Assembly: GCA_022448345.1 (NCBI GenBank)
Contig: JAKVCB010000005.1
Location: forward strand, 1 to 64,000
Source of the DNA: Pirellulales bacterium
Lineage (GTDB): Bacteria; Planctomycetota; Planctomycetia; Pirellulales; Lacipirellulaceae
DNA length: 64,000 bases
Direction: 5' to 3'
Positions 1-64,000 of this stretch are shown piece after piece. A model generated the notes under the pieces. The model searched no databases and was not told the origin of the DNA. It was given only the letters and a program-made list of their open reading frames with translations. A program made the translations under genes and the position numbers. How positions within the stretch are numbered: the stretch's first letter is position 1; each line of letters begins with the position of its first letter.

Positions 1-205
1 ATGCAAGGAGTTGTTTGGGGGATCCTTCAGGAACAACGAATAACTGGTCTGAAGCGGTTTTGTTGCCCGTCCGATCTTCGGTGGCGGCTTCAGTTGCCGT
101 ATTGTCAGCAGCCTTTGTCGGCAAGGGGCCGTTCAACAGGCCGATCGCGACGGCGAGGAATATCCGGTAACGAAACAAGGTTGAGCCAACAATAGTCGCA
201 GGCAT
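1..205 (-). CDS. N-terminal part of a secreted protein (possible redoxin/TlpA-type), truncated by window edge
   Basis: Reverse-strand reading from the ATG at 205 gives MPATIVGSTLFRYRIFLAVAIGLLNGPLPTKAADNTATEAATEDRTGNKTASDQLFVVPEGSPKQLLA, open to the window edge; signal peptide followed by a VPEGSPxxLL segment. Not in the ORF track because it has no stop inside the window. Confidence 0.55.
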   Translation of the reverse strand, partial: MPATIVGSTLFRYRIFLAVAIGLLNGPLPTKAADNTATEAATEDRTGNKTASDQLFVVPEGSPKQLLA

Positions 206-564
206 GGAAATTCCTTTGGAATTCAGGGGGTGGGGAGCCAATCCAGCAGCGTCAGGCGTGGCCCCACGATAAAAGTCGAAGTCGTTGCCTGTCGGCGCGG
301 GGTAGTCACAAGCGGTCGCGCTAGGCAGTCGTGGGTCGACGTGTCGATATGACGTGTCGACCTGGGGAAAGACGCCACCAGAATTATGACAATCTACCGG
401 GCGAGTACAAGTAACGATTTTTGGCCAGCTCAACGTCTTTGGTGTTGACCGTTCCAGCACACAGCTATGAGGTTTCGGTGACTGGACAGCTTTGGAGCGG
501 CGTTGGGGATTTTCAGGCCGCAACGGGCCTGTTTTTGAGGGGCAAGCAAGGACACTTTGGTCGA

Positions 565-1410
565 TTAGTCGACCTTGGGATACTCGGTAATGATTTTCCA
601 GGCCTCTTCTGGCGTCTCGGCATAATCAATCAGGGAGAGATGTTCATCAGCGATCACCCCCTCATCAGCCAGTTGCTGAAAATCAACAATACTATCCCAG
701 TAACTACGCCCAAAAAGAATGATTGGGATCTCCTGCATCCGACTTGTTTGCCGCAGGCAGAGCGTATTAAAAAGCTCGTCGAGCGTACCGAATCCGCCTG
801 GAAAGACGACTAACGCGGCTGCTCGTAAGATAAAGTGGAACTTACGCATCGCAAAGTAATGAAACTGAAAGCAGAGTTCAGGCGTTATGTAGTGATTGGG
901 TTCCTGTTCAAATGGAAGTTCGATGTTGAGGCCGATGCTCTTTGCGCCAATCTCAAACGCTCCCCGATTGGCGGCTTCCATAATACCGGGGCCTCCGCCG
1001 GTCATTATCACAAACTCCTTCTGATGATTGTTTTGGGATGAGCCAGAAGCGATTTCGCCGAATTTGCGGGCAGCTTCGTAGTAATGACATTTGCTGAGGA
1101 TACTTTTTGCGCGGGCCACGTCGCGGATGGCTACCGGATCTTGGGGGCGATCTTTGAGGTGATTTTGGGCACGTACCAGTCGCGCTTTGGCCTCATCGTG
1201 CGGAACGATTTGGGTTCCGCCAAAAATGACAACAGTTGACTGAATGTCGTTTTCCCGCAGCAAGGTTTCCGTCTTGAGCAATTCAAGCTGCATCCGAAGA
1301 GGACGGTTTTCATCCCGCTTGAGAAAGTTGATATCGTATTCTGCCAGTTCATAACTCGTTGAGTCGCGAATCGCGTCACGGTTTAATCGGACTTTGTCTT
1401 CCAAATTCAT
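565..1410 (-). CDS. LOG family (TIGR00730-like) Rossmann-fold protein
   Basis: Contains MTGGGPGIMEAANRGA and VVFPGGFGTLDELFNTLCLRQT, the PGGxGTxxE motif of the LOG/lysine-decarboxylase-like family. Confidence 0.85.
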   Translation of the reverse strand: MNLEDKVRLNRDAIRDSTSYELAEYDINFLKRDENRPLRMQLELLKTETLLRENDIQSTVVIFGGTQIVPHDEAKARLVRAQNHLKDRPQDPVAIRDVARAKSILSKCHYYEAARKFGEIASGSSQNNHQKEFVIMTGGGPGIMEAANRGAFEIGAKSIGLNIELPFEQEPNHYITPELCFQFHYFAMRKFHFILRAAALVVFPGGFGTLDELFNTLCLRQTSRMQEIPIILFGRSYWDSIVDFQQLADEGVIADEHLSLIDYAETPEEAWKIITEYPKVD

Positions 1411-1738
1411 GAATGCATTCCTTCACAATCGTTCAGCTTATAAAGAGGGGATTCGCCGAGCAGAAGCCGTCGAAGCGGCAAACGTCGCCCGGGAAGAGCA
1501 AACACAAGCGGGGTTTCTGGTTTCGAATTTCAATGCCGATCTTGTTTGAACCGAGCAGGCACGGGCACCCGCGGCTTTGAGCGGAAGTCTGGAACCGGAC
1601 ATCGTGCCGGCTGCACTGCGAAAAGTGATTGTCGACATGCTGATTTGGATCAGTGAAATAGGGCTCCGCGTCGGTAACACCGGATGCACTGTAATGAACT
1701 TACCCCGGTTTGCCCATCGAGATTCAACCGAGGCCAGT

Positions 1739-2098
1739 TCATAGCCAGGGAGAAAGGATTCCCGCAGCGATAAACAAACCCGCAAAAAAGATTTCAGCCA
1801 GTAGGTGCTTGATCGGAACCGGTGCGCCGCAATCATGGCAATGACCCCTCAAAAACAACCAGCCTACAATCGGAATATTGTGATACCAGCGAATACTGTG
1901 GCCACATTCGTCACACTGGGAGGGGGGGAAAACGATTCCCCGGTCGGTTCCGCGGCGATCCCAAACCACTGTCAGGAAGCTTCCGACACAACCGCCTAGT
2001 GTCGCCAGCCAAATGACCACCAGAAACCAGAGTGTGGTGGTTAACCACTGATCCTGGAATTTTGGCGAGGTGAACAAATCGAGTTGGGCAAGAAACAT
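1739..2098 (-). CDS. Prepilin peptidase A24 N-terminal (DiS_P_DiS) domain-only protein
   Basis: GGCVGSFLTVVWDR...FPPSQCDECGHSIRWYHNIPIVGWLFLRGHCHDCGAPVPIKHLLAE with two CxxC pairs; ORF stops without the aspartyl protease domain. Start set at MFLAQLDLF. Confidence 0.7.
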   Translation of the reverse strand: MFLAQLDLFTSPKFQDQWLTTTLWFLVVIWLATLGGCVGSFLTVVWDRRGTDRGIVFPPSQCDECGHSIRWYHNIPIVGWLFLRGHCHDCGAPVPIKHLLAEIFFAGLFIAAGILSPWL

Positions 2099-2181
2099 GG
2101 CTTCAGTGTAGCGGGCCAACTGCTGTGACCCAACGGGTGGACCGATCCAGGGACACAAGCCGAAATCGCAGAAACCGCCCG

Positions 2182-4038
2182 TCAAATGATCCCTTCCAAA
2201 GGCCCACCCGTGACACCGAGTGCATCGACAGCCCGCGAAGTCGCAAAATCCTCCTCCAAGGGTGGAGCGTGATGGGACCTGAGTCGTGCATCAACGACCA
2301 GTGCCCCTCGGCAACCCCAGTGCTTGTTTTGAGAGAAGGCATTGATTCCATGCAAATCGGTAGCCGGGTTGGCCCGGGTAAATGTGACCCAGAGGAAATT
2401 TCGTAAGGACTCGGTAACAAACTGGCTGTCATCCACGATCACGATCAGCCGGAACGCGTTGAGGCTGTCGTTAGCGGTGGCACAAAAACGTTCAAGGTCC
2501 TTGCCCGGCGCCTCATCTGCCGCCGAGTAGTCCAGCGATGGCGGGTGGCATGGCGGTCCCTCGATGGCTAGTACGCCTGGGCGGACGAGGCGCGGGTGGC
2601 GGTATCCGTCAGGCAAGTGGAGGCTGGCTGGCAATTGGTCCTGCAAGTCGAATTGTGTGGGGCCAACGGCAGCGATAACGACCTTCGATCCTGCGTTGAT
2701 TTGCCCACCTGAATAGTCGAGAGTATCGATGGTGGTGTTTGTCTGGAAGTGCAAATCGCGGGTCCAGTCGGCGCGGCGAAGGATGTGTTCGAGGAACGCG
2801 TCAACATCGTGAATATTGAGATTGGGATTGTCGGCATGGTTGGCGATTAGCAGGAACTTGGCAAGGGACAGTTGGCCTTGTCCGAGAATTGCGTTGGCCT
2901 GAGTAAGCAGTTCCTGAGGTCGTTTTGCCGCTAAAAATGGCATGTACCGTTCGCTTCCAATTGCCAGTAGCAAGGGGTGGACACCGGTGGCGTCGACTGC
3001 ATGAATGGCGTGCACACCAGGAAGCACATTGGGAATAACCGGACCGGTCAGTTCGTGAATCAGCTGACCAAAAATCGTATCTTCCTGCGGAGGACGACCA
3101 ACGACCGTGAACGGCCAGATCGCATCGGGTCGGTGGTAGATGTGTTTCACGCGGAGAACCGGAAAATCGTGCTGAAGGCTGTAATAACCGAGGTGATCGC
3201 CAAAGGGTCCTTCGGGCAGCATTTTTCCAGGATCGACCGTTCCACAAATGGCAAAGTCGGTGTCTGCATGGATCGGCAGAGAATTGCCTTGTCGCAGCAT
3301 GCGGATCCGCCGTCGTTCCAGTGCACCGGCAAAGGTTAATTCGCTGATCCCCTCCGGTAGTGGCATCACGGCCGCCAGCATCATTGCGGGAGATCCTCCC
3401 ACGAAGACGTTAACAGGGAACGGTTTTCCGGCACGTTGGGCGGCAGCTTGATGCACTCCTATAGAGCGGTGCAACTGATAGTGGAGCCCGACCTCTTCAT
3501 CTGGCGCGTAGTTGCCGCCCGTCAACTGGATGCGGTACATGCCGAGGTTGGATCGCCTTATTCCCGGTTGGTCGATGTGTTCGGTATAGACTTCAGGAAG
3601 CGTGATGAATCCGCCTCCGTCCTCGGGCCAACTCACCTGGTGTGGCAACTGCTGGATGGTAGTTTGGTGCGCCGTTATGCAGGCGCGGTTGACCAGTTTC
3701 GGCATCATGGCCAGAGCATCCCAGGGAGTGGTCGCGTACCTTGCCGGATTTTTAAAAATCTTTGCTGGGTCCAACTTCAGTTCGATCAGGCGATGTACCC
3801 GCTCCAGTGAATCTCGAAACAGGAAGCGGGCCCGCTCAATGGTGCCAAACAGGTTGCTCACCATAGGGAAGCGGCAGCCTTTGACCTGCGCGTAATAAAT
3901 CGCCGGGCCACCTGCCTCGCAGACGCGGCGATGAATTTCGGCGACCTCGAGATGCGCGTCAACCTCCTGCTCGATTCGCAGCAGTTGCCCGTGTCGCTCC
4001 AGGTCGTCAACACATTGTCGAAGCGTGTGATAACCCAT
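2182..4038 (-). CDS. UbiD family decarboxylase
   Basis: 618 aa; DLERHGQLLRIEQEVD... start, PEGPFGDHLGYYS, VPGVHAIHAVDATG; typical UbiD length and motifs. Confidence 0.9.
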   Translation of the reverse strand: MGYHTLRQCVDDLERHGQLLRIEQEVDAHLEVAEIHRRVCEAGGPAIYYAQVKGCRFPMVSNLFGTIERARFLFRDSLERVHRLIELKLDPAKIFKNPARYATTPWDALAMMPKLVNRACITAHQTTIQQLPHQVSWPEDGGGFITLPEVYTEHIDQPGIRRSNLGMYRIQLTGGNYAPDEEVGLHYQLHRSIGVHQAAAQRAGKPFPVNVFVGGSPAMMLAAVMPLPEGISELTFAGALERRRIRMLRQGNSLPIHADTDFAICGTVDPGKMLPEGPFGDHLGYYSLQHDFPVLRVKHIYHRPDAIWPFTVVGRPPQEDTIFGQLIHELTGPVIPNVLPGVHAIHAVDATGVHPLLLAIGSERYMPFLAAKRPQELLTQANAILGQGQLSLAKFLLIANHADNPNLNIHDVDAFLEHILRRADWTRDLHFQTNTTIDTLDYSGGQINAGSKVVIAAVGPTQFDLQDQLPASLHLPDGYRHPRLVRPGVLAIEGPPCHPPSLDYSAADEAPGKDLERFCATANDSLNAFRLIVIVDDSQFVTESLRNFLWVTFTRANPATDLHGINAFSQNKHWGCRGALVVDARLRSHHAPPLEEDFATSRAVDALGVTGGPLEGII

Positions 4039-4697
4039 CAGCGCAAAACCTTTCGCTGTAGCCGCAAGCCATTTTCGCCATGGAAGGTCAGTAGCAAACT
4101 ACCTGCTGCTCCACAGTGGTTAAACAGTTCGAACACCATTTGCTCTTCGCCAGGCCAGGGATACGCGAAGAACAGATCAAAGTCATCCGGGTCGAGACCC
4201 AACGTATCATAAGCAGCGATACCGTCATCACGCAGCCACGTCAGGTCGTTTTGTGGACCTACGAGCCACTCCGCACCCGAGGGCACGAAGCTCCCTTCGA
4301 CAAATTCAACGGTCAGTTCGTGATCCGCAGCCAGTTCCTGAGAAGCCTCAACCAGCGAAGGCTCAATCTCAATCCCAATCGAGTCGAAATTCAGCATCGA
4401 TGCCAGGCAAGCGGTCACACCAACGCCACTTCCCCACTCCACGAATCGTTGCCCTGTCGCAAGGTTTAGCGTCTGAATTTGCTCCAGGCCTCGATACACT
4501 TCGCCGAAATCGCTTGGTACGTATGCGAAAATCGGCTTGTCTTGCTGTGCCTCAATCAGCCGATCGATCCGTACCTGGGCATCCGCCAACAGGCTCTCTA
4601 TATCCTGCGGTAGCGGTTCTTCAGTTGGCGAGATTTCTAGATCGATGAGTGCCATGTTGTTTGTGCAATTCAGCAAAACCGGTTCCTGTTTTTGCAT
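4038..4697 (-). CDS. Class I SAM-dependent methyltransferase-like protein
   Basis: FVEWGSGVGVTACLASMLNFDSIGIEIEPSLVEAS resembles SAM motif I/II; start shares boundary with the UbiD ORF. Confidence 0.6.
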   Translation of the reverse strand: MQKQEPVLLNCTNNMALIDLEISPTEEPLPQDIESLLADAQVRIDRLIEAQQDKPIFAYVPSDFGEVYRGLEQIQTLNLATGQRFVEWGSGVGVTACLASMLNFDSIGIEIEPSLVEASQELAADHELTVEFVEGSFVPSGAEWLVGPQNDLTWLRDDGIAAYDTLGLDPDDFDLFFAYPWPGEEQMVFELFNHCGAAGSLLLTFHGENGLRLQRKVLR

Positions 4698-4989
4698 TAT
4701 GCTAGCGGGGCCTTGTGGCCTGTGGGAAGCAACAAAATTTCTTCTAACTGGAATTCGCTGGAACTTGGGAACCGCTCTCAGTTTGGGTCAAGCGCCCATT
4801 TTGCGTCAGGCCGCCAGCACCTGTTCCGGTCAGGGTGGGGTCCTGGTTGACCCTGGAATTGACAGGGGAGACCAAGTTTGGACCAACGTAGCTCTGTTAT
4901 AGCGGTTTAAATGACGTTGCGTTGAAGGGTTGCAATCGGGTTGAATGAAACGGTCCCTCCACCAGCACACGCGGGAATTGCGTGAAAAG

Positions 4990-5862
4990 ATGTCTTTGCC
5001 ACTTACCGTTCTCATACCTTGTAAAAACGAAGCAAACAACATTCTTGGCTGTATTCGTTCGGTGAAGACCATCGCCGATGAGATTCTCGTCGCCGACTCG
5101 GGATCGACCGATGGCACGCTGGAGTTGGCACAGGCGTCGGGTGTTTGTCGTGTTATCGAGCGGGAATACGTTAGCTATGGAGATTTCAACAATTGGGCTA
5201 TTCCCCAAGCAACCCATCGCTGGATTTTGCTGCTTGATGCGGATGAGAGGTTGACACCTCCGCTGGCGAAAGAGATCAAGCAAGAACTAAGAGCACCCCG
5301 CCACGCTGGCTACTGGATGAATCGCCTGAACCATTTTATGGGTCACCCGATTCGCCACGGTGCGTGGTGCCCTGATCGACAATTGCGACTGTTTCAGCGT
5401 GACGCCGGGCAATTCGTCGGTCCCAGTGATCACGCAAGATACCAAGTTCTGCGCGGTACCGTTGGCAGACTCACGCAATCGTTTGACCATTACACCGTCT
5501 GGTCGTACGAACAATACTTGCCAAAACTGCAGCGATACGCGGATGTACAGTCCCGGATCTGGATGGAACAAGGCCGGTCCGCCAGCTTTTGGCAGCTGTT
5601 GCTGCGGGGACCATTACGGTTTTTACAATGCTATTTTTGGAAGCGTGGTTGCCTGGACGGATTGCCGGGACTGCAGATAGCAGTTCTCACGGCGTACCAG
5701 TCTTTTCTAAAACAGGCAAAGCTTTGGGAATTGCAGCATGCTCGTCAGCAAGTAGACGTTCACACTGAGTCGACCACAGACTTAACGAACGATTTTGGTG
5801 AGACGTCGGAGTCACCTCAGCCAGGGGTCCTTTCGGGTAGCACTCCTATCGCGGTCGACTGA
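4990..5862 (+). CDS. Glycosyltransferase family 2 (WaaE/KdtX-like)
   Basis: MSLPLTVLIPCKNEANNILGCIRSVKTIADEILVADSGSTDGTLELA and LLDADERL motifs. Confidence 0.85.
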   Translation: MSLPLTVLIPCKNEANNILGCIRSVKTIADEILVADSGSTDGTLELAQASGVCRVIEREYVSYGDFNNWAIPQATHRWILLLDADERLTPPLAKEIKQELRAPRHAGYWMNRLNHFMGHPIRHGAWCPDRQLRLFQRDAGQFVGPSDHARYQVLRGTVGRLTQSFDHYTVWSYEQYLPKLQRYADVQSRIWMEQGRSASFWQLLLRGPLRFLQCYFWKRGCLDGLPGLQIAVLTAYQSFLKQAKLWELQHARQQVDVHTESTTDLTNDFGETSESPQPGVLSGSTPIAVD

Positions 5863-6238
5863 AAGCGGGGCGGATCGCGGATTTTTGTCGATTGCGCCGT
5901 TTTTGATCACGAATTTCACAGAGTCTGTCGAGGAAATCTTGCCGCGGTTGGGGGCTTTATGGAATTATCATTGGGGGTCACTGGGCACAAGATTTAATTC
6001 CTGACCCGGACCAAAGTGGCTTCAAACAGGCATCGCCGCGAGTTTGCGGCTCTATTTTGGTGCGGTGTATTGGCCTGGCACCGACTTGAACCAAAGAAGC
6101 GACCAAAATATGCTGGATGGTTTCCCTAGGGAGAAGCGGTGTCAGATAAGTTCGAGGTTGGCTGGTATGAACGACGGCCAGCGGCCGTTACCAGGCCCTG
6201 AATTTGCCGTATCTTCTGGTTTTTTGAAACCGTGAAAT

Positions 6239-9200
6239 TTGATGAGCGACTTGTCAGAACGACTTGCCGGACTATCTCCGGCCCAGCGCAAGCTACTGGA
6301 ACGAAGGCTTGCACAGCAGCAAGGTGACGAGCAGTCCGATCGTCCGGAACCGATCGCCATTGTCGGTTTGGCATGTCGATTTCCTGCTGCGCCAAATCTG
6401 GCCGCGTTTTGGCAATTGATTCACCATGGACTTGATGGGGTTGTCGATATACCTACGTCTCGGTGGGATCTTGAGGAGTTCTACGATCCGACTGGAGAAC
6501 AACCTGGAAAGATTTCTGTTCGCCAGGCCGCACTGCTGAATGATATTGAAGAATTCGACCCTCAGTTCTTTGGCATCACTCCCCGGGAGGCGGTGCAGAT
6601 TGATCCGCAGCAAAGAATTTTGTTGGAAGTTGCCTGGGAAGCGCTTGAGAACGCTGGGATGCCTGCGGACCAGATCGTAAAGTCGAACACGGGAGTGTTT
6701 GTTGGGATAGCGACGAATGACTATTCGAAGGTTCTGGTTCCCTACCTTCATTATTACGAACAGATCAATCCGCATTCCGGTACTGGCAATGCTCTGAGTG
6801 TCGCATCGAATCGCCTCTCATACATTTTGGATTTACATGGCCCCAGTGTATCGATTGATACAGCCTGTTCAAGTTCGTCGATGGCCATCCATTTAGCCGT
6901 TGAGAGTTTGCGCCGACGAGAGTGTGACGCTGCAATCGCTGGTGGCGTAAATGCTATTCTCACACCCGAAACAACCATTGCGTTTTCGAAGGCCCGTATG
7001 TTGTCGCCTGACGGTCGATGTCGACCTTTCGATGCCAGTGCCAATGGTTACGTTCGGGGCGAGGGTTGTGGATTGGTGGTGCTCAAGCGTTTGCAGGACG
7101 CTTTGCGTGATGATGATCATATTTGGGCAGTGTTGAGAGCAACCGCGGTCAATCAGGACGGCCGCACTTCCGGGATTAGTGCTCCCAACGGTGAGTCGCA
7201 GAAAGCTTGTATTCGGGCGGCCCTTGCGCAAGCACAACTGACACCCGATGAAATCAGTTATGTCGAGGCCCACGGGACTGGGACTCCTTTGGGTGATCCG
7301 ATTGAAATGCAGGCCCTCGGTGAAATTTTTACTGCGGACAACAAGCAAAGTCAGCCATGTTACGTTACCAGTGTGAAGGCAAATGTCGGGCATATGGAGA
7401 CGGTTTCTGGTGCCGCTGGTCTGATCAAAGTTGGTCTCATGCTGCAGCATCAAGAGATTCCTGCCCAAACCCATTTTGAGGAACTGAATCGTCATATCAA
7501 TTTGACCGGTACGAGGATCAAGGTACCCGCTGAGCAATTGCCCTGGTCCGAGTCCGGCAAGCCGAGGATTGCTGGCATCAGCTCGTTCGGCTTTGGGGGG
7601 ACGAATACGCATTTGATTGTGGAAGAAGCTCCACAACGGGTCGCCCCATCTGATCCGCCGGCACCGCGACCGGTCCACTTGCTCAAACTGTCAGGTAAGC
7701 AGGAATCGGCCATTTCCCGTCAGGCCCAACAGCTGACGGACCATCTTCAGCAACATCCTGATACCGAACTTGCCGATTTGGCTTACTCCCTCAACACCGG
7801 TCGCGTCGACTTTAATCATCGACTCACAATTGCCGCCGCAGACTTGGCACAACTGGAAAAAATCCTGCCCCAGGTTTCGGAAAAATCACGGGCGGCCAGC
7901 ATCAAACGAGGCGCCGTCCGCACCTTGGGGAGGCCCAAGGTAGCATTTTTATTTACCGGTCAGGGCTCGCAACAAGTGAACATGGGACGCCAGCTCTACG
8001 AGACCCACCCTCGCTTCCGCGCCACGCTGAATCGTTGTGATCAGGTCTTGCGGGAACATTGGGGAGAATCGCTGCTGTCGATCCTTTACCCGGAAGTCCA
8101 ACCGGAAGATGAACAAGAGTCTTTGTTGCATCAAACGCACTATACGCAACCTGCCCTGTTTGCCGTGGAGTACGCCCTGGCTGATTTGTGGAAATCGTGG
8201 GGTGTGGAGCCTGATATTGTGTTGGGCCATAGTGTAGGGGAGTATGTCGCAGCCTGTATTGCTGGCGTCATGTCGCTCGAGGACGGTTTGTGGCTCATTG
8301 CCGAGCGGGCACGGCTCATGCAGCAGATCAAACGGCACGGTAAGATGGCCGTGATTTTTGCTTCTGAAGAACAGGTGGCTGCTGAACTGGGTGCGCGAGA
8401 TGATGTCGTGGTGGCCACCATCAACGGGCCTGAAAATACCGTGATCTCGGGTGAAGAAGCGGGCGTAACCGAGATTGCTGCCCGGTTCAAATCGCGTGAT
8501 ATCGGGATCCGCGAACTGAATGTGTCGCACGCATTTCACTCTCCACTGATGGATGAAATGCTGGAGGAATTTGAGCAATCGGCTGCCCGAATTGACTTTC
8601 AGCCACCACAGGTCGATTTTGCTGCCAATCTCACCGGCCAGTTGCTACGCGAGGCACCCTCGGCAAAATACTGGCGCGACCATTTGCGTAACGCTGTCAG
8701 GTTTGCAGACGGTATGGCTCGTGTTGTTGAAGCCGAGGCAACCATCATCATTGAAATGGGTCCGACGGCAAGTTTGCTCGGTATGGGCCGACGCTGTTTT
8801 CCCAAATGGGATGCGGCCTGGGTGCCCTCGCTGCGACCAGGAAAAGAAGACTGGCAGATCATCTGTGGCAGCATTGGAGAGTGCTATTGCCGTGGTGTTC
8901 GTTTCGATTGGCGGGCCTTCGATCGACCGTGGTCGCGCCGTCGGGTGTTGGCGCCGAACTACCCATTCGAGCGGATTCGCTGTTGGCACGAGATAAGTCC
9001 CGCGCAGCGGCGTCCAATCGGCCGCAACGCCCTGCCTTCCATGGTCGCGCGATCCGACGATGGGCATCCACTACTGGGATCCCGCCTCTCGACCGTCTGG
9101 AAAAATTCCCTCTATGAAATGGCGCTCAGTTCCCACGCGCCATCCTACCTGGTGGATCACCAGGTGCAGGGGGCCCCGGTCGCGCCTGCGGCTGCTTATA

Positions 9201-12200
9201 TCGAACTGGCCCTTGCAGCAGCGGAGCAGGTTTTTGGGCCTGGTCAGCACCTTGTTGAAAACCTCAGCATCCAGCAGGCCATGTTTCTTCGGGAGGGAGA
9301 AGGACGACGTGTCCAGGTAACAGTCTCTCCCGAGTCGGGTGGTGAAGCCACCTGGGAAACTTACAGTCGCCCCAGTGGCGACCAGAATGACAACGCAGAC
9401 TGGACGTTGCATGCCACTGCCTGCCTGCGGCACGAATCGCGCATCGATCAGCAAGCATCGCCAGATCGTCAGGTCGATCTGGAGGTGATTCGTAGCCAGG
9501 CACAAGCGGTCATCGGGCACGAAGACTTCTACGCCCAAATTGCCCAACGCGGACTCGCCTACGGCCCCGCTTTCCAGGTTATTGGGGAACTCGCGCGGGG
9601 AGCGAACGACGCCACAGCCTCGATTAAGATTCCCAAGACCATTTGTCGCGAAGCTGCAGGTTATCTTCTCCATCCGGTGTTAGGAGATGCCTTGCTGCAA
9701 TCGATGGCCGGAGTTATTCCGTTGGAAAAGGATGGTTCGACCAGTCCCTCTACCTACATGCCCGTGGGGGTTGGTCGCCTTTGCATGTTTACCGCGGTAG
9801 AGGATCTGGAACAGCCGCTTTTCAGTTATGCGGTACGAACTTCCGAGGATGCTGGCCCCAGTCCCGATGTTGTGGAAGGGGATGTCTCGCTGGTCGATCA
9901 GGAGGGCAAAGTTCTTGTCGGTTTTGAGGGCGTTCGCTTGCAGAGAGTGGGCCGTGCCGTCGCGACGACAGATGATCGCCAGTGGCTCTATCAAGTTGAC
10001 TGGAAGCCGTGTCCGGCAGATCAACCTGCCACCGAAACAAGTAATCGTGAAGCGAAACAGAAAGGCCGCTGGCTGGTGTTCGCCGATACCCAGGGAATCG
10101 CACAGTCCCTGGTCGAACAGTTTGCCAGTTCGGGCCAGGATTGTGTTTTGGTCACGCCGGGGAAATCCTGCTCGTCAGAGGACGACAAACTTCATCTTGA
10201 TTCTTCCACCGAACCACTACATGTGAAGCTGGATCCCCTGAACGAAGTTCATTACCAGACACTTTTGACCCAGGTTTTCGGTGACGACCAAATTTGCCAC
10301 GGGGTGATTCACCTTTGGTCCGTCGACGCGCCCCCTCCCACCTCCGAGACCATCCACAATCCGTTGGATGCCGCGAATTGTCTGGGCTCCAAAAGCCTGT
10401 TGCAATTGCTGCGTCGGCTGGCGAGGCATCGATTTGCGAAAGTTCCCAGGTTGTATGTGGTTTCGCGCGGTGCTCAGCCAGTAAGTGGAACCACGGTTGC
10501 AATCGAACAATCGGCCTTGTGGGGTATGGGGCGTGTTGCAGCGATGGAATTTGCCGAGTTAAAACCCCGGCTGATCGATCTCGATCCCACATCCGAACCA
10601 ACCGTGGCCGCCAAGGACCTCGTTTGCGAACTCGAAATTGATGAGGATGAAACGCAAGTCGCGTACCGTGATGGGACTCGCTTTGTGGCCCGGTTGGAGA
10701 GGGTTGATGAGGAGGCGGAACAGATATCGGTAGGAGATGGCAGTTCAATCGATGTCCCTGCCGACACACCATATCAGTTAAGAATTAGTGCGGCCGGTTC
10801 GTTTGATGGATTGCGGTTTGTCCCTTGCAGCCGGAAGGTTCCCGAAACGGGTCAGGTCGAATTAGAGATTCGCGCGACGGGTCTGAATTTCAGTGACGTT
10901 CTCAAGGCACTGGGCCTCTATCCGGGAATCCGGGACGAAATTGTGCCGCTCGGCATTGAGGCGTCAGGAACGGTCGTGGCAGTTGGTGAGGGTGTCGATC
11001 GATTTAAGATTGGAGATGCGGTCTTGGGGGTCGTGCCCTACGCGTTTGCATCCCATGCCATCACGGCGGAATATGCGTTGACACCCAAGCCGGCAAATCT
11101 CGATTACAAGCAAGCTTGTACCATCCCGATACCCTTTCTCACCGCGTATTATGCACTGGTTGATTTGGCCCGAATTCAACCAGGTGAGCGACTCTTGATC
11201 CATGCCGGTGCCGGTGGTGTAGGTCTTGCAGCGATCCAGATTGCGCAACATGTCGGGGCCGAGATTTTCGCAACCGTTGGCAGCGAAGCTAAAAGAGATT
11301 ACTTGAAGTCGCTTGGGATCAAGCATCTTTACAATTCGCGGACACTCGATTTTCGCGATCAAATTCTGGCGGAGACGCATCGTGAGGGGGTCGACGTCGT
11401 ACTTAATTCACTTCCGGGGGCGGCGATTACCCAGAGTCTTTCCGTTTTGCGTGCGTATGGCCGTTTTCTGGAAATTGGAAAGACCGACATTTACCAGGAT
11501 GCCAAGATCGGGTTACTTCCATTCCAGGACAACCTCTCCTATTTCGCGATCGATTTAGATCGAATGCTGCGGCAAAAGCCAACTGCGATCCGCAAGTTGT
11601 TCGCCGAAGTTATGCAGCATTTTGACAGTGGGGCTTACAAACCGCCGGTATTCACTCAATTCGAGGCTGATCAAACCATCGGAGCGTTCCGCTACATGTC
11701 GCAGCGGAAGAATACTGGAAAGATTGTTGTTTCATTCGAACAAAGCCTCGATCAAATTCAGCAGGAAGCACAGGCGGACAATTCCTCTCAGCAAAATGTG
11801 AGCCAGGACCTGGTCAGCCCCGACGGCACCTATCTGGTGACGGGGGGGCTTGGTGCGCTGGGCATGCAGGTCACCGAATGGTTGATCCAACAAGGTGCCC
11901 GCTCAATTGCCCTGCTGTCTCGCAGAACACCATCCGATGAGACAGTAGAAAAGCTTGCCCAGTTCCAGCGGCGTGGCGTGCAGGTCTTCGCCTGCCAGGC
12001 CGATGTAACCGATCCTGTTTCCTTGCGATCTGCAGTTTCCAGAATACTTGAATCGCGCCCTCCGTTTCGGGGTGTGATTCACGCAGCGGGAGTGCTGGCC
12101 GATGGTGCGATCGCCGACATGACCCTCGAACAGTTCGAGCGTGCGGCGAGTCCCAAGATTCAAGGGGCCTGGAACTTGCACCAGGTCCTCAATGACCAGC

Positions 12201-13777
12201 CACTCGACTTTTTTGTTTTGTTTTCTTCAGTGGCAAGCATTTTGGGATCTCCCGGGCAGGCGAATTATGCCGCCGGTAACGCGATGCTGGACGGACTCGT
12301 CCATTACCGGCGGGCCCACGGGCAACCGGCAACCACGATTAACTGGGGACCTTGGGCAGGTTCAGGCATGGCAGTGGACGAAGGCCGTGACGAGGCAATC
12401 GAATCCCGCGGGATGGCCTCCATGCCTGCCACGCAAGGTCTTTACTGGCTGGAGAGGTTGCTCCGCGAAAATGTCGACCAGGTGACGGTGATGGATGTCG
12501 ATTGGGAGGCTTTCACAGCTTCCCTGGGGAAGCGTCGGCCCACGCTACTGCAAGATCTGTGCGTGGTGGATGACCAGTCGGACCAGGTAGGGACTCAGGT
12601 CGATCAGGCATTTCGCGATCAGTTCTTTCAGGCAGATTTGCCAACTCGTCAACGGTTGGTCCAAACGTATATCCAGGCGGAGTTAGCCCGCATTATGGGA
12701 ATGGAAGCAAGTGCCCTGGAGGTCGATGAGCCACTAAGCTCGTTTGGCATAGATTCGTTGCTGGCTTTAGAACTCAAAAACAACCTGGAAACTCGTTTGT
12801 CATTCACCCTCCCGATGGCGGCTCTTCTTGAAGGACCGAGTATCAAATCGCTGGCTAGCGAGACAGTGCGATTGATCGCCGACCCTGATTTAGAGGTCGA
12901 TGTTGCCGGCGGCAGTGAGGATGGGGCAGCCGCACAATGGGAGCCGTTAGTAGCGATGCGGACTGCTGGTTCGGGGCCACCCTTGTTCCTATTGCCATCG
13001 CTCGGTGGCGATATCCGTTGCTACGACGAGCTCGTGCAAAGAGTCAGCGGTGATCGACCCGTGTTCGCGATTCGACCGCGCGGCCTGGACGATGCTGTAT
13101 CGCCTCACCAGTCGATGCGCGAAATGGCCCAAGACTATGCCGCTGCGGTACACAAGCAGTGTCCCGAAGGGCCCTACCATCTGGCTGGTTGGTCCACGGC
13201 TGGTATTTACGCAATTGCCATGGCACACGCGCTGGTTGAAATGGGTGTTGAGGTGGCATCGGTAGCTTTGTTCGATACGCCACTACCGACGGTCTTCAGT
13301 AAGATTAAGGTCGATGATGATGCCCAGTTCCTGTGCAATATTATCAACGTTCTCAACCGATGGCGCCGTTCAGACGTACATATCGAATACGATCAGCTCG
13401 CCGCGCTTGAGCCGGAACAGCGGTTTAAAATGGCTATTGAGGAGGCTCGGAAGCAGGGTGCAGTTCCCGAAGCTGCACCCGAGGAATATATCAGGCGGAT
13501 CGTTCAAGTGGGTGAAGCGAATGTGCGAGCGTTGCAATCGTACGCACCAACTTCCTTAGATGGCAAGGCGCGGGTCTATTTGTTCGTTCCTCACACCAAA
13601 GGAGAACTCTCGACGGTTGCAGGTCAGGAAGTCAACGAAGACGGCGATTTGGGATGGGGTATCGAAGTTGGTCAAGAGCTTGAAGTCCAGGAAGTTCCAG
13701 GAGACCACTTTTCCATGATGTTTGGGGAGGGGGCCCAGCGTCTGGCAAGCCATCTGGACGAGTTTACCCGAAAATAG
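6239..13777 (+). CDS. Highly reducing type I polyketide synthase, single module: KS-AT-DH-(structural KR)-ER-KR-ACP-TE
   Basis: 2512 aa: KS DTACSSS and HGTGTPLGDPIE; AT GHSVGEYVAA with HAFHS (malonyl-type); DH HQVQGAPVAP (HxxxGxxxxP); ER HAGAGGVGLAAIQIA; KR TGGLGALGMQV; ACP FGIDSLLALEL; TE AGWSTAGIYA. Confidence 0.95.
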   Translation: MMSDLSERLAGLSPAQRKLLERRLAQQQGDEQSDRPEPIAIVGLACRFPAAPNLAAFWQLIHHGLDGVVDIPTSRWDLEEFYDPTGEQPGKISVRQAALLNDIEEFDPQFFGITPREAVQIDPQQRILLEVAWEALENAGMPADQIVKSNTGVFVGIATNDYSKVLVPYLHYYEQINPHSGTGNALSVASNRLSYILDLHGPSVSIDTACSSSSMAIHLAVESLRRRECDAAIAGGVNAILTPETTIAFSKARMLSPDGRCRPFDASANGYVRGEGCGLVVLKRLQDALRDDDHIWAVLRATAVNQDGRTSGISAPNGESQKACIRAALAQAQLTPDEISYVEAHGTGTPLGDPIEMQALGEIFTADNKQSQPCYVTSVKANVGHMETVSGAAGLIKVGLMLQHQEIPAQTHFEELNRHINLTGTRIKVPAEQLPWSESGKPRIAGISSFGFGGTNTHLIVEEAPQRVAPSDPPAPRPVHLLKLSGKQESAISRQAQQLTDHLQQHPDTELADLAYSLNTGRVDFNHRLTIAAADLAQLEKILPQVSEKSRAASIKRGAVRTLGRPKVAFLFTGQGSQQVNMGRQLYETHPRFRATLNRCDQVLREHWGESLLSILYPEVQPEDEQESLLHQTHYTQPALFAVEYALADLWKSWGVEPDIVLGHSVGEYVAACIAGVMSLEDGLWLIAERARLMQQIKRHGKMAVIFASEEQVAAELGARDDVVVATINGPENTVISGEEAGVTEIAARFKSRDIGIRELNVSHAFHSPLMDEMLEEFEQSAARIDFQPPQVDFAANLTGQLLREAPSAKYWRDHLRNAVRFADGMARVVEAEATIIIEMGPTASLLGMGRRCFPKWDAAWVPSLRPGKEDWQIICGSIGECYCRGVRFDWRAFDRPWSRRRVLAPNYPFERIRCWHEISPAQRRPIGRNALPSMVARSDDGHPLLGSRLSTVWKNSLYEMALSSHAPSYLVDHQVQGAPVAPAAAYIELALAAAEQVFGPGQHLVENLSIQQAMFLREGEGRRVQVTVSPESGGEATWETYSRPSGDQNDNADWTLHATACLRHESRIDQQASPDRQVDLEVIRSQAQAVIGHEDFYAQIAQRGLAYGPAFQVIGELARGANDATASIKIPKTICREAAGYLLHPVLGDALLQSMAGVIPLEKDGSTSPSTYMPVGVGRLCMFTAVEDLEQPLFSYAVRTSEDAGPSPDVVEGDVSLVDQEGKVLVGFEGVRLQRVGRAVATTDDRQWLYQVDWKPCPADQPATETSNREAKQKGRWLVFADTQGIAQSLVEQFASSGQDCVLVTPGKSCSSEDDKLHLDSSTEPLHVKLDPLNEVHYQTLLTQVFGDDQICHGVIHLWSVDAPPPTSETIHNPLDAANCLGSKSLLQLLRRLARHRFAKVPRLYVVSRGAQPVSGTTVAIEQSALWGMGRVAAMEFAELKPRLIDLDPTSEPTVAAKDLVCELEIDEDETQVAYRDGTRFVARLERVDEEAEQISVGDGSSIDVPADTPYQLRISAAGSFDGLRFVPCSRKVPETGQVELEIRATGLNFSDVLKALGLYPGIRDEIVPLGIEASGTVVAVGEGVDRFKIGDAVLGVVPYAFASHAITAEYALTPKPANLDYKQACTIPIPFLTAYYALVDLARIQPGERLLIHAGAGGVGLAAIQIAQHVGAEIFATVGSEAKRDYLKSLGIKHLYNSRTLDFRDQILAETHREGVDVVLNSLPGAAITQSLSVLRAYGRFLEIGKTDIYQDAKIGLLPFQDNLSYFAIDLDRMLRQKPTAIRKLFAEVMQHFDSGAYKPPVFTQFEADQTIGAFRYMSQRKNTGKIVVSFEQSLDQIQQEAQADNSSQQNVSQDLVSPDGTYLVTGGLGALGMQVTEWLIQQGARSIALLSRRTPSDETVEKLAQFQRRGVQVFACQADVTDPVSLRSAVSRILESRPPFRGVIHAAGVLADGAIADMTLEQFERAASPKIQGAWNLHQVLNDQPLDFFVLFSSVASILGSPGQANYAAGNAMLDGLVHYRRAHGQPATTINWGPWAGSGMAVDEGRDEAIESRGMASMPATQGLYWLERLLRENVDQVTVMDVDWEAFTASLGKRRPTLLQDLCVVDDQSDQVGTQVDQAFRDQFFQADLPTRQRLVQTYIQAELARIMGMEASALEVDEPLSSFGIDSLLALELKNNLETRLSFTLPMAALLEGPSIKSLASETVRLIADPDLEVDVAGGSEDGAAAQWEPLVAMRTAGSGPPLFLLPSLGGDIRCYDELVQRVSGDRPVFAIRPRGLDDAVSPHQSMREMAQDYAAAVHKQCPEGPYHLAGWSTAGIYAIAMAHALVEMGVEVASVALFDTPLPTVFSKIKVDDDAQFLCNIINVLNRWRRSDVHIEYDQLAALEPEQRFKMAIEEARKQGAVPEAAPEEYIRRIVQVGEANVRALQSYAPTSLDGKARVYLFVPHTKGELSTVAGQEVNEDGDLGWGIEVGQELEVQEVPGDHFSMMFGEGAQRLASHLDEFTRK

Positions 13778-13945
13778 CCTTTTGCATTCTTGCCAAATCC
13801 CCCCATTCCCCTTATCTTGTACCGTTGTCGCGGTTTTTAACCCCGATTGCACTTTGACTGGAATTTGACGATGATCCGCGAAGTCGCTGATTTCCCTCCA
13901 CCCATGGTCGTTGTTCTACGATGACCTCTGAGATCGAAGCAGGCA

Positions 13946-15634
13946 ATGATCTTTCGCTACGTGTACCTGGGTTACAAGCGAATTCAGTTGAGAAGGTTTC
14001 TGCGGGGCGCCCGTGATGCGCGGCAGACGCAACACGCATCGCTACTGAGAAAAATCCATCGGAATGCATCCAGTGCCTACGGGCGCGACCACGGATTTAG
14101 CGAGATTCGCACCGCGGCCGATTTCCGGGCCCGCCAGCCCATCATGAGCTTTGAGGATGTGGAGCCGTATGTAGAACGCGTGATGCGCGGTGATGTGACG
14201 GCGATGTTTTCGCCAGAGACCCGGGTGCGTATGTTCGCCATGTCTTCAGGGACGACAGGTCGCCCGAAGCACTTGCCTCTGACCGACGAACTGTTTCGCG
14301 AGTACCGGAGCGGCTGGCAAATTTGGGGCGCTGGTGTTTATGGTGACCACATCGACCTGATGTCGAAGAAAACACTTCAACTCACAAGCGATTGGAAACA
14401 ATCGTATACCCCCGATGGTACGCCATGTGGCCAAATAAGTGGTTTGGCGGCTGAGACGCGGCCCTTGGTAGCCCGCCCCATTTTTCTACTGCCATCGTGC
14501 GTGAACCAAGTTCACAATTCCGAAGCCAAGCATTACCTGACGTTGCGATTGGCGTTGGTAAAACGGCTTTTGGGCATGATCATTACAGCGAACCCCAGCA
14601 CGCTTATCGAATTAGCGAAGCGGGCCGACACGCATAAAGAGATGCTTATTCGTGATATTCACGATGGTACGTGCTCGGTTGATTTGCCCATACCTGATTC
14701 GGTGCGACAACGATTGGCACGTCGTCTGGGGAGGGGCCATCCTCGTCGGGCACGGGAACTGGAGAAGATTGTGGGTGACGAGGGATCTTTGCTGCCAAAG
14801 CGCGTTTGGCCGCATTTGTCCGTGCTGGCGGTTTGGACTGGCGGATCTGTTGGAGTTTACTTGCCGCAAGTTCGCGAACTCTACGGAGATGTTGCAATTC
14901 GTGATCATGGCTTGTCTGCCAGTGAAGGGCGGATCACGATCCCGCTGACCGACGGATCCTCCGCGGGCATCCTCGATTATCGCAATCACTACTTCGAGTT
15001 CATTCCAGTCGACCAGCATGGTACAGCGAATCCCACAATCGTCGAGGGTCACGAGTTGGTGGAGGGTTGCGACTACTACATCTTGCTCACCACTTCCGGC
15101 GGACTTTACCGGTACGACATTCAAGATGTCGTGCGGTGTGTTGGCTTTGAAGGGGAGGCGCCGCTGGTTGAATTTCTCAATAAGGGGAAGCACTTTTCGA
15201 ATATTACGGGTGAGAAACTAAGCGAGTATCAAGCGATTGATGCTGTGCGGCGGGCTTTTGCCGAGCTTCAGTTGCCGGTGACCACCTTTACCCTGGCCCC
15301 TTCGATGGACGAAACTCAGCACAAACCGCGTTACCTGTTGCTGCTCGAACCGGAAGCCCACTTTGGCCGTGCAGCTGAACTTGCTCGCCACGTGGAGATG
15401 AACCTGGCTAAAAGCAACCTCGAGTATGGCGAGAAAAGTTCCTCTGGACGATTGTTGCCAGTTGCAGTTCATGAGGTTTTACCTGGCACCTGGGATGCGT
15501 TGCGGGCTGATCGGACCCGTGCCAGGGGAAATTTCGAAGAATATAAACACCCATGTCTCGTAGGCCGGCTTGATTTTATCGATGAGCTTTCGGACCATTT
15601 TGGCCAGTCACCGACAGTGATTGCCCGCGCATAG
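13946..15634 (+). CDS. GH3 superfamily acyl-adenylate / acyl-acid amido synthetase
   Basis: 562 aa; MSSGTTGRPKHLPLT adenylation motif, HGLSASEGRITIPL, YRYDIQDVVRCVGF; GH3-type organisation. Confidence 0.85.
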   Translation: MIFRYVYLGYKRIQLRRFLRGARDARQTQHASLLRKIHRNASSAYGRDHGFSEIRTAADFRARQPIMSFEDVEPYVERVMRGDVTAMFSPETRVRMFAMSSGTTGRPKHLPLTDELFREYRSGWQIWGAGVYGDHIDLMSKKTLQLTSDWKQSYTPDGTPCGQISGLAAETRPLVARPIFLLPSCVNQVHNSEAKHYLTLRLALVKRLLGMIITANPSTLIELAKRADTHKEMLIRDIHDGTCSVDLPIPDSVRQRLARRLGRGHPRRARELEKIVGDEGSLLPKRVWPHLSVLAVWTGGSVGVYLPQVRELYGDVAIRDHGLSASEGRITIPLTDGSSAGILDYRNHYFEFIPVDQHGTANPTIVEGHELVEGCDYYILLTTSGGLYRYDIQDVVRCVGFEGEAPLVEFLNKGKHFSNITGEKLSEYQAIDAVRRAFAELQLPVTTFTLAPSMDETQHKPRYLLLLEPEAHFGRAAELARHVEMNLAKSNLEYGEKSSSGRLLPVAVHEVLPGTWDALRADRTRARGNFEEYKHPCLVGRLDFIDELSDHFGQSPTVIARA

Positions 15635-15676
15635 CGGCCCAATTACTGATGTTGCTGGCTTCACCACACTTTTACC

Positions 15677-16738
15677 ATGTCGCAAGGAGCCCGGGTCGTG
15701 TCTCAAGAAAAAATCCTTGTCACAGGTGCAACCGGACACGTGGGGAGCCATTTTGTGCCACTGGCGGTGAAGGCCGGCTATACGGTTCGTGCCCTGGTTC
15801 GAAACACATCGAACACGGGTCTCCTGGAACACTTGCCAGTGGAGTTGGCTGAAGGAGATCTTGCGAAACCAGAAACACTTGCACCAGCCTTGGAAGACAT
15901 CGATATGGTGATTCATTCGGGAGCCCATGTTGGAGATTGGGGGCCGGCTGACACATACCGCCAGGCCAACGTGCTTTCTCTGGAGCACATGCTGACGACC
16001 GCTGAGCGGATGGGGCAGCTGAAGCGGTGGATTCAAATCAGTTCGCTGGGTGTCTATCCTGCCCGGCATCATTACGGAACTGACGAGACGATAACTCCCA
16101 ATCTTGCTGGCCTGGATGGTTACACCCAGACCAAGGCCGAAGCGGAGGTACTACTCAAGAGGCACCGCGACGAGTTCAATTTTCCAATCGTTATTCTGCG
16201 TCCCGGATTTATTTACGGCGCCGGTGACCGTCATGCGCTTCCGCGAATTGTTGCGAAACTTCAAGCCGGAAAAATGAAGTTTATTGGTCGCGGTGATCAG
16301 CTTCTCAATAACACTTATGTTGGCAACCTGGTCGATGCTATTTTTCTGGCCATGGAGCACCCTGCGGCACTAGGAGAGACCTTTAACATTCGCGACGAGA
16401 GATTGGTCACCCGGCTCGAATTTATCAATACCATCGCAGACTACCTGGGCAAGCCTCACCCAGGCCATTTTCCCGAAGCTTTGGCGCGGTTGCTCGTACG
16501 ACCCATTGAACGCGTGGCCAAGATGCGTGGGGCAACCAGTCCCCCGTTGCTGACCAGCGGACAAATCAAGTTTATGACGCTGAACCTCGATTACTCGATC
16601 GACAAGGCAAAGCGTTTGCTCGACTATCAGCCACGGGTTGATTTTCAAGAAGGTATCCGCCAGGCGCTAGATCACCTTGTCGGCGATGCCCCACCCTCGA
16701 CGACTTCCAGTGATCACACCGAATCGGTCTCTGCTTGA
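15677..16738 (+). CDS. NAD(P)-dependent extended SDR (epimerase/dehydratase, 3-beta-HSD-like)
   Basis: VTGATGHVGSHF (TGxxGxxG) and YTQTKAEAE (YxxxK); possible GTG start at 15698. Confidence 0.85.
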   Translation: MSQGARVVSQEKILVTGATGHVGSHFVPLAVKAGYTVRALVRNTSNTGLLEHLPVELAEGDLAKPETLAPALEDIDMVIHSGAHVGDWGPADTYRQANVLSLEHMLTTAERMGQLKRWIQISSLGVYPARHHYGTDETITPNLAGLDGYTQTKAEAEVLLKRHRDEFNFPIVILRPGFIYGAGDRHALPRIVAKLQAGKMKFIGRGDQLLNNTYVGNLVDAIFLAMEHPAALGETFNIRDERLVTRLEFINTIADYLGKPHPGHFPEALARLLVRPIERVAKMRGATSPPLLTSGQIKFMTLNLDYSIDKAKRLLDYQPRVDFQEGIRQALDHLVGDAPPSTTSSDHTESVSA

Positions 16739-16773
16739 ACCGTTGCCGACAAACTCTCTTTGCCTGAACTTCC

Positions 16774-17946
16774 ATGCGTATTCGCAAATTGACTGCCTGG
16801 CATGTGTGTTTACCGTTGAAACGACCTTTTTCACATGCCTCTCATGTCCGCCAAGCGAGTGAGAATGTCCTGGTCGAGTGTGTATTGCACAGCGGAACGA
16901 CGGGGTGGGGTGAAGGGGTGCCGCGGGAGTATGTCACTGGCGAAACGCCTCGCACGTGCTTCGACCAACTCGCGGAGACTTGCTTAGAAGAACAACTTTC
17001 CGGAGAGTTCGATTCATGGAAGGACGTCATTACGATCTGTGAACGGTTTCAACCCGCTCAAACCGACAAGAACCCACGTGACTCTGGTAGCAACGCGTTG
17101 AAATGTGCCGTCGAATTGAGCATTTTGGATGCGTTCGCACAAGAAATTGGTGTGCCAGTGAGTCAACTGGTCAATCATTTTCCACCTGCCCAGTCGCTCC
17201 GTGCTAAAATAAACGAAGTTCGCTACAGCACGGTGATTGGTTTTGGCCGGCGACTGCGGAACAAGGCCCTCAAAATGCGTTTGTACGGTTTTCGCCACTG
17301 CAAGGTGAAGGTGGGGGCAGGCGATGACGACGTTTCGCGATTGCGGACCATTCGCCGTTGGATTGGCCCTGATGTCGATCTGCGAATCGACGCAAACGAG
17401 GCCTGGTTGCCCGATGAATTACCAGGTCGGCTCGAACCGCTTGAGCAATTTAAGATTCGGTCGGTCGAACAGCCATGCCCCCACGGTATGCTAACCGAGT
17501 TGGCTTCCAGAAAAAGCCAGTTGGCTCTGCCAATCATGCTTGATGAGTCGGTCACCAGCCTGGGAGATGGAAAACGGGCCATCGAGTTGGGAGCGTGTGA
17601 TTCGTTCAACATTCGACTTTCGAAATGTGGAGGTTATCTTGCCAGTTTGCGACTGGCCGCCCTAGCCCAACATGCTGGATTGGGTTATCAGTTAGGTTGC
17701 CATCCGGGGGAATCAGGAATTCTTTCGGCGGCCGGACGACATTGGGCTTCCTCGGTCGGTGGAATCCAGTATGTCGAAGGTTCGTATGATCGACACCTGT
17801 TTCGCCAATTGCTAACTCATGAAGATCTCACATTTGGTTATGGTGGTCGTGCCCCAGCACTCACAGGGCCCGGATTGGGGGTGACGGTCAATCCGCAAGT
17901 GTTGCGAGACGTGGCTATCCGTGAGCAAACGTTCCCGGTTTCCTGA
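16774..17946 (+). CDS. Enolase superfamily, MLE/mandelate racemase-like enzyme (OSBS / N-acylamino acid racemase / dipeptide epimerase relatives)
   Basis: HCKVKVG (KxK), RIDANEAW, SVEQPCP, MLDESV, RLSKCGG: the catalytic Lys, metal ligands and second Lys are present in order. Confidence 0.85.
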   Translation: MRIRKLTAWHVCLPLKRPFSHASHVRQASENVLVECVLHSGTTGWGEGVPREYVTGETPRTCFDQLAETCLEEQLSGEFDSWKDVITICERFQPAQTDKNPRDSGSNALKCAVELSILDAFAQEIGVPVSQLVNHFPPAQSLRAKINEVRYSTVIGFGRRLRNKALKMRLYGFRHCKVKVGAGDDDVSRLRTIRRWIGPDVDLRIDANEAWLPDELPGRLEPLEQFKIRSVEQPCPHGMLTELASRKSQLALPIMLDESVTSLGDGKRAIELGACDSFNIRLSKCGGYLASLRLAALAQHAGLGYQLGCHPGESGILSAAGRHWASSVGGIQYVEGSYDRHLFRQLLTHEDLTFGYGGRAPALTGPGLGVTVNPQVLRDVAIREQTFPVS

Positions 17947-18046
17947 GAGAGGATTGCCAGCGGTGGCAGGTTCAAAATCAAGCGATGGTCATTTATGGAC
18001 AAGGATTTTCCAGATGACTGACCATTCCCAACGTTAGGATCCCGTT

Positions 18047-18889
18047 GTGAGCGATTCCTTTCCTACCATTGAAACCTACCAGACTCGTGATGGGGATCTG
18101 CTGGCCGTACGGGTCTGGCGGTCTGCATCGGCACCGCGGGCCCGGGTCGTATTTCTCCACGGGATCGTCAGCCATGGAGGTTGGTATGCCTCGAGCTCTG
18201 CTCATCTGGCGGAAAATGGCTACGAGGTTCATTTTCTGGAGCGCCGCGGGTCAGGACTCAACTCCAAGGATCGTGGAGACGTGGCCAGTTGGAAAACCTG
18301 GCTTGAAGACGTAGAAGTCTATCTGGAACATTTGGGGAACGACTGTCCACGGGTGCTCTGTGGCATTAGTTGGGGGGGGAAACTTGCCGCAGCTGTTGCT
18401 TTCCACCGGCCTGAGTTGATGGATGGTCTCGGTTTGCTTTGTCCGGGTCTCTTTGCCCGGCAGCAGCCTGGACTTTTAAAGCAGATTATCCTATCGGTCT
18501 TACCCAGGGGCTGGCTGGCCCGGCGCCATGTCACGATTCCGCTGAACGATCCGGCTTTGTTCACAAATTCCCCGCGCCACCAGATCTACGTACGGGACGA
18601 CCCACTTGCGTTGCGTACCGTGACCTTGCGGTTTGCGCGCGGTGACCTCTTGCTGACACGTTTTGTGTGTGAGGCCACGCTCTCCCTGAAGATGCCTACC
18701 TTACTAGTGCTGGCAGGCCAAGACAAAATCGTGGTGGGTGATCCAACGCGTGACTATCTGGAAAAAACCGTGATCCCCCAGAAAACGCTTCACGAATATC
18801 CGACAGCGGCTCACACGCTTGAGTTCGAGTCCCAGCCAGACCAGTATTTCAACGATCTAAGCCAGTGGTTGGATGGTATTGCGAACTAA
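18047..18889 (+). CDS. Alpha/beta hydrolase (serine aminopeptidase S33 / monoacylglycerol lipase-like)
   Basis: VFLHGIVSHGGWY, GISWGGKLAAAVA nucleophile elbow, LVLAGQDKIV; GTG start. Confidence 0.8.
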   Translation: MSDSFPTIETYQTRDGDLLAVRVWRSASAPRARVVFLHGIVSHGGWYASSSAHLAENGYEVHFLERRGSGLNSKDRGDVASWKTWLEDVEVYLEHLGNDCPRVLCGISWGGKLAAAVAFHRPELMDGLGLLCPGLFARQQPGLLKQIILSVLPRGWLARRHVTIPLNDPALFTNSPRHQIYVRDDPLALRTVTLRFARGDLLLTRFVCEATLSLKMPTLLVLAGQDKIVVGDPTRDYLEKTVIPQKTLHEYPTAAHTLEFESQPDQYFNDLSQWLDGIAN

Positions 18890-18925
18890 CCAACCAGAAA
18901 CCTTTACTGGGACTTTTTCCGCTGC

Positions 18926-19702
18926 TTAAACCTCCAGTGAACGAAAAACAGCAGCCCGTTTGACACCTCTTGTAGCAACAGCACCCACATAATGGTCACA
19001 GGGCACAAATGTCTGTAGCCACATCTGGGTTGTTGAGGGGCTGGCATCTTGGAGTGCATGTTGTGGCAAACTCAACCACTCAGGCGTGTCACTTTTGACC
19101 GGCACACGGAATTGGCTAAGCGGAAATTGCAACCCCTTACCAATGGCCTTAACGACCGCCTCTTTTCGTGTCCAGCAGCGGAAAAATGCTTCCACCCGTT
19201 CCTTCCCCTGACAAGCAAGTACGTCGGCTGCTTCGTCAGGATGGAAGAATCGCCTGGTAATTCCTTCTGCATGTCGCACGGGCCGCAGGTGCTCGACATC
19301 GATTCCTACTTCACAGTCGTAAGTGACTGCCACCAAGGCAAGTTCTCCTGAATGGGCCAGGTTGAAAAACAATCCATCGCTGCAAATGGAGCTGTCCAGC
19401 GCCGGCTTGCCAAGCTCATCGTAGACAAAGCGAATTGCAGCGGGATCGATATCCAGATAGGTCGAGAGAATCAGCCGTAAATTTGCCCGCGCCGTGATGA
19501 AATGTTGCCGCACCCGGTCCAAGCGAAATCTGGCAGCCCTCGTTTGCTCATCAGCGGAAAGGATTTGCTGATCAGTCTCCAGCAAAGGGCCTGAAATGGG
19601 AACGGCCCATACATGCAACTGATCCCTTTGTAGCTTGGTCGAACTGGCAAGTCGCGGCCACTGTGGTTGTGGAGTGATTGGCATGGTTTTAGTTGCCGGC
19701 AA
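18926..19702 (-). CDS. 4'-phosphopantetheinyl transferase, Sfp-type
   Basis: VGIDVEHLRPV and FFRCWTRKEAVVKAIGKGL, the two signature motifs. Confidence 0.92.
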   Translation of the reverse strand: MPATKTMPITPQPQWPRLASSTKLQRDQLHVWAVPISGPLLETDQQILSADEQTRAARFRLDRVRQHFITARANLRLILSTYLDIDPAAIRFVYDELGKPALDSSICSDGLFFNLAHSGELALVAVTYDCEVGIDVEHLRPVRHAEGITRRFFHPDEAADVLACQGKERVEAFFRCWTRKEAVVKAIGKGLQFPLSQFRVPVKSDTPEWLSLPQHALQDASPSTTQMWLQTFVPCDHYVGAVATRGVKRAAVFRSLEV

Positions 19703-20453
19703 ACGGACGAAGGTGATCGATAATGGTATGCATAGCCGACTTTGGTGTGTTGCTGCTGGAGTCGGTTAGAAACAGATGCCCACCGGGCAGTAGCTGAAGC
19801 GAAAAACAGCCCGTGATGTGTTGCTGCCATGCTGCCAGTTCAGGGTCCATTATCGCCTGGTCCTCGCGACCCCCCAAGGCTAACAGGTCAACTTCCAGGG
19901 GGGCATCTTGCTGGTACTGGTAGGTTTCGAGAACCTGAAAATCGGCCCGCAAAGTTGGTGTGACCGAAGCCACCAGCTCGCGGTTGTCGCGAACCTTCTC
20001 GGGAATGCCTCCGTAGCGATCATGGAGAGCTGTCAGGAATTGCAGGTCGGGTAAATGGTGAAGGGGTTCAAGATTTGGCACTAAATGGGGTGCTCGGGCA
20101 GCGGCAACAATAAATAAACAAGGCAGCGGAAGGTTTTGGCGTCGGAATTCCCGCACCAACTCAAAAAACACCAGCGCACCCATGCTATGCCCCAGGAAGG
20201 CGTAGGTTCGAGGTAGATGGGGTCTGATGGCGTCGGCAAGATCCGTGACCAGCGGGCCCAATTCCGTGTAAGCCGGTTCGGAAAAGCGGGCCTCGCGGCC
20301 AGGAAGACCAATGGGCACCAGGCGAAGCCAGGAGGGAACCAAGGACCGTAAACGATGAAATGCGGATGTGCCGCCTCCGGCGTGGGGCAGGCAAAACAAA
20401 ACTAGTTCCGTTTCAGGCAGATTCTCGTCCGGTATGAATCCGTTTGGCGTCAT
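19689..20453 (-). CDS. Type II thioesterase (GrsT/SrfAD-like)
   Basis: LFCLPHAGGGTSAFHRL, PIGLPGREARF, FLGHSMGALVFFEL. Confidence 0.9.
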   Translation of the reverse strand: MTPNGFIPDENLPETELVLFCLPHAGGGTSAFHRLRSLVPSWLRLVPIGLPGREARFSEPAYTELGPLVTDLADAIRPHLPRTYAFLGHSMGALVFFELVREFRRQNLPLPCLFIVAAARAPHLVPNLEPLHHLPDLQFLTALHDRYGGIPEKVRDNRELVASVTPTLRADFQVLETYQYQQDAPLEVDLLALGGREDQAIMDPELAAWQQHITGCFSLQLLPGGHLFLTDSSSNTPKSAMHTIIDHLRPFAGN

Positions 20454-20879
20454 GGGTGATAGTTGTAAGTTACGTGTGAATAGGGTTTTAGGAGATTGTT
20501 TGGGAGTATTGAGGGGGGGGGTCAGGTAGCGGTGCCTTTTGGGCCGTGGTGTGGAGAATAGGCTGAAAAACAGGTCGGGGCTTTCGCAGGCTACTTAGAA
20601 TCCCTAGAATAGCTCACTTTCAAAGTGCTGTTCAGGGCTGATTTTCGAAGAGTGAGGTGGCTCTGTTGCGGGTGTGAAGGATGATTAGCATTCCGCGAGT
20701 TCCTTCATTCACGATCCCGCCTTTGCCCGTTTTGCTAACGCATTGGACCCGCCAGCTTAGCTATTGATCAGCACCAAACGTTCGTTGTCTCCTGCCGGTA
20801 ACGTGCGGGTTAATATCATAAACTTAGGGCTCTCGAAAGTCCCCAATTGATTATGCACTGCGATTTGCAAGTTAATACG

Positions 20880-23201
20880 ATGGTGGATTTATTGGTCCAC
20901 CAGGCTGTCGAACGACAAGACGCAACCGCTTGTGTGTTTTTGGATGATCAAGGCCACGAGGTTGCCGTCACTTACACCCAGTTGGATCGGCGGGCCCGCG
21001 CGATCGCTGCCGAGTTGCAGCAGCGGGCCGGTCGTGGGGATCGGGTGCTATTGGTTTTTCCGGCTGGCATTGAATTTATATCCGCTTTTTTTGGTTGTTT
21101 GTATGCCGGTGTAGTGGCGGTACCTGCAACCTATCCGAAGCGGCGTCGGCCTCTGCCGAGAATGAATCGCATAGCGGCTGATTGCGGAGCACATCTTGTG
21201 CTCACCACAACACAAACGCTCGAGACGATTGACATTCAACAAGTGGATCCGGAGGTAGGACACCTCGATTGGATTGCGACCGATACGATTGACTCGGAGA
21301 TGGACTGTCATTGGAACTCGCCCGATGTCGAGGAAACCGATCTTGCATTTTTGCAATACACATCAGGTTCGACTAGCGATCCCAAGGGTGTGATGGTTTC
21401 GCATGGGAACCTCTTGAGCAACCTTTCGGTGATACGTCAGGCGTTTGGAATTGGCGAGGTGGAATCTGATCACCTATCTCAAACGGGCGTCTTTTGGTTG
21501 CCAGCTTATCACGACATGGGGCTGATCGGTGGAATTTTGACCCCGCTGTATGTCGGTGGCAGAAGTGTCTTGATGTCACCTACCTCTTTCTTGCAGCGAC
21601 CAATTCGCTGGCTTCGGGCTATCGACCAGTACCAGGCTACCATCAGCGGAGCACCCAATTTTGCCTACCAACTTTGTGTTTCACGCACGACCGCCGAAGA
21701 GCGTGCAAGTCTTGATCTCAGTCTCTGGCGACTTGCATTTTGTGGTGCTGAGCCAATCCGTGCTGAAACAATCATGCAATTTACGGAGACTTTTGAGCCA
21801 CATGGGTTCCAGCCCGAATCGCTTTACCCTTGCTATGGGTTGGCTGAGTCGACGCTGCTTGCCACCGGGCCAAAGTTCGATGAAAAGCCGACCGTTGCGA
21901 AGTTCAATCGGCAAGCGATTGCAGTCCATCGCGTTGAATTGGCAAATGGCGAGCCAGCTGAACAGGTCCAGGAGTTAGTCGGTTGTGGTCCAGCCGTGTT
22001 GGACCATGAACTGGTTGTCGTGGATACCGAGAGTGGGGTTCCCGTCAGAGAATCTCAGATCGGTGAAATCTTACTACAAGGGCCCTCGATCGCCCAGGGA
22101 TATTGGAATCGTCCAGAATTAACGAGAGAAGTGTTTGGCCGGAAGGTAAGCGGTCGGGATGGCGATTTCCTGCAAACGGGTGATTTAGGTTTTGTTCGCA
22201 ATGACGAACTCTTTGTGACTGGCCGAGCCAAGGATGTGATTATTATCCGTGGTCGCAACCATTATCCCCAGGATATTGAGCAAACGGTCGAGGCGGTTCA
22301 TCCGGCGATCCTACTTGGCGCCGCGTTTGGTGTTGCGGTCGAAGGCGACGAGCGACTTGTCGTTGTACATCAGGTCGATCGGCAGGCACGAGGTAAAGAT
22401 TGGAAACAGGTCATTTCTCAAATCCGATCGGCGATTGTGACCCATCACGAGTTGGATCCCTACGCCATTATCCTCATTCGACAGATCTCGTTGCCAATTA
22501 CATCCAGCGGAAAAGTGCAGCGCAATCTATGTCGTGAGCAGTACCTGGGTGGCCAACTCAAAATTGTTCAACAATGGACCAACCGAGCCCGAAAAAAATC
22601 GGGCGAGGACCAGGGAGTGGAGACGTCAGTCAATGAACAGGCCAATGGTCGCGTTCACGTGAATCTGAATGGTACAGGGATCACATGGTCAAACAATGAT
22701 GCGGCCAAAGAACACCAATCATCTGAAAAAGCAGGGTCAGCAACTCCTGGCGAACCGTCAAAGCAACACGATTTCACGGGTGTTCCTCTCGACCGGGCAG
22801 CCGAATACACCGAAACATGGTTACTCGAATGGTTAGTCGAGCGGGTTGGGCTCGATCCGACAGATGTCGATCGTAACCGACCGTTTGCGGAATTTGGCGT
22901 TGATTCGCTGGCAGCCGTTGAACTTAGCGAGGAACTTGAAAACCAGTTTGGTGTACCCGTTACGCCCGTGGTTGCGTGGAACTACCCCACCCCCGCAGCC
23001 CTCGCCCGTTATTTGGCTGAGCAGGCAACCGGGGCGACACCCACAGCCAACCAGCAGGCAAGTAGCTCCGACAACTCGAGCAGCTCGGGAGCCTCCGAGC
23101 AAAAATCATCCGACGACGATACGTTGAGCCAACTACTTGCGGAAGTCGAGAGTCTCTCTGAAGAAGAAGCTGCCCAACTCCTGGCTAATGGAGATCGCTG
23201 A
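20880..23201 (+). CDS. Fatty acyl-AMP ligase (FAAL) fused to C-terminal acyl carrier protein
   Basis: LQYTSGSTSDPKGVMVSHGNL, PTSFLQRPIRWLRAIDQYQATISGAPNFAYQLC (FAAL-like), VKDVIIIRGRNHYPQDIE; C-terminal FGVDSLAAVELSEELE ACP motif. Start set at MVDLLVHQ; ORF track begins at 20847. Confidence 0.9.
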   Translation: MVDLLVHQAVERQDATACVFLDDQGHEVAVTYTQLDRRARAIAAELQQRAGRGDRVLLVFPAGIEFISAFFGCLYAGVVAVPATYPKRRRPLPRMNRIAADCGAHLVLTTTQTLETIDIQQVDPEVGHLDWIATDTIDSEMDCHWNSPDVEETDLAFLQYTSGSTSDPKGVMVSHGNLLSNLSVIRQAFGIGEVESDHLSQTGVFWLPAYHDMGLIGGILTPLYVGGRSVLMSPTSFLQRPIRWLRAIDQYQATISGAPNFAYQLCVSRTTAEERASLDLSLWRLAFCGAEPIRAETIMQFTETFEPHGFQPESLYPCYGLAESTLLATGPKFDEKPTVAKFNRQAIAVHRVELANGEPAEQVQELVGCGPAVLDHELVVVDTESGVPVRESQIGEILLQGPSIAQGYWNRPELTREVFGRKVSGRDGDFLQTGDLGFVRNDELFVTGRAKDVIIIRGRNHYPQDIEQTVEAVHPAILLGAAFGVAVEGDERLVVVHQVDRQARGKDWKQVISQIRSAIVTHHELDPYAIILIRQISLPITSSGKVQRNLCREQYLGGQLKIVQQWTNRARKKSGEDQGVETSVNEQANGRVHVNLNGTGITWSNNDAAKEHQSSEKAGSATPGEPSKQHDFTGVPLDRAAEYTETWLLEWLVERVGLDPTDVDRNRPFAEFGVDSLAAVELSEELENQFGVPVTPVVAWNYPTPAALARYLAEQATGATPTANQQASSSDNSSSSGASEQKSSDDDTLSQLLAEVESLSEEEAAQLLANGDR

Positions 23202-23515
23202 AGGATCGACGGAACTCCGAAAGGGGATATCCGCTTCTTGCCTGGTAGCTGTTGAAGTCGGCATGTTTCGTTCTCACTTTGGAAAACAGGCACTAGTCGA
23301 AATCCGCAGGCGACTTAGATTTTTCAGAAAGCGTGTGAAAAAATTTCTCTTATCGCTTCAAGAGGCGATTCCCAGCGGTCAGCAATGTTGCCGTGCTGAG
23401 ATCTCCATGCGTCTCTTAGTAGGGCCTTTGGGAGCGGGATGGTTGTTTAGTCACCTAGCGCCATGGGGATGGCGTTGGAAAGGGTAGCCACTTGCGGTAC
23501 AGAGAGGATAGGTTC

Positions 23516-23773
23516 CTACTCCGTAATTGGATCAGCCTGCGTTTTGTCCCGACCGATCGATTGCGAGTTTGGATCGCCAGTGCACTCTGGAGAAGGGGCC
23601 GTACATATTTCGCAAGCGAGATTACCTTCGCCATCCTGGCGCCCAGCGATACCCCCGCAACTACCCTTCAAACGCCGATTGCTCAAGATAATCCCAATGG
23701 CCATTCCTGCAAGAGCCAGCGCAAACACGAGTGCTGACAGGAAAATAATTGTGGTCATTATCTGATCCTCCAC
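23516..23773 (-). CDS. nqrM: NqrM-like Na(+)-NQR maturation protein
   Basis: Short TM protein with AGMAIGIILSNRRLKGSCGG and clustered Cys; downstream of apbE in the nqr operon. Confidence 0.8.
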   Translation of the reverse strand: MEDQIMTTIIFLSALVFALALAGMAIGIILSNRRLKGSCGGIAGRQDGEGNLACEICTAPSPECTGDPNSQSIGRDKTQADPITE

Positions 23774-23776
23774 ATT

Positions 23777-24934
23777 TCACCGCAGATAGGCCTCAAAGTG
23801 AGAAGAATACTTTTCAGTCAGTTTACCATTTTCGACGGTTAAAAACATTGCGGCCACTCCGCGGGATTCGCTCCAGACAAGTCCCTTTTCCTTACCCATT
23901 AGAAATAGCGCCGTCGCAAGCGCGTCCGACTCCATACATGTTTTTGCGCAGACGGAAACCGACATCTCTCGCGCAGGCAAGGGTGTTCCGGTGCGCGGAT
24001 CGATGAGGTGGCATAGCTGTTTGCCTTCGAGAGAACGGAAATTCCGATAATCGCCCGAGGTTGCCAATGCCGCTTCCTCCAAGCGGATAATGTGAGCCAG
24101 TGTGCGTTCACCTGCTAAAGGCTTTTCGATGCCGATCTGCCAGCATTGACCATCTTTGCGCCGTCCCCAGGTACGTATCTCTCCACCGATTTCCACGACT
24201 CCCCCTGCCCCACCCGCTTTTTTCAACAACTCGACGAGTTGATCCACGGCATATCCCTTGGCAAGTGCCGAAAGGTCGATTTCGACACCTGCGACGGTCT
24301 TTCGCAGCCCTGCAGGAGAATGGTGGCGCACCTCTAGATACTCGCAACCGACGTGGGCACGTACTGCTCGGATCTGATCGGTAGTCGGCAAAGTTGATCG
24401 CGGATGTGATTCTTGTGCCCCAAACCCCCATAATCGCATCAGAGGCCCGACAGTGACATCTAAAGCCCCATTCGTCTGCTTGTGGTAACCGAGGGCAGCA
24501 GCGACGACTGAGGCTGTTGAGGGCGATACAGGGTGCCACTGATTGGGTGGCATCCTGTTAAACGCAGACAATTCCGACTCTGGATCATACGTCGACATGC
24601 ATCGATTGATTTGCTCGAGGCAAATTTCCACCTCTTTTTTGAGCACACTTTGAATCTGTTCGTCCGTTCGTTGGGTATCGGGAAAGTGGCCTTGGATATG
24701 ATAGGTGGTACCCATCGTATGGCCGGTCCATTGCAAACTGCATACCTCCTCCGACTTTTGCCAAAACCTGTTTAGGTTCTTTGTGTCGTGACAACTGGCG
24801 AGAGGGAAAAAAGCTGCGATAAGCAGGCAACCCTTCCACGCTGGGGCCTTGAACCTGCCCGGATTGCACTGCCGTACTGCGATGCGCCTTCTCTTTTCGT
24901 CTGGCAATCTCAAGTCAATCCCGTGCAGATACAT
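23777..24934 (-). CDS. apbE: FAD:protein FMN transferase (lipoprotein)
   Basis: TGHTMGTTYHIQ, LSALAKGYAVDQLVELL, GGEIRTWG, LATSGDYRNF, HLIDPRTGTP; lipobox LASC. Confidence 0.92.
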   Translation of the reverse strand: MYLHGIDLRLPDEKRRRIAVRQCNPGRFKAPAWKGCLLIAAFFPLASCHDTKNLNRFWQKSEEVCSLQWTGHTMGTTYHIQGHFPDTQRTDEQIQSVLKKEVEICLEQINRCMSTYDPESELSAFNRMPPNQWHPVSPSTASVVAAALGYHKQTNGALDVTVGPLMRLWGFGAQESHPRSTLPTTDQIRAVRAHVGCEYLEVRHHSPAGLRKTVAGVEIDLSALAKGYAVDQLVELLKKAGGAGGVVEIGGEIRTWGRRKDGQCWQIGIEKPLAGERTLAHIIRLEEAALATSGDYRNFRSLEGKQLCHLIDPRTGTPLPAREMSVSVCAKTCMESDALATALFLMGKEKGLVWSESRGVAAMFLTVENGKLTEKYSSHFEAYLR

Positions 24935-24960
24935 TCAGTGGATGGCCAACTGATTTCATT

Positions 24961-26184
24961 CTATCCGCCAAAATCGTCAAAGGCGATGTTCTCGGGTTCG
25001 ACCCCCAGGTCATCCAGCAGTCGAAAGACTGCTTGATTCATCATTGGAGGCCCGCAGAGATAATACTCAATATCTTCAGGGGCGGGATGATCTTGGAGGT
25101 AATTATCCAAAAGGACCTGATGAATGAAGCCGACGTAGCCGGTCCAATGATCCTCGGCAAGCGGTTCGGATAGAGCCACATTGAAGGTGAAATTGGGAAA
25201 TTCTTTGGCAATGTCTTCAAACTGATCGACGTAAAAAAGTTCCCGTTTACTACGACCTCCATACCAATAGGAGACCTTGCGATTGGTTTTGCGTTCTTTG
25301 AAAAGCTCGAAGATATGACTTCGCAACGGTGCCATTCCTGCACCCCCGCCGATGTAAACCATCTCAGCATCCGTATCCTTGATGAAGAACTCACCATAGG
25401 GCCCAGAAATGGTAACATCATCTCCTGGTTTCAAAGAAAAAATGTACGAGGACATCTGTCCCGGTGGGGTGTCTTCAGGGGCCCTGGGCGGAGGTGTTGC
25501 AACGCGAACGTTAAGCATGATCACGCCCTTTTCACCTGGATAATTTGCCATCGAATATGCACGTACGACCTGAGCCTCAACGTTGGAAACATAACGCCAT
25601 ACATCGTATTGGTCCCAATCCTCGTGATATTGCTTGTCCACGAGAAAATCTTTGTACGCTACCGTGTGGGGTGGACATTCAATCTGGATGTAGCCACCCG
25701 GTTTGAAATCAACGTCTTCGCCTGCCGGTAACTCAAGAACGAGTTCCTTGATAAAAGTTGCCACGTTCTCATTGGATCTGGTTTTGCAGTTCCACCGCTT
25801 TGTTTCAAATGCCTCGGGTGGTACTTCGACTTTCATGCTTTGTTTGACAGGCACCTGGCACGAAAGTCGACAACCTTCCCGTGCTTCCCGATTGTTGATG
25901 TGGGAGCGCTCGGTCGCCAGAATTTCTCCGCCACCTTCGACAACTTTCACCAGGCATTGGGCGCATGTTCCACCACCACCACACGCCGAGGAGACAAATA
26001 TTCCGGCATCTGATAACGCCCCCAGTAATTTTCCACCTGCCGGGACCTCGAATGTTTTTTGGTCGTTGACCAAAATTTCGACGTTTCCGGTAGCCACCAG
26101 GCGCGACTTTGCTACCAAGATCAGCACAACTAGTGCCAGAACAATCATGGTAAACATCAACACTCCGAGAATAATCTCGACCAT
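24961..26184 (-). CDS. nqrF: Na(+)-translocating NADH-quinone reductase subunit F
   Basis: 2Fe-2S motif [19 protein letters not shown] flavin-binding motif, [12 protein letters not shown]. Confidence 0.95.
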
Positions 26185-26189
26185 CTGCC

Positions 26190-26798
26190 TTACATCCCTC
26201 CAAACGACATAAACGCCAAAGCCATCAGGCCTACGGTTATAAAAGTGATACCGAGCCCCTTTAAACCATCGGGGACATCACTGTATTTCATTTTTTCGCG
26301 AATGCCTGCCAGTGCCGCGATTGCCAGAGCCCAACCTACTCCCGAACCAAATCCAAACACGCAACTTTGTGTGAAGTTGTAGTCGCGTTCCTGCATAAAC
26401 AGGGACCCTCCCAAAATGGCGCAGTTGACCGTGATGAGAGGGAGAAAAATGCCCAAGGCGTTGTAGAGCGGAGGGAAAAAACGGTCGAGCGCCATTTCCA
26501 GAATTTGAACCATTGCGGCAATCACCCCAATGAAACTGATCAGGGAAAGAAATGTGAGATCGATATCACTCCAGGAAGGATTGATCCACGCGAGCGCACC
26601 TTTCTTAAGTAAATGCTGATAAATCAAGTTGTTGGCCGGAATCGTGATTGTCATGATGGCAATCACTGCGACACCAAGGCCGAGGGCCGTTTTCACAGTT
26701 TTGGAAACGGCCAGAAATGTGCACATGCCAAGGAAGAAAGCAAGCGCTAAATTCTCTGCAAAGATGGACGCCAAAAAAATCTGTAGGAGTTCGTCCAC
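26190..26798 (-). CDS. nqrE: Na(+)-translocating NADH-quinone reductase subunit E
   Basis: [19 protein letters not shown] ... [18 protein letters not shown]. Confidence 0.95.
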
Positions 26799-26802
26799 TT
26801 GG

Positions 26803-27432
26803 CTACCCTTCCTGTTCCACTTGGTCCGGCTTGAAGGTTCTTAGGACCCAAATAAAGAAACCGATAATGAAAAATGCGCTTGGCGGCAGAAGGAGAAGCC
26901 CATTGGGGACATACCAGCCCCCTTCGTTACTGAGGGCAAATACGGGGTATCCCCAAATTGTGCCAGAGCCGAACAGCTCCCGAATAAAACCGACGACAAG
27001 CAAAATGACGCTGTACCCCACCGCGTTGCCGATACCATCCAGCGCACTGATGAGCGGCGGGTGTTTCATTGCAAAAGCTTCTGCCCGCCCCATCACAATG
27101 CAGTTGGTGATGATCAGCCCCACGAAGACCGACATCTGCTTGCTGGCATCGAAGGCGAAAGCTTTGAGTATTTGATCCACAACAATGACCAAAGAGGCGA
27201 TGATGGTCATCTGCACGATAATGCGGATGTTGGTCGGGATATAGTTTCGAATTAAACTCACGGCAGCGTTGGAACAACCGAGAACAAAAATTACCGACAG
27301 CGCCATCGCAACCGAGGTTTCCAGTTTCGTTGTGACTGCAAGCGCCGAGCAGATCCCGAGCACCTGGAGCGCAATGGGATTATTGCGGAAGATAGGGTCA
27401 AGCAGTACGTCTTTGGCTTTCGTCTCAGGCAT
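26803..27432 (-). CDS. nqrD: Na(+)-translocating NADH-quinone reductase subunit D
   Basis: [66 protein letters not shown]; start [11 protein letters not shown] overlaps nqrC end. Confidence 0.94.
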
Positions 27433-28237
27433 CGGTTTGCTGATCCTGCTGCTGGTGGAAATGCTTAAGGAAGGGTCCAAACCCATCGGGACCGAGCCAA
27501 TACCGCACCAGTTGGGAAACCCCTTTACTCGTGATTGTTGCCCCCGAAATCCCATCGACCTGAAATTTCACGTTTGGACTCGCAGGAGAAACGCTGCCCT
27601 TGATAACTTTCAGGCGAATGTCACCGTTTTCATCGAAGATTTGTTTGCCAGGCCAAATCGCTTTCCACTTTGGGTTGTCGACTTCCGCTCCCAGGCCTGC
27701 AGTTTCACCATGCTCGTAAAACGTAATGCCTCGAACCGTGGTGCCGTCCCGTGCAAGCGCTAAGAACCCATAGAGTGTTGACCAAAGACCCTTCCCGTAA
27801 ATCGGTAAGACAAGCTGATCGACTGTACCATCGCTATCCAGAACCTTGTAAACGAAAGCAAATTTTTCTCGTCTTTTGATCCGGCCCAGGTCGACGGCCG
27901 GTTTAATCAGTTTACTTTGGTTCGGGTCGGTGGCAGCTGCCCGTTGGTCATAGGTTTCAGGGTCGACCGTGTCGGGATCAGCTTTTTGCCCTGTTTTCAA
28001 ATCGATCAAAACGCGTTGAATCTTTTGAGAAAACAACTCGTCGATGGATTTCTGCGAAACGACCTCACCTTCTTGAATAAGATCGGCTGCAAGCAGCACA
28101 TTTTTCTTTTGGTCGAGCCGCTTGTTTTCCAGTTGGCGGCGCCGCAATCCAACGGTGGTTGAGGCAACGATAACCGAACAGACAACGCAAAGCAGCGTTG
28201 CCACCAACAGTATTTGTGTTGTGCTATCACGCTTCAT
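27425..28237 (-). CDS. nqrC: Na(+)-translocating NADH-quinone reductase subunit C
   Basis: [25 protein letters not shown] and FMN-Thr motif [13 protein letters not shown]. Confidence 0.94.
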
Positions 28238-29459
28238 AACGAACCATCCTCCGTCGGATATTCATTTGAATTACGAAATAGTCGATCAAGGGTGCCATTA
28301 CATTTCCAAAGAGGATGGCTAACATGATTCCCTCCGGGTAGGCTGGGTTGATGACTCGGATCAGAATGGTCATCAATCCAATCAAGAGGCCATACCACCA
28401 CTTCCCAGCGTTGGTCATTGATGCCGATACCGGGTCGGTTGCCATGAAAACGGTGCCAAAGGCAAAGCCTCCGATGACCAGTTGCCACCACGGTGGCAAG
28501 TACATCATGGCATTTGTGGAATCGTGACTGCAGAGCCAAAATAGCGTGGATGTCCCAAGGGCACCCAAAACCACGCCCAGCATAATTCTCCAGGAGCCGA
28601 TACCAACAAACAGCAATAGAGCCGCACCCAGCAGGCAGGCTACCACCGATGTCTCGCCCATCGAGCCAGGAATAAACCCAAGAAAGCAATCCCACCAACT
28701 ATGTCCAACAATCGTTTCAATCGCAGGAACGGTTTCGCTGACTTTGGTATCGGCCATCAAGCCCAGAGGCGTCGCGCCGCTGGTGCTATCGGGCCGCTTG
28801 GCCGCAGTCCAGACGGCAATCCCCGTGATCTGCGCCGGATAAGCAAAGTAAAGAAAAGCGCGTGCGGTAAGGGCTGGATTAAGAAAGTTCTTTCCTGTCC
28901 CCCCAAAGATCTCTTTTCCAATAACGACTCCAAAACTGATTCCCAAGGCCACCTGCCAAAGTGGAATGGTGGGAGGAAGGGTCAGTGGAAAAAGCGCACT
29001 GGTGACCAGAAAGCCTTCGTTAATTTCATGTTTTCGAACGACTGCAAATAAAACCTCCCAAAGCCCGCCAGCCAGGATTGTCACCGCATAAACCGGCAGG
29101 AAACACAATCCTCCCAGGATAACATTGTCGAGAAAACTCTCGGAATCATGGCCAACCCCCAGCCCCATCACGACACGCTCGTGCCACGAGTCGAGGGGTG
29201 AGGCACCTTGAGAGATTGCTAAATTCGCTTGGTATCCGGTATTGTAAAATGCCATAAAGAAGCAGGGGCCCAGTGCGATCACAACGAGCACCATCATCCG
29301 CTTTAAATCAATTCCATCCCGCACGTGTGATGCGTTGCGGGTTACGCTCGTTGGTGTATACAAGAACGTATCCGTCGCTTCGTAGAGCGGGTAGAGTTTG
29401 GACAGCCGCCCTCCCTCCTGAAAGAGGGGTTCCACCTTATCAAGCCATTTTCGCAACAC
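28227..29459 (-). CDS. nqrB: Na(+)-translocating NADH-quinone reductase subunit B
   Basis: [29 protein letters not shown] and flavinylation motif STSGATPLG. Confidence 0.95.
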
Positions 29460-29479
29460 GCGAATCTCTCCCCGGCCTA

Positions 29480-30850
29480 TTAGCCCTCTGCTTCAATGCG
29501 GTTTAAACTGCCACGGAGCAACGGTCCGTATTCATGCTTCCCTGGGCAGACGAATGTGCAAAGAGCCAGATCTTCTTCGTCCAATTCCAATACACCTAGT
29601 TTTTGCGCATACTCGGCATCCTCAGTCAGCAATGCCCTCAGTAAGGGAGTTGCCACAATGTCGAGCGGCATTACATCTTCATACATTCCAATTGGCACCA
29701 TTGCGCGCGGACTGCCGTTGGTGTTTGTATTCATGGCAAAGTGACGGTTTCGCAGTGGATGCCACCGCGACGCAAAAACGCGGCGGAGGGAGAATTTGTT
29801 CTCTCCCGGCATCAACCAACCAAGAAATTCGCGACGACTTGCTTCTTCCAAACACGCCACTTGATTGTGGTAGCGACCTAAAAAATCGACCGGCGGCACT
29901 GCTTTTCTTCCCGCCAAAATAGATCCGGAAATGATTCGCAGTGGTTCCTCTGTGATAGTTTCCTCCGCTGCCAGCAACTCCGTCAATGAAGCACCAATTT
30001 GAGTTCGCACGAGACGCGGTTTTGCAAGGGGCGGACCTCCGATCGCAATGACTCGCTCGGTCAATATTTCGCCAGTTCGGAACAAGTGCCCGATCGCAAT
30101 CACGTCCTGATACCCAAGATGCCAAGCCGTGTTGCCGTCACCGATCGGAGATAGGAAGTGAATATGCGTTCCAACGAGACCAGCAGGATGAGGGCCGGCA
30201 AAGGCATGGAAGGTTGCAGGGGAACGTTCTTCTCCCGGGAGCGTAACCCCGGGTGCGTGGCAAACCCGTACCGGTGCCTCTGTGAGTGTGCTGAGAACTT
30301 CCAAACCCGCAATGAACTCTGCTGGTCGTAACTGAATGACCACAGCAGGGTCCGCCGCCAACGGGTTGGTATCGATAGCTGTTACAAAAATAGATTGGGG
30401 TGTTGCATCAATTGCGGGAATACGACTGAAGGGACGCTGGCGCAGAGCCGTCCAGAGTCCCGATTGAACCAGTTGCTGGCGAACCCGTGCAACGTCTAAC
30501 CGTTGGAGATTGTCTTGTTCGAAAACATCAAACGTCTTCTGCGCCTGTGAATCCTGATCGACCTCGATCACAATCGATTCGAATTTTCTTTTTGCCCCAC
30601 GCTCGACAGCTTTAACCGTGCCAGTTGCTGGCGAGGTGAATTGGACTCCCCGGTTATTTTTATCCTCGAACAAAAGTTGACCCTTCTGAACCGGGTCTCC
30701 GATTTTGGCGTGCATGGTCGGTTTCAGACCGATATAGTCGTCACCCATGAGAGCCACGTGGCGTGGCGCTCTGACACTGGAAATCTGCTGCAGCGGTAAG
30801 CCGGATACGGGAACCTGCAGGCCGCGTCGTATTTGGATGGTTTTTTTCAT
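29480..30850 (-). CDS. nqrA: Na(+)-translocating NADH-quinone reductase subunit A
   Basis: [17 protein letters not shown]..., [44 protein letters not shown]. Start moved to ATG at 30850. Confidence 0.94.
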
Positions 30851-30940
30851 CGATCCAGGAACCGTGGGCATAAAAACGAACGCCAATCTTTCCGGCGGAA
30901 AGGAGGGAGCTGGAGATCTTCGCCGCAGAGTAAAATCGGA

Positions 30941-30962
30941 CTTTGTGAAATTTATCACAAAG
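30941..30962. promoter_or_regulatory. CRP/FNR-superfamily-like operator upstream of nqrA
   Basis: CTTTGTGA-aattta-TCACAAAG: perfect 8-bp inverted arms, containing TGTGA-N6-TCACA, about 91-112 bp upstream of the nqrA start codon. Confidence 0.55.
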
Positions 30963-31071
30963 TCGGGTGAAAAGAAAACCCAACCCACGGAATTGCCCTC
31001 AAAAAGGCCGCCAAGGGGATCGCTAACATGCCCCTTGTACCGTTTGAGGAGTAAAAGCGGCCTGGCAAAGG

Positions 31072-31089
31072 TTTGCGGTTAACCGCAAA
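31072..31089. repeat. 18-bp perfect palindrome
   Basis: TTTGCGGTTAACCGCAAA. Confidence 0.8.
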
Positions 31090-31096
31090 ATGGCTT

Positions 31097-31830
31097 TTAC
31101 GCGCAGTTTTGACCGTCGGCAACTTGCTCACAAACAATTTCATGGCCCGCAAAGCATTTCCCGGTACGAGGCAAACGTCTTCTTGACCACCGCGCCTCCC
31201 TGGAAAACTTATTATTTCCCCAAAAAAGTCTAGCGTTGTCACCAAGTCTTCGCCTGTCGGCACTGTTTCCTGGTAACCACAGAACCAATTTTGCCAAGGC
31301 ATCTGCACCGCCAACAGGCGCTAGCAGGCCAGTTTCTCCGTGACGGACCATTTTAGGAGTGCCGCCTGCTTCGGTGGCTACCACAGGCAAGCAGCTGGCA
31401 AAGGTGTCCAGCAGTCCTGCTTGCCGGCCTTTCGGTTTGCGAGGGCATCAAGAAGAGGGCCGTCTCAGGCGAGGATTTCGGGAGTGTGCTGTCGGAACCC
31501 AGGCGGGGCCTCACCAAACCCTTCTGCTCGATTCTATGTTTTGATCACCCCACGGTGTCGGCCCTCTCGGACGAGAAAAAATATTGCCTTACCTCCGGGG
31601 TTCAAAACTTTTTCAGTGGGGCGGTACAAAAGTGCAGGCAGTTTTTTTCGTGGCTGAGCGCCGAAATATTTGGTGGTGATCAAGTGGTTGTTGGGAACGT
31701 CAAACTCTCGGCGCAGGGGTCGTGACTTCTTTGTTTGTGAAAGACATGCGACGTCAACGGCTTGCAGGGACCCAGGCGTAACACCGACGGGCACGTGCCA
31801 ACCCGAGTTGTCAGGCGACACCTCAACCGC
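31097..31830 (-). pseudogene. Decayed glycosyltransferase (GT4/group 1-like)
   Basis: Pieces in shifted frames: LRREFDVPNNHLITTKYFG...FFLVREGRHRGVIKT*, then ALFLMPSQTE, then LLDTFASCLPVVATEAGGTPKMVRHGETGLLAPVGGADALAKLVL; at least one in-frame stop and a frameshift near 31420-31450. Confidence 0.75.
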
Positions 31831-32106
31831 TCGTCGGTCTGTCGGTAGTTGACGGCTTGAGCAAGCGGCCCAACCCTGAAATGGCGAGAATCAATGGCCG
31901 CTGCCTTTCGGGGCTGGACATTGGCAGCTTCCATACGCTAGAAGTGCTGCAGTGACTTAGTCGAGCGCCAAAGTGTTGGCGAATCTAAAGTGGCAGCCGG
32001 GATGTCCCCGGAAAGCGAAGGGGCGTGGTAGACCGTTGAGAAAGAGTACGCCGCCTACCGTTGTCCAACTCGACCCTTGACTTCCAACACCGCGGAGCTT
32101 TCTTTC

Positions 32107-33015
32107 ATGAAACTGGCACTGGTCATTCTTGCTGCTGGGAGCGGACGCCGCTACGGAGGTCTAAAGCAACTGGCGCCGATTGGCCCAGATGGCTCTACCC
32201 TGATGGAGTATTCATTGTACGACGCCAGGCAGGCTGGATTTAACAAAGTCGTCTTTGTCGTTCGACAAGAAACGCGTGAGCTGATACGAGCTCACGCCGA
32301 CCAGCGGTTTGGGCGGCACATGGACACGCACTTTGCGGTGCAACGAATGGATGTCGATGGTGTTGATCGAGCAGTTGCACAGCGCAGGACAAAGCCATGG
32401 GGCACTGGCCAGGCCGTGTTGGCCGCAGCCGAGTTCATCGATGAACCATTTGCCGTCATCAACGCGGACGACTTTTTTGGTGCAAACGCCTTTAATGCGC
32501 TGGGTGCTTTCCTGAATGAAACGACAAGAGTAGATCCTACGACCTATGCCATGGTGGGCTACAAGCTCCACAATACCCTGTCGGAGCACGGCGCCGTATC
32601 AAGAGGCGTATGTCGGTGCACACCGGACGGATGGCTCAATCAAATCGTCGAAACTTGCAGGATCGTTCGCCGTGGCGACGCCGCTGTGGGTGTCGGCGAG
32701 TCTGGAGCCGAGGAGCGACTCAGCGGTGACGAAATAGTCTCCATGAACCTGTGGGGATTTTCGACCTCGGTTTTTGACACGCTAGAAAAGAATTTCGGCC
32801 GGTTTTTGCAAAGAACCCCGTGTCTCGAAGAGGATGAATTTTACCTGCCCGCAGCGATTCAACACTCAGTGGAGCAACACGAAGTGCAGGTGAAAGTCCT
32901 CCCCTCTACCGACAAGTGGTGTGGTGTTACGTATGCGGAAGACACACCCGATGTTGTGCGGCGGATTGGCGAACTTGTTAACCATGCCAGCTACCCGGAA
33001 AGCCTTTGGGGTTAG
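32107..33015 (+). CDS. Nucleotidyltransferase (sugar-phosphate NTP transferase-like)
   Basis: MKLALVILAAGSGRRYGGLKQLAPIG, and FAVINADDFFG. ORF track starts at 32077. Confidence 0.8.
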   Translation: MKLALVILAAGSGRRYGGLKQLAPIGPDGSTLMEYSLYDARQAGFNKVVFVVRQETRELIRAHADQRFGRHMDTHFAVQRMDVDGVDRAVAQRRTKPWGTGQAVLAAAEFIDEPFAVINADDFFGANAFNALGAFLNETTRVDPTTYAMVGYKLHNTLSEHGAVSRGVCRCTPDGWLNQIVETCRIVRRGDAAVGVGESGAEERLSGDEIVSMNLWGFSTSVFDTLEKNFGRFLQRTPCLEEDEFYLPAAIQHSVEQHEVQVKVLPSTDKWCGVTYAEDTPDVVRRIGELVNHASYPESLWG

Positions 33016-34115
33016 CCATGTCGGCCGATGTGCAAACGATCGCCAAAATCTTTGCTGTCGGAGGAACCATCGAGTCCGTGGTGGACTTTGGTAGCGGCAA
33101 CATCAACGACTCGTATCTTGTCACTTGCCATCAAGGTCTGTCGACAGTCCGCTATCTCCTCCAGCGGATCAACGACCTGGTTTTCCGTAAACCGGTCGAA
33201 GTCATGGAAAACATAACCCGCGTGACACAACACACTACTGCAGTCCTCTGCAACCGTGGGGTAAGTGGGGTGGAGCGACGTACCTTGACGATCGTACCCA
33301 CACGTGAGGGCCGGGAATTCTACAACGGACCCGACGAGGCGTGTTGGCGAATGTACCACTATATCGAGGGAACTCGGACCCATGAAAATGCCACGACGCC
33401 GCATCAAGCCCACCAGGCAGCCCAGGCGATTGGCCTACTGCAGAGCCTGCTTATCAGTCTTCCGGAACCGCCGCTTCACGAGACGATTCCGCATTTCCAC
33501 GACACGCCGCTCCGGTACCGGCAACTCGAGGAAGCCGTTCAAAAGGATCCCTGTAACCGGCTTGAGCAAGTGAAGCAGGAGGTCGACTTCGCGGATTCTA
33601 ACAGGGAGTTTGCTGGTTTACTTCAGGATTTGCGCGCACGTGGCAAACTGCCCCTCAGGACGGTCCACAATGATGCCAAGATCAGTAATGTCCTTTTCGA
33701 TGGTGACACGGATCAGGCCATTTGCGTTGTCGATCTCGACACGATCATGCCGGGTCTTGCCCTTGATGACTTTGGCGATATGGTACGAACCATGGATGTG
33801 ACGGCCTCCGAAGACGAGACAGATCTTTCCCGGGTCGAGATCAGCTTGTCTCTCTTTGAAGGTCTTGCCAGCGGGTATGTCAGTGCAGCTGAATCTTTTC
33901 TTACGCCTTGTGAACGCGAACATCTGGTTGCGTCTGGCCAGATCCTCACGCTGGAACAAGGGGTACGTTTCCTGACGGACTTTCTGCTCGGAGACACGTA
34001 CTACAAAACGAGTTCGCCTAATCACAACCTCGATCGCTGCCGCAACCAGTTTAAGCTCTTACGGTCACTTATGGAGAACGAGTCGGCAATGCGCCGGTTT
34101 GTCGAGACGCTTTGA
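33006..34115 (+). CDS. Phosphotransferase (APH/NahK-like hexosamine kinase family)
   Basis: RTVHNDAKISNVLFD, CVVDLDTIMPGLALDDFGDMVR; overlaps the upstream nucleotidyltransferase by 10 bp. Confidence 0.75.
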   Translation: MGLAMSADVQTIAKIFAVGGTIESVVDFGSGNINDSYLVTCHQGLSTVRYLLQRINDLVFRKPVEVMENITRVTQHTTAVLCNRGVSGVERRTLTIVPTREGREFYNGPDEACWRMYHYIEGTRTHENATTPHQAHQAAQAIGLLQSLLISLPEPPLHETIPHFHDTPLRYRQLEEAVQKDPCNRLEQVKQEVDFADSNREFAGLLQDLRARGKLPLRTVHNDAKISNVLFDGDTDQAICVVDLDTIMPGLALDDFGDMVRTMDVTASEDETDLSRVEISLSLFEGLASGYVSAAESFLTPCEREHLVASGQILTLEQGVRFLTDFLLGDTYYKTSSPNHNLDRCRNQFKLLRSLMENESAMRRFVETL

Positions 34116-34280
34116 CACGGTATCGTTGGTAAGCTTTGAATCCGCAACCAGGTTGCGAAAACCAATGCAGGTGGAGGATCAACATCGTTTGTACAATAGT
34201 TGAGAAAGCCATAACCGCCTGTTAGATTTCTAGTAGGAAAATAATCTTCATTCAGACGTTTTCTCCAAAGGCATACGGCC

Positions 34281-35636
34281 ATGAGCGAACCATCGACAAG
34301 AAGGCAATTTCTGGAGTTGGCTGCCGCAGTTGGGACAACCACGGCGCTGGGGGCTGCAACGGCACCGGGAGAAGAAGTCTCAAGGGCAGTTGGTCGTCAA
34401 GAGAATCAGTTTAAACCGCTTGACGAGGTTCGCATCGGACTGGTCGGAATCGGTAGCCGTGGATCCAATTTGCTTCCTCTTCTCCTCGATTTGGAGGGAG
34501 TGAAAATTCAGGCGGTTGGTGACCTGGTGGAATCGCGAGTCGACTGGGCTCAGAACCAGGTGGAGGCTGCCGGACAGCGTCGCCCGACCGGTTACAGTCG
34601 TGGCGAATATGATTTCCGAAGAATGTGTAATGAGGAAGATCTTGATCTGGTTATGGTTGTGACACCATGGCGCTGGCATGTGCCGATGTGCGTGGCGGCC
34701 ATGGAGGCGGGCAAGCATGCCGCTACGGAGGTGCCAGCGGCGACAACGGTGGATGAATGTTGGCAAATGGTGGAGACCGCCGAAAAGACAAAACGCCATT
34801 GTGTGATGCTGGAGAACTGTTGCTACGGCAGGCCGGAAATGATGATTTTTAACATGGTGAGACAAGGGCTGTTCGGAGAACTGGTCCATGCTCGAGCCGG
34901 TTATATGCACGACCTTCGTATGGATGGCGAACTCATTTCGCCAGATGGCGGTGAAGTGCGATGGCGGCTGGATAACATGATTCGTCACAATGGGAACATC
35001 TACCCAACCCACGGCTTGGGACCAGTGGCGCAATGCATGGACATCGACCGTGGAGATCGGTTTGACTACCTGGTGTCGATGAGCAGCAAATCAGCAGGGT
35101 TGAACGCTTTTTACGCTGAACGGTTTGGGGACGATCAACCGCTGGCCACGCAGCAGTATGCGTTAGGCGATGTCAACTTCACCTTGATCCGTACCGTCGG
35201 TGGAAAAACAATCACATTGGGTCATGATACCCAGTTACCTCGACCCTATAGCCGCATGTCGATGGTTCAGGGCACCAAGGGTATTTATCAAGGTTACCCC
35301 GATCGAATTCATCTCGAGGATCGGAGTCCCGCCCACGAGTGGGAAAAGTTGGAAGTGTACCAACAGGAATATGATCATCCGCTGTGGCAGCAATTAGTCG
35401 ATCGGGCCGAGGGAAGAGGTCACGGCGGGATGGATTTTCTGGAACTCTATCGATTGGTCAAGGCCCTCCGCAGTGGGACCCCGACCGATTGGAATGTTTA
35501 CGATGCAGCCTCCTGGAGTGTTATTTTTGAACTCAGTCAGCGGTCCGTCGCCAACAAAAGTCGTCCGGTGGACTTCCCCGACTTTACACGTGGCAGGTGG
35601 AAGACCAACCCGCCTCTGGGAATCGTAACTGCTTGA
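34281..35636 (+). CDS. Gfo/Idh/MocA family protein, GH109 (alpha-N-acetylgalactosaminidase)-like, Tat-exported
   Basis: STRRQFLELAAAVG Tat signal; VRIGLVGIGSRGSNLLP; HNGNIYPTHGLGPVAQCMDIDRGDRFDYLVSMSS as in GH109 proteins. Confidence 0.78.
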   Translation: MSEPSTRRQFLELAAAVGTTTALGAATAPGEEVSRAVGRQENQFKPLDEVRIGLVGIGSRGSNLLPLLLDLEGVKIQAVGDLVESRVDWAQNQVEAAGQRRPTGYSRGEYDFRRMCNEEDLDLVMVVTPWRWHVPMCVAAMEAGKHAATEVPAATTVDECWQMVETAEKTKRHCVMLENCCYGRPEMMIFNMVRQGLFGELVHARAGYMHDLRMDGELISPDGGEVRWRLDNMIRHNGNIYPTHGLGPVAQCMDIDRGDRFDYLVSMSSKSAGLNAFYAERFGDDQPLATQQYALGDVNFTLIRTVGGKTITLGHDTQLPRPYSRMSMVQGTKGIYQGYPDRIHLEDRSPAHEWEKLEVYQQEYDHPLWQQLVDRAEGRGHGGMDFLELYRLVKALRSGTPTDWNVYDAASWSVIFELSQRSVANKSRPVDFPDFTRGRWKTNPPLGIVTA

Positions 35637-35645
35637 AAGAGTCGG

Positions 35646-37943
35646 TTAGTCGGCAAATGACTCCGCAATCCAGTGACAATTGATCACTTTCTCCGCCAGG
35701 TCGAGAGGGACATAAAAGTAGTGGTTTGACGCTTCAAATCCGATACGCGAGTCTTGCTTGGCCAGCACATAGAGTTCCTGGGCGTTGGAGATTTCGTCAG
35801 CAAGAATACGGCGGATGGATGCTTGTTTTTCTTTGCGTGCAGTGGGTGTGAGGTCGTCTGCGGCCAGCGCATCACGGGCGAGGATGAAGTCGACGTGATT
35901 TGCTGCGCTGGCGAAATGAAGCTGGCATGTCTTTGCCAGTCGCAGGTCGCCATGTGCCGTTGCCTGTTGGCGAGGGGTGGCTTGCTGAATGGCCCTTTCC
36001 ATCGAGTCCAGTCCCAGCGACCACCCGTCAGCGACCTTGTGGAACTGGTCGGCAAGCACCTCGGGAGGATACGAGCCATGCCAACGGGCCAGGTCGTCGT
36101 AGGGCAAGCCAACCATTGTGGCCGAATAGCCAGTCGGTTGTGCGTAGAACAGGTTGGCTGGACCTGTCAAATGGGGGCTAAAGTAGAGAGTTTGCATGCC
36201 AAAGGGGTACTCGCGAAATGCCGTGCTGAAGGCACTCCATGCCTGCCGGGCATGGGGTGCAGCTTGGGGGCTGTACCGCTCGGCGGCGATCTGGTTCAAG
36301 ACAGAATCGATCGAGGCCCCGGGATCTTCGGCAAACCGCTGCGCCACCTGAAGGTTGGGCGAGGGATATCCCCCCAGCGACCAGCTAAGTAGTTGGCCAT
36401 CAATCGATACCTCCGCCAGGTTGGCACAGTGTTCGGCAACAAGGTCCATTACAGGTACAAACGGTACGGCAGCCATTTCCCAGGTGTTGTTCATTTGCAA
36501 CTTGGCAACCGTTTTCAGGCCTCTTTTGCGGGCGACCTCCCAGTGTCGCAGGGCTCGCGGACCCGGGCCGCCTGCCGACATGGAATATTCCCCGACGTGC
36601 GTGTTGACACCACCCCGTGTGATCGGCTTGGACCATTCGCTGACTGACATTAACCAAACCGACTTGGGCAATTTTTCGATGAACTCTGACGCATCTCCGT
36701 CACCGTTCCAGCTCCAGTCCCAGGCAATGACGCGGGCGTCGGGGGCCGCAGCGTGTACTCCTTCGGCGATGGTTGCGTTGACCTCAGCGATAATCTCTGG
36801 CGCTGTGCGGTGGCAGCAGCGGGAGCAAGCAGCGTGATTTTCCAGGAAGGCACAATTGGTGGGATTCTCCGAAGCGGTGATCGTAAAGACTCCAGCCAGG
36901 TCGGGGATTTCCTCAAAGACATGCGACAGCGCATCGGCCATCCACTGGCGGACGCGCGGGTCGGACGTACACATGGTGACCAGACCACGACTCGAGATGC
37001 CAGCCATGTCAGGTCGATTCTGAAAAAAATCAGGCGGCATAGCCCGCGGCTCGTTCATGTAAAGATAAACGCCAATACCATAACGTTTTGCCCGCTCGAC
37101 AAGGCGGCGCAAGGTGGCCAGCCTCGTTTGGTGACCTTCTCCGAACTCGGGAAAATATTCCCCACCTGGCGCGAGCTGCCGCAATACGACATGCAGCCAG
37201 ACACCGTTTACGCCTACGTCGGCCAACTTTGACAGCAGCCCTTCCGGAAAAGGATCAGCCTGGTCGTTCAGCAGTGGATCTCCAAAAGGTGCAAAATAGG
37301 AATAGATGAATCGCAAACCCCGTTTCAACCGTTCGGGGTCGACTGGTTTGCGTACTTCGTTGGGGTCGATTTGCGACAGCTGCTCGACAAAATGGAACCG
37401 TGGTTCACCAGGCTCTGTTAGCTGATTTCCGAAATACTGTTGCAGGAGCTGTTTGATTTGGGCTGCTCGCCGGCTCGTTTCTGCAGTAGGCGGAATGTAG
37501 CGCAGTATTGCGCACTTTGGCTTGAGACTGCCAAGCTTGATAAAGAGAAAGTCATCTTCATGCAGCGAGAAAGCAAGTTCCTCCGCCGATAGATCCAACA
37601 GTTGTAGCAGTTGTTCGTAAGGCAGGAGGTGCCAGTTGCGGCGCAGGATCGTGATGTAGGCCCGTGTGGTGGTTTCCGGGGAAAGAGGTTGTGACTGGGG
37701 GAGCCCCATCGATGTGGCAATGGCGACTAAATTCTCAACGGGCGTATCGAGGACCTCGGCCAGGCGCTTTGCCTCGACAAGCGACCAGTTCCTCCAGACG
37801 AAGGCATGGACTCGATCGGGAAAGTGCGGAAAGGAAAGCGCATCCGGATGGGCCCCAATCGGCAACTTCGCCTCGGCAGCCAGCAGAGGAGAACTCGCAA
37901 GCATACAGATGCCAACACACATAGCATGAATCGTTTTAGACAT
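35646..37943 (-). CDS. Secreted TIM-barrel glycoside hydrolase-like protein (family uncertain)
   Basis: Signal peptide; GVYLYMNEPRAMPPDFF, TITASENPTNCAFLENHAACSRCC, VIAWDWSWNGD. Confidence 0.5.
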   Translation of the reverse strand: MSKTIHAMCVGICMLASSPLLAAEAKLPIGAHPDALSFPHFPDRVHAFVWRNWSLVEAKRLAEVLDTPVENLVAIATSMGLPQSQPLSPETTTRAYITILRRNWHLLPYEQLLQLLDLSAEELAFSLHEDDFLFIKLGSLKPKCAILRYIPPTAETSRRAAQIKQLLQQYFGNQLTEPGEPRFHFVEQLSQIDPNEVRKPVDPERLKRGLRFIYSYFAPFGDPLLNDQADPFPEGLLSKLADVGVNGVWLHVVLRQLAPGGEYFPEFGEGHQTRLATLRRLVERAKRYGIGVYLYMNEPRAMPPDFFQNRPDMAGISSRGLVTMCTSDPRVRQWMADALSHVFEEIPDLAGVFTITASENPTNCAFLENHAACSRCCHRTAPEIIAEVNATIAEGVHAAAPDARVIAWDWSWNGDGDASEFIEKLPKSVWLMSVSEWSKPITRGGVNTHVGEYSMSAGGPGPRALRHWEVARKRGLKTVAKLQMNNTWEMAAVPFVPVMDLVAEHCANLAEVSIDGQLLSWSLGGYPSPNLQVAQRFAEDPGASIDSVLNQIAAERYSPQAAPHARQAWSAFSTAFREYPFGMQTLYFSPHLTGPANLFYAQPTGYSATMVGLPYDDLARWHGSYPPEVLADQFHKVADGWSLGLDSMERAIQQATPRQQATAHGDLRLAKTCQLHFASAANHVDFILARDALAADDLTPTARKEKQASIRRILADEISNAQELYVLAKQDSRIGFEASNHYFYVPLDLAEKVINCHWIAESFAD

Positions 37944-38004
37944 ACACGTGTTCCCAGGTTGGATGAGATGCCAGGTTCAGCAGCCACCGAAGGGACGTCG
38001 GCCG

Positions 38005-39126
38005 TTACAGCACATTTTGCAGGACATCCAGAAATCGTTCCACATCGTCCCCCGTATTATAGCCGTGGATGGCGATCCTTAGGCGCCCTGCATGGGACAT
38101 CACGTGAATCTGGTTTTCGTCTAGCGCGCGATGAATCCGCCCGGCGTCGGGATGGCGAAAGGCCACAATTCCAGCAACCGCATCAGGTTCATCGGGAGTG
38201 ATTAATTCGACAGGCAATTTTTTGAGACCATCCAGACACGCACGCACCAGGGGCCGCGCGTGCGCATCGATCGCCGGTACGCCAATCGAGTGGAGGTAGC
38301 CCAGCGCCGCATTGATGGCATAGACGGCCGGGTAGTTGGGCATGCCAACGGTAAAACTGGCGGCCCCCGGTTTGCTCACAGCCCGCTCGAACCGATCGTT
38401 TTCGAAGGCATTTTGTAGATGGAACCATCCTCCGGCCGGTACGGTCCACTCCCGGGCACGCGGTGCCGGCACGCCTACCAATCCACCGCCATGTGTGGCA
38501 AGTATCCACTTATGGGTCGAACTGACCACCAGATCAACGCCTGTCAGATCGAGGGGAATTCGGCCCAGAGCCTGCGTTACGTCGAGCGCCAATAAGGCAT
38601 CGGAATGGTCTCGGACCGCTTCGACAACGCTGGGTAAGGGGATTTTGTAGCCGTTGAAAAAACTCACAAGCGACACCGTGAGCAGTCGCGTTTTTGGTCC
38701 CAACAACGGGACCAGATCCTCAACCCGCAGGGCGCCTTCCCGAGATTGCCACACTTTCACCTTGGCCGGACAGGTTGGTTGTAACCAGGGAGTTGCTCCG
38801 GCGGGAAAGTCGAGATCATTGATCACGACCTCGTCCCCTTCTCGCAATCTCATTGCCAAGGCAGCCAAGTTGTACGCTTCGGAAGAACAGGAACAAATAC
38901 TGACCTCGTCAGCAGTCAAGTTGTAGGATTTCGCGACTTGCTCCTTGGCCTGCTGCCACTGCACTTCGTGGCGCTGGCGACCGTCCATGCCGAGCAGCTT
39001 GTCTTGCGCGTATTGGGCGAGGGCGTCGGTAACTGCCCGGGGAGGAATGCCTTCGGCAGCCGTGTTGAGATACACTTTGCTGGCGAGTGAGGGGAAATCC
39101 GTATCACGTGTGGACGGCGAGAACAT
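38005..39126 (-). CDS. PLP-dependent class V aminotransferase (cysteine desulfurase-like fold)
   Basis: VYLNTAAEGIPPRAV, VSTHKWILATHGGGLVGVP (PLP Lys in STHKW). Confidence 0.85.
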   Translation of the reverse strand: MFSPSTRDTDFPSLASKVYLNTAAEGIPPRAVTDALAQYAQDKLLGMDGRQRHEVQWQQAKEQVAKSYNLTADEVSICSCSSEAYNLAALAMRLREGDEVVINDLDFPAGATPWLQPTCPAKVKVWQSREGALRVEDLVPLLGPKTRLLTVSLVSFFNGYKIPLPSVVEAVRDHSDALLALDVTQALGRIPLDLTGVDLVVSSTHKWILATHGGGLVGVPAPRAREWTVPAGGWFHLQNAFENDRFERAVSKPGAASFTVGMPNYPAVYAINAALGYLHSIGVPAIDAHARPLVRACLDGLKKLPVELITPDEPDAVAGIVAFRHPDAGRIHRALDENQIHVMSHAGRLRIAIHGYNTGDDVERFLDVLQNVL

Positions 39127-39330
39127 TTTTGTGCCCTGGACCTTTTCCTTTAGAGCCAACCAAACTCACGGTCGTTCGTTCTGGTAGGAATCGCCACCGC
39201 GAACTGAAGATTCCTGGTCCACCGACAGGGGGATTGAAAGCTTTGTCTCGACTACGGTGAGGCAGGAATTTTCGGGCTTGGTTACCATCGCCGGCAACGT
39301 TGAGGACCAAAACCGCCTCATGCGCAAAGC

Positions 39331-40338
39331 TCAATCAACCTCTTTTTCGTCGATCCAGCTCATGAGTTTGCGAAGTTCGCGGCCCACCTGTTCCACGCCA
39401 TGGTCATGATCGGCTTTACGCATGGCCTTGAAGTTTTCAGCACCAGCTCGGTATTCACCAAGCCATTCCTTGGCGAATTGCCCGCTTTTGATTTCGGCAA
39501 GGATCTTCTGCATCTCGGCCTTGGTTTCGTCAGTCACAATCCGGGGTCCCCGGCTATAGTCGCCAAACTCTGCAGTATTGCTGATGCTATACCGCATGTA
39601 GGAGAGACCACCCTGGTAAAACAGGTCGACAATCAGCTTCACTTCGTGCATGCACTCAAAATAAGCCATTTCAGGCTGGTAGCCGGCTTCGACGAGCGTT
39701 TCAAAACCTGCCTTGATGAGGGCACTCAGGCCGCCACAAAGGACCACTTGCTCGCCGAACAGATCGGTTTCGGTCTCTTCGGCAAAGGTGGTGTGGATAA
39801 CCCCAGCCCGGCCACCACCGATGCCTTTGGCGTAAGCCAGGCCAATTTTAAACGTTTCATCACTGGCGCCTTCGTTGGTCGCGATCAGGCAAGGGACTCC
39901 TCCACCCTGCTCAAACTCGGATCGAACCAGGTGGCCGGGACCCTTGGGCGCCACCAAAAGCAGGTCAACTCCCTCGGGGGCTTGGACTTCTCCGAAGTGG
40001 ACATTGAACCCGTGGGAACACATCAGCACATTGCCCGGCTGGAGGTTGTCGCGGATGTGTTCCCGATAAATTTCGCCTTGTACTTCATCGGGCAGCAAAA
40101 TGTTGACGACGTCGCCCTGTGCGGCGGCCTCGGACGCACTTACGGGTTCGAAGCCATGGCTGACGGCCAGATCATAGTTCTTGCTTCCTGGTCGCTGGCC
40201 AACCAGAACCTTCGCGCCGCTGTCGCGCAAGTTTTGTGCGTGGGCATGTCCCTGGGACCCGTAACCGATGATCGCAACTGTTTTGTCAGAAAGTACGGAA
40301 GAGTCGGCGTCGCTGTCGTAGTAGATCTTTGCTGGCAT
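39331..40338 (-). CDS. ilvC: Ketol-acid reductoisomerase
   Basis: [67 protein letters not shown]. Confidence 0.97.
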
Positions 40339-40478
40339 GGTAGAATCTTGTAGTTCAATAGGGGAAAGGGGTCGTAGTGAAAAGCACTAAGAAAATTGGT
40401 GATGGGAATAAGGGCAACGTGGTTGGTTTGATTCGTGGCTGCCACGAGATGGATTGCAAATCCCGTCGAGCAGGCTGT

Positions 40479-41003
40479 TTAATCGGCAGCAGCGTACTTC
40501 TTTAGTCCCGTGGAACCGGCTGGTCGGTTCACGCTGCGAACCATGGCGATTCGACCTGTTCGCACCAACTCGGTAATTCCAAACGGACGCATCAATTCAA
40601 TAAAGGATTCAATCTTTCGTTCCTGTCCTGAGATTTCGATCGTGACTTCCTCTGCGGAAACATCGACAACTCGGCCACGAAACACATCGGCTAATTCGCG
40701 AACTTCACTCCGCTTTCCGGGAGGCGCTTTTACCTTGATGAGCATCAGGTCGCGTTCGACATGATCTCGAGCACTCACATCCTCAACACGAACGACAGTG
40801 ACGATTTTTTCAAGTTGCTTGCGGACTTGTTCGAGCACGCTAACGTCACCAACGACGACGAAAGTCATGCGAGACAGTTCCGGTTCTTCCGTTTCACCGA
40901 CGGCAAGACTATCGATGTTGTAGCCCCGCGAGGCGAGCATGCCCGCTACGTGGGCGAGAACTCCCGGTACGTTTTGGACAGTGGCTGATAAGACGTGACG
41001 CAT
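40479..41003 (-). CDS. ilvN: Acetolactate synthase small subunit
   Basis: MRHVLSATVQNVPGVLAHVAGMLASRGYNIDSLAVGETE. Confidence 0.93.
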   Translation of the reverse strand: MRHVLSATVQNVPGVLAHVAGMLASRGYNIDSLAVGETEEPELSRMTFVVVGDVSVLEQVRKQLEKIVTVVRVEDVSARDHVERDLMLIKVKAPPGKRSEVRELADVFRGRVVDVSAEEVTIEISGQERKIESFIELMRPFGITELVRTGRIAMVRSVNRPAGSTGLKKYAAAD

Positions 41004-41565
41004 TGGTGGCACCGATTCCCCTCAAAAACCGCAAAACCCCGATCATATCTCCCCCCGAGACACCCCGCAACGGGTCGAAGTTCGGCTTTAAAAATATCCA
41101 GCCTTTTCGTTTTCGGTGAAGATTAGGGAAGAATGGCAGGTCCGTTCCACAAGTTTGCACCCTCGGTAAGGATTCAAGCTGTAGCGAAATGGAATGTTGG
41201 GACTGTCGTTCTTGCTTACAATCGACAGCGATTGGTCAGGCTGATAAATCGTTGGCGGTGGTTCAAGTAAGCAGAATCTTCGGCGACCTGTTCCAAATCG
41301 GGTTCTTCGCGGACCTCCAGGTACGGATTGGCAGGTTGAATGCTGGCTCCCCGTCCTTTGGGTAACGATCGGTTTTGCTTCAAGTTCCCCACAGAAGGAG
41401 AGTTTATAAAAGGTGAACAAATGTTCAATTCCGAGGCGGATTCAATCCTGTCGCGGCCAGGTACTGAAAACTGGTTGTGTTCGATCTCACCAAATTGACC
41501 GTTGATTGAGAGACTGTTTTGCCTCTTGATTTGCACCGACGTATAATTCTCCGATCCAAGAATGC

Positions 41566-43887
41566 ATGAAAACTGCGAGGTTCACAGGCATGGAATCCGA
41601 TTTGCCTACGCGACACTTGAATACCGCCGATCACAGGTTGCCATCCTTTTCGCTGGCTTTGGTAGCTTGCTTGTTATGTGCAAACGGGGTGCGGGCCGAT
41701 GCCATTGAACCCAAATCGACCAACGATTTAGTTGGCTTGGACGCGAATCGCGGGTCTGATCCTTCAGACGCGCCCGAGTCGCTATCGGAAGCCGAGCAAC
41801 TGGGTCAATTAATTCGCGTACCTCTCCCGCTGACAGGCAATGCCGACTCCTACATCAAAAACGCGATTGAGCGCGCCATTGACACGTTGACAAGTTCCCC
41901 CCTGCCGGATGGTCGGCGGCCGGTCTTGTTGCTGGAGCTTTCTCCAGCGCGTCGCTCCGACGGACTGGGGATTGGCAGTGACTTCGAACGGGCTCAGTCA
42001 CTGGCCCGCTATCTCTCAACCCACCGCAATTTGGCGGCAGTCAAGACGGTAGCCTACGTTCCGCGGACGATTCAGGGACACGGTGTACTGGTTGCCATGG
42101 CGTGTGAGGAAATTGTCATGCATCCCAAAGCGGAATTGGGAGCGGCGGGTGCTGACGAAGATATGCGCGGGCCACTCGAACCGGTCATCCTCAGTTTGTA
42201 TCAGCAGATCGCCGCCGCTCGACGTACCATTCCCAAAGCGATAGCCCTGGCCATGCTCGACCCCCGTCTCGAGCTTCACAAAGTCGAGACCGAAGAGGCG
42301 ACTGAGTTTGTATTAGCCGACGGCGTGTCCCCGCTTGAGGAACACAAAACCGTGATTGCCGATGATATCCTGGTGCCAACCGGGGCGCTGGCTTCATTCA
42401 CGGGGAGCGAAGGCCGGCAATATGGATTCGTAAAGTACATTGTGGAAAACCGTGCCGCTTTGGCTCGCGTACTCGATCTCCCGGCGGAGGCGGTCAGAGA
42501 GGACATGTCCCTCGCCGGCGATTGGCGCCCGGTGATGATCAATATCGAGGGTCCGATCACGCCACGTTTGGTTGGCCAGGTTCAGACGTTGATCGCGATG
42601 GAAAAAGATCAGCGAGACGTCAATTGGATAGGTTTTCGTATTGATAGCGGGGGAGGTGCGTTGGAAGACTGCCTGGAATTGGCCGATACCATCGCATCGC
42701 AGGATGCCACCGAGACCCGTACCGTAGCCTACGTACCTGTCGAAGCCAGTGGTGGGGCAGCGCTGGTTGCCTTAGCTTGCGATCAGGTGGTGGTTCAACC
42801 AGCCGCCAGTCTGGGGCGTGTGGGGGCGGATCCGATCGACCGTGAGACGCTTGACGCCGCCGAGGCTCCCATCAGGGTGCTGGCCGAAGAGACCGATCAA
42901 ACCTGGTCGTTGTTAAGGGCATTCATCGATCCTCAGTTGGAAATCAACATTTACACCAACAAAAAGACAGGAGAGGCCGTTTTTTTTTCACCCCAGCAGG
43001 TCAAAGCCTTGCCCGATGCCAAGGATTGGCGAAAGGGGAATACGCTAACTCCCGCAGGAGAGCCTCTAACGCTAACGAGCCAGCGACTTCAGCAGTTAGG
43101 ACTGGTGGGTCAGGTGGTAGACAACTTTGATGAATTTAAAAAACTCTATCGACTGACGGAAGATCCCCGTGTTGCCAAACCGAACTGGGCGCTGGAATTG
43201 GTTGAAGCACTTGCTTCGCCTGGCCTGGCAATCATGTTGTTGGTTGTCGGTTTCTTGGGTATTTATTTAGAATTGCATTCTCCCGGTTTTGGGATTGGAG
43301 GCTTTGTTGCGGCGGTAGCTTTCATGCTATTTTTCTGGAGCAAATTTTTGCATGGTACTGCAACCTGGCTTGAGATATTGCTTTTCACGTGCGGCCTGTT
43401 CTTTTTGTTGCTGGAATTTTTTGTGTTGCCAGGCTTAGGTATTTTCGGAATTGGAGGTGCAGTGATGGTCATATTGTCCCTGCTTCTGGCCAGTCAAACT
43501 TTTGTCCTGCCACACAGCCAGGCCGACCTGGTTGAACTTCGTAATTCGCTGGCTGTCTTAGTTGGGGCTGGCGCAGGAATCCTGGTGCTCGTATTCACCT
43601 TGCGGTATTGGTTGCCTCGTGCGCCAATTCTCAACAAACTATTGCTCAATCCGCCGGAGAATGAAGAACTGACAGACCTCCAAAACCGTGAAAGCGTCGC
43701 CAACTTTTCCCATCTGGTGGGACAGAAGGGAACAGCAGCAACCGATCTTCTCCCGGCTGGCAAGGCCCAAATAGGCGATCAACTAGTCGACGTAATTGCC
43801 GATGGTGACATCATGGATCGAGGCCAGGCGGTCATGGTGACAATGGCTCGCGGAAATCGGATCATGGTTCGGGCCGTTGATTCTTAG
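41566..43887 (+). CDS. NfeD family protein with two ClpP-like domains and NfeD membrane/OB-fold tail
   Basis: Two ClpP-like blocks (HGVLVAMACEEIVMHPKAELGAAG; GGAALVALACDQVVVQPAASLGRVG), multiple TM helices, C-terminal GTAATDLLPAGKAQIGDQLVDVIADG. Confidence 0.85.
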   Translation: MKTARFTGMESDLPTRHLNTADHRLPSFSLALVACLLCANGVRADAIEPKSTNDLVGLDANRGSDPSDAPESLSEAEQLGQLIRVPLPLTGNADSYIKNAIERAIDTLTSSPLPDGRRPVLLLELSPARRSDGLGIGSDFERAQSLARYLSTHRNLAAVKTVAYVPRTIQGHGVLVAMACEEIVMHPKAELGAAGADEDMRGPLEPVILSLYQQIAAARRTIPKAIALAMLDPRLELHKVETEEATEFVLADGVSPLEEHKTVIADDILVPTGALASFTGSEGRQYGFVKYIVENRAALARVLDLPAEAVREDMSLAGDWRPVMINIEGPITPRLVGQVQTLIAMEKDQRDVNWIGFRIDSGGGALEDCLELADTIASQDATETRTVAYVPVEASGGAALVALACDQVVVQPAASLGRVGADPIDRETLDAAEAPIRVLAEETDQTWSLLRAFIDPQLEINIYTNKKTGEAVFFSPQQVKALPDAKDWRKGNTLTPAGEPLTLTSQRLQQLGLVGQVVDNFDEFKKLYRLTEDPRVAKPNWALELVEALASPGLAIMLLVVGFLGIYLELHSPGFGIGGFVAAVAFMLFFWSKFLHGTATWLEILLFTCGLFFLLLEFFVLPGLGIFGIGGAVMVILSLLLASQTFVLPHSQADLVELRNSLAVLVGAGAGILVLVFTLRYWLPRAPILNKLLLNPPENEELTDLQNRESVANFSHLVGQKGTAATDLLPAGKAQIGDQLVDVIADGDIMDRGQAVMVTMARGNRIMVRAVDS

Positions 43888-43986
43888 CGGGCATTAGCGA
43901 CCAGCCTCGGTCAATGAACAGGGATTCTTCTCGTAGCTGCTACGGGTTCCCGTCTGCAGGGGTAAAGATAGCCAGATTCCGAATTT

Positions 43987-44018
43987 AGCGGGCATGGCAC
44001 ATTCAGCGGGCATGGCAC
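43987..44018. repeat. 14-bp direct repeat pair
   Basis: AGCGGGCATGGCAC-attc-AGCGGGCATGGCAC; a further AGCGGGCAT lies near the preceding stop codon. Confidence 0.75.
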
Positions 44019-44080
44019 CAAGTCTGAAGGTACGCGTATAATGGGGTTGCAGAGACCACTATTTGCACCTTCGTACGAAT

Positions 44081-44677
44081 ATGAACGCGTTAGATCCCAT
44101 CGTCTGGTCAATTTTGCTGCTGGCTGCTGGCTGCGCTTTGGTCGTTTTGGAGGTATTCTTTCCTTCAGGAGGCTTTTTGGGCGTACTTTCATGCGCGGCC
44201 TTTGTGGCCGCCATCGGCATGGCATTTTATTACCACGGTACGATGGCCGGGATGGCGCTGCTATTGTTTTCTTCGATACTTGTACCGGTGGTTTTAGCTG
44301 TAGCTATTAAGTACTGGCCGATAACACCGATGGGAAGAGCTTTTCTGGGAGAGCCTCCCACCGAAGAGGAAGTGACACCAGAAGATCCGCGTCGCTCGCT
44401 AATCGGCCGCGTGGGAATTGCCCATTCAAAAATGCTTCCGGCCGGGGCGGTTCTTATCGAGAACCAATTGGTGGATGCCGTCAGTCAGGGGATGGCTATT
44501 GATCCCGATCAGTACGTTGTAGTGACCGAAGTGCGCGCCAACCGGGTGGTTGTCCGCCCGGCAAACGACCATGAGCGACCTGTTCATGAGGACCCTGATT
44601 CCTTGCTGTCGCGTCCAATTGAAGAACTGGGGATTGAAGAGCTTGATATCGATGGGCTGAACAATTCCCAAACATGA
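44081..44677 (+). CDS. NfeD-like membrane protein
   Basis: LEVFFPSGGFLGVLS, GRVGIAHSKMLPAGAVLIENQLVDAVSQG. Confidence 0.8.
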   Translation: MNALDPIVWSILLLAAGCALVVLEVFFPSGGFLGVLSCAAFVAAIGMAFYYHGTMAGMALLLFSSILVPVVLAVAIKYWPITPMGRAFLGEPPTEEEVTPEDPRRSLIGRVGIAHSKMLPAGAVLIENQLVDAVSQGMAIDPDQYVVVTEVRANRVVVRPANDHERPVHEDPDSLLSRPIEELGIEELDIDGLNNSQT

Positions 44678-44784
44678 CATAGCCAAAACTTGAATTGCGC
44701 GAAGATTTGAGGTACAAGAGTTAGGGTATCTGGTATTCGCCCGAATCGTTTTCGATGAGGTTGCAGCCGCAAGGTGAAATTCCC

Positions 44785-45810
44785 ATGTTTGAGCAACACA
44801 TGATCGCCATTGTTTTTGGATCACTGTTCATCATTTTTTGTTTGGTGATCCTGATTGTGTTTTCGCGATACTTCAGTTTGCTGGTTCAGTCCTGGACGAC
44901 CGGGGCAGGAATCGGAATTGCTGATTTGCTTCGCATGACGTTTCGCAAAGTCAATCCGACGCTGATCACCCGAAGTAAGATCATGGCCGTTCAAGCTGGT
45001 TTGCAAACCGACGAAGGGCTCACCACCAGGGCAATCGAGGCGCACTACTTGTCTGGGGGCAATGTTCCCCTGGTCATTCGTTCAATGATTGCGGCCCGCA
45101 AGGCAAAAATCATCGCCTTGACATTCAAACAGGCAGCGGCGATTGACCTGGCCGGTCGTAATATCCTCGAGGCCGTACAAACAAGTGTTTACCCCCGCGT
45201 AATCGATTGTCCGGCAAAAGAGGGCAAGCGACCATCGCTCGACGCAGTTGCCAAAGATGGAATTCAGCTCAAAGTGAAAGCTCGCGTCACCGTGCGGGCC
45301 AATCTTGACCAGCTGATTGGCGGGGCAACTGAAGAAACAATCATCGCTCGCGTTGGCGAGGGAATCGTCAGTGCCATTGGTTCCTCGACGACCCATGCCG
45401 ATGTACTGGAGAACCCGGATCGGATTTCGAAAGCTGTTTTGGCTCGTCGGCTCGACTCGCAAACCGCCTTCGAGATTGTATCGATCGATATCGCGGACAT
45501 TGACGTGGGAGACAACATTGGGGCGCGACTGCTGGCAGATCAGGCCGAGGCGGATACACGCGTCGCACGTGCCAAAGCCGAAGGGCGGCGGGCCATGGCC
45601 GTTTCGAAAGAGCAAGAAAACATTGCCGCGATCGAAGAGAATCGCGCAAAGTTGGTGGAAGCCGAAGCCGAGGTTCCCAAGGCAATGGCCGATGCATTTC
45701 GAGCTGGCAAACTCGGCATCCTCGATTACTACCGATTGCAGAATGTACAGGCCGATACTGAAATGCGCGGTGCAATTGCTGGCTCCAGTAATACGGCCAA
45801 TACCAAGTAA
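44785..45810 (+). CDS. floA: Flotillin-like protein FloA
   Basis: [60 protein letters not shown] is characteristic of FloA/YqfA. Confidence 0.93.
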
Positions 45811-45927
45811 ACCGTCGGATAAGGGTCAACGGTTTACTCCGACCCGGGTCACCGCTGGAAAACAGCAATCGAGGGTGGCAAGCAGGCATGGAAGTCACTC
45901 AAGAGAAACGTTAGCGATTACACGACG

Positions 45928-46692
45928 ATGCCCAACATTGTTTGCTTACCCCCATTGGCCGCGCTAGACAACATCCTTAGTGTGGTGGTCCCACTACTTT
46001 TTCTGGTCTTTTGGGTCTTGGGACAAATGGGTGAGGCCAAGAAGAAGGCAGCTGCGAAGGCCGAAGCCCGCAAACGTCACCACCAACCTGTCGCGCCTGG
46101 CCAGGAGGTTCAGCTGCCGAAAAAGACTGGGCCGGCACATGCCGATCAAGCCGATTCGCTTCGACAACAGGTCGAAGCGATGCTCCACGAGGCTAGTTTT
46201 GGTCCTGCCGAACGGCCAGGCGATTCGCCCCTTGCTCCACCGGCGGCCCCCGTTTCGGCTGGTCGCGATTCCACCATTGAAGTGCTGGTTGATGAGGATC
46301 CAGCAACGATTGCAGTGGCTCCGTTTGATTCAGCTCGTCGAAAGGCAGATACCCGATTGTCTCGGATTGAGCCAATCGTTGATCCAGAAAATCCTGAACC
46401 GCTTGCTGAACAAGTGGCGCAATCGGTCAATACGGAACGGTTGGCCGAACAGGCTTCACGCGTGGGAGACGAGATCGTCCTCGCCGAGAATAAATTTGAA
46501 TCAAGAGTTGAGGAAAAATTTGCCCAAGATTTGGGAACTTTGAAGGATACGCATCGCGAGGGTGCTTACGAGCAACGTACCTACGAGAATCTTGTAGCAG
46601 GTCGCCTGGCTTCGCTGTTGACGAGTCCGGAAGGCATTCGCGAGGCGATGATTCTGAGTGAGATTCTCAACCGGCCGGTCGACCGATGGTAA
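45928..46692 (+). CDS. Hypothetical protein with one TM helix and charged tail
   Basis: 254-aa ORF, N-terminal TM ILSVVVPLLFLVFWVLGQM; co-directional with floA. Confidence 0.6.
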   Translation: MPNIVCLPPLAALDNILSVVVPLLFLVFWVLGQMGEAKKKAAAKAEARKRHHQPVAPGQEVQLPKKTGPAHADQADSLRQQVEAMLHEASFGPAERPGDSPLAPPAAPVSAGRDSTIEVLVDEDPATIAVAPFDSARRKADTRLSRIEPIVDPENPEPLAEQVAQSVNTERLAEQASRVGDEIVLAENKFESRVEEKFAQDLGTLKDTHREGAYEQRTYENLVAGRLASLLTSPEGIREAMILSEILNRPVDRW

Positions 46693-46796
46693 ACGGAGTG
46701 CAATGACCGTTGCGGTATCACACGTTGGGGAAACATGTCCGCAAGCTTGGCGCTGAATAGCACCAGATCACCAAGAAAATTTGGGGAAGGTCATCC

Positions 46797-47015
46797 ATGC
46801 CGTTGTACGAATACCATTGTTCAGGATGTGATCAGACGTTGGAGTTGTTGGTGCGTACTACCGAACCCCCAAAATGTTCCAAGTGCGGCGGAGAGCAGCT
46901 GATACGACTTTTAAGCGTGGTTGCTGCGCCTACCAGAAGTTCTGCCGGCCCGTGCGAAATAGAGCCTCCCCGCGGATCGTGCGGTACGGGCTGTGGGTGC
47001 TTTCCGGACGGCTGA
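46797..47015 (+). CDS. FmdB-type zinc ribbon protein
   Basis: MPLYEYHCSGCDQTLELL...PPKCSKCGG. Confidence 0.8.
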   Translation: MPLYEYHCSGCDQTLELLVRTTEPPKCSKCGGEQLIRLLSVVAAPTRSSAGPCEIEPPRGSCGTGCGCFPDG

Positions 47016-47306
47016 TATTCGTCAAAACATGGCAACTTGGTGCGATCCCTACCAACAGCCTGTTAAGACCCCTACAACTGGACTTTCTGGCTCGTGAGGA
47101 GTCGCAAAATTGACGCTTTGCGTTAGCTTTGCGTATACTAAAGAGACCCTTGTCAGGAATGTGGATTTCGTTGGTTTGATGCGTGTTTTGGATGAAGCGG
47201 CTCGCCGGCAGTCTTCGCTGTCGAAGGGATCCCAACGTGAAATCAGCGAGAGTTGTCCTGAAGCGAATTATCTTTCCGATTGTGTGTGATTATCCCCGCG
47301 TGAGCC

Positions 47307-47828
47307 ATGAGTTTTTTCGGCAAGCTGTTGATATCAATCGTGCTGTTCATGAGCATCCTGCTGATGACCTTGGGTCTTGTCGTGAACCGTACCCATCACA
47401 ATTTGAAGGATGAGAGAGACGATTTGAAGACACAAGTCGATGCTGCCCGGAACACCTATGAGGAACTGGTGGCAGAACATAAACAGCTGGACAATGAATT
47501 GCAGCGGGAGCAGGTGGCAGTTGTAAACCAGTTACGCAAACTGGAGCATGAGCGAGTTACCCTGATCGGTCGGAATGAGGCCCTGGAGCAAAATCTGCAG
47601 GCCTTGACCGATGTGCGCCGCGAGAAGACTGCCGAGGTATTGGCAGTGCAAGAGAGAAACAATCGTCTGGCTGATCAAGTCGACGATTTGCGAAGCGAAA
47701 TCAAGACCAATCAACAGGCCCGCGATCAGGCGTTTATCGCCGTTGTACAAACAACCGAGGAGTTGCACCAGTTGCAGGGACAACTGGAGCACACCTTGGA
47801 ACGAAATAGTGACCTTAACGAGGACTAA
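47307..47828 (+). CDS. Membrane-anchored coiled-coil protein
   Basis: N-terminal TM then long coiled coil; similar layout to the next ORF. Confidence 0.7.
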   Translation: MSFFGKLLISIVLFMSILLMTLGLVVNRTHHNLKDERDDLKTQVDAARNTYEELVAEHKQLDNELQREQVAVVNQLRKLEHERVTLIGRNEALEQNLQALTDVRREKTAEVLAVQERNNRLADQVDDLRSEIKTNQQARDQAFIAVVQTTEELHQLQGQLEHTLERNSDLNED

Positions 47829-47851
47829 CCCGCAACCCGCGGAGGCAATCC

Positions 47852-48691
47852 ATGAATCTCATCGGCAAAATCCTGGTACTCCTCATTGTGATCATGTGCA
47901 TTGTGTTCATGGGGCTGGCGATGACAGTTTATTCATCACACCAGAACTGGAAAAACGAAGCAAACATCTTTGAAGACAAGTTCAACGAAAAACTGTCGCA
48001 GCTTAATAAGGCCCAAGCTGCTTTTGATCGCAAAGAGAGTGAGTTGAGCGCCAATTTGGAGGCAGTCCAACAGCAAATTCGCAAGCTCGAAAGTGAGCGG
48101 ACCATGCTTGTTGATCGTAATGTTGGTATTCAGGCTGAACTTGATCAACTCAAGCAGCAGAGCCGCGATCGCATTGCCGCCGTGGCCGCAACGCAACAAA
48201 ACAACGATCGCCTGATCAAAGAAGTGACTGGGCAACGCAAGACACTTCGTGACAATCAGCAGGCCCGCGACAAAGATTTTGGGGTGATGCTCGATGCCAA
48301 GGAGTCTCAGGATCAAACCCAAGGCGAACTGAACATTGTACGAGCCCAAAATCAAGCGATCACCAGACAAGTCGCAAGAATGTCCAAATTATTACGTGCC
48401 AATGGCCTTGATCCGGGCCTCGACCCCGATTTCTTGATGGAGCCTTCTGATGGGGTTGTATCTGCGGTGCGTCGCAAGGGCCCCACACAGTTAATCGAGG
48501 TGACAATCGGAGCCGACGATGGACTGCAGGCAGGCCACACGGTCGAGGTCTTTCGTGGATCCAAATACCTGGGCCGCGCTGAAATTATCAGTACCTCGCC
48601 AGACCGGGCGATTGGTAAACTTGACCGACGTTTTCTTCAAGGACAGATTCAGGAGGGGGACCGTGTCGCAACCCGACTTAAGCTCAGCTAA
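47852..48691 (+). CDS. Membrane-anchored coiled-coil protein with C-terminal beta domain
   Basis: MNLIGKILVLLIVIMCIVFMGLAMTVYSSHQNW..., long coiled coil, GVVSAVRRKGPTQLIEVTIGADDGLQAGHTVEVFRGSKYLGRAEI. Confidence 0.75.
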   Translation: MNLIGKILVLLIVIMCIVFMGLAMTVYSSHQNWKNEANIFEDKFNEKLSQLNKAQAAFDRKESELSANLEAVQQQIRKLESERTMLVDRNVGIQAELDQLKQQSRDRIAAVAATQQNNDRLIKEVTGQRKTLRDNQQARDKDFGVMLDAKESQDQTQGELNIVRAQNQAITRQVARMSKLLRANGLDPGLDPDFLMEPSDGVVSAVRRKGPTQLIEVTIGADDGLQAGHTVEVFRGSKYLGRAEIISTSPDRAIGKLDRRFLQGQIQEGDRVATRLKLS

Positions 48692-48887
48692 TCCACCCGG
48701 TGTTTTAAGGTCAAAACCAAAGACATCCATCTACACCATGTTGCTGTTGTTGGCATTGCTGGCGCTGCTTTTGGGTTGTCTCTTCCTGTATCTGGAGATC
48801 AACCAATATGGTGGTTTTGGGGCGGTAAAAGGAAAAGTTTCGAGCTTGATCCCCCCCGTCACACACGTCGTTGATTTCCTGGTATAA
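48663..48887 (+). CDS. Small single-pass membrane protein
   Basis: GTG start inside the 3' end of the previous CDS; MSQPDLSSANPPGVLRSKPKTSIYTMLLLLALLALLLGCLFLYLEINQYGGFG. Confidence 0.6.
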   Translation: MSQPDLSSANPPGVLRSKPKTSIYTMLLLLALLALLLGCLFLYLEINQYGGFGAVKGKVSSLIPPVTHVVDFLV

Positions 48888-48937
48888 ACTGCGGGAAGCT
48901 TTCGGTGTGCTGCGACATGCCTTGTCCAAGCGGCTAA

Positions 48938-49441
48938 TCATTCAGCATCAGAAGCGTCGCGTGCCCCGAGTTCCCGATCTAGATCCAATAAGGCAGCGGG
49001 ATCTTCCTTGATCATTTCGAACTTATGGACGATGTCACGGGCAGCCTTTTCCTCATCGACCTGCTCTTGAACAAACCATTCCAGCTCGACGAGTGCAGCA
49101 AATGCCTTCTCTTTAAACGCGAGTTCGTAGAGCGCGTCAATCTGGTTGGTAACAACCTTCTCCTGTTCAAGCGCTTGGACGAAAACATTAGGGATGGAAT
49201 CGAAATCAATGGCAGGTTGTGCAATCGGGCTTAATTCAACGCGGCCGTTACGAGCAATTAAAAAGTCGTACAAACGCATTGCGTGGTTGTACTCCTCCTG
49301 GCTCTGAATTCGCATCCATGATGCAGCTCCTGCGAATTGTTTGTGCTCACAATAAGCCGACATGCTGAGGTAACTGTACGAAGAGTAGAGTTCGTTGTTA
49401 ATTTGCTCGTTAATGGCATCTTGTATTATCTGGTTAAGCAT
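48938..49441 (-). CDS. Ferritin (non-haem, FtnA-type)
   Basis: NEQINNELYSSYSYLSMSAYCEHKQFAGAASWMRIQSQEEYNHAMRLYDFL. Confidence 0.95.
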   Translation of the reverse strand: MLNQIIQDAINEQINNELYSSYSYLSMSAYCEHKQFAGAASWMRIQSQEEYNHAMRLYDFLIARNGRVELSPIAQPAIDFDSIPNVFVQALEQEKVVTNQIDALYELAFKEKAFAALVELEWFVQEQVDEEKAARDIVHKFEMIKEDPAALLDLDRELGARDASDAE

Positions 49442-49595
49442 GGTGTTGGTTCCTTTTTTGGGCGATGCAACAAATCAAGAAAGCGGAACCACTGCAGGGT
49501 TCCTTTCATAAAGTATAGTCGACAGGAATTGTCTGACACCTAATGGTTTGTCCACACAAAAGAAAGACTCGCGAATAGTGGTCACGAGTCCCAAT

Positions 49596-49635
49596 CTCAA
49601 CTCAATCTCAAGAGATCTCTCGAGATTGAGTTGAG
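49596..49635. repeat. 40-bp near-perfect inverted repeat
   Basis: CTCAACTCAATCTC-A-AGAGATCTCT-C-GAGATTGAGTTGAG: perfect 14-bp arms around a palindromic core; lies 3' of the tRNA gene. Confidence 0.85.
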
Positions 49636-49702
49636 AGGGATTCAACCTCACCTTGCTCTCGCCTGACGAATCAACTCGATATCCGACAGGTCAGCTTTCC
49701 AG

Positions 49703-49786
49703 TGGGCCCGACTGGAGTCGAACCAGCACGCCCTTACGGGCACATGCCCCTCAAGCATGCGCGTCTGCCTATTCCGCCACGGGCCC
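49703..49786 (-). tRNA. tRNA-Leu (anticodon GAG)
   Basis: RC: GGGCCCGTGGCGGAATAGGCAGACGCGCATGCTTGAGGGGCATGTGCCCGTAAGGGCGTGCTGGTTCGACTCCAGTCGGGCCCA; 7-bp acceptor stem, anticodon loop TTGAGGG, long variable arm, GGTTCGACTCC T-arm, no encoded CCA. Confidence 0.95.
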
Positions 49787-49832
49787 AGTTGGAATGGTCC
49801 TGGGGGGTGATAGGTGGACACACTTCCCCAGA

Positions 49833-49849
49833 ACCGTCATTTTGACGGT
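49833..49849. repeat. Hairpin
   Basis: ACCGTCA-ttt-TGACGGT, perfect 7-bp stem. Confidence 0.6.
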
Positions 49850-49880
49850 CATCTGCGGCTCGTCAACTGGCTATTTGCTT

Positions 49881-49897
49881 TCGAGAATGGTTCTCGA
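49881..49897. repeat. Hairpin
   Basis: TCGAGAA-tgg-TTCTCGA, perfect 7-bp stem. Confidence 0.6.
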
Positions 49898-50027
49898 TAG
49901 TCTCCTCACTCAGAGCAGGCCTGCCGAGGGTGACGGGACACTTCCCTGAAAACCAGGATCAGGGGATGATAGGCAAAGGCATAGCCCTGAAATTAAGTGG
50001 ATTGCCAGATTGTTTGAGGATCGGAGT

Positions 50028-50912
50028 ATGGGACCAAATTCAGGCCAGATACGCATCGCCGCAGTCGACATTGGAAACAGTCGCGTCCAATGTGGATTCT
50101 TCGATTCGTTCCGTGGATGCGTGGCAGAGGCCCAAAGTCGGGTGTTACCGATTGCAGCCTCTGGATTGCTTCAGCCAGCCAGCAGCCTGGAACTGACCCT
50201 TTCGTCGCAGAACAGGTTTGCCGAAGACAAACTCCGGCACTGGTATGAGGAATTGTGCCTGGAGCCCTTTGATTGGTTCGTTGCCAGTGTAAATCGTCCT
50301 GCGGATGATTATTTTCAGCGGGTCATTGCCGAATTGGGGGATCAAAGTGGTGGCCGACACCGAATTCACGACGTCTCACATCGCGACATTACGATTCCGC
50401 TCAAGGTGCCATTCCCCGAGCGAGTCGGTATCGACCGCTTACTTGCAGCGACGGCGGCTAACCAATTGCGGACCGATGACGGACCGATTGTAGTTGTTGA
50501 CCACGGCACCGCGATGACGGTCGATTTGGTCGACGCGACAGGGGCATTTGTGGGAGGAGCGATTTTGCCAGGTATCGCAATGGGTGCCCATGCCCTTGCG
50601 GAGGGGACGGATGCTTTGCCGTTGGTGTCTTCCGCCAAAACTTCTGAGGTTCCCCCGCCGATCGGAACCGAAACCGAATCCGCTATTCAGTCAGGTTTGT
50701 ACTGGGCTGCAGTTGGCGCTATCCGCTCAATTGTCGAGCAGATTGCGCAGAGTCAAACCAAACCCCCCATGGTTTGTCTCACTGGCGGCATTCACGTTCC
50801 ACTGGCAGAAAACTTGACTCAGATGACGGGACTTGAAGTACGGTACGTACCCCAGATGGTACTGGCGGGTATTGCGCTAGTAGCGGGCGACCGACATGGT
50901 GGGATCAAGTGA
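50028..50912 (+). CDS. coaX: Type III pantothenate kinase
   Basis: IAAVDIGNSRVQCGFFD, PERVGIDRLLAATAA, VVDHGTAMTVDLVD, GGAILPGIAMGAHALAEGTDALP. Confidence 0.93.
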   Translation: MGPNSGQIRIAAVDIGNSRVQCGFFDSFRGCVAEAQSRVLPIAASGLLQPASSLELTLSSQNRFAEDKLRHWYEELCLEPFDWFVASVNRPADDYFQRVIAELGDQSGGRHRIHDVSHRDITIPLKVPFPERVGIDRLLAATAANQLRTDDGPIVVVDHGTAMTVDLVDATGAFVGGAILPGIAMGAHALAEGTDALPLVSSAKTSEVPPPIGTETESAIQSGLYWAAVGAIRSIVEQIAQSQTKPPMVCLTGGIHVPLAENLTQMTGLEVRYVPQMVLAGIALVAGDRHGGIK

Positions 50913-50959
50913 TCAGGGGATTGCTTCGCTGGAAATGGCGACTTGATGTCGAGTACTGA

Positions 50960-52129
50960 ATGGGATCAGACTTTCCAACCTGTGCAGTTCAGCTAACGCC
51001 TGTGGGGCGGGCGGCGGTGGCGGTTGTCCGCGTCGTTGGCTCAGGAGCCCTTGATATCGTGCAGCAATCCTTTCACTCTGCCAGCGGGAAAGACCTTGCC
51101 GAATTTCCTGCAGGAAGGATTTGCTACGGTCGCTGGGCGGGTATGGCTGGTGAGGACGTGATTGTGACGCGCCTGATAGATTCGGCCCAGGTCGACATCC
51201 ACTGCCATGGTGGATCGGCGGCCGTCAAGGCCATCCTCAGGCGACTCGCTGATAGCGGCTGCGAACTGATCGATTGGCAAGATTCGTTGTCAACGACCCA
51301 TCCGGATCCATTTCAAGCTGCGGCTGCGAGGGCACTGGCCGTTGCAGCAACGACGAAGACCGCACGTATTCTGCTCGACCAGTTCCACGATGCCTTGGGC
51401 AGGTCGGTGCAAGCGATACTTATGGCCCTCGAGAAGCATGCGACCTCAGTGGCCCTTGAGCAGCTTAAACAGCTACTTCGTTTCAGTGATTTGGGCCTGC
51501 ATCTCACGACACCGTGGCGGGTCGTCCTGACGGGTCTCCCGAATGTCGGCAAGAGCAGTTTAATCAATGCGCTGGTTGGATTTGAGCGGGCGATCGTTGG
51601 TGCGAAGCCGGGGACAACCCGTGATGTTGTGACAGCAGAGACTGCCGTCAATGGCTGGCCAATTGAGTTGGCAGATACCGCAGGGGTGCGATACTTCGTC
51701 GACCCGCTTGAGAGGGAGGGAGTTCGCAGGGCAAAACGTTCACGGCAACATGCCGACCTGGTCGTAGCGGTTACCGACGCCACGGAAAATGTCGTGCCTG
51801 AGGATTTGCTTGAGGGAAACCGTGGCGAACGAGATGTTTTGGTTGTCGTCAACAAAATCGACCTGCTCACCCCTGAGCGTAGATCCGTGGTCGAGGAGGC
51901 GACGCCAGACCGCTATGTAACCAGTGCTGTGACGGGAGTCGGTATTGAAGCATTGCTGGTTGCGATTCAAACATCACTGGTACCCATTGAACCGACTCCT
52001 GGTGCGGCGGTCCCTTTTGCGACCGATCAGGTCCAACAGTTGCTATCTGCTGAGCAGTTGGTACTGGGTGGTCAAAGTGCAGAAGCAAGCAAACTTCTTC
52101 GCTCGATGCTGTCGGCTAAAGAATCGTAG
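50960..52129 (+). CDS. MnmE/TrmE-like GTPase
   Basis: VDIHCHGGSAAVKAILRRL, VVLTGLPNVGKSSLINALVGFERAIVGAKPGTTRD, ELADTAGVR, VVNKIDLL; 389 aa, no C-terminal CxGK motif. Confidence 0.85.
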   Translation: MGSDFPTCAVQLTPVGRAAVAVVRVVGSGALDIVQQSFHSASGKDLAEFPAGRICYGRWAGMAGEDVIVTRLIDSAQVDIHCHGGSAAVKAILRRLADSGCELIDWQDSLSTTHPDPFQAAAARALAVAATTKTARILLDQFHDALGRSVQAILMALEKHATSVALEQLKQLLRFSDLGLHLTTPWRVVLTGLPNVGKSSLINALVGFERAIVGAKPGTTRDVVTAETAVNGWPIELADTAGVRYFVDPLEREGVRRAKRSRQHADLVVAVTDATENVVPEDLLEGNRGERDVLVVVNKIDLLTPERRSVVEEATPDRYVTSAVTGVGIEALLVAIQTSLVPIEPTPGAAVPFATDQVQQLLSAEQLVLGGQSAEASKLLRSMLSAKES

Positions 52130-52511
52130 CACTGATAGCAAACGGGATCGTTCTTTGGGGGAGATTTCCAGCTGGCAGCATTCGATCACTGATCAAACTG
52201 AAGGAGATTTAGACAAATCGCACCAGATTTCACCAATTTGACTCACATAGGCTGTTAGTTTGCATGAAGAGTTGCCGATGGTAATGGTTGTAGTAGTGAA
52301 TGCAACAAAACAGGAAGGGTTCTATTGGTTGTCCTGTGATGTGAGCGCGGCCCTTGGTGGAAGGATGTCAGGCGGTGCCCGCTCGATGAAACAGGGACTC
52401 TAGAGAGCAGCCCGGTTTTGCCGAGCTGAAAGAAGAAATAGGACGCGATCCCTAGGGAATTTTACACGCTGTGGCTGGCATTGTCGGTCATGTGTTCAGG
52501 AGGAGCACGCC

Positions 52512-54806
52512 ATGCGAACGAAAAAACAAATGCGTTGGTTGGTTCGACCACAAGCCACTTACTGGGGGTTTGGGGACCGTTTTGTGGTCATGGTGGCATT
52601 TTGTGGCCTCGTCTTGTTAGCGATTCCCGTGTCCGCTGAAGAGCCAGTTACTCCCAAGGTCAAAGATTCAACCGCCAGATTCCAAGAGGACGGTGCCTCG
52701 GTTTTGGTCAAAAACCGGCAGGCGACGGAGTCAGATTCGGTTGCGTCTGAGTCGATCGCTGATTCTGAGGAGCAGGAACCGCTGGAGCCAATTTCCCAAG
52801 ATTCAGATCACGAGCCAGAATTAGCGGTAAGCGTACTTCCGCTGGACGAGAACCGTAGAATTATTGCCGATGGCACCGACCCAGCGGACAAGGAGGCCGA
52901 AGAATTTGGGGCTGCTTTGACGAGAGCTGCCAGTTTGGCCAATTCTCGCCGCAAGGACCGTGTTGCCCAGCACAGCAAAACGGTCAATAAATCGCCAGCC
53001 CTGCCAACGAAGCTGATGATCCATACGAAGGTTGCCAAGTTCAATGGTGTTCAACCTGGCACCTCGTCTCCTGAGGAAGTACGCACTCTTTGGGGTGAAC
53101 CGGGTGAAGAGCGGGACCTTGAAGACGGCGAAATCCTGGTCTACGAGACGGCTCCCTTTCAGAGAATAGACGTTGTCGTTACCGATGATACCGTGAAGAT
53201 GATCAAAGTTGAACTCGACGAATTGCTACCCGTCGAAAATTTGGTCAAGCAGTTGCGGCTCGAAAAGTTTGAACCAGCCAATATCCTGGACGATGCGGGT
53301 GAAATGCTTGGACAAATTTTTCCCGAACGTGGCGTACTGTTCATGTTTGAGGAGGCGCAAGATACGGAAGATTCCAAGCGACTGGTTTCGCATATTGTGA
53401 TCGAGGCAGTCGATTCGGCGGCGTTTGCACTTCGGGCGGAAAATCACCTCCATGGTCCTTACGAGAAAAATATTTGCGATTTGCAGTTCGCCTTGTCAAT
53501 TGATCCCCAGATGGCCCAGGCGCATTGGTTGTTGGCTGATATCTATCTGGCAACCGGCCAGGCCGATCTGGCCGAATTTTCAGCGGCTGAGGCATTTAAG
53601 CTTGATCCGAGCAACGACGCGTATCGACTTCGATGGGCCAGGGCGCTAGAGCAGTTGGCGCGTTACGACGATGCGGTTCGCGAGACACGAGCTGTATTGG
53701 ACAGCAGTAACACACCCACGATTATTCAAGCCCAGGCGCTGCAACAAATGGGCCGGTTGGCAAGCTTGGGTGGCTTGGACATTCGTTCGCGTGCCATACC
53801 GTTTCAAACCAAAGCGATTGAAATGGCCGACTCGGTTGCCACAAGCAAGCATATTGCCGATCGAAGGGCTGCCAAACAAGTCCTTGTTGATGCCCATCTG
53901 GCGATAGGTCGTGAGATTGCAGGCCAGGAGTATCGCAATAAATTCAAAACAGTTTCCAAGTGGATTGGTCGGGCGTCGGGCCTTGCTGAAGATGCAATCA
54001 AAAAGGGTGACGCTGGCTTGGAGTTGCGACTCCACGTTGCCGAGGAGGCCCTTGCGACCCTGGCTGAGTTCAAGCCAAGCGTCGACCCGGAACTCTGGAT
54101 TGAAGAAGCCCAAACCGCTGCTGATTCGCTGGTCCAAGAGGTTGACGATCTGCTTTGGCAACAACACATCCAGTGGCGTCTGGGCGTTGCTTACTTCCAG
54201 GCGGTACGTATTGAACATGCTCGCCGCAGGTCGACGAATGCTTTACGCTATTCTCAGAAGGCGATCGATAACCTTACTGAAGGTGCGAAGAACCGGCAGT
54301 CGGTCCCCCATTTTGAACATCTGGTGGGGCGTCTTTATTTTCATATTGGTGCAGTGTACGCAGTCCACCAAAAGAACCATGAAAAGGCAATCCGCTGGTA
54401 CGATAAGGCAGTTCCAATGCTGACAACCAACGTGCCTGTTACCAAGCTTGCCTTACCGCACCGACACGGCGAAGCACTCGTGAGCATGGGAGTCAGCTAT
54501 TGGAAAATAGGCGCAAGGTCCAAAGGTCTTGAACTTACTCAGGGGGGCGCCGACCTTGTTGAGGCAGAAGTTTCCAGTGGTTTGATTGACAAGGAGGCAC
54601 TTGCAGTTCCCTATGGTAATCTGGCCACGATGCACAAGGGGATGGGCAACAAAGATCAAAGTGCTCATTATGCCGACTTGACACGCGACGCCAAGTCTCG
54701 CAAATCAGATGCATCCGTTGGCATTGCGGGAAATTCCGACCGCACGCTACGGATATCGCGCCGCCAGCAATCGCGGACTTCTGGTGGAAGTGCCAAGGTG
54801 CGATAA
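52512..54806 (+). CDS. Secreted TPR-repeat protein
   Basis: 764 aa; signal-like N-terminus; repeated TPR-like helices (MAQAHWLLADIYLATGQADLAEFSAAEAFKLDPSNDAYRLRWARAL). Confidence 0.75.
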   Translation: MRTKKQMRWLVRPQATYWGFGDRFVVMVAFCGLVLLAIPVSAEEPVTPKVKDSTARFQEDGASVLVKNRQATESDSVASESIADSEEQEPLEPISQDSDHEPELAVSVLPLDENRRIIADGTDPADKEAEEFGAALTRAASLANSRRKDRVAQHSKTVNKSPALPTKLMIHTKVAKFNGVQPGTSSPEEVRTLWGEPGEERDLEDGEILVYETAPFQRIDVVVTDDTVKMIKVELDELLPVENLVKQLRLEKFEPANILDDAGEMLGQIFPERGVLFMFEEAQDTEDSKRLVSHIVIEAVDSAAFALRAENHLHGPYEKNICDLQFALSIDPQMAQAHWLLADIYLATGQADLAEFSAAEAFKLDPSNDAYRLRWARALEQLARYDDAVRETRAVLDSSNTPTIIQAQALQQMGRLASLGGLDIRSRAIPFQTKAIEMADSVATSKHIADRRAAKQVLVDAHLAIGREIAGQEYRNKFKTVSKWIGRASGLAEDAIKKGDAGLELRLHVAEEALATLAEFKPSVDPELWIEEAQTAADSLVQEVDDLLWQQHIQWRLGVAYFQAVRIEHARRRSTNALRYSQKAIDNLTEGAKNRQSVPHFEHLVGRLYFHIGAVYAVHQKNHEKAIRWYDKAVPMLTTNVPVTKLALPHRHGEALVSMGVSYWKIGARSKGLELTQGGADLVEAEVSSGLIDKEALAVPYGNLATMHKGMGNKDQSAHYADLTRDAKSRKSDASVGIAGNSDRTLRISRRQQSRTSGGSAKVR

Positions 54807-54839
54807 GCGTCTGTGAGGTGGGTCCAATTTAAAAGTAGC

Positions 54840-54875
54840 GAGAGCCCAACGGAAATTTTCCCTTGGGCTTTCTTT
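54840..54875 (+). terminator. Rho-independent-like terminator
   Basis: AGCCCAA...TTGGGCT stem followed by a T-rich tract (TTCTTTC), just after the TPR CDS. Confidence 0.6.
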
Positions 54876-55041
54876 CTTGCGGGGCCCATTTTCAGCTGCT
54901 TTTCGAAGGTGGGCGAGTCTCTTGTCAGGTATTGAGGTTCCCGCTTGGCATTTTCTCGCAAACCGCAATAATTGACACCAGGCGTGCAGTTTTTATCGAC
55001 TGCCGGAGAACCGATTCCTATGTTCCATTCTGGAGTTTAGA

Positions 55042-55617
55042 TTGTCTGATTTCTCTCCTGCGGACTATGGCCCCATATTTGCTGCTTGGCTGGATAGAAA
55101 CCGCTGTCGTCCGCTGGACGACAGCCAGGCTGAAGAGGGTGGACATCACGGTCTGCCTGAACTGAGTCTTGAGGCTGCTTTTGCGAATTCGCCAATCGCC
55201 GATCGAAAAATGGCCGAGTGTTGTCTGGCTGGAGTGTGGCTGCTTTACGATTGCCTTGGAGAATCCCATACCATCAGTCAGAACATACCAACCGATTCGG
55301 GCAGTTTTTGGCATGGGATCATGCACCGTCGCGAAGGCGATTTTTCGAATGCCAAATATTGGTTTCGCCGTGTAGGAAAACACGCCATATTCGATCCTTT
55401 GGCGGAACAAGCAAGCGAGATTGGGCAGCAGTCGGGCCAAATAGGTGGTGCTGTTGAGCTGCTTTGCAGTGGACCCTGGGATCCCGTTGCCTTTGTCGAT
55501 GGTTGTCGCAGCGCAGTTCGTGGCGGGAAAGATGCCCAACTCCTTTGTGGTCGAATTCAGCAGGCCGAGTGGGAACTCCTGTTTGACCACTGTTATCAAA
55601 GCGCGACGGCCACTTGA
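55042..55617 (+). CDS. Hypothetical protein
   Basis: 191 aa, TTG start; SFWHGIMHRREGDFSNAKYWFRRVGKHAIF. Confidence 0.7.
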   Translation: MSDFSPADYGPIFAAWLDRNRCRPLDDSQAEEGGHHGLPELSLEAAFANSPIADRKMAECCLAGVWLLYDCLGESHTISQNIPTDSGSFWHGIMHRREGDFSNAKYWFRRVGKHAIFDPLAEQASEIGQQSGQIGGAVELLCSGPWDPVAFVDGCRSAVRGGKDAQLLCGRIQQAEWELLFDHCYQSATAT

Positions 55618-55782
55618 AATGTTGGCCCAGGCGCAGATACTAGGGGAGATTTGGGTTTTGCAACCGGGCCCGTCACGCTTACCCCTGTAGAATAGCCGGT
55701 TGCAATCATCGGCATTCCGACCTCACGACGATCCGTCCGGGGCCAAACCCCCCGCTGTTTGCTTTAGCTAAAGGAACAAATC

Positions 55783-56301
55783 ATGTCACGCTCTGGTGCA
55801 ATTACCTTTAAGGGAAATCCAATGACCTTGGCCGGTGAGGCCGTTACCGCTGGCGGGGCAGCCCCTGATTTTACACTGCACTATTTTGAAGGCGGAATGC
55901 AAACCCTCACGCTTGAGGATCTGAAAGGCAAGCCGTCTCTGTTAAGCGTGGTCCCGTCGCTTGATACGCCCGTTTGTGCTACTCAAACCAAGAAATTCAA
56001 TGAGTCCCTGGGTGAATTAGGGGATCGCATCAACGCGGTCACGGTCAGCCTCGATTTGCCCTTTGCCATGAACCGATTTTGTGGTGCCGAGAACATTACC
56101 AATATTCGTTCAGCAAGCGATTATCAGGAACGCAACTTTGGTCAAGACTGGGGAACCTTGATTGAGGAACTCAAAATACTTTGCCGTGCAATCTTTGTTT
56201 TGGATGCCGATGGAAAAGTGGTTCACGCCCAGTACGTTGGTGAGGTAGCCGAAGAGCCAGACTACGATGCTGCCCTGGACGCATTAAAATCGCAGCTCTA
56301 A
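55783..56301 (+). CDS. tpx: Thiol peroxidase (Tpx, atypical 2-Cys peroxiredoxin)
   Basis: PDFTLHYFEGGMQTLTLEDLKGKPSLLSVVPSLDTPVCATQTKKFNE; resolving Cys in MNRFCGAENI. Confidence 0.93.
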   Translation: MSRSGAITFKGNPMTLAGEAVTAGGAAPDFTLHYFEGGMQTLTLEDLKGKPSLLSVVPSLDTPVCATQTKKFNESLGELGDRINAVTVSLDLPFAMNRFCGAENITNIRSASDYQERNFGQDWGTLIEELKILCRAIFVLDADGKVVHAQYVGEVAEEPDYDAALDALKSQL

Positions 56302-56540
56302 AGAAGCGAATGGTTTCCGATTCCAGGAATTTACCGGAAACAATGGCCAACGATTTGGAACGGGCAGGTGGATCGACAGGAGGCGAAAAATAGTAGCCGA
56401 AGCACCCGGAGCTTTTTTTGAGCATCGCGTGTGGTGTTGCCGTTTTAAGCCCGCCGGCGCCCATCAACAGTAGGACTGGATTGTTCCAATTGAGGGGACG
56501 ATTGTCATTGCTCTGATTTATCAATACTTCTTGCTTAAGG

Positions 56541-58181
56541 ATGAAAACAATGGGTAGATTCTTGATCATTGTTGTTGTGTTGGTTGTCATTGCCTTTGCC
56601 ATTAACGAGTTGACACGCGAAAAAAGAGACGACCTCAAGCAGGTAGAGAAACCGGCCACTTCTCCATCAACCACCGATCCAGTGGTCCCACCACTGGATA
56701 CCGAGGTTGCCAAGCCAAGTGACGATTCAACATCGGAGGAGGCCAAGCCGACTGCCGAATCGACCGTCTCCACGCCTGTTTCCCCTGCAGAATCCGCCAC
56801 GTCGGCCACGGAAAAACCAGCGCCCCCAGTTCCTCCTGAGGCCAAACCTGAGGCCAAACCCGAGGCTAAACCACCGGCCTCCGAAGGATCTTCTTCAGAG
56901 CCAACCACGGACACTAGCAGCAAGCCGAGCGAGACTGGCAGCAAACCGACTGAAAACAACGACAAAACTGCTGCCGGTAATGACCAAGGTAGTGAAGGTA
57001 ATGACCAAGGTCCTGAAACAGACATTCTACTCGGCACGGCCGAATTAACCGGGGGTTTGCCTGGTGAAGGCCCCCTCGCGATCGAAGAGATCAGCGCATG
57101 GGTCGAAGACCCTGCCAACCATGCGGTGCTCAATCCCCAACTGCCCAAAGGACTGGCTGCCGGAAAGTCGCAAATCTCCGGGCTCGAGAAAAATCCGTTG
57201 ACTCGGGCGAAAATCGAACTTGGACGACAGCTCTACTTCGATCCGCGGCTTTCGAGTGACAGTACGATCAGCTGTGCCAGTTGCCATGATCCCCAATTCG
57301 GGTATGCCAAAAATACCCAGTTTGGTGTGGGTGTCGGCGGTCAACAGGGAGGCCGTAATTCACCCGTGGCTTACAATCGCATTCTGAGTGGTGAGCAGTT
57401 CTGGGATGGGCGGGCCGATTCGCTTGAAGCCCAGGCCGTCGGGCCCATTGCCAACCCCATTGAAATGGGAAACACCCATGAGGATGTCGTCAACACCCTC
57501 AAAGGTATTGAGGGTTACGAGCGGCAGTTTGACAAAATCTTTCCCGATGGGGTGACGATCGACAATGTTGGCAACGCGCTTGCCAGTTTTGAGCGGGCCA
57601 TCGTGACCGGACCAACCCCTTGGGACTACCACGTTGACCTGATCAATTTTGAACAGGCTTACGAAGCCGATCTTGAAGACCTTGAGGAACTCAAAGAAGA
57701 GGATCCGGAACTCTATGACCAGTACATGGCACTAAAGCAAACCAGTGAAGCCCATCCGCTTGATGAATCGGCACAACGGGGGGGCGAACTCTTTTTCAGT
57801 GAAAGGGTAGGGTGTACTGCGTGCCACGCGGGTGCAAACTTCACGGACGAGAAGCACCACAACATTGGCGTCGGTATGGAGGCCGAGGAACCCGATGCGG
57901 GCCGATTTTCGGTGACCCAGGACGAGAGTCACCGCGGGGCCTTCAAGACTCCCACGGTGCGCAATGTGGTGCTAACAGCCCCCTATATGCACGATGGATC
58001 GCAAGCAACCCTAGAAGAGGTGGTTGACTGGTACGACAAGGGCGGACACCCCAACGCGCAGCTTGACGAAAAAATTAAAAAGCTGAATCTCACCGACCAG
58101 GAGAAGGCGGACCTGGTAGCGTTTATGAAATCCCTCACCGGGGATTTTCCCCAGGTCGAGCGCGGGAGGTTGCCCCAGTAG
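56541..58181 (+). CDS. Di-haem cytochrome c peroxidase (CcpA/MauG family) with N-terminal TM and Pro/Ala/Lys-rich linker
   Basis: Two CxxCH motifs (CASCHDPQFGY, CTACHAGANF); GRNSPVAYNRILSGEQFWDGRADSLEAQA; tandem EAKP linker. Confidence 0.9.
   Translation: MKTMGRFLIIVVVLVVIAFAINELTREKRDDLKQVEKPATSPSTTDPVVPPLDTEVAKPSDDSTSEEAKPTAESTVSTPVSPAESATSATEKPAPPVPPEAKPEAKPEAKPPASEGSSSEPTTDTSSKPSETGSKPTENNDKTAAGNDQGSEGNDQGPETDILLGTAELTGGLPGEGPLAIEEISAWVEDPANHAVLNPQLPKGLAAGKSQISGLEKNPLTRAKIELGRQLYFDPRLSSDSTISCASCHDPQFGYAKNTQFGVGVGGQQGGRNSPVAYNRILSGEQFWDGRADSLEAQAVGPIANPIEMGNTHEDVVNTLKGIEGYERQFDKIFPDGVTIDNVGNALASFERAIVTGPTPWDYHVDLINFEQAYEADLEDLEELKEEDPELYDQYMALKQTSEAHPLDESAQRGGELFFSERVGCTACHAGANFTDEKHHNIGVGMEAEEPDAGRFSVTQDESHRGAFKTPTVRNVVLTAPYMHDGSQATLEEVVDWYDKGGHPNAQLDEKIKKLNLTDQEKADLVAFMKSLTGDFPQVERGRLPQ
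56838..56874 (+). repeat. In-frame tandem repeat in the peroxidase linker
   Basis: gaggccaaacctgaggccaaacccgaggctaaacc encodes EAKPEAKPEAKP. Confidence 0.75.
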
Positions 58182-58211
58182 AACAACGCGGAAGGTCCTG
58201 GATCCAGATCC

Positions 58212-58706
58212 TTAAGGGGATTGGTTCTCCGGGTCGACCACGTGGGTTTCGATCACTTTTGCGTCGACAATCCGATCCCCAGCCGATCCAGTCGTAAAAT
58301 CGGGTTGAGGTCCAAAACCGGAACGGTAGTGGACCTGTTGCACCCGTGCGTTCCGCTGGATCCAGTTCAATGCAGTTCGCTTGAAAACGTGGCGAATCAC
58401 CGGGATCAAAAGCGCAAACCCCAAAGCGTCGGTCAGAATTCCTGGCGTCAACAGCACAGCCCCGGCAACCAGAATCAGGGCACCATCGACCAGCGCTTCG
58501 CCAGGGACCTTACCCTGGGCCATTTCTTGCCGGATTCGCAAAGTCGTGCGCAAGCCTTGCCAGCGGGCTAGGCTGGCGCCGAGCACCCCGGTGAACACGA
58601 TCAGGAGTAATGTGTTACCCCAGCCCACTTTTCCCGCCAACCACAACAAGAGTGTGAGTTCGACAAATGGAACCACGGTGAACAGCAGTAGTAGGTAGAA
58701 AAACAT
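58212..58706 (-). CDS. fxsA: FxsA family membrane protein
   Basis: PFVELTLLLWLAGKVGWGNTLLLIVFTGVLGASLARWQGLRT... GEALVDGALILVAGAVLLTPGILTDALGF. Confidence 0.9.
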   Translation of the reverse strand: MFFYLLLLFTVVPFVELTLLLWLAGKVGWGNTLLLIVFTGVLGASLARWQGLRTTLRIRQEMAQGKVPGEALVDGALILVAGAVLLTPGILTDALGFALLIPVIRHVFKRTALNWIQRNARVQQVHYRSGFGPQPDFTTGSAGDRIVDAKVIETHVVDPENQSP

Positions 58707-58774
58707 GGTGGTCTTGCCGTGACTGGATTGTTAACAGCGGTTAGTCCGTTTTCTGAGGGGTGGCTTTTGGAAGT

Positions 58775-60337
58775 TCAGAATAACTCGGTCAGTGCATTCC
58801 ACGCGGCCCATACGGCAAAAGAGCCAAAGAAGGCCACCGACCAAACCATGATCACAGTTCGAACCGGAGTCATCCTTAATGGCCCAGGCAGCAGGCGGCG
58901 ATTGATCCAAAGCAAGGTTGCCGAGTAAACGCACATAATCCCACCATTGAGGCTGGCTGTCATCTTGAACAATCCAAGCGTACTCGCCTGGAATTGTTCA
59001 ACACCGATCAGCAGGACCAAACTTCCCACAGCAATTTCACCCCATAAAAAAGCGAAATAAAGCCGGCTTTCAGTCCACCACTTGTGGTTCATCAACCAGT
59101 TTACCTTGACGATATCCGATGAAATACGGCTGGTGGCGTCAAGCACGGCCAGTTCTGTGGTGAACAGGATCACGATTCCCATGACCAAAAACAGCAATGG
59201 ACCGGCCGCCCCGACGGTGGCCCGCAGCTGTTCTGCCTCGGCATAGATAAATGCCAATCCTTTGCCATATTCGCCCATCCCTTCCCGCAGTACGCCTGCG
59301 GAATCATAAAACAGGCTGTAGCTGATCAAGGTCAACACGACCAGACAAAAGATACAGGTCAAAAAGAAGCTAATAAACTGTTCTCGACTGGCCCTGGTCC
59401 ACCAGATGTTCCAGCGGGCCATATTCTCTGGTGTATGGGGAAAGTGATACCCGATTTCCGAAACGGCCTCTTCCTGGCCGGAAATGGGGCTGGTAATCCT
59501 TCCGACGTGAGCCCCCATTCCAAATCCCTTGTCTTTGATGTAGTTGCTTTGCCCAAGATTGAGCGTTCCCCCACAGCCGGCAAAGGCGAGTGCCCCCAGC
59601 AGAAGGACCTCGTCAAGATTGGGAAAGTCGCTTCCCAGGGGAATGAACGTTGGCGCACCAAAAGTCGCCGTTTGTTGAACCAGTGTGGCGACCGCATCGG
59701 GACGAATCACCAGCACACCGACAACCAGGACCAGGATCAACGCCAGGAGAACGAGAATAAATTGGGTGGCTTCAATCGTTTTGTAGACCACCGGGCCGGT
59801 GGTAAGGAGAATTCCACAGCCAACCATTCCAAGGATTGCCAGCGTGGCGAGGTAGGGAGTGCCGGCGCTGATGATCTGGGACGATCCGTCAGCGAGCAGC
59901 ACTGTTTCGGGAGTCCAAACAAGCCAAATGAAAAGTTCCGCGGCACCGGTTGCCCAGGCCGGGATAACGTAAGGGATTGTGTTTGCCACCAGGAATATCC
60001 AAACCCAATGGCGGCTCAGGCGGGCGAATCCGGTGATGGCCGATTCCCCCGTGGCGAGGGTCCAACGGGTCACTTCCATATTGATGAAGTACTGGGTAGT
60101 GACACCAAGTAAACAGGCCCAGAAGAAGATGAATTGACTCTGGTAAGTGATATAGGGCCAGAGAATAAACTCGCCGCTGCCCAGCGACAGCCCGGCAAGA
60201 ATGATGCTCGGACCCACCATGCGGCGGAGGAGTATCGGTTTGGGCATTTCCCGATAACGCAACGGCGGCAAGTTGCCGTGTGGAATGACGGTATCTGGAA
60301 CAATCTCATCAACGGGTGATTTTTCAGAAGTGTCCAT
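58775..60337 (-). CDS. Nramp-type divalent metal transporter-like membrane protein
   Basis: GPSIILAGLSLGSGEFILWPYITYQ; multiple TM helices, Nramp-like N-terminal signature. Confidence 0.75.
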   Translation of the reverse strand: MDTSEKSPVDEIVPDTVIPHGNLPPLRYREMPKPILLRRMVGPSIILAGLSLGSGEFILWPYITYQSQFIFFWACLLGVTTQYFINMEVTRWTLATGESAITGFARLSRHWVWIFLVANTIPYVIPAWATGAAELFIWLVWTPETVLLADGSSQIISAGTPYLATLAILGMVGCGILLTTGPVVYKTIEATQFILVLLALILVLVVGVLVIRPDAVATLVQQTATFGAPTFIPLGSDFPNLDEVLLLGALAFAGCGGTLNLGQSNYIKDKGFGMGAHVGRITSPISGQEEAVSEIGYHFPHTPENMARWNIWWTRASREQFISFFLTCIFCLVVLTLISYSLFYDSAGVLREGMGEYGKGLAFIYAEAEQLRATVGAAGPLLFLVMGIVILFTTELAVLDATSRISSDIVKVNWLMNHKWWTESRLYFAFLWGEIAVGSLVLLIGVEQFQASTLGLFKMTASLNGGIMCVYSATLLWINRRLLPGPLRMTPVRTVIMVWSVAFFGSFAVWAAWNALTELF

Positions 60338-60504
60338 CGGCTGCTATGTGTGTCACCAAACCTGGAAAAACAGATGTGCGAATTCTAACAGAAGGTCACC
60401 CCAAAGAGAACGAGACTCTGCCGAATTGTCTTGGTGTTGTAGGGAGTCGTCAAACTGGAGATACTTGACCTCCAGCTAACACACGACGAGTCGATGAGCA
60501 ATTT

Positions 60505-61476
60505 ATGAGTTATCACACTACGGTGCGCGACGTCTATCGTGAAGCAGCGACCCAGCCCGCTGCAAACCTCTGCTGTGTGCCCCAGGCGCCACGTTATCTT
60601 CCGGGCCTCAACATCCCCCCCATCATGGTCGAGATGAATTATGGGTGTGGGACGACCATACATTTGCAAGATATGACCTCCAACCAACGGGTGCTTTATG
60701 TTGGTGTTGGCGGTGGTTTAGAGGTTCTGCAGTTGGCTTATTTCGCGCGGCGACCCGGTGGTGTGATTGCAGTCGATCCTGTTCGTGAAATGCGCCAAAA
60801 GGCGCGTGCGAACCTGGAACTCGCAGCCGAAACCAACGACTGGTTTGATCCCTCTTTTGTCACGTTGATCGATGGCGACGCGCTCCATTTGCCCGTGGAA
60901 CGTAATTCGGTCGATCTGGCAGCACAGAATTGCCTCTTTAATATTTTTAAAACGGGTGGAGACCTGGAGCAGGCACTCGCGGAAATGCATCGTGTGCTCG
61001 ACGATGGGGGCCGCCTGGTTATGTCGGATCCGATTGCATCGCGCCCCCTTCCGCTTGCCCTGAGACAAGACGAAGTTCTCCGTGCGCAATGCATTTCGGG
61101 GTGTCTTCTGCTGGAGGAGTATCTTCAGAAGATCAGCGATGCGGGGTTTGGTGCGATTGAGGTTCGCTCTCGCAGGCCCTACCGCATGCTCGATGCGGTT
61201 ACTTACGACCTCGAGGACGACTTGTTGTTAGAAACGGTGGAGGTCACAGCTTTTCAGGTGACAATGCCTGAAGACGGGGTTTGTGTTTTTACTGGCCGCA
61301 TGGCGGTTTATCTTGGGCCTGACGAAGAATTTGACGATGGTCGAGGTCATTATTTCCCCAAAAATATCCCGCTCCCGGTTTGTGACAAGACGGCTGATGC
61401 TTTGCAGGCACTCGGCCGTGCCGATATTCAGGTGACGCCAACAACATGGCACTCCGAGGGAGGTGGTTGTTGTTGA
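60505..61476 (+). CDS. arsM: Arsenosugar-type arsenite methyltransferase ArsM
   Basis: NYGCGTT..., VLYVGVGGGLEVLQLAYFARRPGGVIAVDPV, C-terminal TTWHSEGGGCC. Confidence 0.82.
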   Translation: MSYHTTVRDVYREAATQPAANLCCVPQAPRYLPGLNIPPIMVEMNYGCGTTIHLQDMTSNQRVLYVGVGGGLEVLQLAYFARRPGGVIAVDPVREMRQKARANLELAAETNDWFDPSFVTLIDGDALHLPVERNSVDLAAQNCLFNIFKTGGDLEQALAEMHRVLDDGGRLVMSDPIASRPLPLALRQDEVLRAQCISGCLLLEEYLQKISDAGFGAIEVRSRRPYRMLDAVTYDLEDDLLLETVEVTAFQVTMPEDGVCVFTGRMAVYLGPDEEFDDGRGHYFPKNIPLPVCDKTADALQALGRADIQVTPTTWHSEGGGCC

Positions 61477-61508
61477 GATTTGAAAAACCACTCGATGATT
61501 GAATCTTT

Positions 61509-62516
61509 ATGACCGCACTTGTCCCACTTCCGATTCTTTCGGCGAACTCGTTTCGTCAACAGGGTGTTCGGGAGTTGCGTGCGGCGGGGAAGATCCAGAC
61601 GTTGCAGATCAACTTGGGCCTCGTCTGCAATCTGGCATGCCACCATTGTCATGTGGAATCTTCGCCGAAACGGGACAGTCCCCAAGAAAACATGTCTGCC
61701 GACACTGCACGGCGTGTTATCGATTGGATTGCCAGCAATCATCAGATCGAGCGTGTTGACCTGACCGGGGGGAGCCCCGAGATGAACCCTAACTTTCGCT
61801 CGCTGGTACGACGGGTTCGAGATTTGGGGCGGCATGTCATGGATCGTTGCAACCCAACCATTATTCCATACACAGATCACGAAAATAGAGAACCGTATGC
61901 ATGGATTCCTCACTTCCTGGCTGAGCACCAGGTCGAGGTCGTTGCCTCTTTGCCATGTTACCTGGAAGACAATGTCGATCAGCAGCGGGGTCGTGGGGCC
62001 TACAATGCGTCGATTGAAGGTTTGCGGCGACTTAACGATGCAGGTTATGGGCGGGATCCACGGTTGCGACTCAACCTCGTTTACAATCCCAACGGCCCCC
62101 ATCTGCCACCACCACAAGCGTCACTTTTTGCCGACTATCAGCGTGAATTGAAAAATCGATTCGGTTTAGTCTTCAACGACTTGTGGACGATCACCAACAT
62201 GCCCATTAAGAGATGGCGGCATGAACTTGAACGGTCGGGTCAGCTTTCCGACTACATGAAAATGCTCGCCAAGGCGTACAACCCATTGACCCTTGATGGT
62301 CTTATGTGTCGGCATCAAATTCACATTGATTCGGCAGGACGCCTCTACGACTGCGATTTCAATTATGCGTTAGATTTACGCACGTCGGGCTCTCCCGAAC
62401 AGTTTCTTTGGAATACGACCGCCGACGAACTGGCGGGTCGTGCAATATCGACCGGTGACCACTGTTATGGGTGCACGGCGGGTGCCGGAAGTAGTTGCGG
62501 CGGCGCCTTGATTTGA
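61509..62516 (+). CDS. arsS: Arsenosugar biosynthesis radical SAM protein ArsS
   Basis: CNLACHHCHVESSP radical SAM CxxxCxxC, DLTGGSPEMNPNFRSLV, ASLPCYLEDNVDQQRG, DHCYGCTAGAGSSCGGAL. Confidence 0.88.
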   Translation: MTALVPLPILSANSFRQQGVRELRAAGKIQTLQINLGLVCNLACHHCHVESSPKRDSPQENMSADTARRVIDWIASNHQIERVDLTGGSPEMNPNFRSLVRRVRDLGRHVMDRCNPTIIPYTDHENREPYAWIPHFLAEHQVEVVASLPCYLEDNVDQQRGRGAYNASIEGLRRLNDAGYGRDPRLRLNLVYNPNGPHLPPPQASLFADYQRELKNRFGLVFNDLWTITNMPIKRWRHELERSGQLSDYMKMLAKAYNPLTLDGLMCRHQIHIDSAGRLYDCDFNYALDLRTSGSPEQFLWNTTADELAGRAISTGDHCYGCTAGAGSSCGGALI

Positions 62517-62588
62517 GCGTGCGGTCGCTGTTTGGTCATTCGGGAACAGTTGCCACGGGCTTCGGAAGTCAGAGCACCTTTTTGCCAG

Positions 62589-63515
62589 TTAGTCGACCTC
62601 CTGATAGCGTGACTCAAGCGAGATGTGGAGGCGTCCTGTCCCGGTCATATGGAAGGTCGCACCCGCATCGAGCATTGATTTTGCCACTCCGATCGGTCCC
62701 TCCAAGTCAGACGACACCAGGCGACAGCCGTCAATTTCGACAGCAAACAGACCTTCCAGTTGCACTCGCATTTGGCCTTCGTTGTGATCGGTTGCTTCCA
62801 GGAACGCGTCAAAAGCAGCACACCGGACCTGTCCAATGGTCCTGATTTCGGTCAGTGTTAGATGGAACGACTCGACGGTACCTAGCGACTGACCAAGGGC
62901 AAACAGTCGCTCGGCGACTTCACGTGGTAGCGAAATCTTCTGGCCGACAACCACTGTTTTTCCAACCAGAAATTCTGCAAGTGGACTCGCCTCACCAAGA
63001 CTGTTCATGTTGCCAGCAACAATTTTGTATTCGGCAAGGGTGGGCAGTTGTCCTTGGTCGTCGGTCACCATCAACACGGTTCCATTTCGAAAACAGTGGT
63101 ATTTACGACCTTCCACCGGGTCCTTTTCGGTCTTGTGGGAATCTGTTTCAGCGGTGAGTTGCCGCTCAGAAACCAGGTATCGCACATCGGCCTCAGTCAT
63201 GCGATTGTGCGCAATGTCCACAGCCGTGATCACCCGGTGTTGGCGTTGCGTGAGTACGCTTTGCCTTTGTTCAACGATTTGCTTTTTCCGCCGGCCGATC
63301 GTCTTCATACTCGATTCGAACAGGAGTTTTTGTTCAACCTGGTCTCCCACGTGTGCGGAGCGACCTGTGAAGATTGCAGATGCAAGGTTTTGCGGATCGC
63401 CAGCGGTCGTTTCGAACGTTGCCTGAGTCAGGTTCCCCTGCTGTGCCAATGTTGTCGGACCGGAGATGATCCAAAGAGCAAGGGTTGCCAGGCGAATCGC
63501 GAGCTGGGTTTTCAT
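62589..63515 (-). CDS. Secreted protein of unknown function
   Basis: 308 aa with signal peptide MKTQLAIRLATLALWIISGPTTLAQ. Confidence 0.65.
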   Translation of the reverse strand: MKTQLAIRLATLALWIISGPTTLAQQGNLTQATFETTAGDPQNLASAIFTGRSAHVGDQVEQKLLFESSMKTIGRRKKQIVEQRQSVLTQRQHRVITAVDIAHNRMTEADVRYLVSERQLTAETDSHKTEKDPVEGRKYHCFRNGTVLMVTDDQGQLPTLAEYKIVAGNMNSLGEASPLAEFLVGKTVVVGQKISLPREVAERLFALGQSLGTVESFHLTLTEIRTIGQVRCAAFDAFLEATDHNEGQMRVQLEGLFAVEIDGCRLVSSDLEGPIGVAKSMLDAGATFHMTGTGRLHISLESRYQEVD

Positions 63516-63921
63516 CTGAAAATCTCCAAGACCTGTTTCGACAGGGTCATGTCCGGTTTCTACGGAAAGTGTGGCGTCTGCCCACGGCGGTCAGGTTCAT
63601 TCTCGGGCAGGTCGACGGCGGATGATCGCGTGCGTTTCGGGGGACCGTCAACACCGGTTAGGGGCGAGTTTCTCGACAGTAGCGCCGAATGGTTCGATTC
63701 AACCATTTGCAAGCACTAACGGTCGCAAGGAGTGCTTGCTAGCTTAAGCAGTTTGTCCGCTTTCGAGACCGATCTCGTCAAAATGCTTCTGCCTCGTCAA
63801 AAAGGACTCTGCTCAAGCGATACCGGCCTAGGTACAGGATCTGCGGGTTGCTATAGTTCGCAGCCCTTCCGGCGGGGTTCCCATTCCTCGTTTCCGCAGA
63901 TCCCACCAAGAGAATCTTGTG

Positions 63922-64000
63922 ATGCACTACGGTCACTTTTCGTCGTTCGTATCTTCGTTGCTTCTTGTTGTGCTGTTGACCTCGGCTGTGCCTGGCCAGC
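63922..64000 (+). CDS. Secreted protein, N-terminus only (window edge)
   Basis: MHYGHFSSFVSSLLLVVLLTSAVPGQ signal peptide, open to window end. Confidence 0.5.
   Translation, partial: MHYGHFSSFVSSLLLVVLLTSAVPGQ

Follow-up and report, generated by a model that had tools for sequence, protein, structure and literature searches.

A planctomycete gene cluster that may build an amino-acid lipid with a GH3 amido synthetase and an enolase-superfamily epimerase

We studied a 64,000-nt stretch of DNA from a Pirellulales bacterium (in the following, the window) and find that its genes for a GH3-family amido synthetase and an enolase-superfamily protein belong to a pairing that is not accidental and that recurs in other planctomycetes. 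Judged from sequence, we tentatively consider the window to be the core of an uncharacterised planctomycete pathway for an amino-acid lipid (or a short lipopeptide), in which the enolase would epimerise an N-acyl amino acid or a derivative thereof. That is, GH3 probably acylates an amino acid with a long-chain acid, and the enolase would then invert the handedness of this amino acid. We are more doubtful about the wider claim that this enolase family has gone unrecognised as an epimerase dedicated to long-chain N-acyl amino acids, such that planctomycetes would obtain D-amino-acid lipids via GH3 and enolase with neither an NRPS epimerisation domain nor a free D-amino acid.

The gene set is widely conserved in planctomycetes and uncharacterised. 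The role of GH3 in planctomycete membrane lipids was shown only recently (OlsH, 2025; PMC12493201), and the GH3 studied here represents a second, separate clade of the phylum, whose genes mostly co-occur with a single family of the enolase superfamily. Should this enolase indeed act as an epimerase of N-acyl amino acids, we know of no earlier member of its superfamily devoted to making lipids, and its activity would explain how D-amino-acid lipids could be formed without an NRPS. The respective genes are as follows.

6239..13777, + strand: type I PKS, KS-AT-DH-ER-KR-ACP-TE, 2512 aa (domain matches, active-site motifs)
13946..15634, + strand: GH3-family acyl acid amido synthetase, non-OlsH clade, 562 aa (Pfam domains, motifs, tree)
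15677..16738, + strand: extended SDR, i.e., an OleD/HpnA/3beta-HSD-like oxidoreductase, 353 aa (domain and model matches; conserved position between GH3 and enolase)
16774..17946, + strand: enolase-superfamily protein of the muconate-lactonizing (MLE) subgroup, proposed to epimerise N-acyl amino acids, 390 aa (domain, alignment, PDB profile, predicted fold)
18047..18889, + strand: alpha/beta-hydrolase (Hydrolase_4, monoglyceride-lipase-like), 280 aa (domain match)
18926..19702, - strand: Sfp/HetI-type phosphopantetheinyl transferase (domain and model matches)
19689..20453, - strand: type II thioesterase (domain match)
20847..23201, + strand: fatty acyl-AMP ligase fused to a carrier protein, FAAL-ACP (domain and model matches)

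The PKS is complete and reducing. Its TTG start is immediately followed by an ATG at 6242, and motif inspection of its AT domain reveals the malonyl-type HAFH. GH3 and enolase lie downstream of it in a same-strand run, where the gaps from PKS via GH3, SDR and enolase to the hydrolase are 168, 42, 35 and 100 bp long. An initial annotation of the window had placed GH3 next to the enolase, which holds for their membership in this run but not for direct adjacency, since the SDR lies between them. Both TGATGHVG and YxxxK of the SDR are intact; neither SDR nor hydrolase was mentioned in that annotation. Promoter and terminator scans yielded fewer sites than in shuffled sequence and are uninformative.

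We investigated how regularly the two genes are found together. At the threshold used, the enolase is present in 28/392 genomes of the phylum (7%), and all 27 other enolase-positive genomes also carry the enolase-linked GH3, adjacent or not. Depending on the threshold, Fisher p-values range from about 1e-20 to 1e-31, where shared ancestry is addressed solely by a within-family comparison. In that family (f21), with the genes mostly unlinked, 20 genomes hold both, none the enolase only, 2 GH3 only and 5 neither. The gene link between GH3 and enolase is thus well supported. Both are directly adjacent in at least 9 deep-branching genomes, and about 400 loci with relatives of the enolase were detected in GTDB species genomes.

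The order GH3-SDR-enolase-hydrolase is fixed in relatives and recurs with and without the PKS. In several genomes, the same PKS is located immediately upstream of GH3, while in two deeper lineages GH3 closely follows a stand-alone ketosynthase pair. This, together with the near-perfect co-occurrence, supports the functional link of GH3, enolase and PKS that had been proposed initially. Still, the PKS is a non-obligatory partner, since many genomes keep GH3 and enolase without it. The hydrolase is the commonest neighbour of the enolase (35/80 loci, compared to 17/80 for GH3), such that its own step might be close to that of the hydrolase. An ATP-grasp ligase is present in 7/9 enolase-positive but 0/51 enolase-negative relatives; a PDB search with this ligase gave no useful match.

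Given this gene content, the following pathway can be sketched. FAAL-ACP would activate a fatty acid and probably loads it onto the PKS; in one related locus (L156), the end of the FAAL homologue abuts the PKS homologue. The PKS, likely the source of the acyl chain, would extend and fully reduce it with its single module, and the terminal thioesterase would free the long-chain acid. Carrier proteins of both PKS and FAAL are probably served by the phosphopantetheinyl transferase. GH3 may then adenylate the acid and transfer it to an amino acid, i.e., an N-acyl amino acid would be formed without CoA or a carrier protein. The enolase would hold the carboxylate on Mg2+ while one lysine (K179 or K284) takes the alpha proton, which would be given back from the opposite face to epimerise the N-acyl amino acid (or an extended derivative). 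Candidates for tailoring the product are the SDR, the hydrolase/acyltransferase-like protein and three proteins encoded elsewhere in the source genome, namely the ATP-grasp ligase, a KPR and a membrane desaturase/hydroxylase. Related clusters also hold an MMPL exporter gene. What the analysis shows is the gene content, the intact catalytic residues, their conservation, the co-occurrence and the nearest relatives, and this context supports the initial proposal; we infer every substrate, the sequence of the steps and the preference for epimerisation over other reactions of the subgroup. MLE-subgroup enzymes with identical catalytic residues also dehydrate or cycloisomerise.

A FAAL-loaded reducing PKS is shared with the mycobacterial FAAL-PKS-MMPL systems (Pks2/Mas type), which also have the MMPL exporter in common with the clusters related to ours. 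Mycobacterial products are handed to PapA acyltransferases, whereas the acid is here apparently freed and handed to GH3, and the AT motif is malonyl-type.

The GH3 gene is an intact ORF in which the adenylation motif noted initially is found (SSGTTGRPK, aa 100), as are the two other nucleotide-binding motifs of the family (S-x-S-E-G as SASEG, aa 324; YRYDIQD, aa 388). Its N-terminal, middle and C-terminal Pfam domains are matched with E-values of 2e-67, 3e-21 and 3e-15 (228, 76 and 58 bits), i.e., each exceeds the Pfam cut-off of 23.6. It is the single GH3 found in the source genome, which is 83% complete. Plant GH3 proteins (JAR1, GH3.8, GH3.12) belong to the same fold family across almost the full length and share the conserved nucleotide motifs, although their sequence similarity to the planctomycete protein is low (about 75-103 bits).

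The enolase is likewise encoded by an intact ORF, with a match to MR_MLE_C (E 4e-46) and a predicted fold of mean pLDDT 93.6. The matches of both GH3 and enolase far exceed what chance would give. It contains the motifs listed by the initial annotation: KVK (177-179), DAN (206), EQP (232), DES (257) and RLSKCGG (281-287). An alignment of 33 homologues shows K177, K179, D206, E232, D257 and K284 to be invariant. The protein thus has the KxK of strand 2, the Asp/Glu/Asp metal ligands and the strand 6 lysine that define the MLE subgroup, and these positions align with 2P88, 1JPM, 3Q45, 3RIT and 3JVA. The respective sites, all assigned by alignments and motif inspection, are

17302..17310, + strand: enolase KxK (K177, K179), barrel strand 2, general acid/base
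17614..17634, + strand: enolase RLSKCGG with K284, second acid/base
16834..16851, + strand: enolase 20s loop HASHVR (His21, Arg26)
16921..16944, + strand: enolase 50s loop PREYVTGE (Arg51)

Closest in the PDB by profile is 2P88, the N-succinyl-Arg/Lys racemase of Bacillus cereus (210 bits), followed by the dipeptide epimerases 3JVA, 3Q45, 1JPM and 3RIT (202-168 bits). Most muconate enzymes score about 130-145 bits (one 165), N-acylamino acid racemase/OSBS about 100-112 and galactonate dehydratase 99. The predicted fold also matches 2P88 best, and N-acylamino acid racemases and dipeptide epimerases follow at a short distance. The former label of an OSBS/N-acylamino acid racemase-type enolase therefore stands at the level of the subgroup but is to be narrowed to N-succinyl-Arg/Lys racemase and dipeptide epimerases as the closest relatives. 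Sugar-acid enzymes, with which a grouping would have spoken against the initial proposal, are far: NCBIfam sugar-acid dehydratase equivalogs reach about 50 bits or less with cut-offs of 311-750. No NCBIfam equivalog matches the enolase at its cut-off, and identity to characterised relatives is 22-27%.

2P88 (about 26% identity) has the same catalytic lysine pair and metal ligands and a strand 8 glutamate aligned with E335 of the enolase. Dipeptide epimerases share the VTGE-type 50s loop. On strand 8, their Asp-x-Asp binds the free amino group. The enolase reads Y-V-E-G-S-Y-D there, i.e., the literal motif is absent and E335 aligns with its first Asp, with an alignment offset of two residues at this point. 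The family has its own signature (HAS..R, PRxYVTGE, [HQ][VP]GE[ST]). His21 and Arg26 are invariant in the 33 members, as are the family-specific Arg51 and Arg322, and all four differ from the five racemases/epimerases of known structure compared, including 2P88, which suggests a different substrate. In the capping loops, N-succinyl/N-acyl amino acid racemases differ at H21, R26, R51 and Y53. Relative to 2P88 and N-acylamino acid racemases, the strand 7 motif of the enolase (HPGES/QVGET) is further longer by one residue, and the enolase, unlike them, sits among lipid biosynthesis genes.

The same residues could serve another reaction. That is, GH3 would form the amide while the enolase, as a lyase/dehydratase, would take the alpha proton of a carboxylate substrate (a 3-hydroxy acid or an N-acyl beta-hydroxy amino acid) and expel its beta-hydroxyl, with SDR, hydrolase and desaturase acting in the same unsaturation/cyclisation sequence. 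OSBS and cis-3-hydroxyproline dehydratase of this superfamily do dehydrate, and members of the enolase family score 54-94 bits with the cis-3-hydroxy-L-proline dehydratase model (cut-off 500), i.e., they are distant relatives. The desaturase of the source genome best matches the L-arginine gamma-hydroxylase GntB (105 bits, cut-off 380), so the amino acid moiety might be hydroxylated, and the family-specific His and Arg point to a non-standard reaction or substrate. We nevertheless regard elimination as unlikely: both acid/base lysines required for 1,1-proton transfer are invariant, and the nearest structures are racemases/epimerases rather than dehydratases.

Quite unlikely is a route to an ornithine-lipid-like membrane lipid, in which GH3 is an OlsH homologue, the hydrolase an OlsI-type O-acyltransferase, and the enolase, as an accessory, either determines the head-group stereochemistry or salvages incorrect isomers. 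In Singulisphaera acidiphila, OlsH forms N-acyl amino acids from free acid, amino acid and ATP, makes N-acyl-ornithine in vitro, and upon deletion abolishes ornithine lipids in vivo; OlsH and OlsI are likewise a planctomycete pair of GH3 and alpha/beta-hydrolase (PMC12493201). Both families neighbour the enolase in the window and in compact ABH-ENO-GH3-ABH operons. However, our GH3 reaches only 93 bits for the OlsH equivalog NF052613 of NCBIfam (cut-off 620). In the tree, the enolase-linked GH3 are the sister clade of OlsH-like GH3 with a support of 100/100, where the OlsH-like rows are planctomycete matches at 294-427 bits to the OlsH model, below its cut-off. We thus rejected GH3 as OlsH and, with 23 bits for NF052614 (cut-off 385), the hydrolase as OlsI. 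Furthermore, the GH3 of the cassette is tied to enolase, SDR, PKS and ATP-grasp, and the OlsHI route involves no dedicated genes for PKS, FAAL, ATP-grasp or MMPL; the paper describing it mentions no enolase, racemase or polyketide (PMC12493201).

GH3 might also yield an ester or thioester, or merely activate an intermediate for cyclisation, and the substrate of the enolase might be a carbocyclic acid or an alpha-hydroxy acid formed with the help of KPR. In clusters of Pirellulaceae, this KPR-family reductase is found next to the enolase and is a conceivable source of a 2-hydroxy acid, and some related clusters hold two GH3 genes. This seems distinctly improbable, since to our knowledge every characterised GH3, plant or bacterial, forms amides, and none is known to use a hydroxyl acceptor.

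It is most improbable that the enolase is an OSBS of the menaquinone pathway (MenC) or an Ala-Glu epimerase of murein recycling, placed beside GH3 by chance: despite the shared subgroup and a weak MenH match of the hydrolase (24.5 bits, cut-off 208.55), the patchy distribution, always with GH3, poorly fits a core quinone or cell-wall function, the OSBS (86.7 bits, cut-off 200.65) and epimerase (91 bits, cut-off 500) models are far from reached, and the missing Asp-x-Asp led us to reject the murein role, as model scores and distribution did the menaquinone one.

A hopanoid link was considered, as HpnH neighbours the enolase in eight loci and the SDR weakly matches HpnA; since HpnH is missing from the other enolase neighbourhoods, we took this to be lineage-specific synteny. 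No description of a cluster of GH3 and enolase was found in the open-access papers that we searched. The stieleriacine pathway to N-acyl tyrosines in Stieleria uses the N-acyl amino acid synthase NasY, ThiF and a nitroreductase, and the text mentions neither GH3 nor enolase (PMC12479983), so the cassette was rejected as a stieleriacine cluster. Culturable carriers of the gene set are Rhodopirellula rubra, R. sallentina, R. europaea, Aporhodopirellula aestuarii and Neorhodopirellula pilleata, which makes the proposed epimerisation directly testable.

The GH3 synthetase and the enolase-superfamily gene of the window belong to a run of five plus-strand genes (successive gaps of 168, 42, 35 and 100 bp) in a planctomycete genome of 4.48 Mb in 439 contigs:

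6239-13777, plus strand: polyketide synthase (PKS) preceding GH3, with KS, AT, DH, ER, KR, ACP and TE domains
13946-15634, plus strand: GH3 synthetase with all three GH3 Pfam domains
15677-16738, plus strand: extended SDR, located between GH3 and enolase
16774-17946, plus strand: enolase-superfamily protein
18047-18889, plus strand: alpha/beta-hydrolase of the monoglyceride-lipase type, behind the enolase
20847-23201: FAAL-ACP
minus strand: phosphopantetheinyl transferase and type II thioesterase genes
10725-14442 of locus L124, on another contig of the same genome (G000:C24): ATP-grasp, ketopantoate-reductase-family protein (KPR) and membrane desaturase/hydroxylase, i.e., the trio

A motif search found the active-site motifs of the PKS intact for KS, AT, ER, KR, ACP and TE, and the HxxxGxxxxP motif of its DH is legible in the translation; HAFH in the AT is of the malonyl type. 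The phosphopantetheinyl transferase, type II thioesterase and FAAL-ACP plausibly round out a supply line for the fatty acyl chain. Upstream of the PKS lies a family 2 glycosyltransferase gene (4945-5862), which may be a cluster member, since a homologue with 61% identity likewise sits 5' of the PKS in genome G012 (L011).

We find the pairing of GH3 and enolase to be real. With the window's own genome counted, the enolase is carried by 9/60 close relatives, and most of their enolase loci repeat the order GH3, SDR, enolase, hydrolase (the PKS is present in some and absent from others). Across the phylum, 28/392 genomes (own genome included) hold the enolase at E < 1e-60, and all 27 others of these also encode a GH3 of the same type. 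Fisher tests over the 392 genomes, which ignore kinship, yield p = 6e-21 to 6e-31 according to the threshold set for GH3. Family f21, in which linkage of the two genes is the exception, comprises 20 genomes with both, 2 with GH3 alone, none with the enolase alone and 5 lacking both (p = 2.6e-4, again ignoring kinship). A profile search additionally recovered an enolase relative in 22 of the 31 GH3-positive genomes without an enolase at E < 1e-60, and several of these relatives show the family signature, either exactly or in a closely similar form. Beyond such counts, the pairing is independently backed by co-linearity that is repeated in different gene orders: enolase and GH3 are immediate neighbours in nine genomes (G062, G063, G138, G155, G243, G078, G193, G216, G249), and the deepest lineages show a compact operon hydrolase-enolase-GH3-hydrolase. 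In four deep-branching planctomycete loci (L062, L063, L064, L120), the gene immediately 5' of the hydrolase-enolase-GH3 operon encodes a MinD/ParA-like ATPase. Neither the GH3-SDR-enolase-hydrolase cassette nor any GH3-enolase association was found described in the open-access literature searched; each of the two enzyme families is already known, as is its general chemistry.

The trio adjoins the cassette in other Pirellulales loci. Its ATP-grasp gene occurs in 7/9 enolase-positive but 0/51 enolase-negative close relatives (by a hand-calculated hypergeometric test, a chance of about 1e-7). PKS, GH3, SDR, enolase, hydrolase, ATP-grasp and KPR form a single run in one MAG (L137), and one locus in each of three cultured species (Aporhodopirellula aestuarii, Rhodopirellula rubra, R. 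sallentina) has ATP-grasp, GH3, MMPL exporter, KPR, enolase, hydrolase, a second GH3 and PKS. That is, these clusters (L139, A. aestuarii; L147, R. sallentina; L155, R. rubra) hold two GH3 genes each.

The initial annotation had proposed that GH3 may act on a PKS-derived acid. Supply by a dedicated ketosynthase system is supported: relatives place GH3 with a PKS or a ketosynthase pair, while a PKS is not obligatory. In L156 the FAAL end abuts the PKS. Among deeper lineages, two stand-alone ketosynthase genes immediately precede GH3 in L060, and in L058 one hydrolase gene separates such a pair from GH3. The L060 run (L060:252-12259, G114:C99) is a type II version that combines FabG, ACP, FabA-like protein, two ketosynthases and GH3 with methyltransferase, DUF362 ferredoxin, DUF1571, enolase, hydrolase and flavodoxin.

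GH3 bears the family nucleotide motifs and can be aligned with the plant enzymes across nearly its whole length. The planctomycete GH3 enzyme OlsH joins free fatty acids to ornithine in the presence of ATP and Mg2+, after which an alpha/beta-hydrolase adds a second acyl group (PMC12493201). Identity with OlsH is ruled out (93 bits versus a cut-off of 620), and a tree of 52 sequences separates OlsH-like from enolase-linked GH3 proteins with support 100/100. Given the OlsH precedent (PMC12493201), amide formation is the most likely activity of the window GH3; by this analogy, it probably forms an amide, possibly from another amino acid or acid than those used by OlsH.

The enolase holds all residues defining the MLE subgroup (K177-x-K179, D206, E232, D257, K284), which are invariant in 33 homologues. 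The initial annotation had suggested that it may epimerise or otherwise act on an N-acyl amino acid. It does not cluster with sugar-acid enzymes: racemases and epimerases lead the matches of both the family profile and the AlphaFold model (pLDDT 93.6), with the same neighbours and 2P88 first. The five best solved structures by profile are the N-succinyl-Arg/Lys racemase 2P88 (210 bits) and the dipeptide epimerases 3JVA, 3Q45, 1JPM and 3RIT (202-168 bits). Muconate enzymes mostly reach about 130-145 bits (one 165), the N-acylamino acid racemases/OSBS of Amycolatopsis and Deinococcus about 100-112, and the top named sugar-acid dehydratase 99. Together with the best match of the trio desaturase, which is GntB, an L-arginine gamma-hydroxylase (105 bits, short of its 380-bit cut-off), the Arg/Lys racemase match weakly hints at a basic amino acid.

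By sequence, the enolase family is nevertheless distinct from the racemases, dipeptide epimerases and other families compared, since no equivalog model reached its cut-off, dipeptide epimerases have Asp-x-Asp where the window enolase has V-E-G-S, and H21, R26, R51 and R322, invariant in its own family, are replaced by other residues in all five comparators. The capping-loop position of H21, R26 and R51 predicts a distinct substrate.

In the proposed pathway, FAAL and PKS would provide a free long-chain acid, GH3 would couple it to an amino acid, and the enolase would use two-lysine 1,1-proton transfer to epimerise the resulting N-acyl amino acid or one of its derivatives. SDR, hydrolase, ATP-grasp, KPR and desaturase/hydroxylase would tailor the product, which an MMPL protein may export in some hosts. 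We consider such an epimerisation evenly balanced, and the joint model with GH3 amide formation slightly more tentative. The strongest rival to epimerisation is that the enolase acts as a dehydratase or lyase.

The window's own genome encodes eight MR_MLE_C enolase-superfamily members including the window enolase, spread over eight contigs. Records under the names Candidatus Kuenenia, Singulisphaera or Bacteroidales (L173, L178, L182, L198) also carry the enolase of the window's family; some of these names look like those of mis-binned or mis-named MAGs. In eight loci (L164, L168, L170, L185, L187-L189, L199), labelled Planctomycetaceae or Schlesneria where a label is given, a divergently oriented HpnH-like radical SAM gene lies near the enolase, which is probably lineage synteny.
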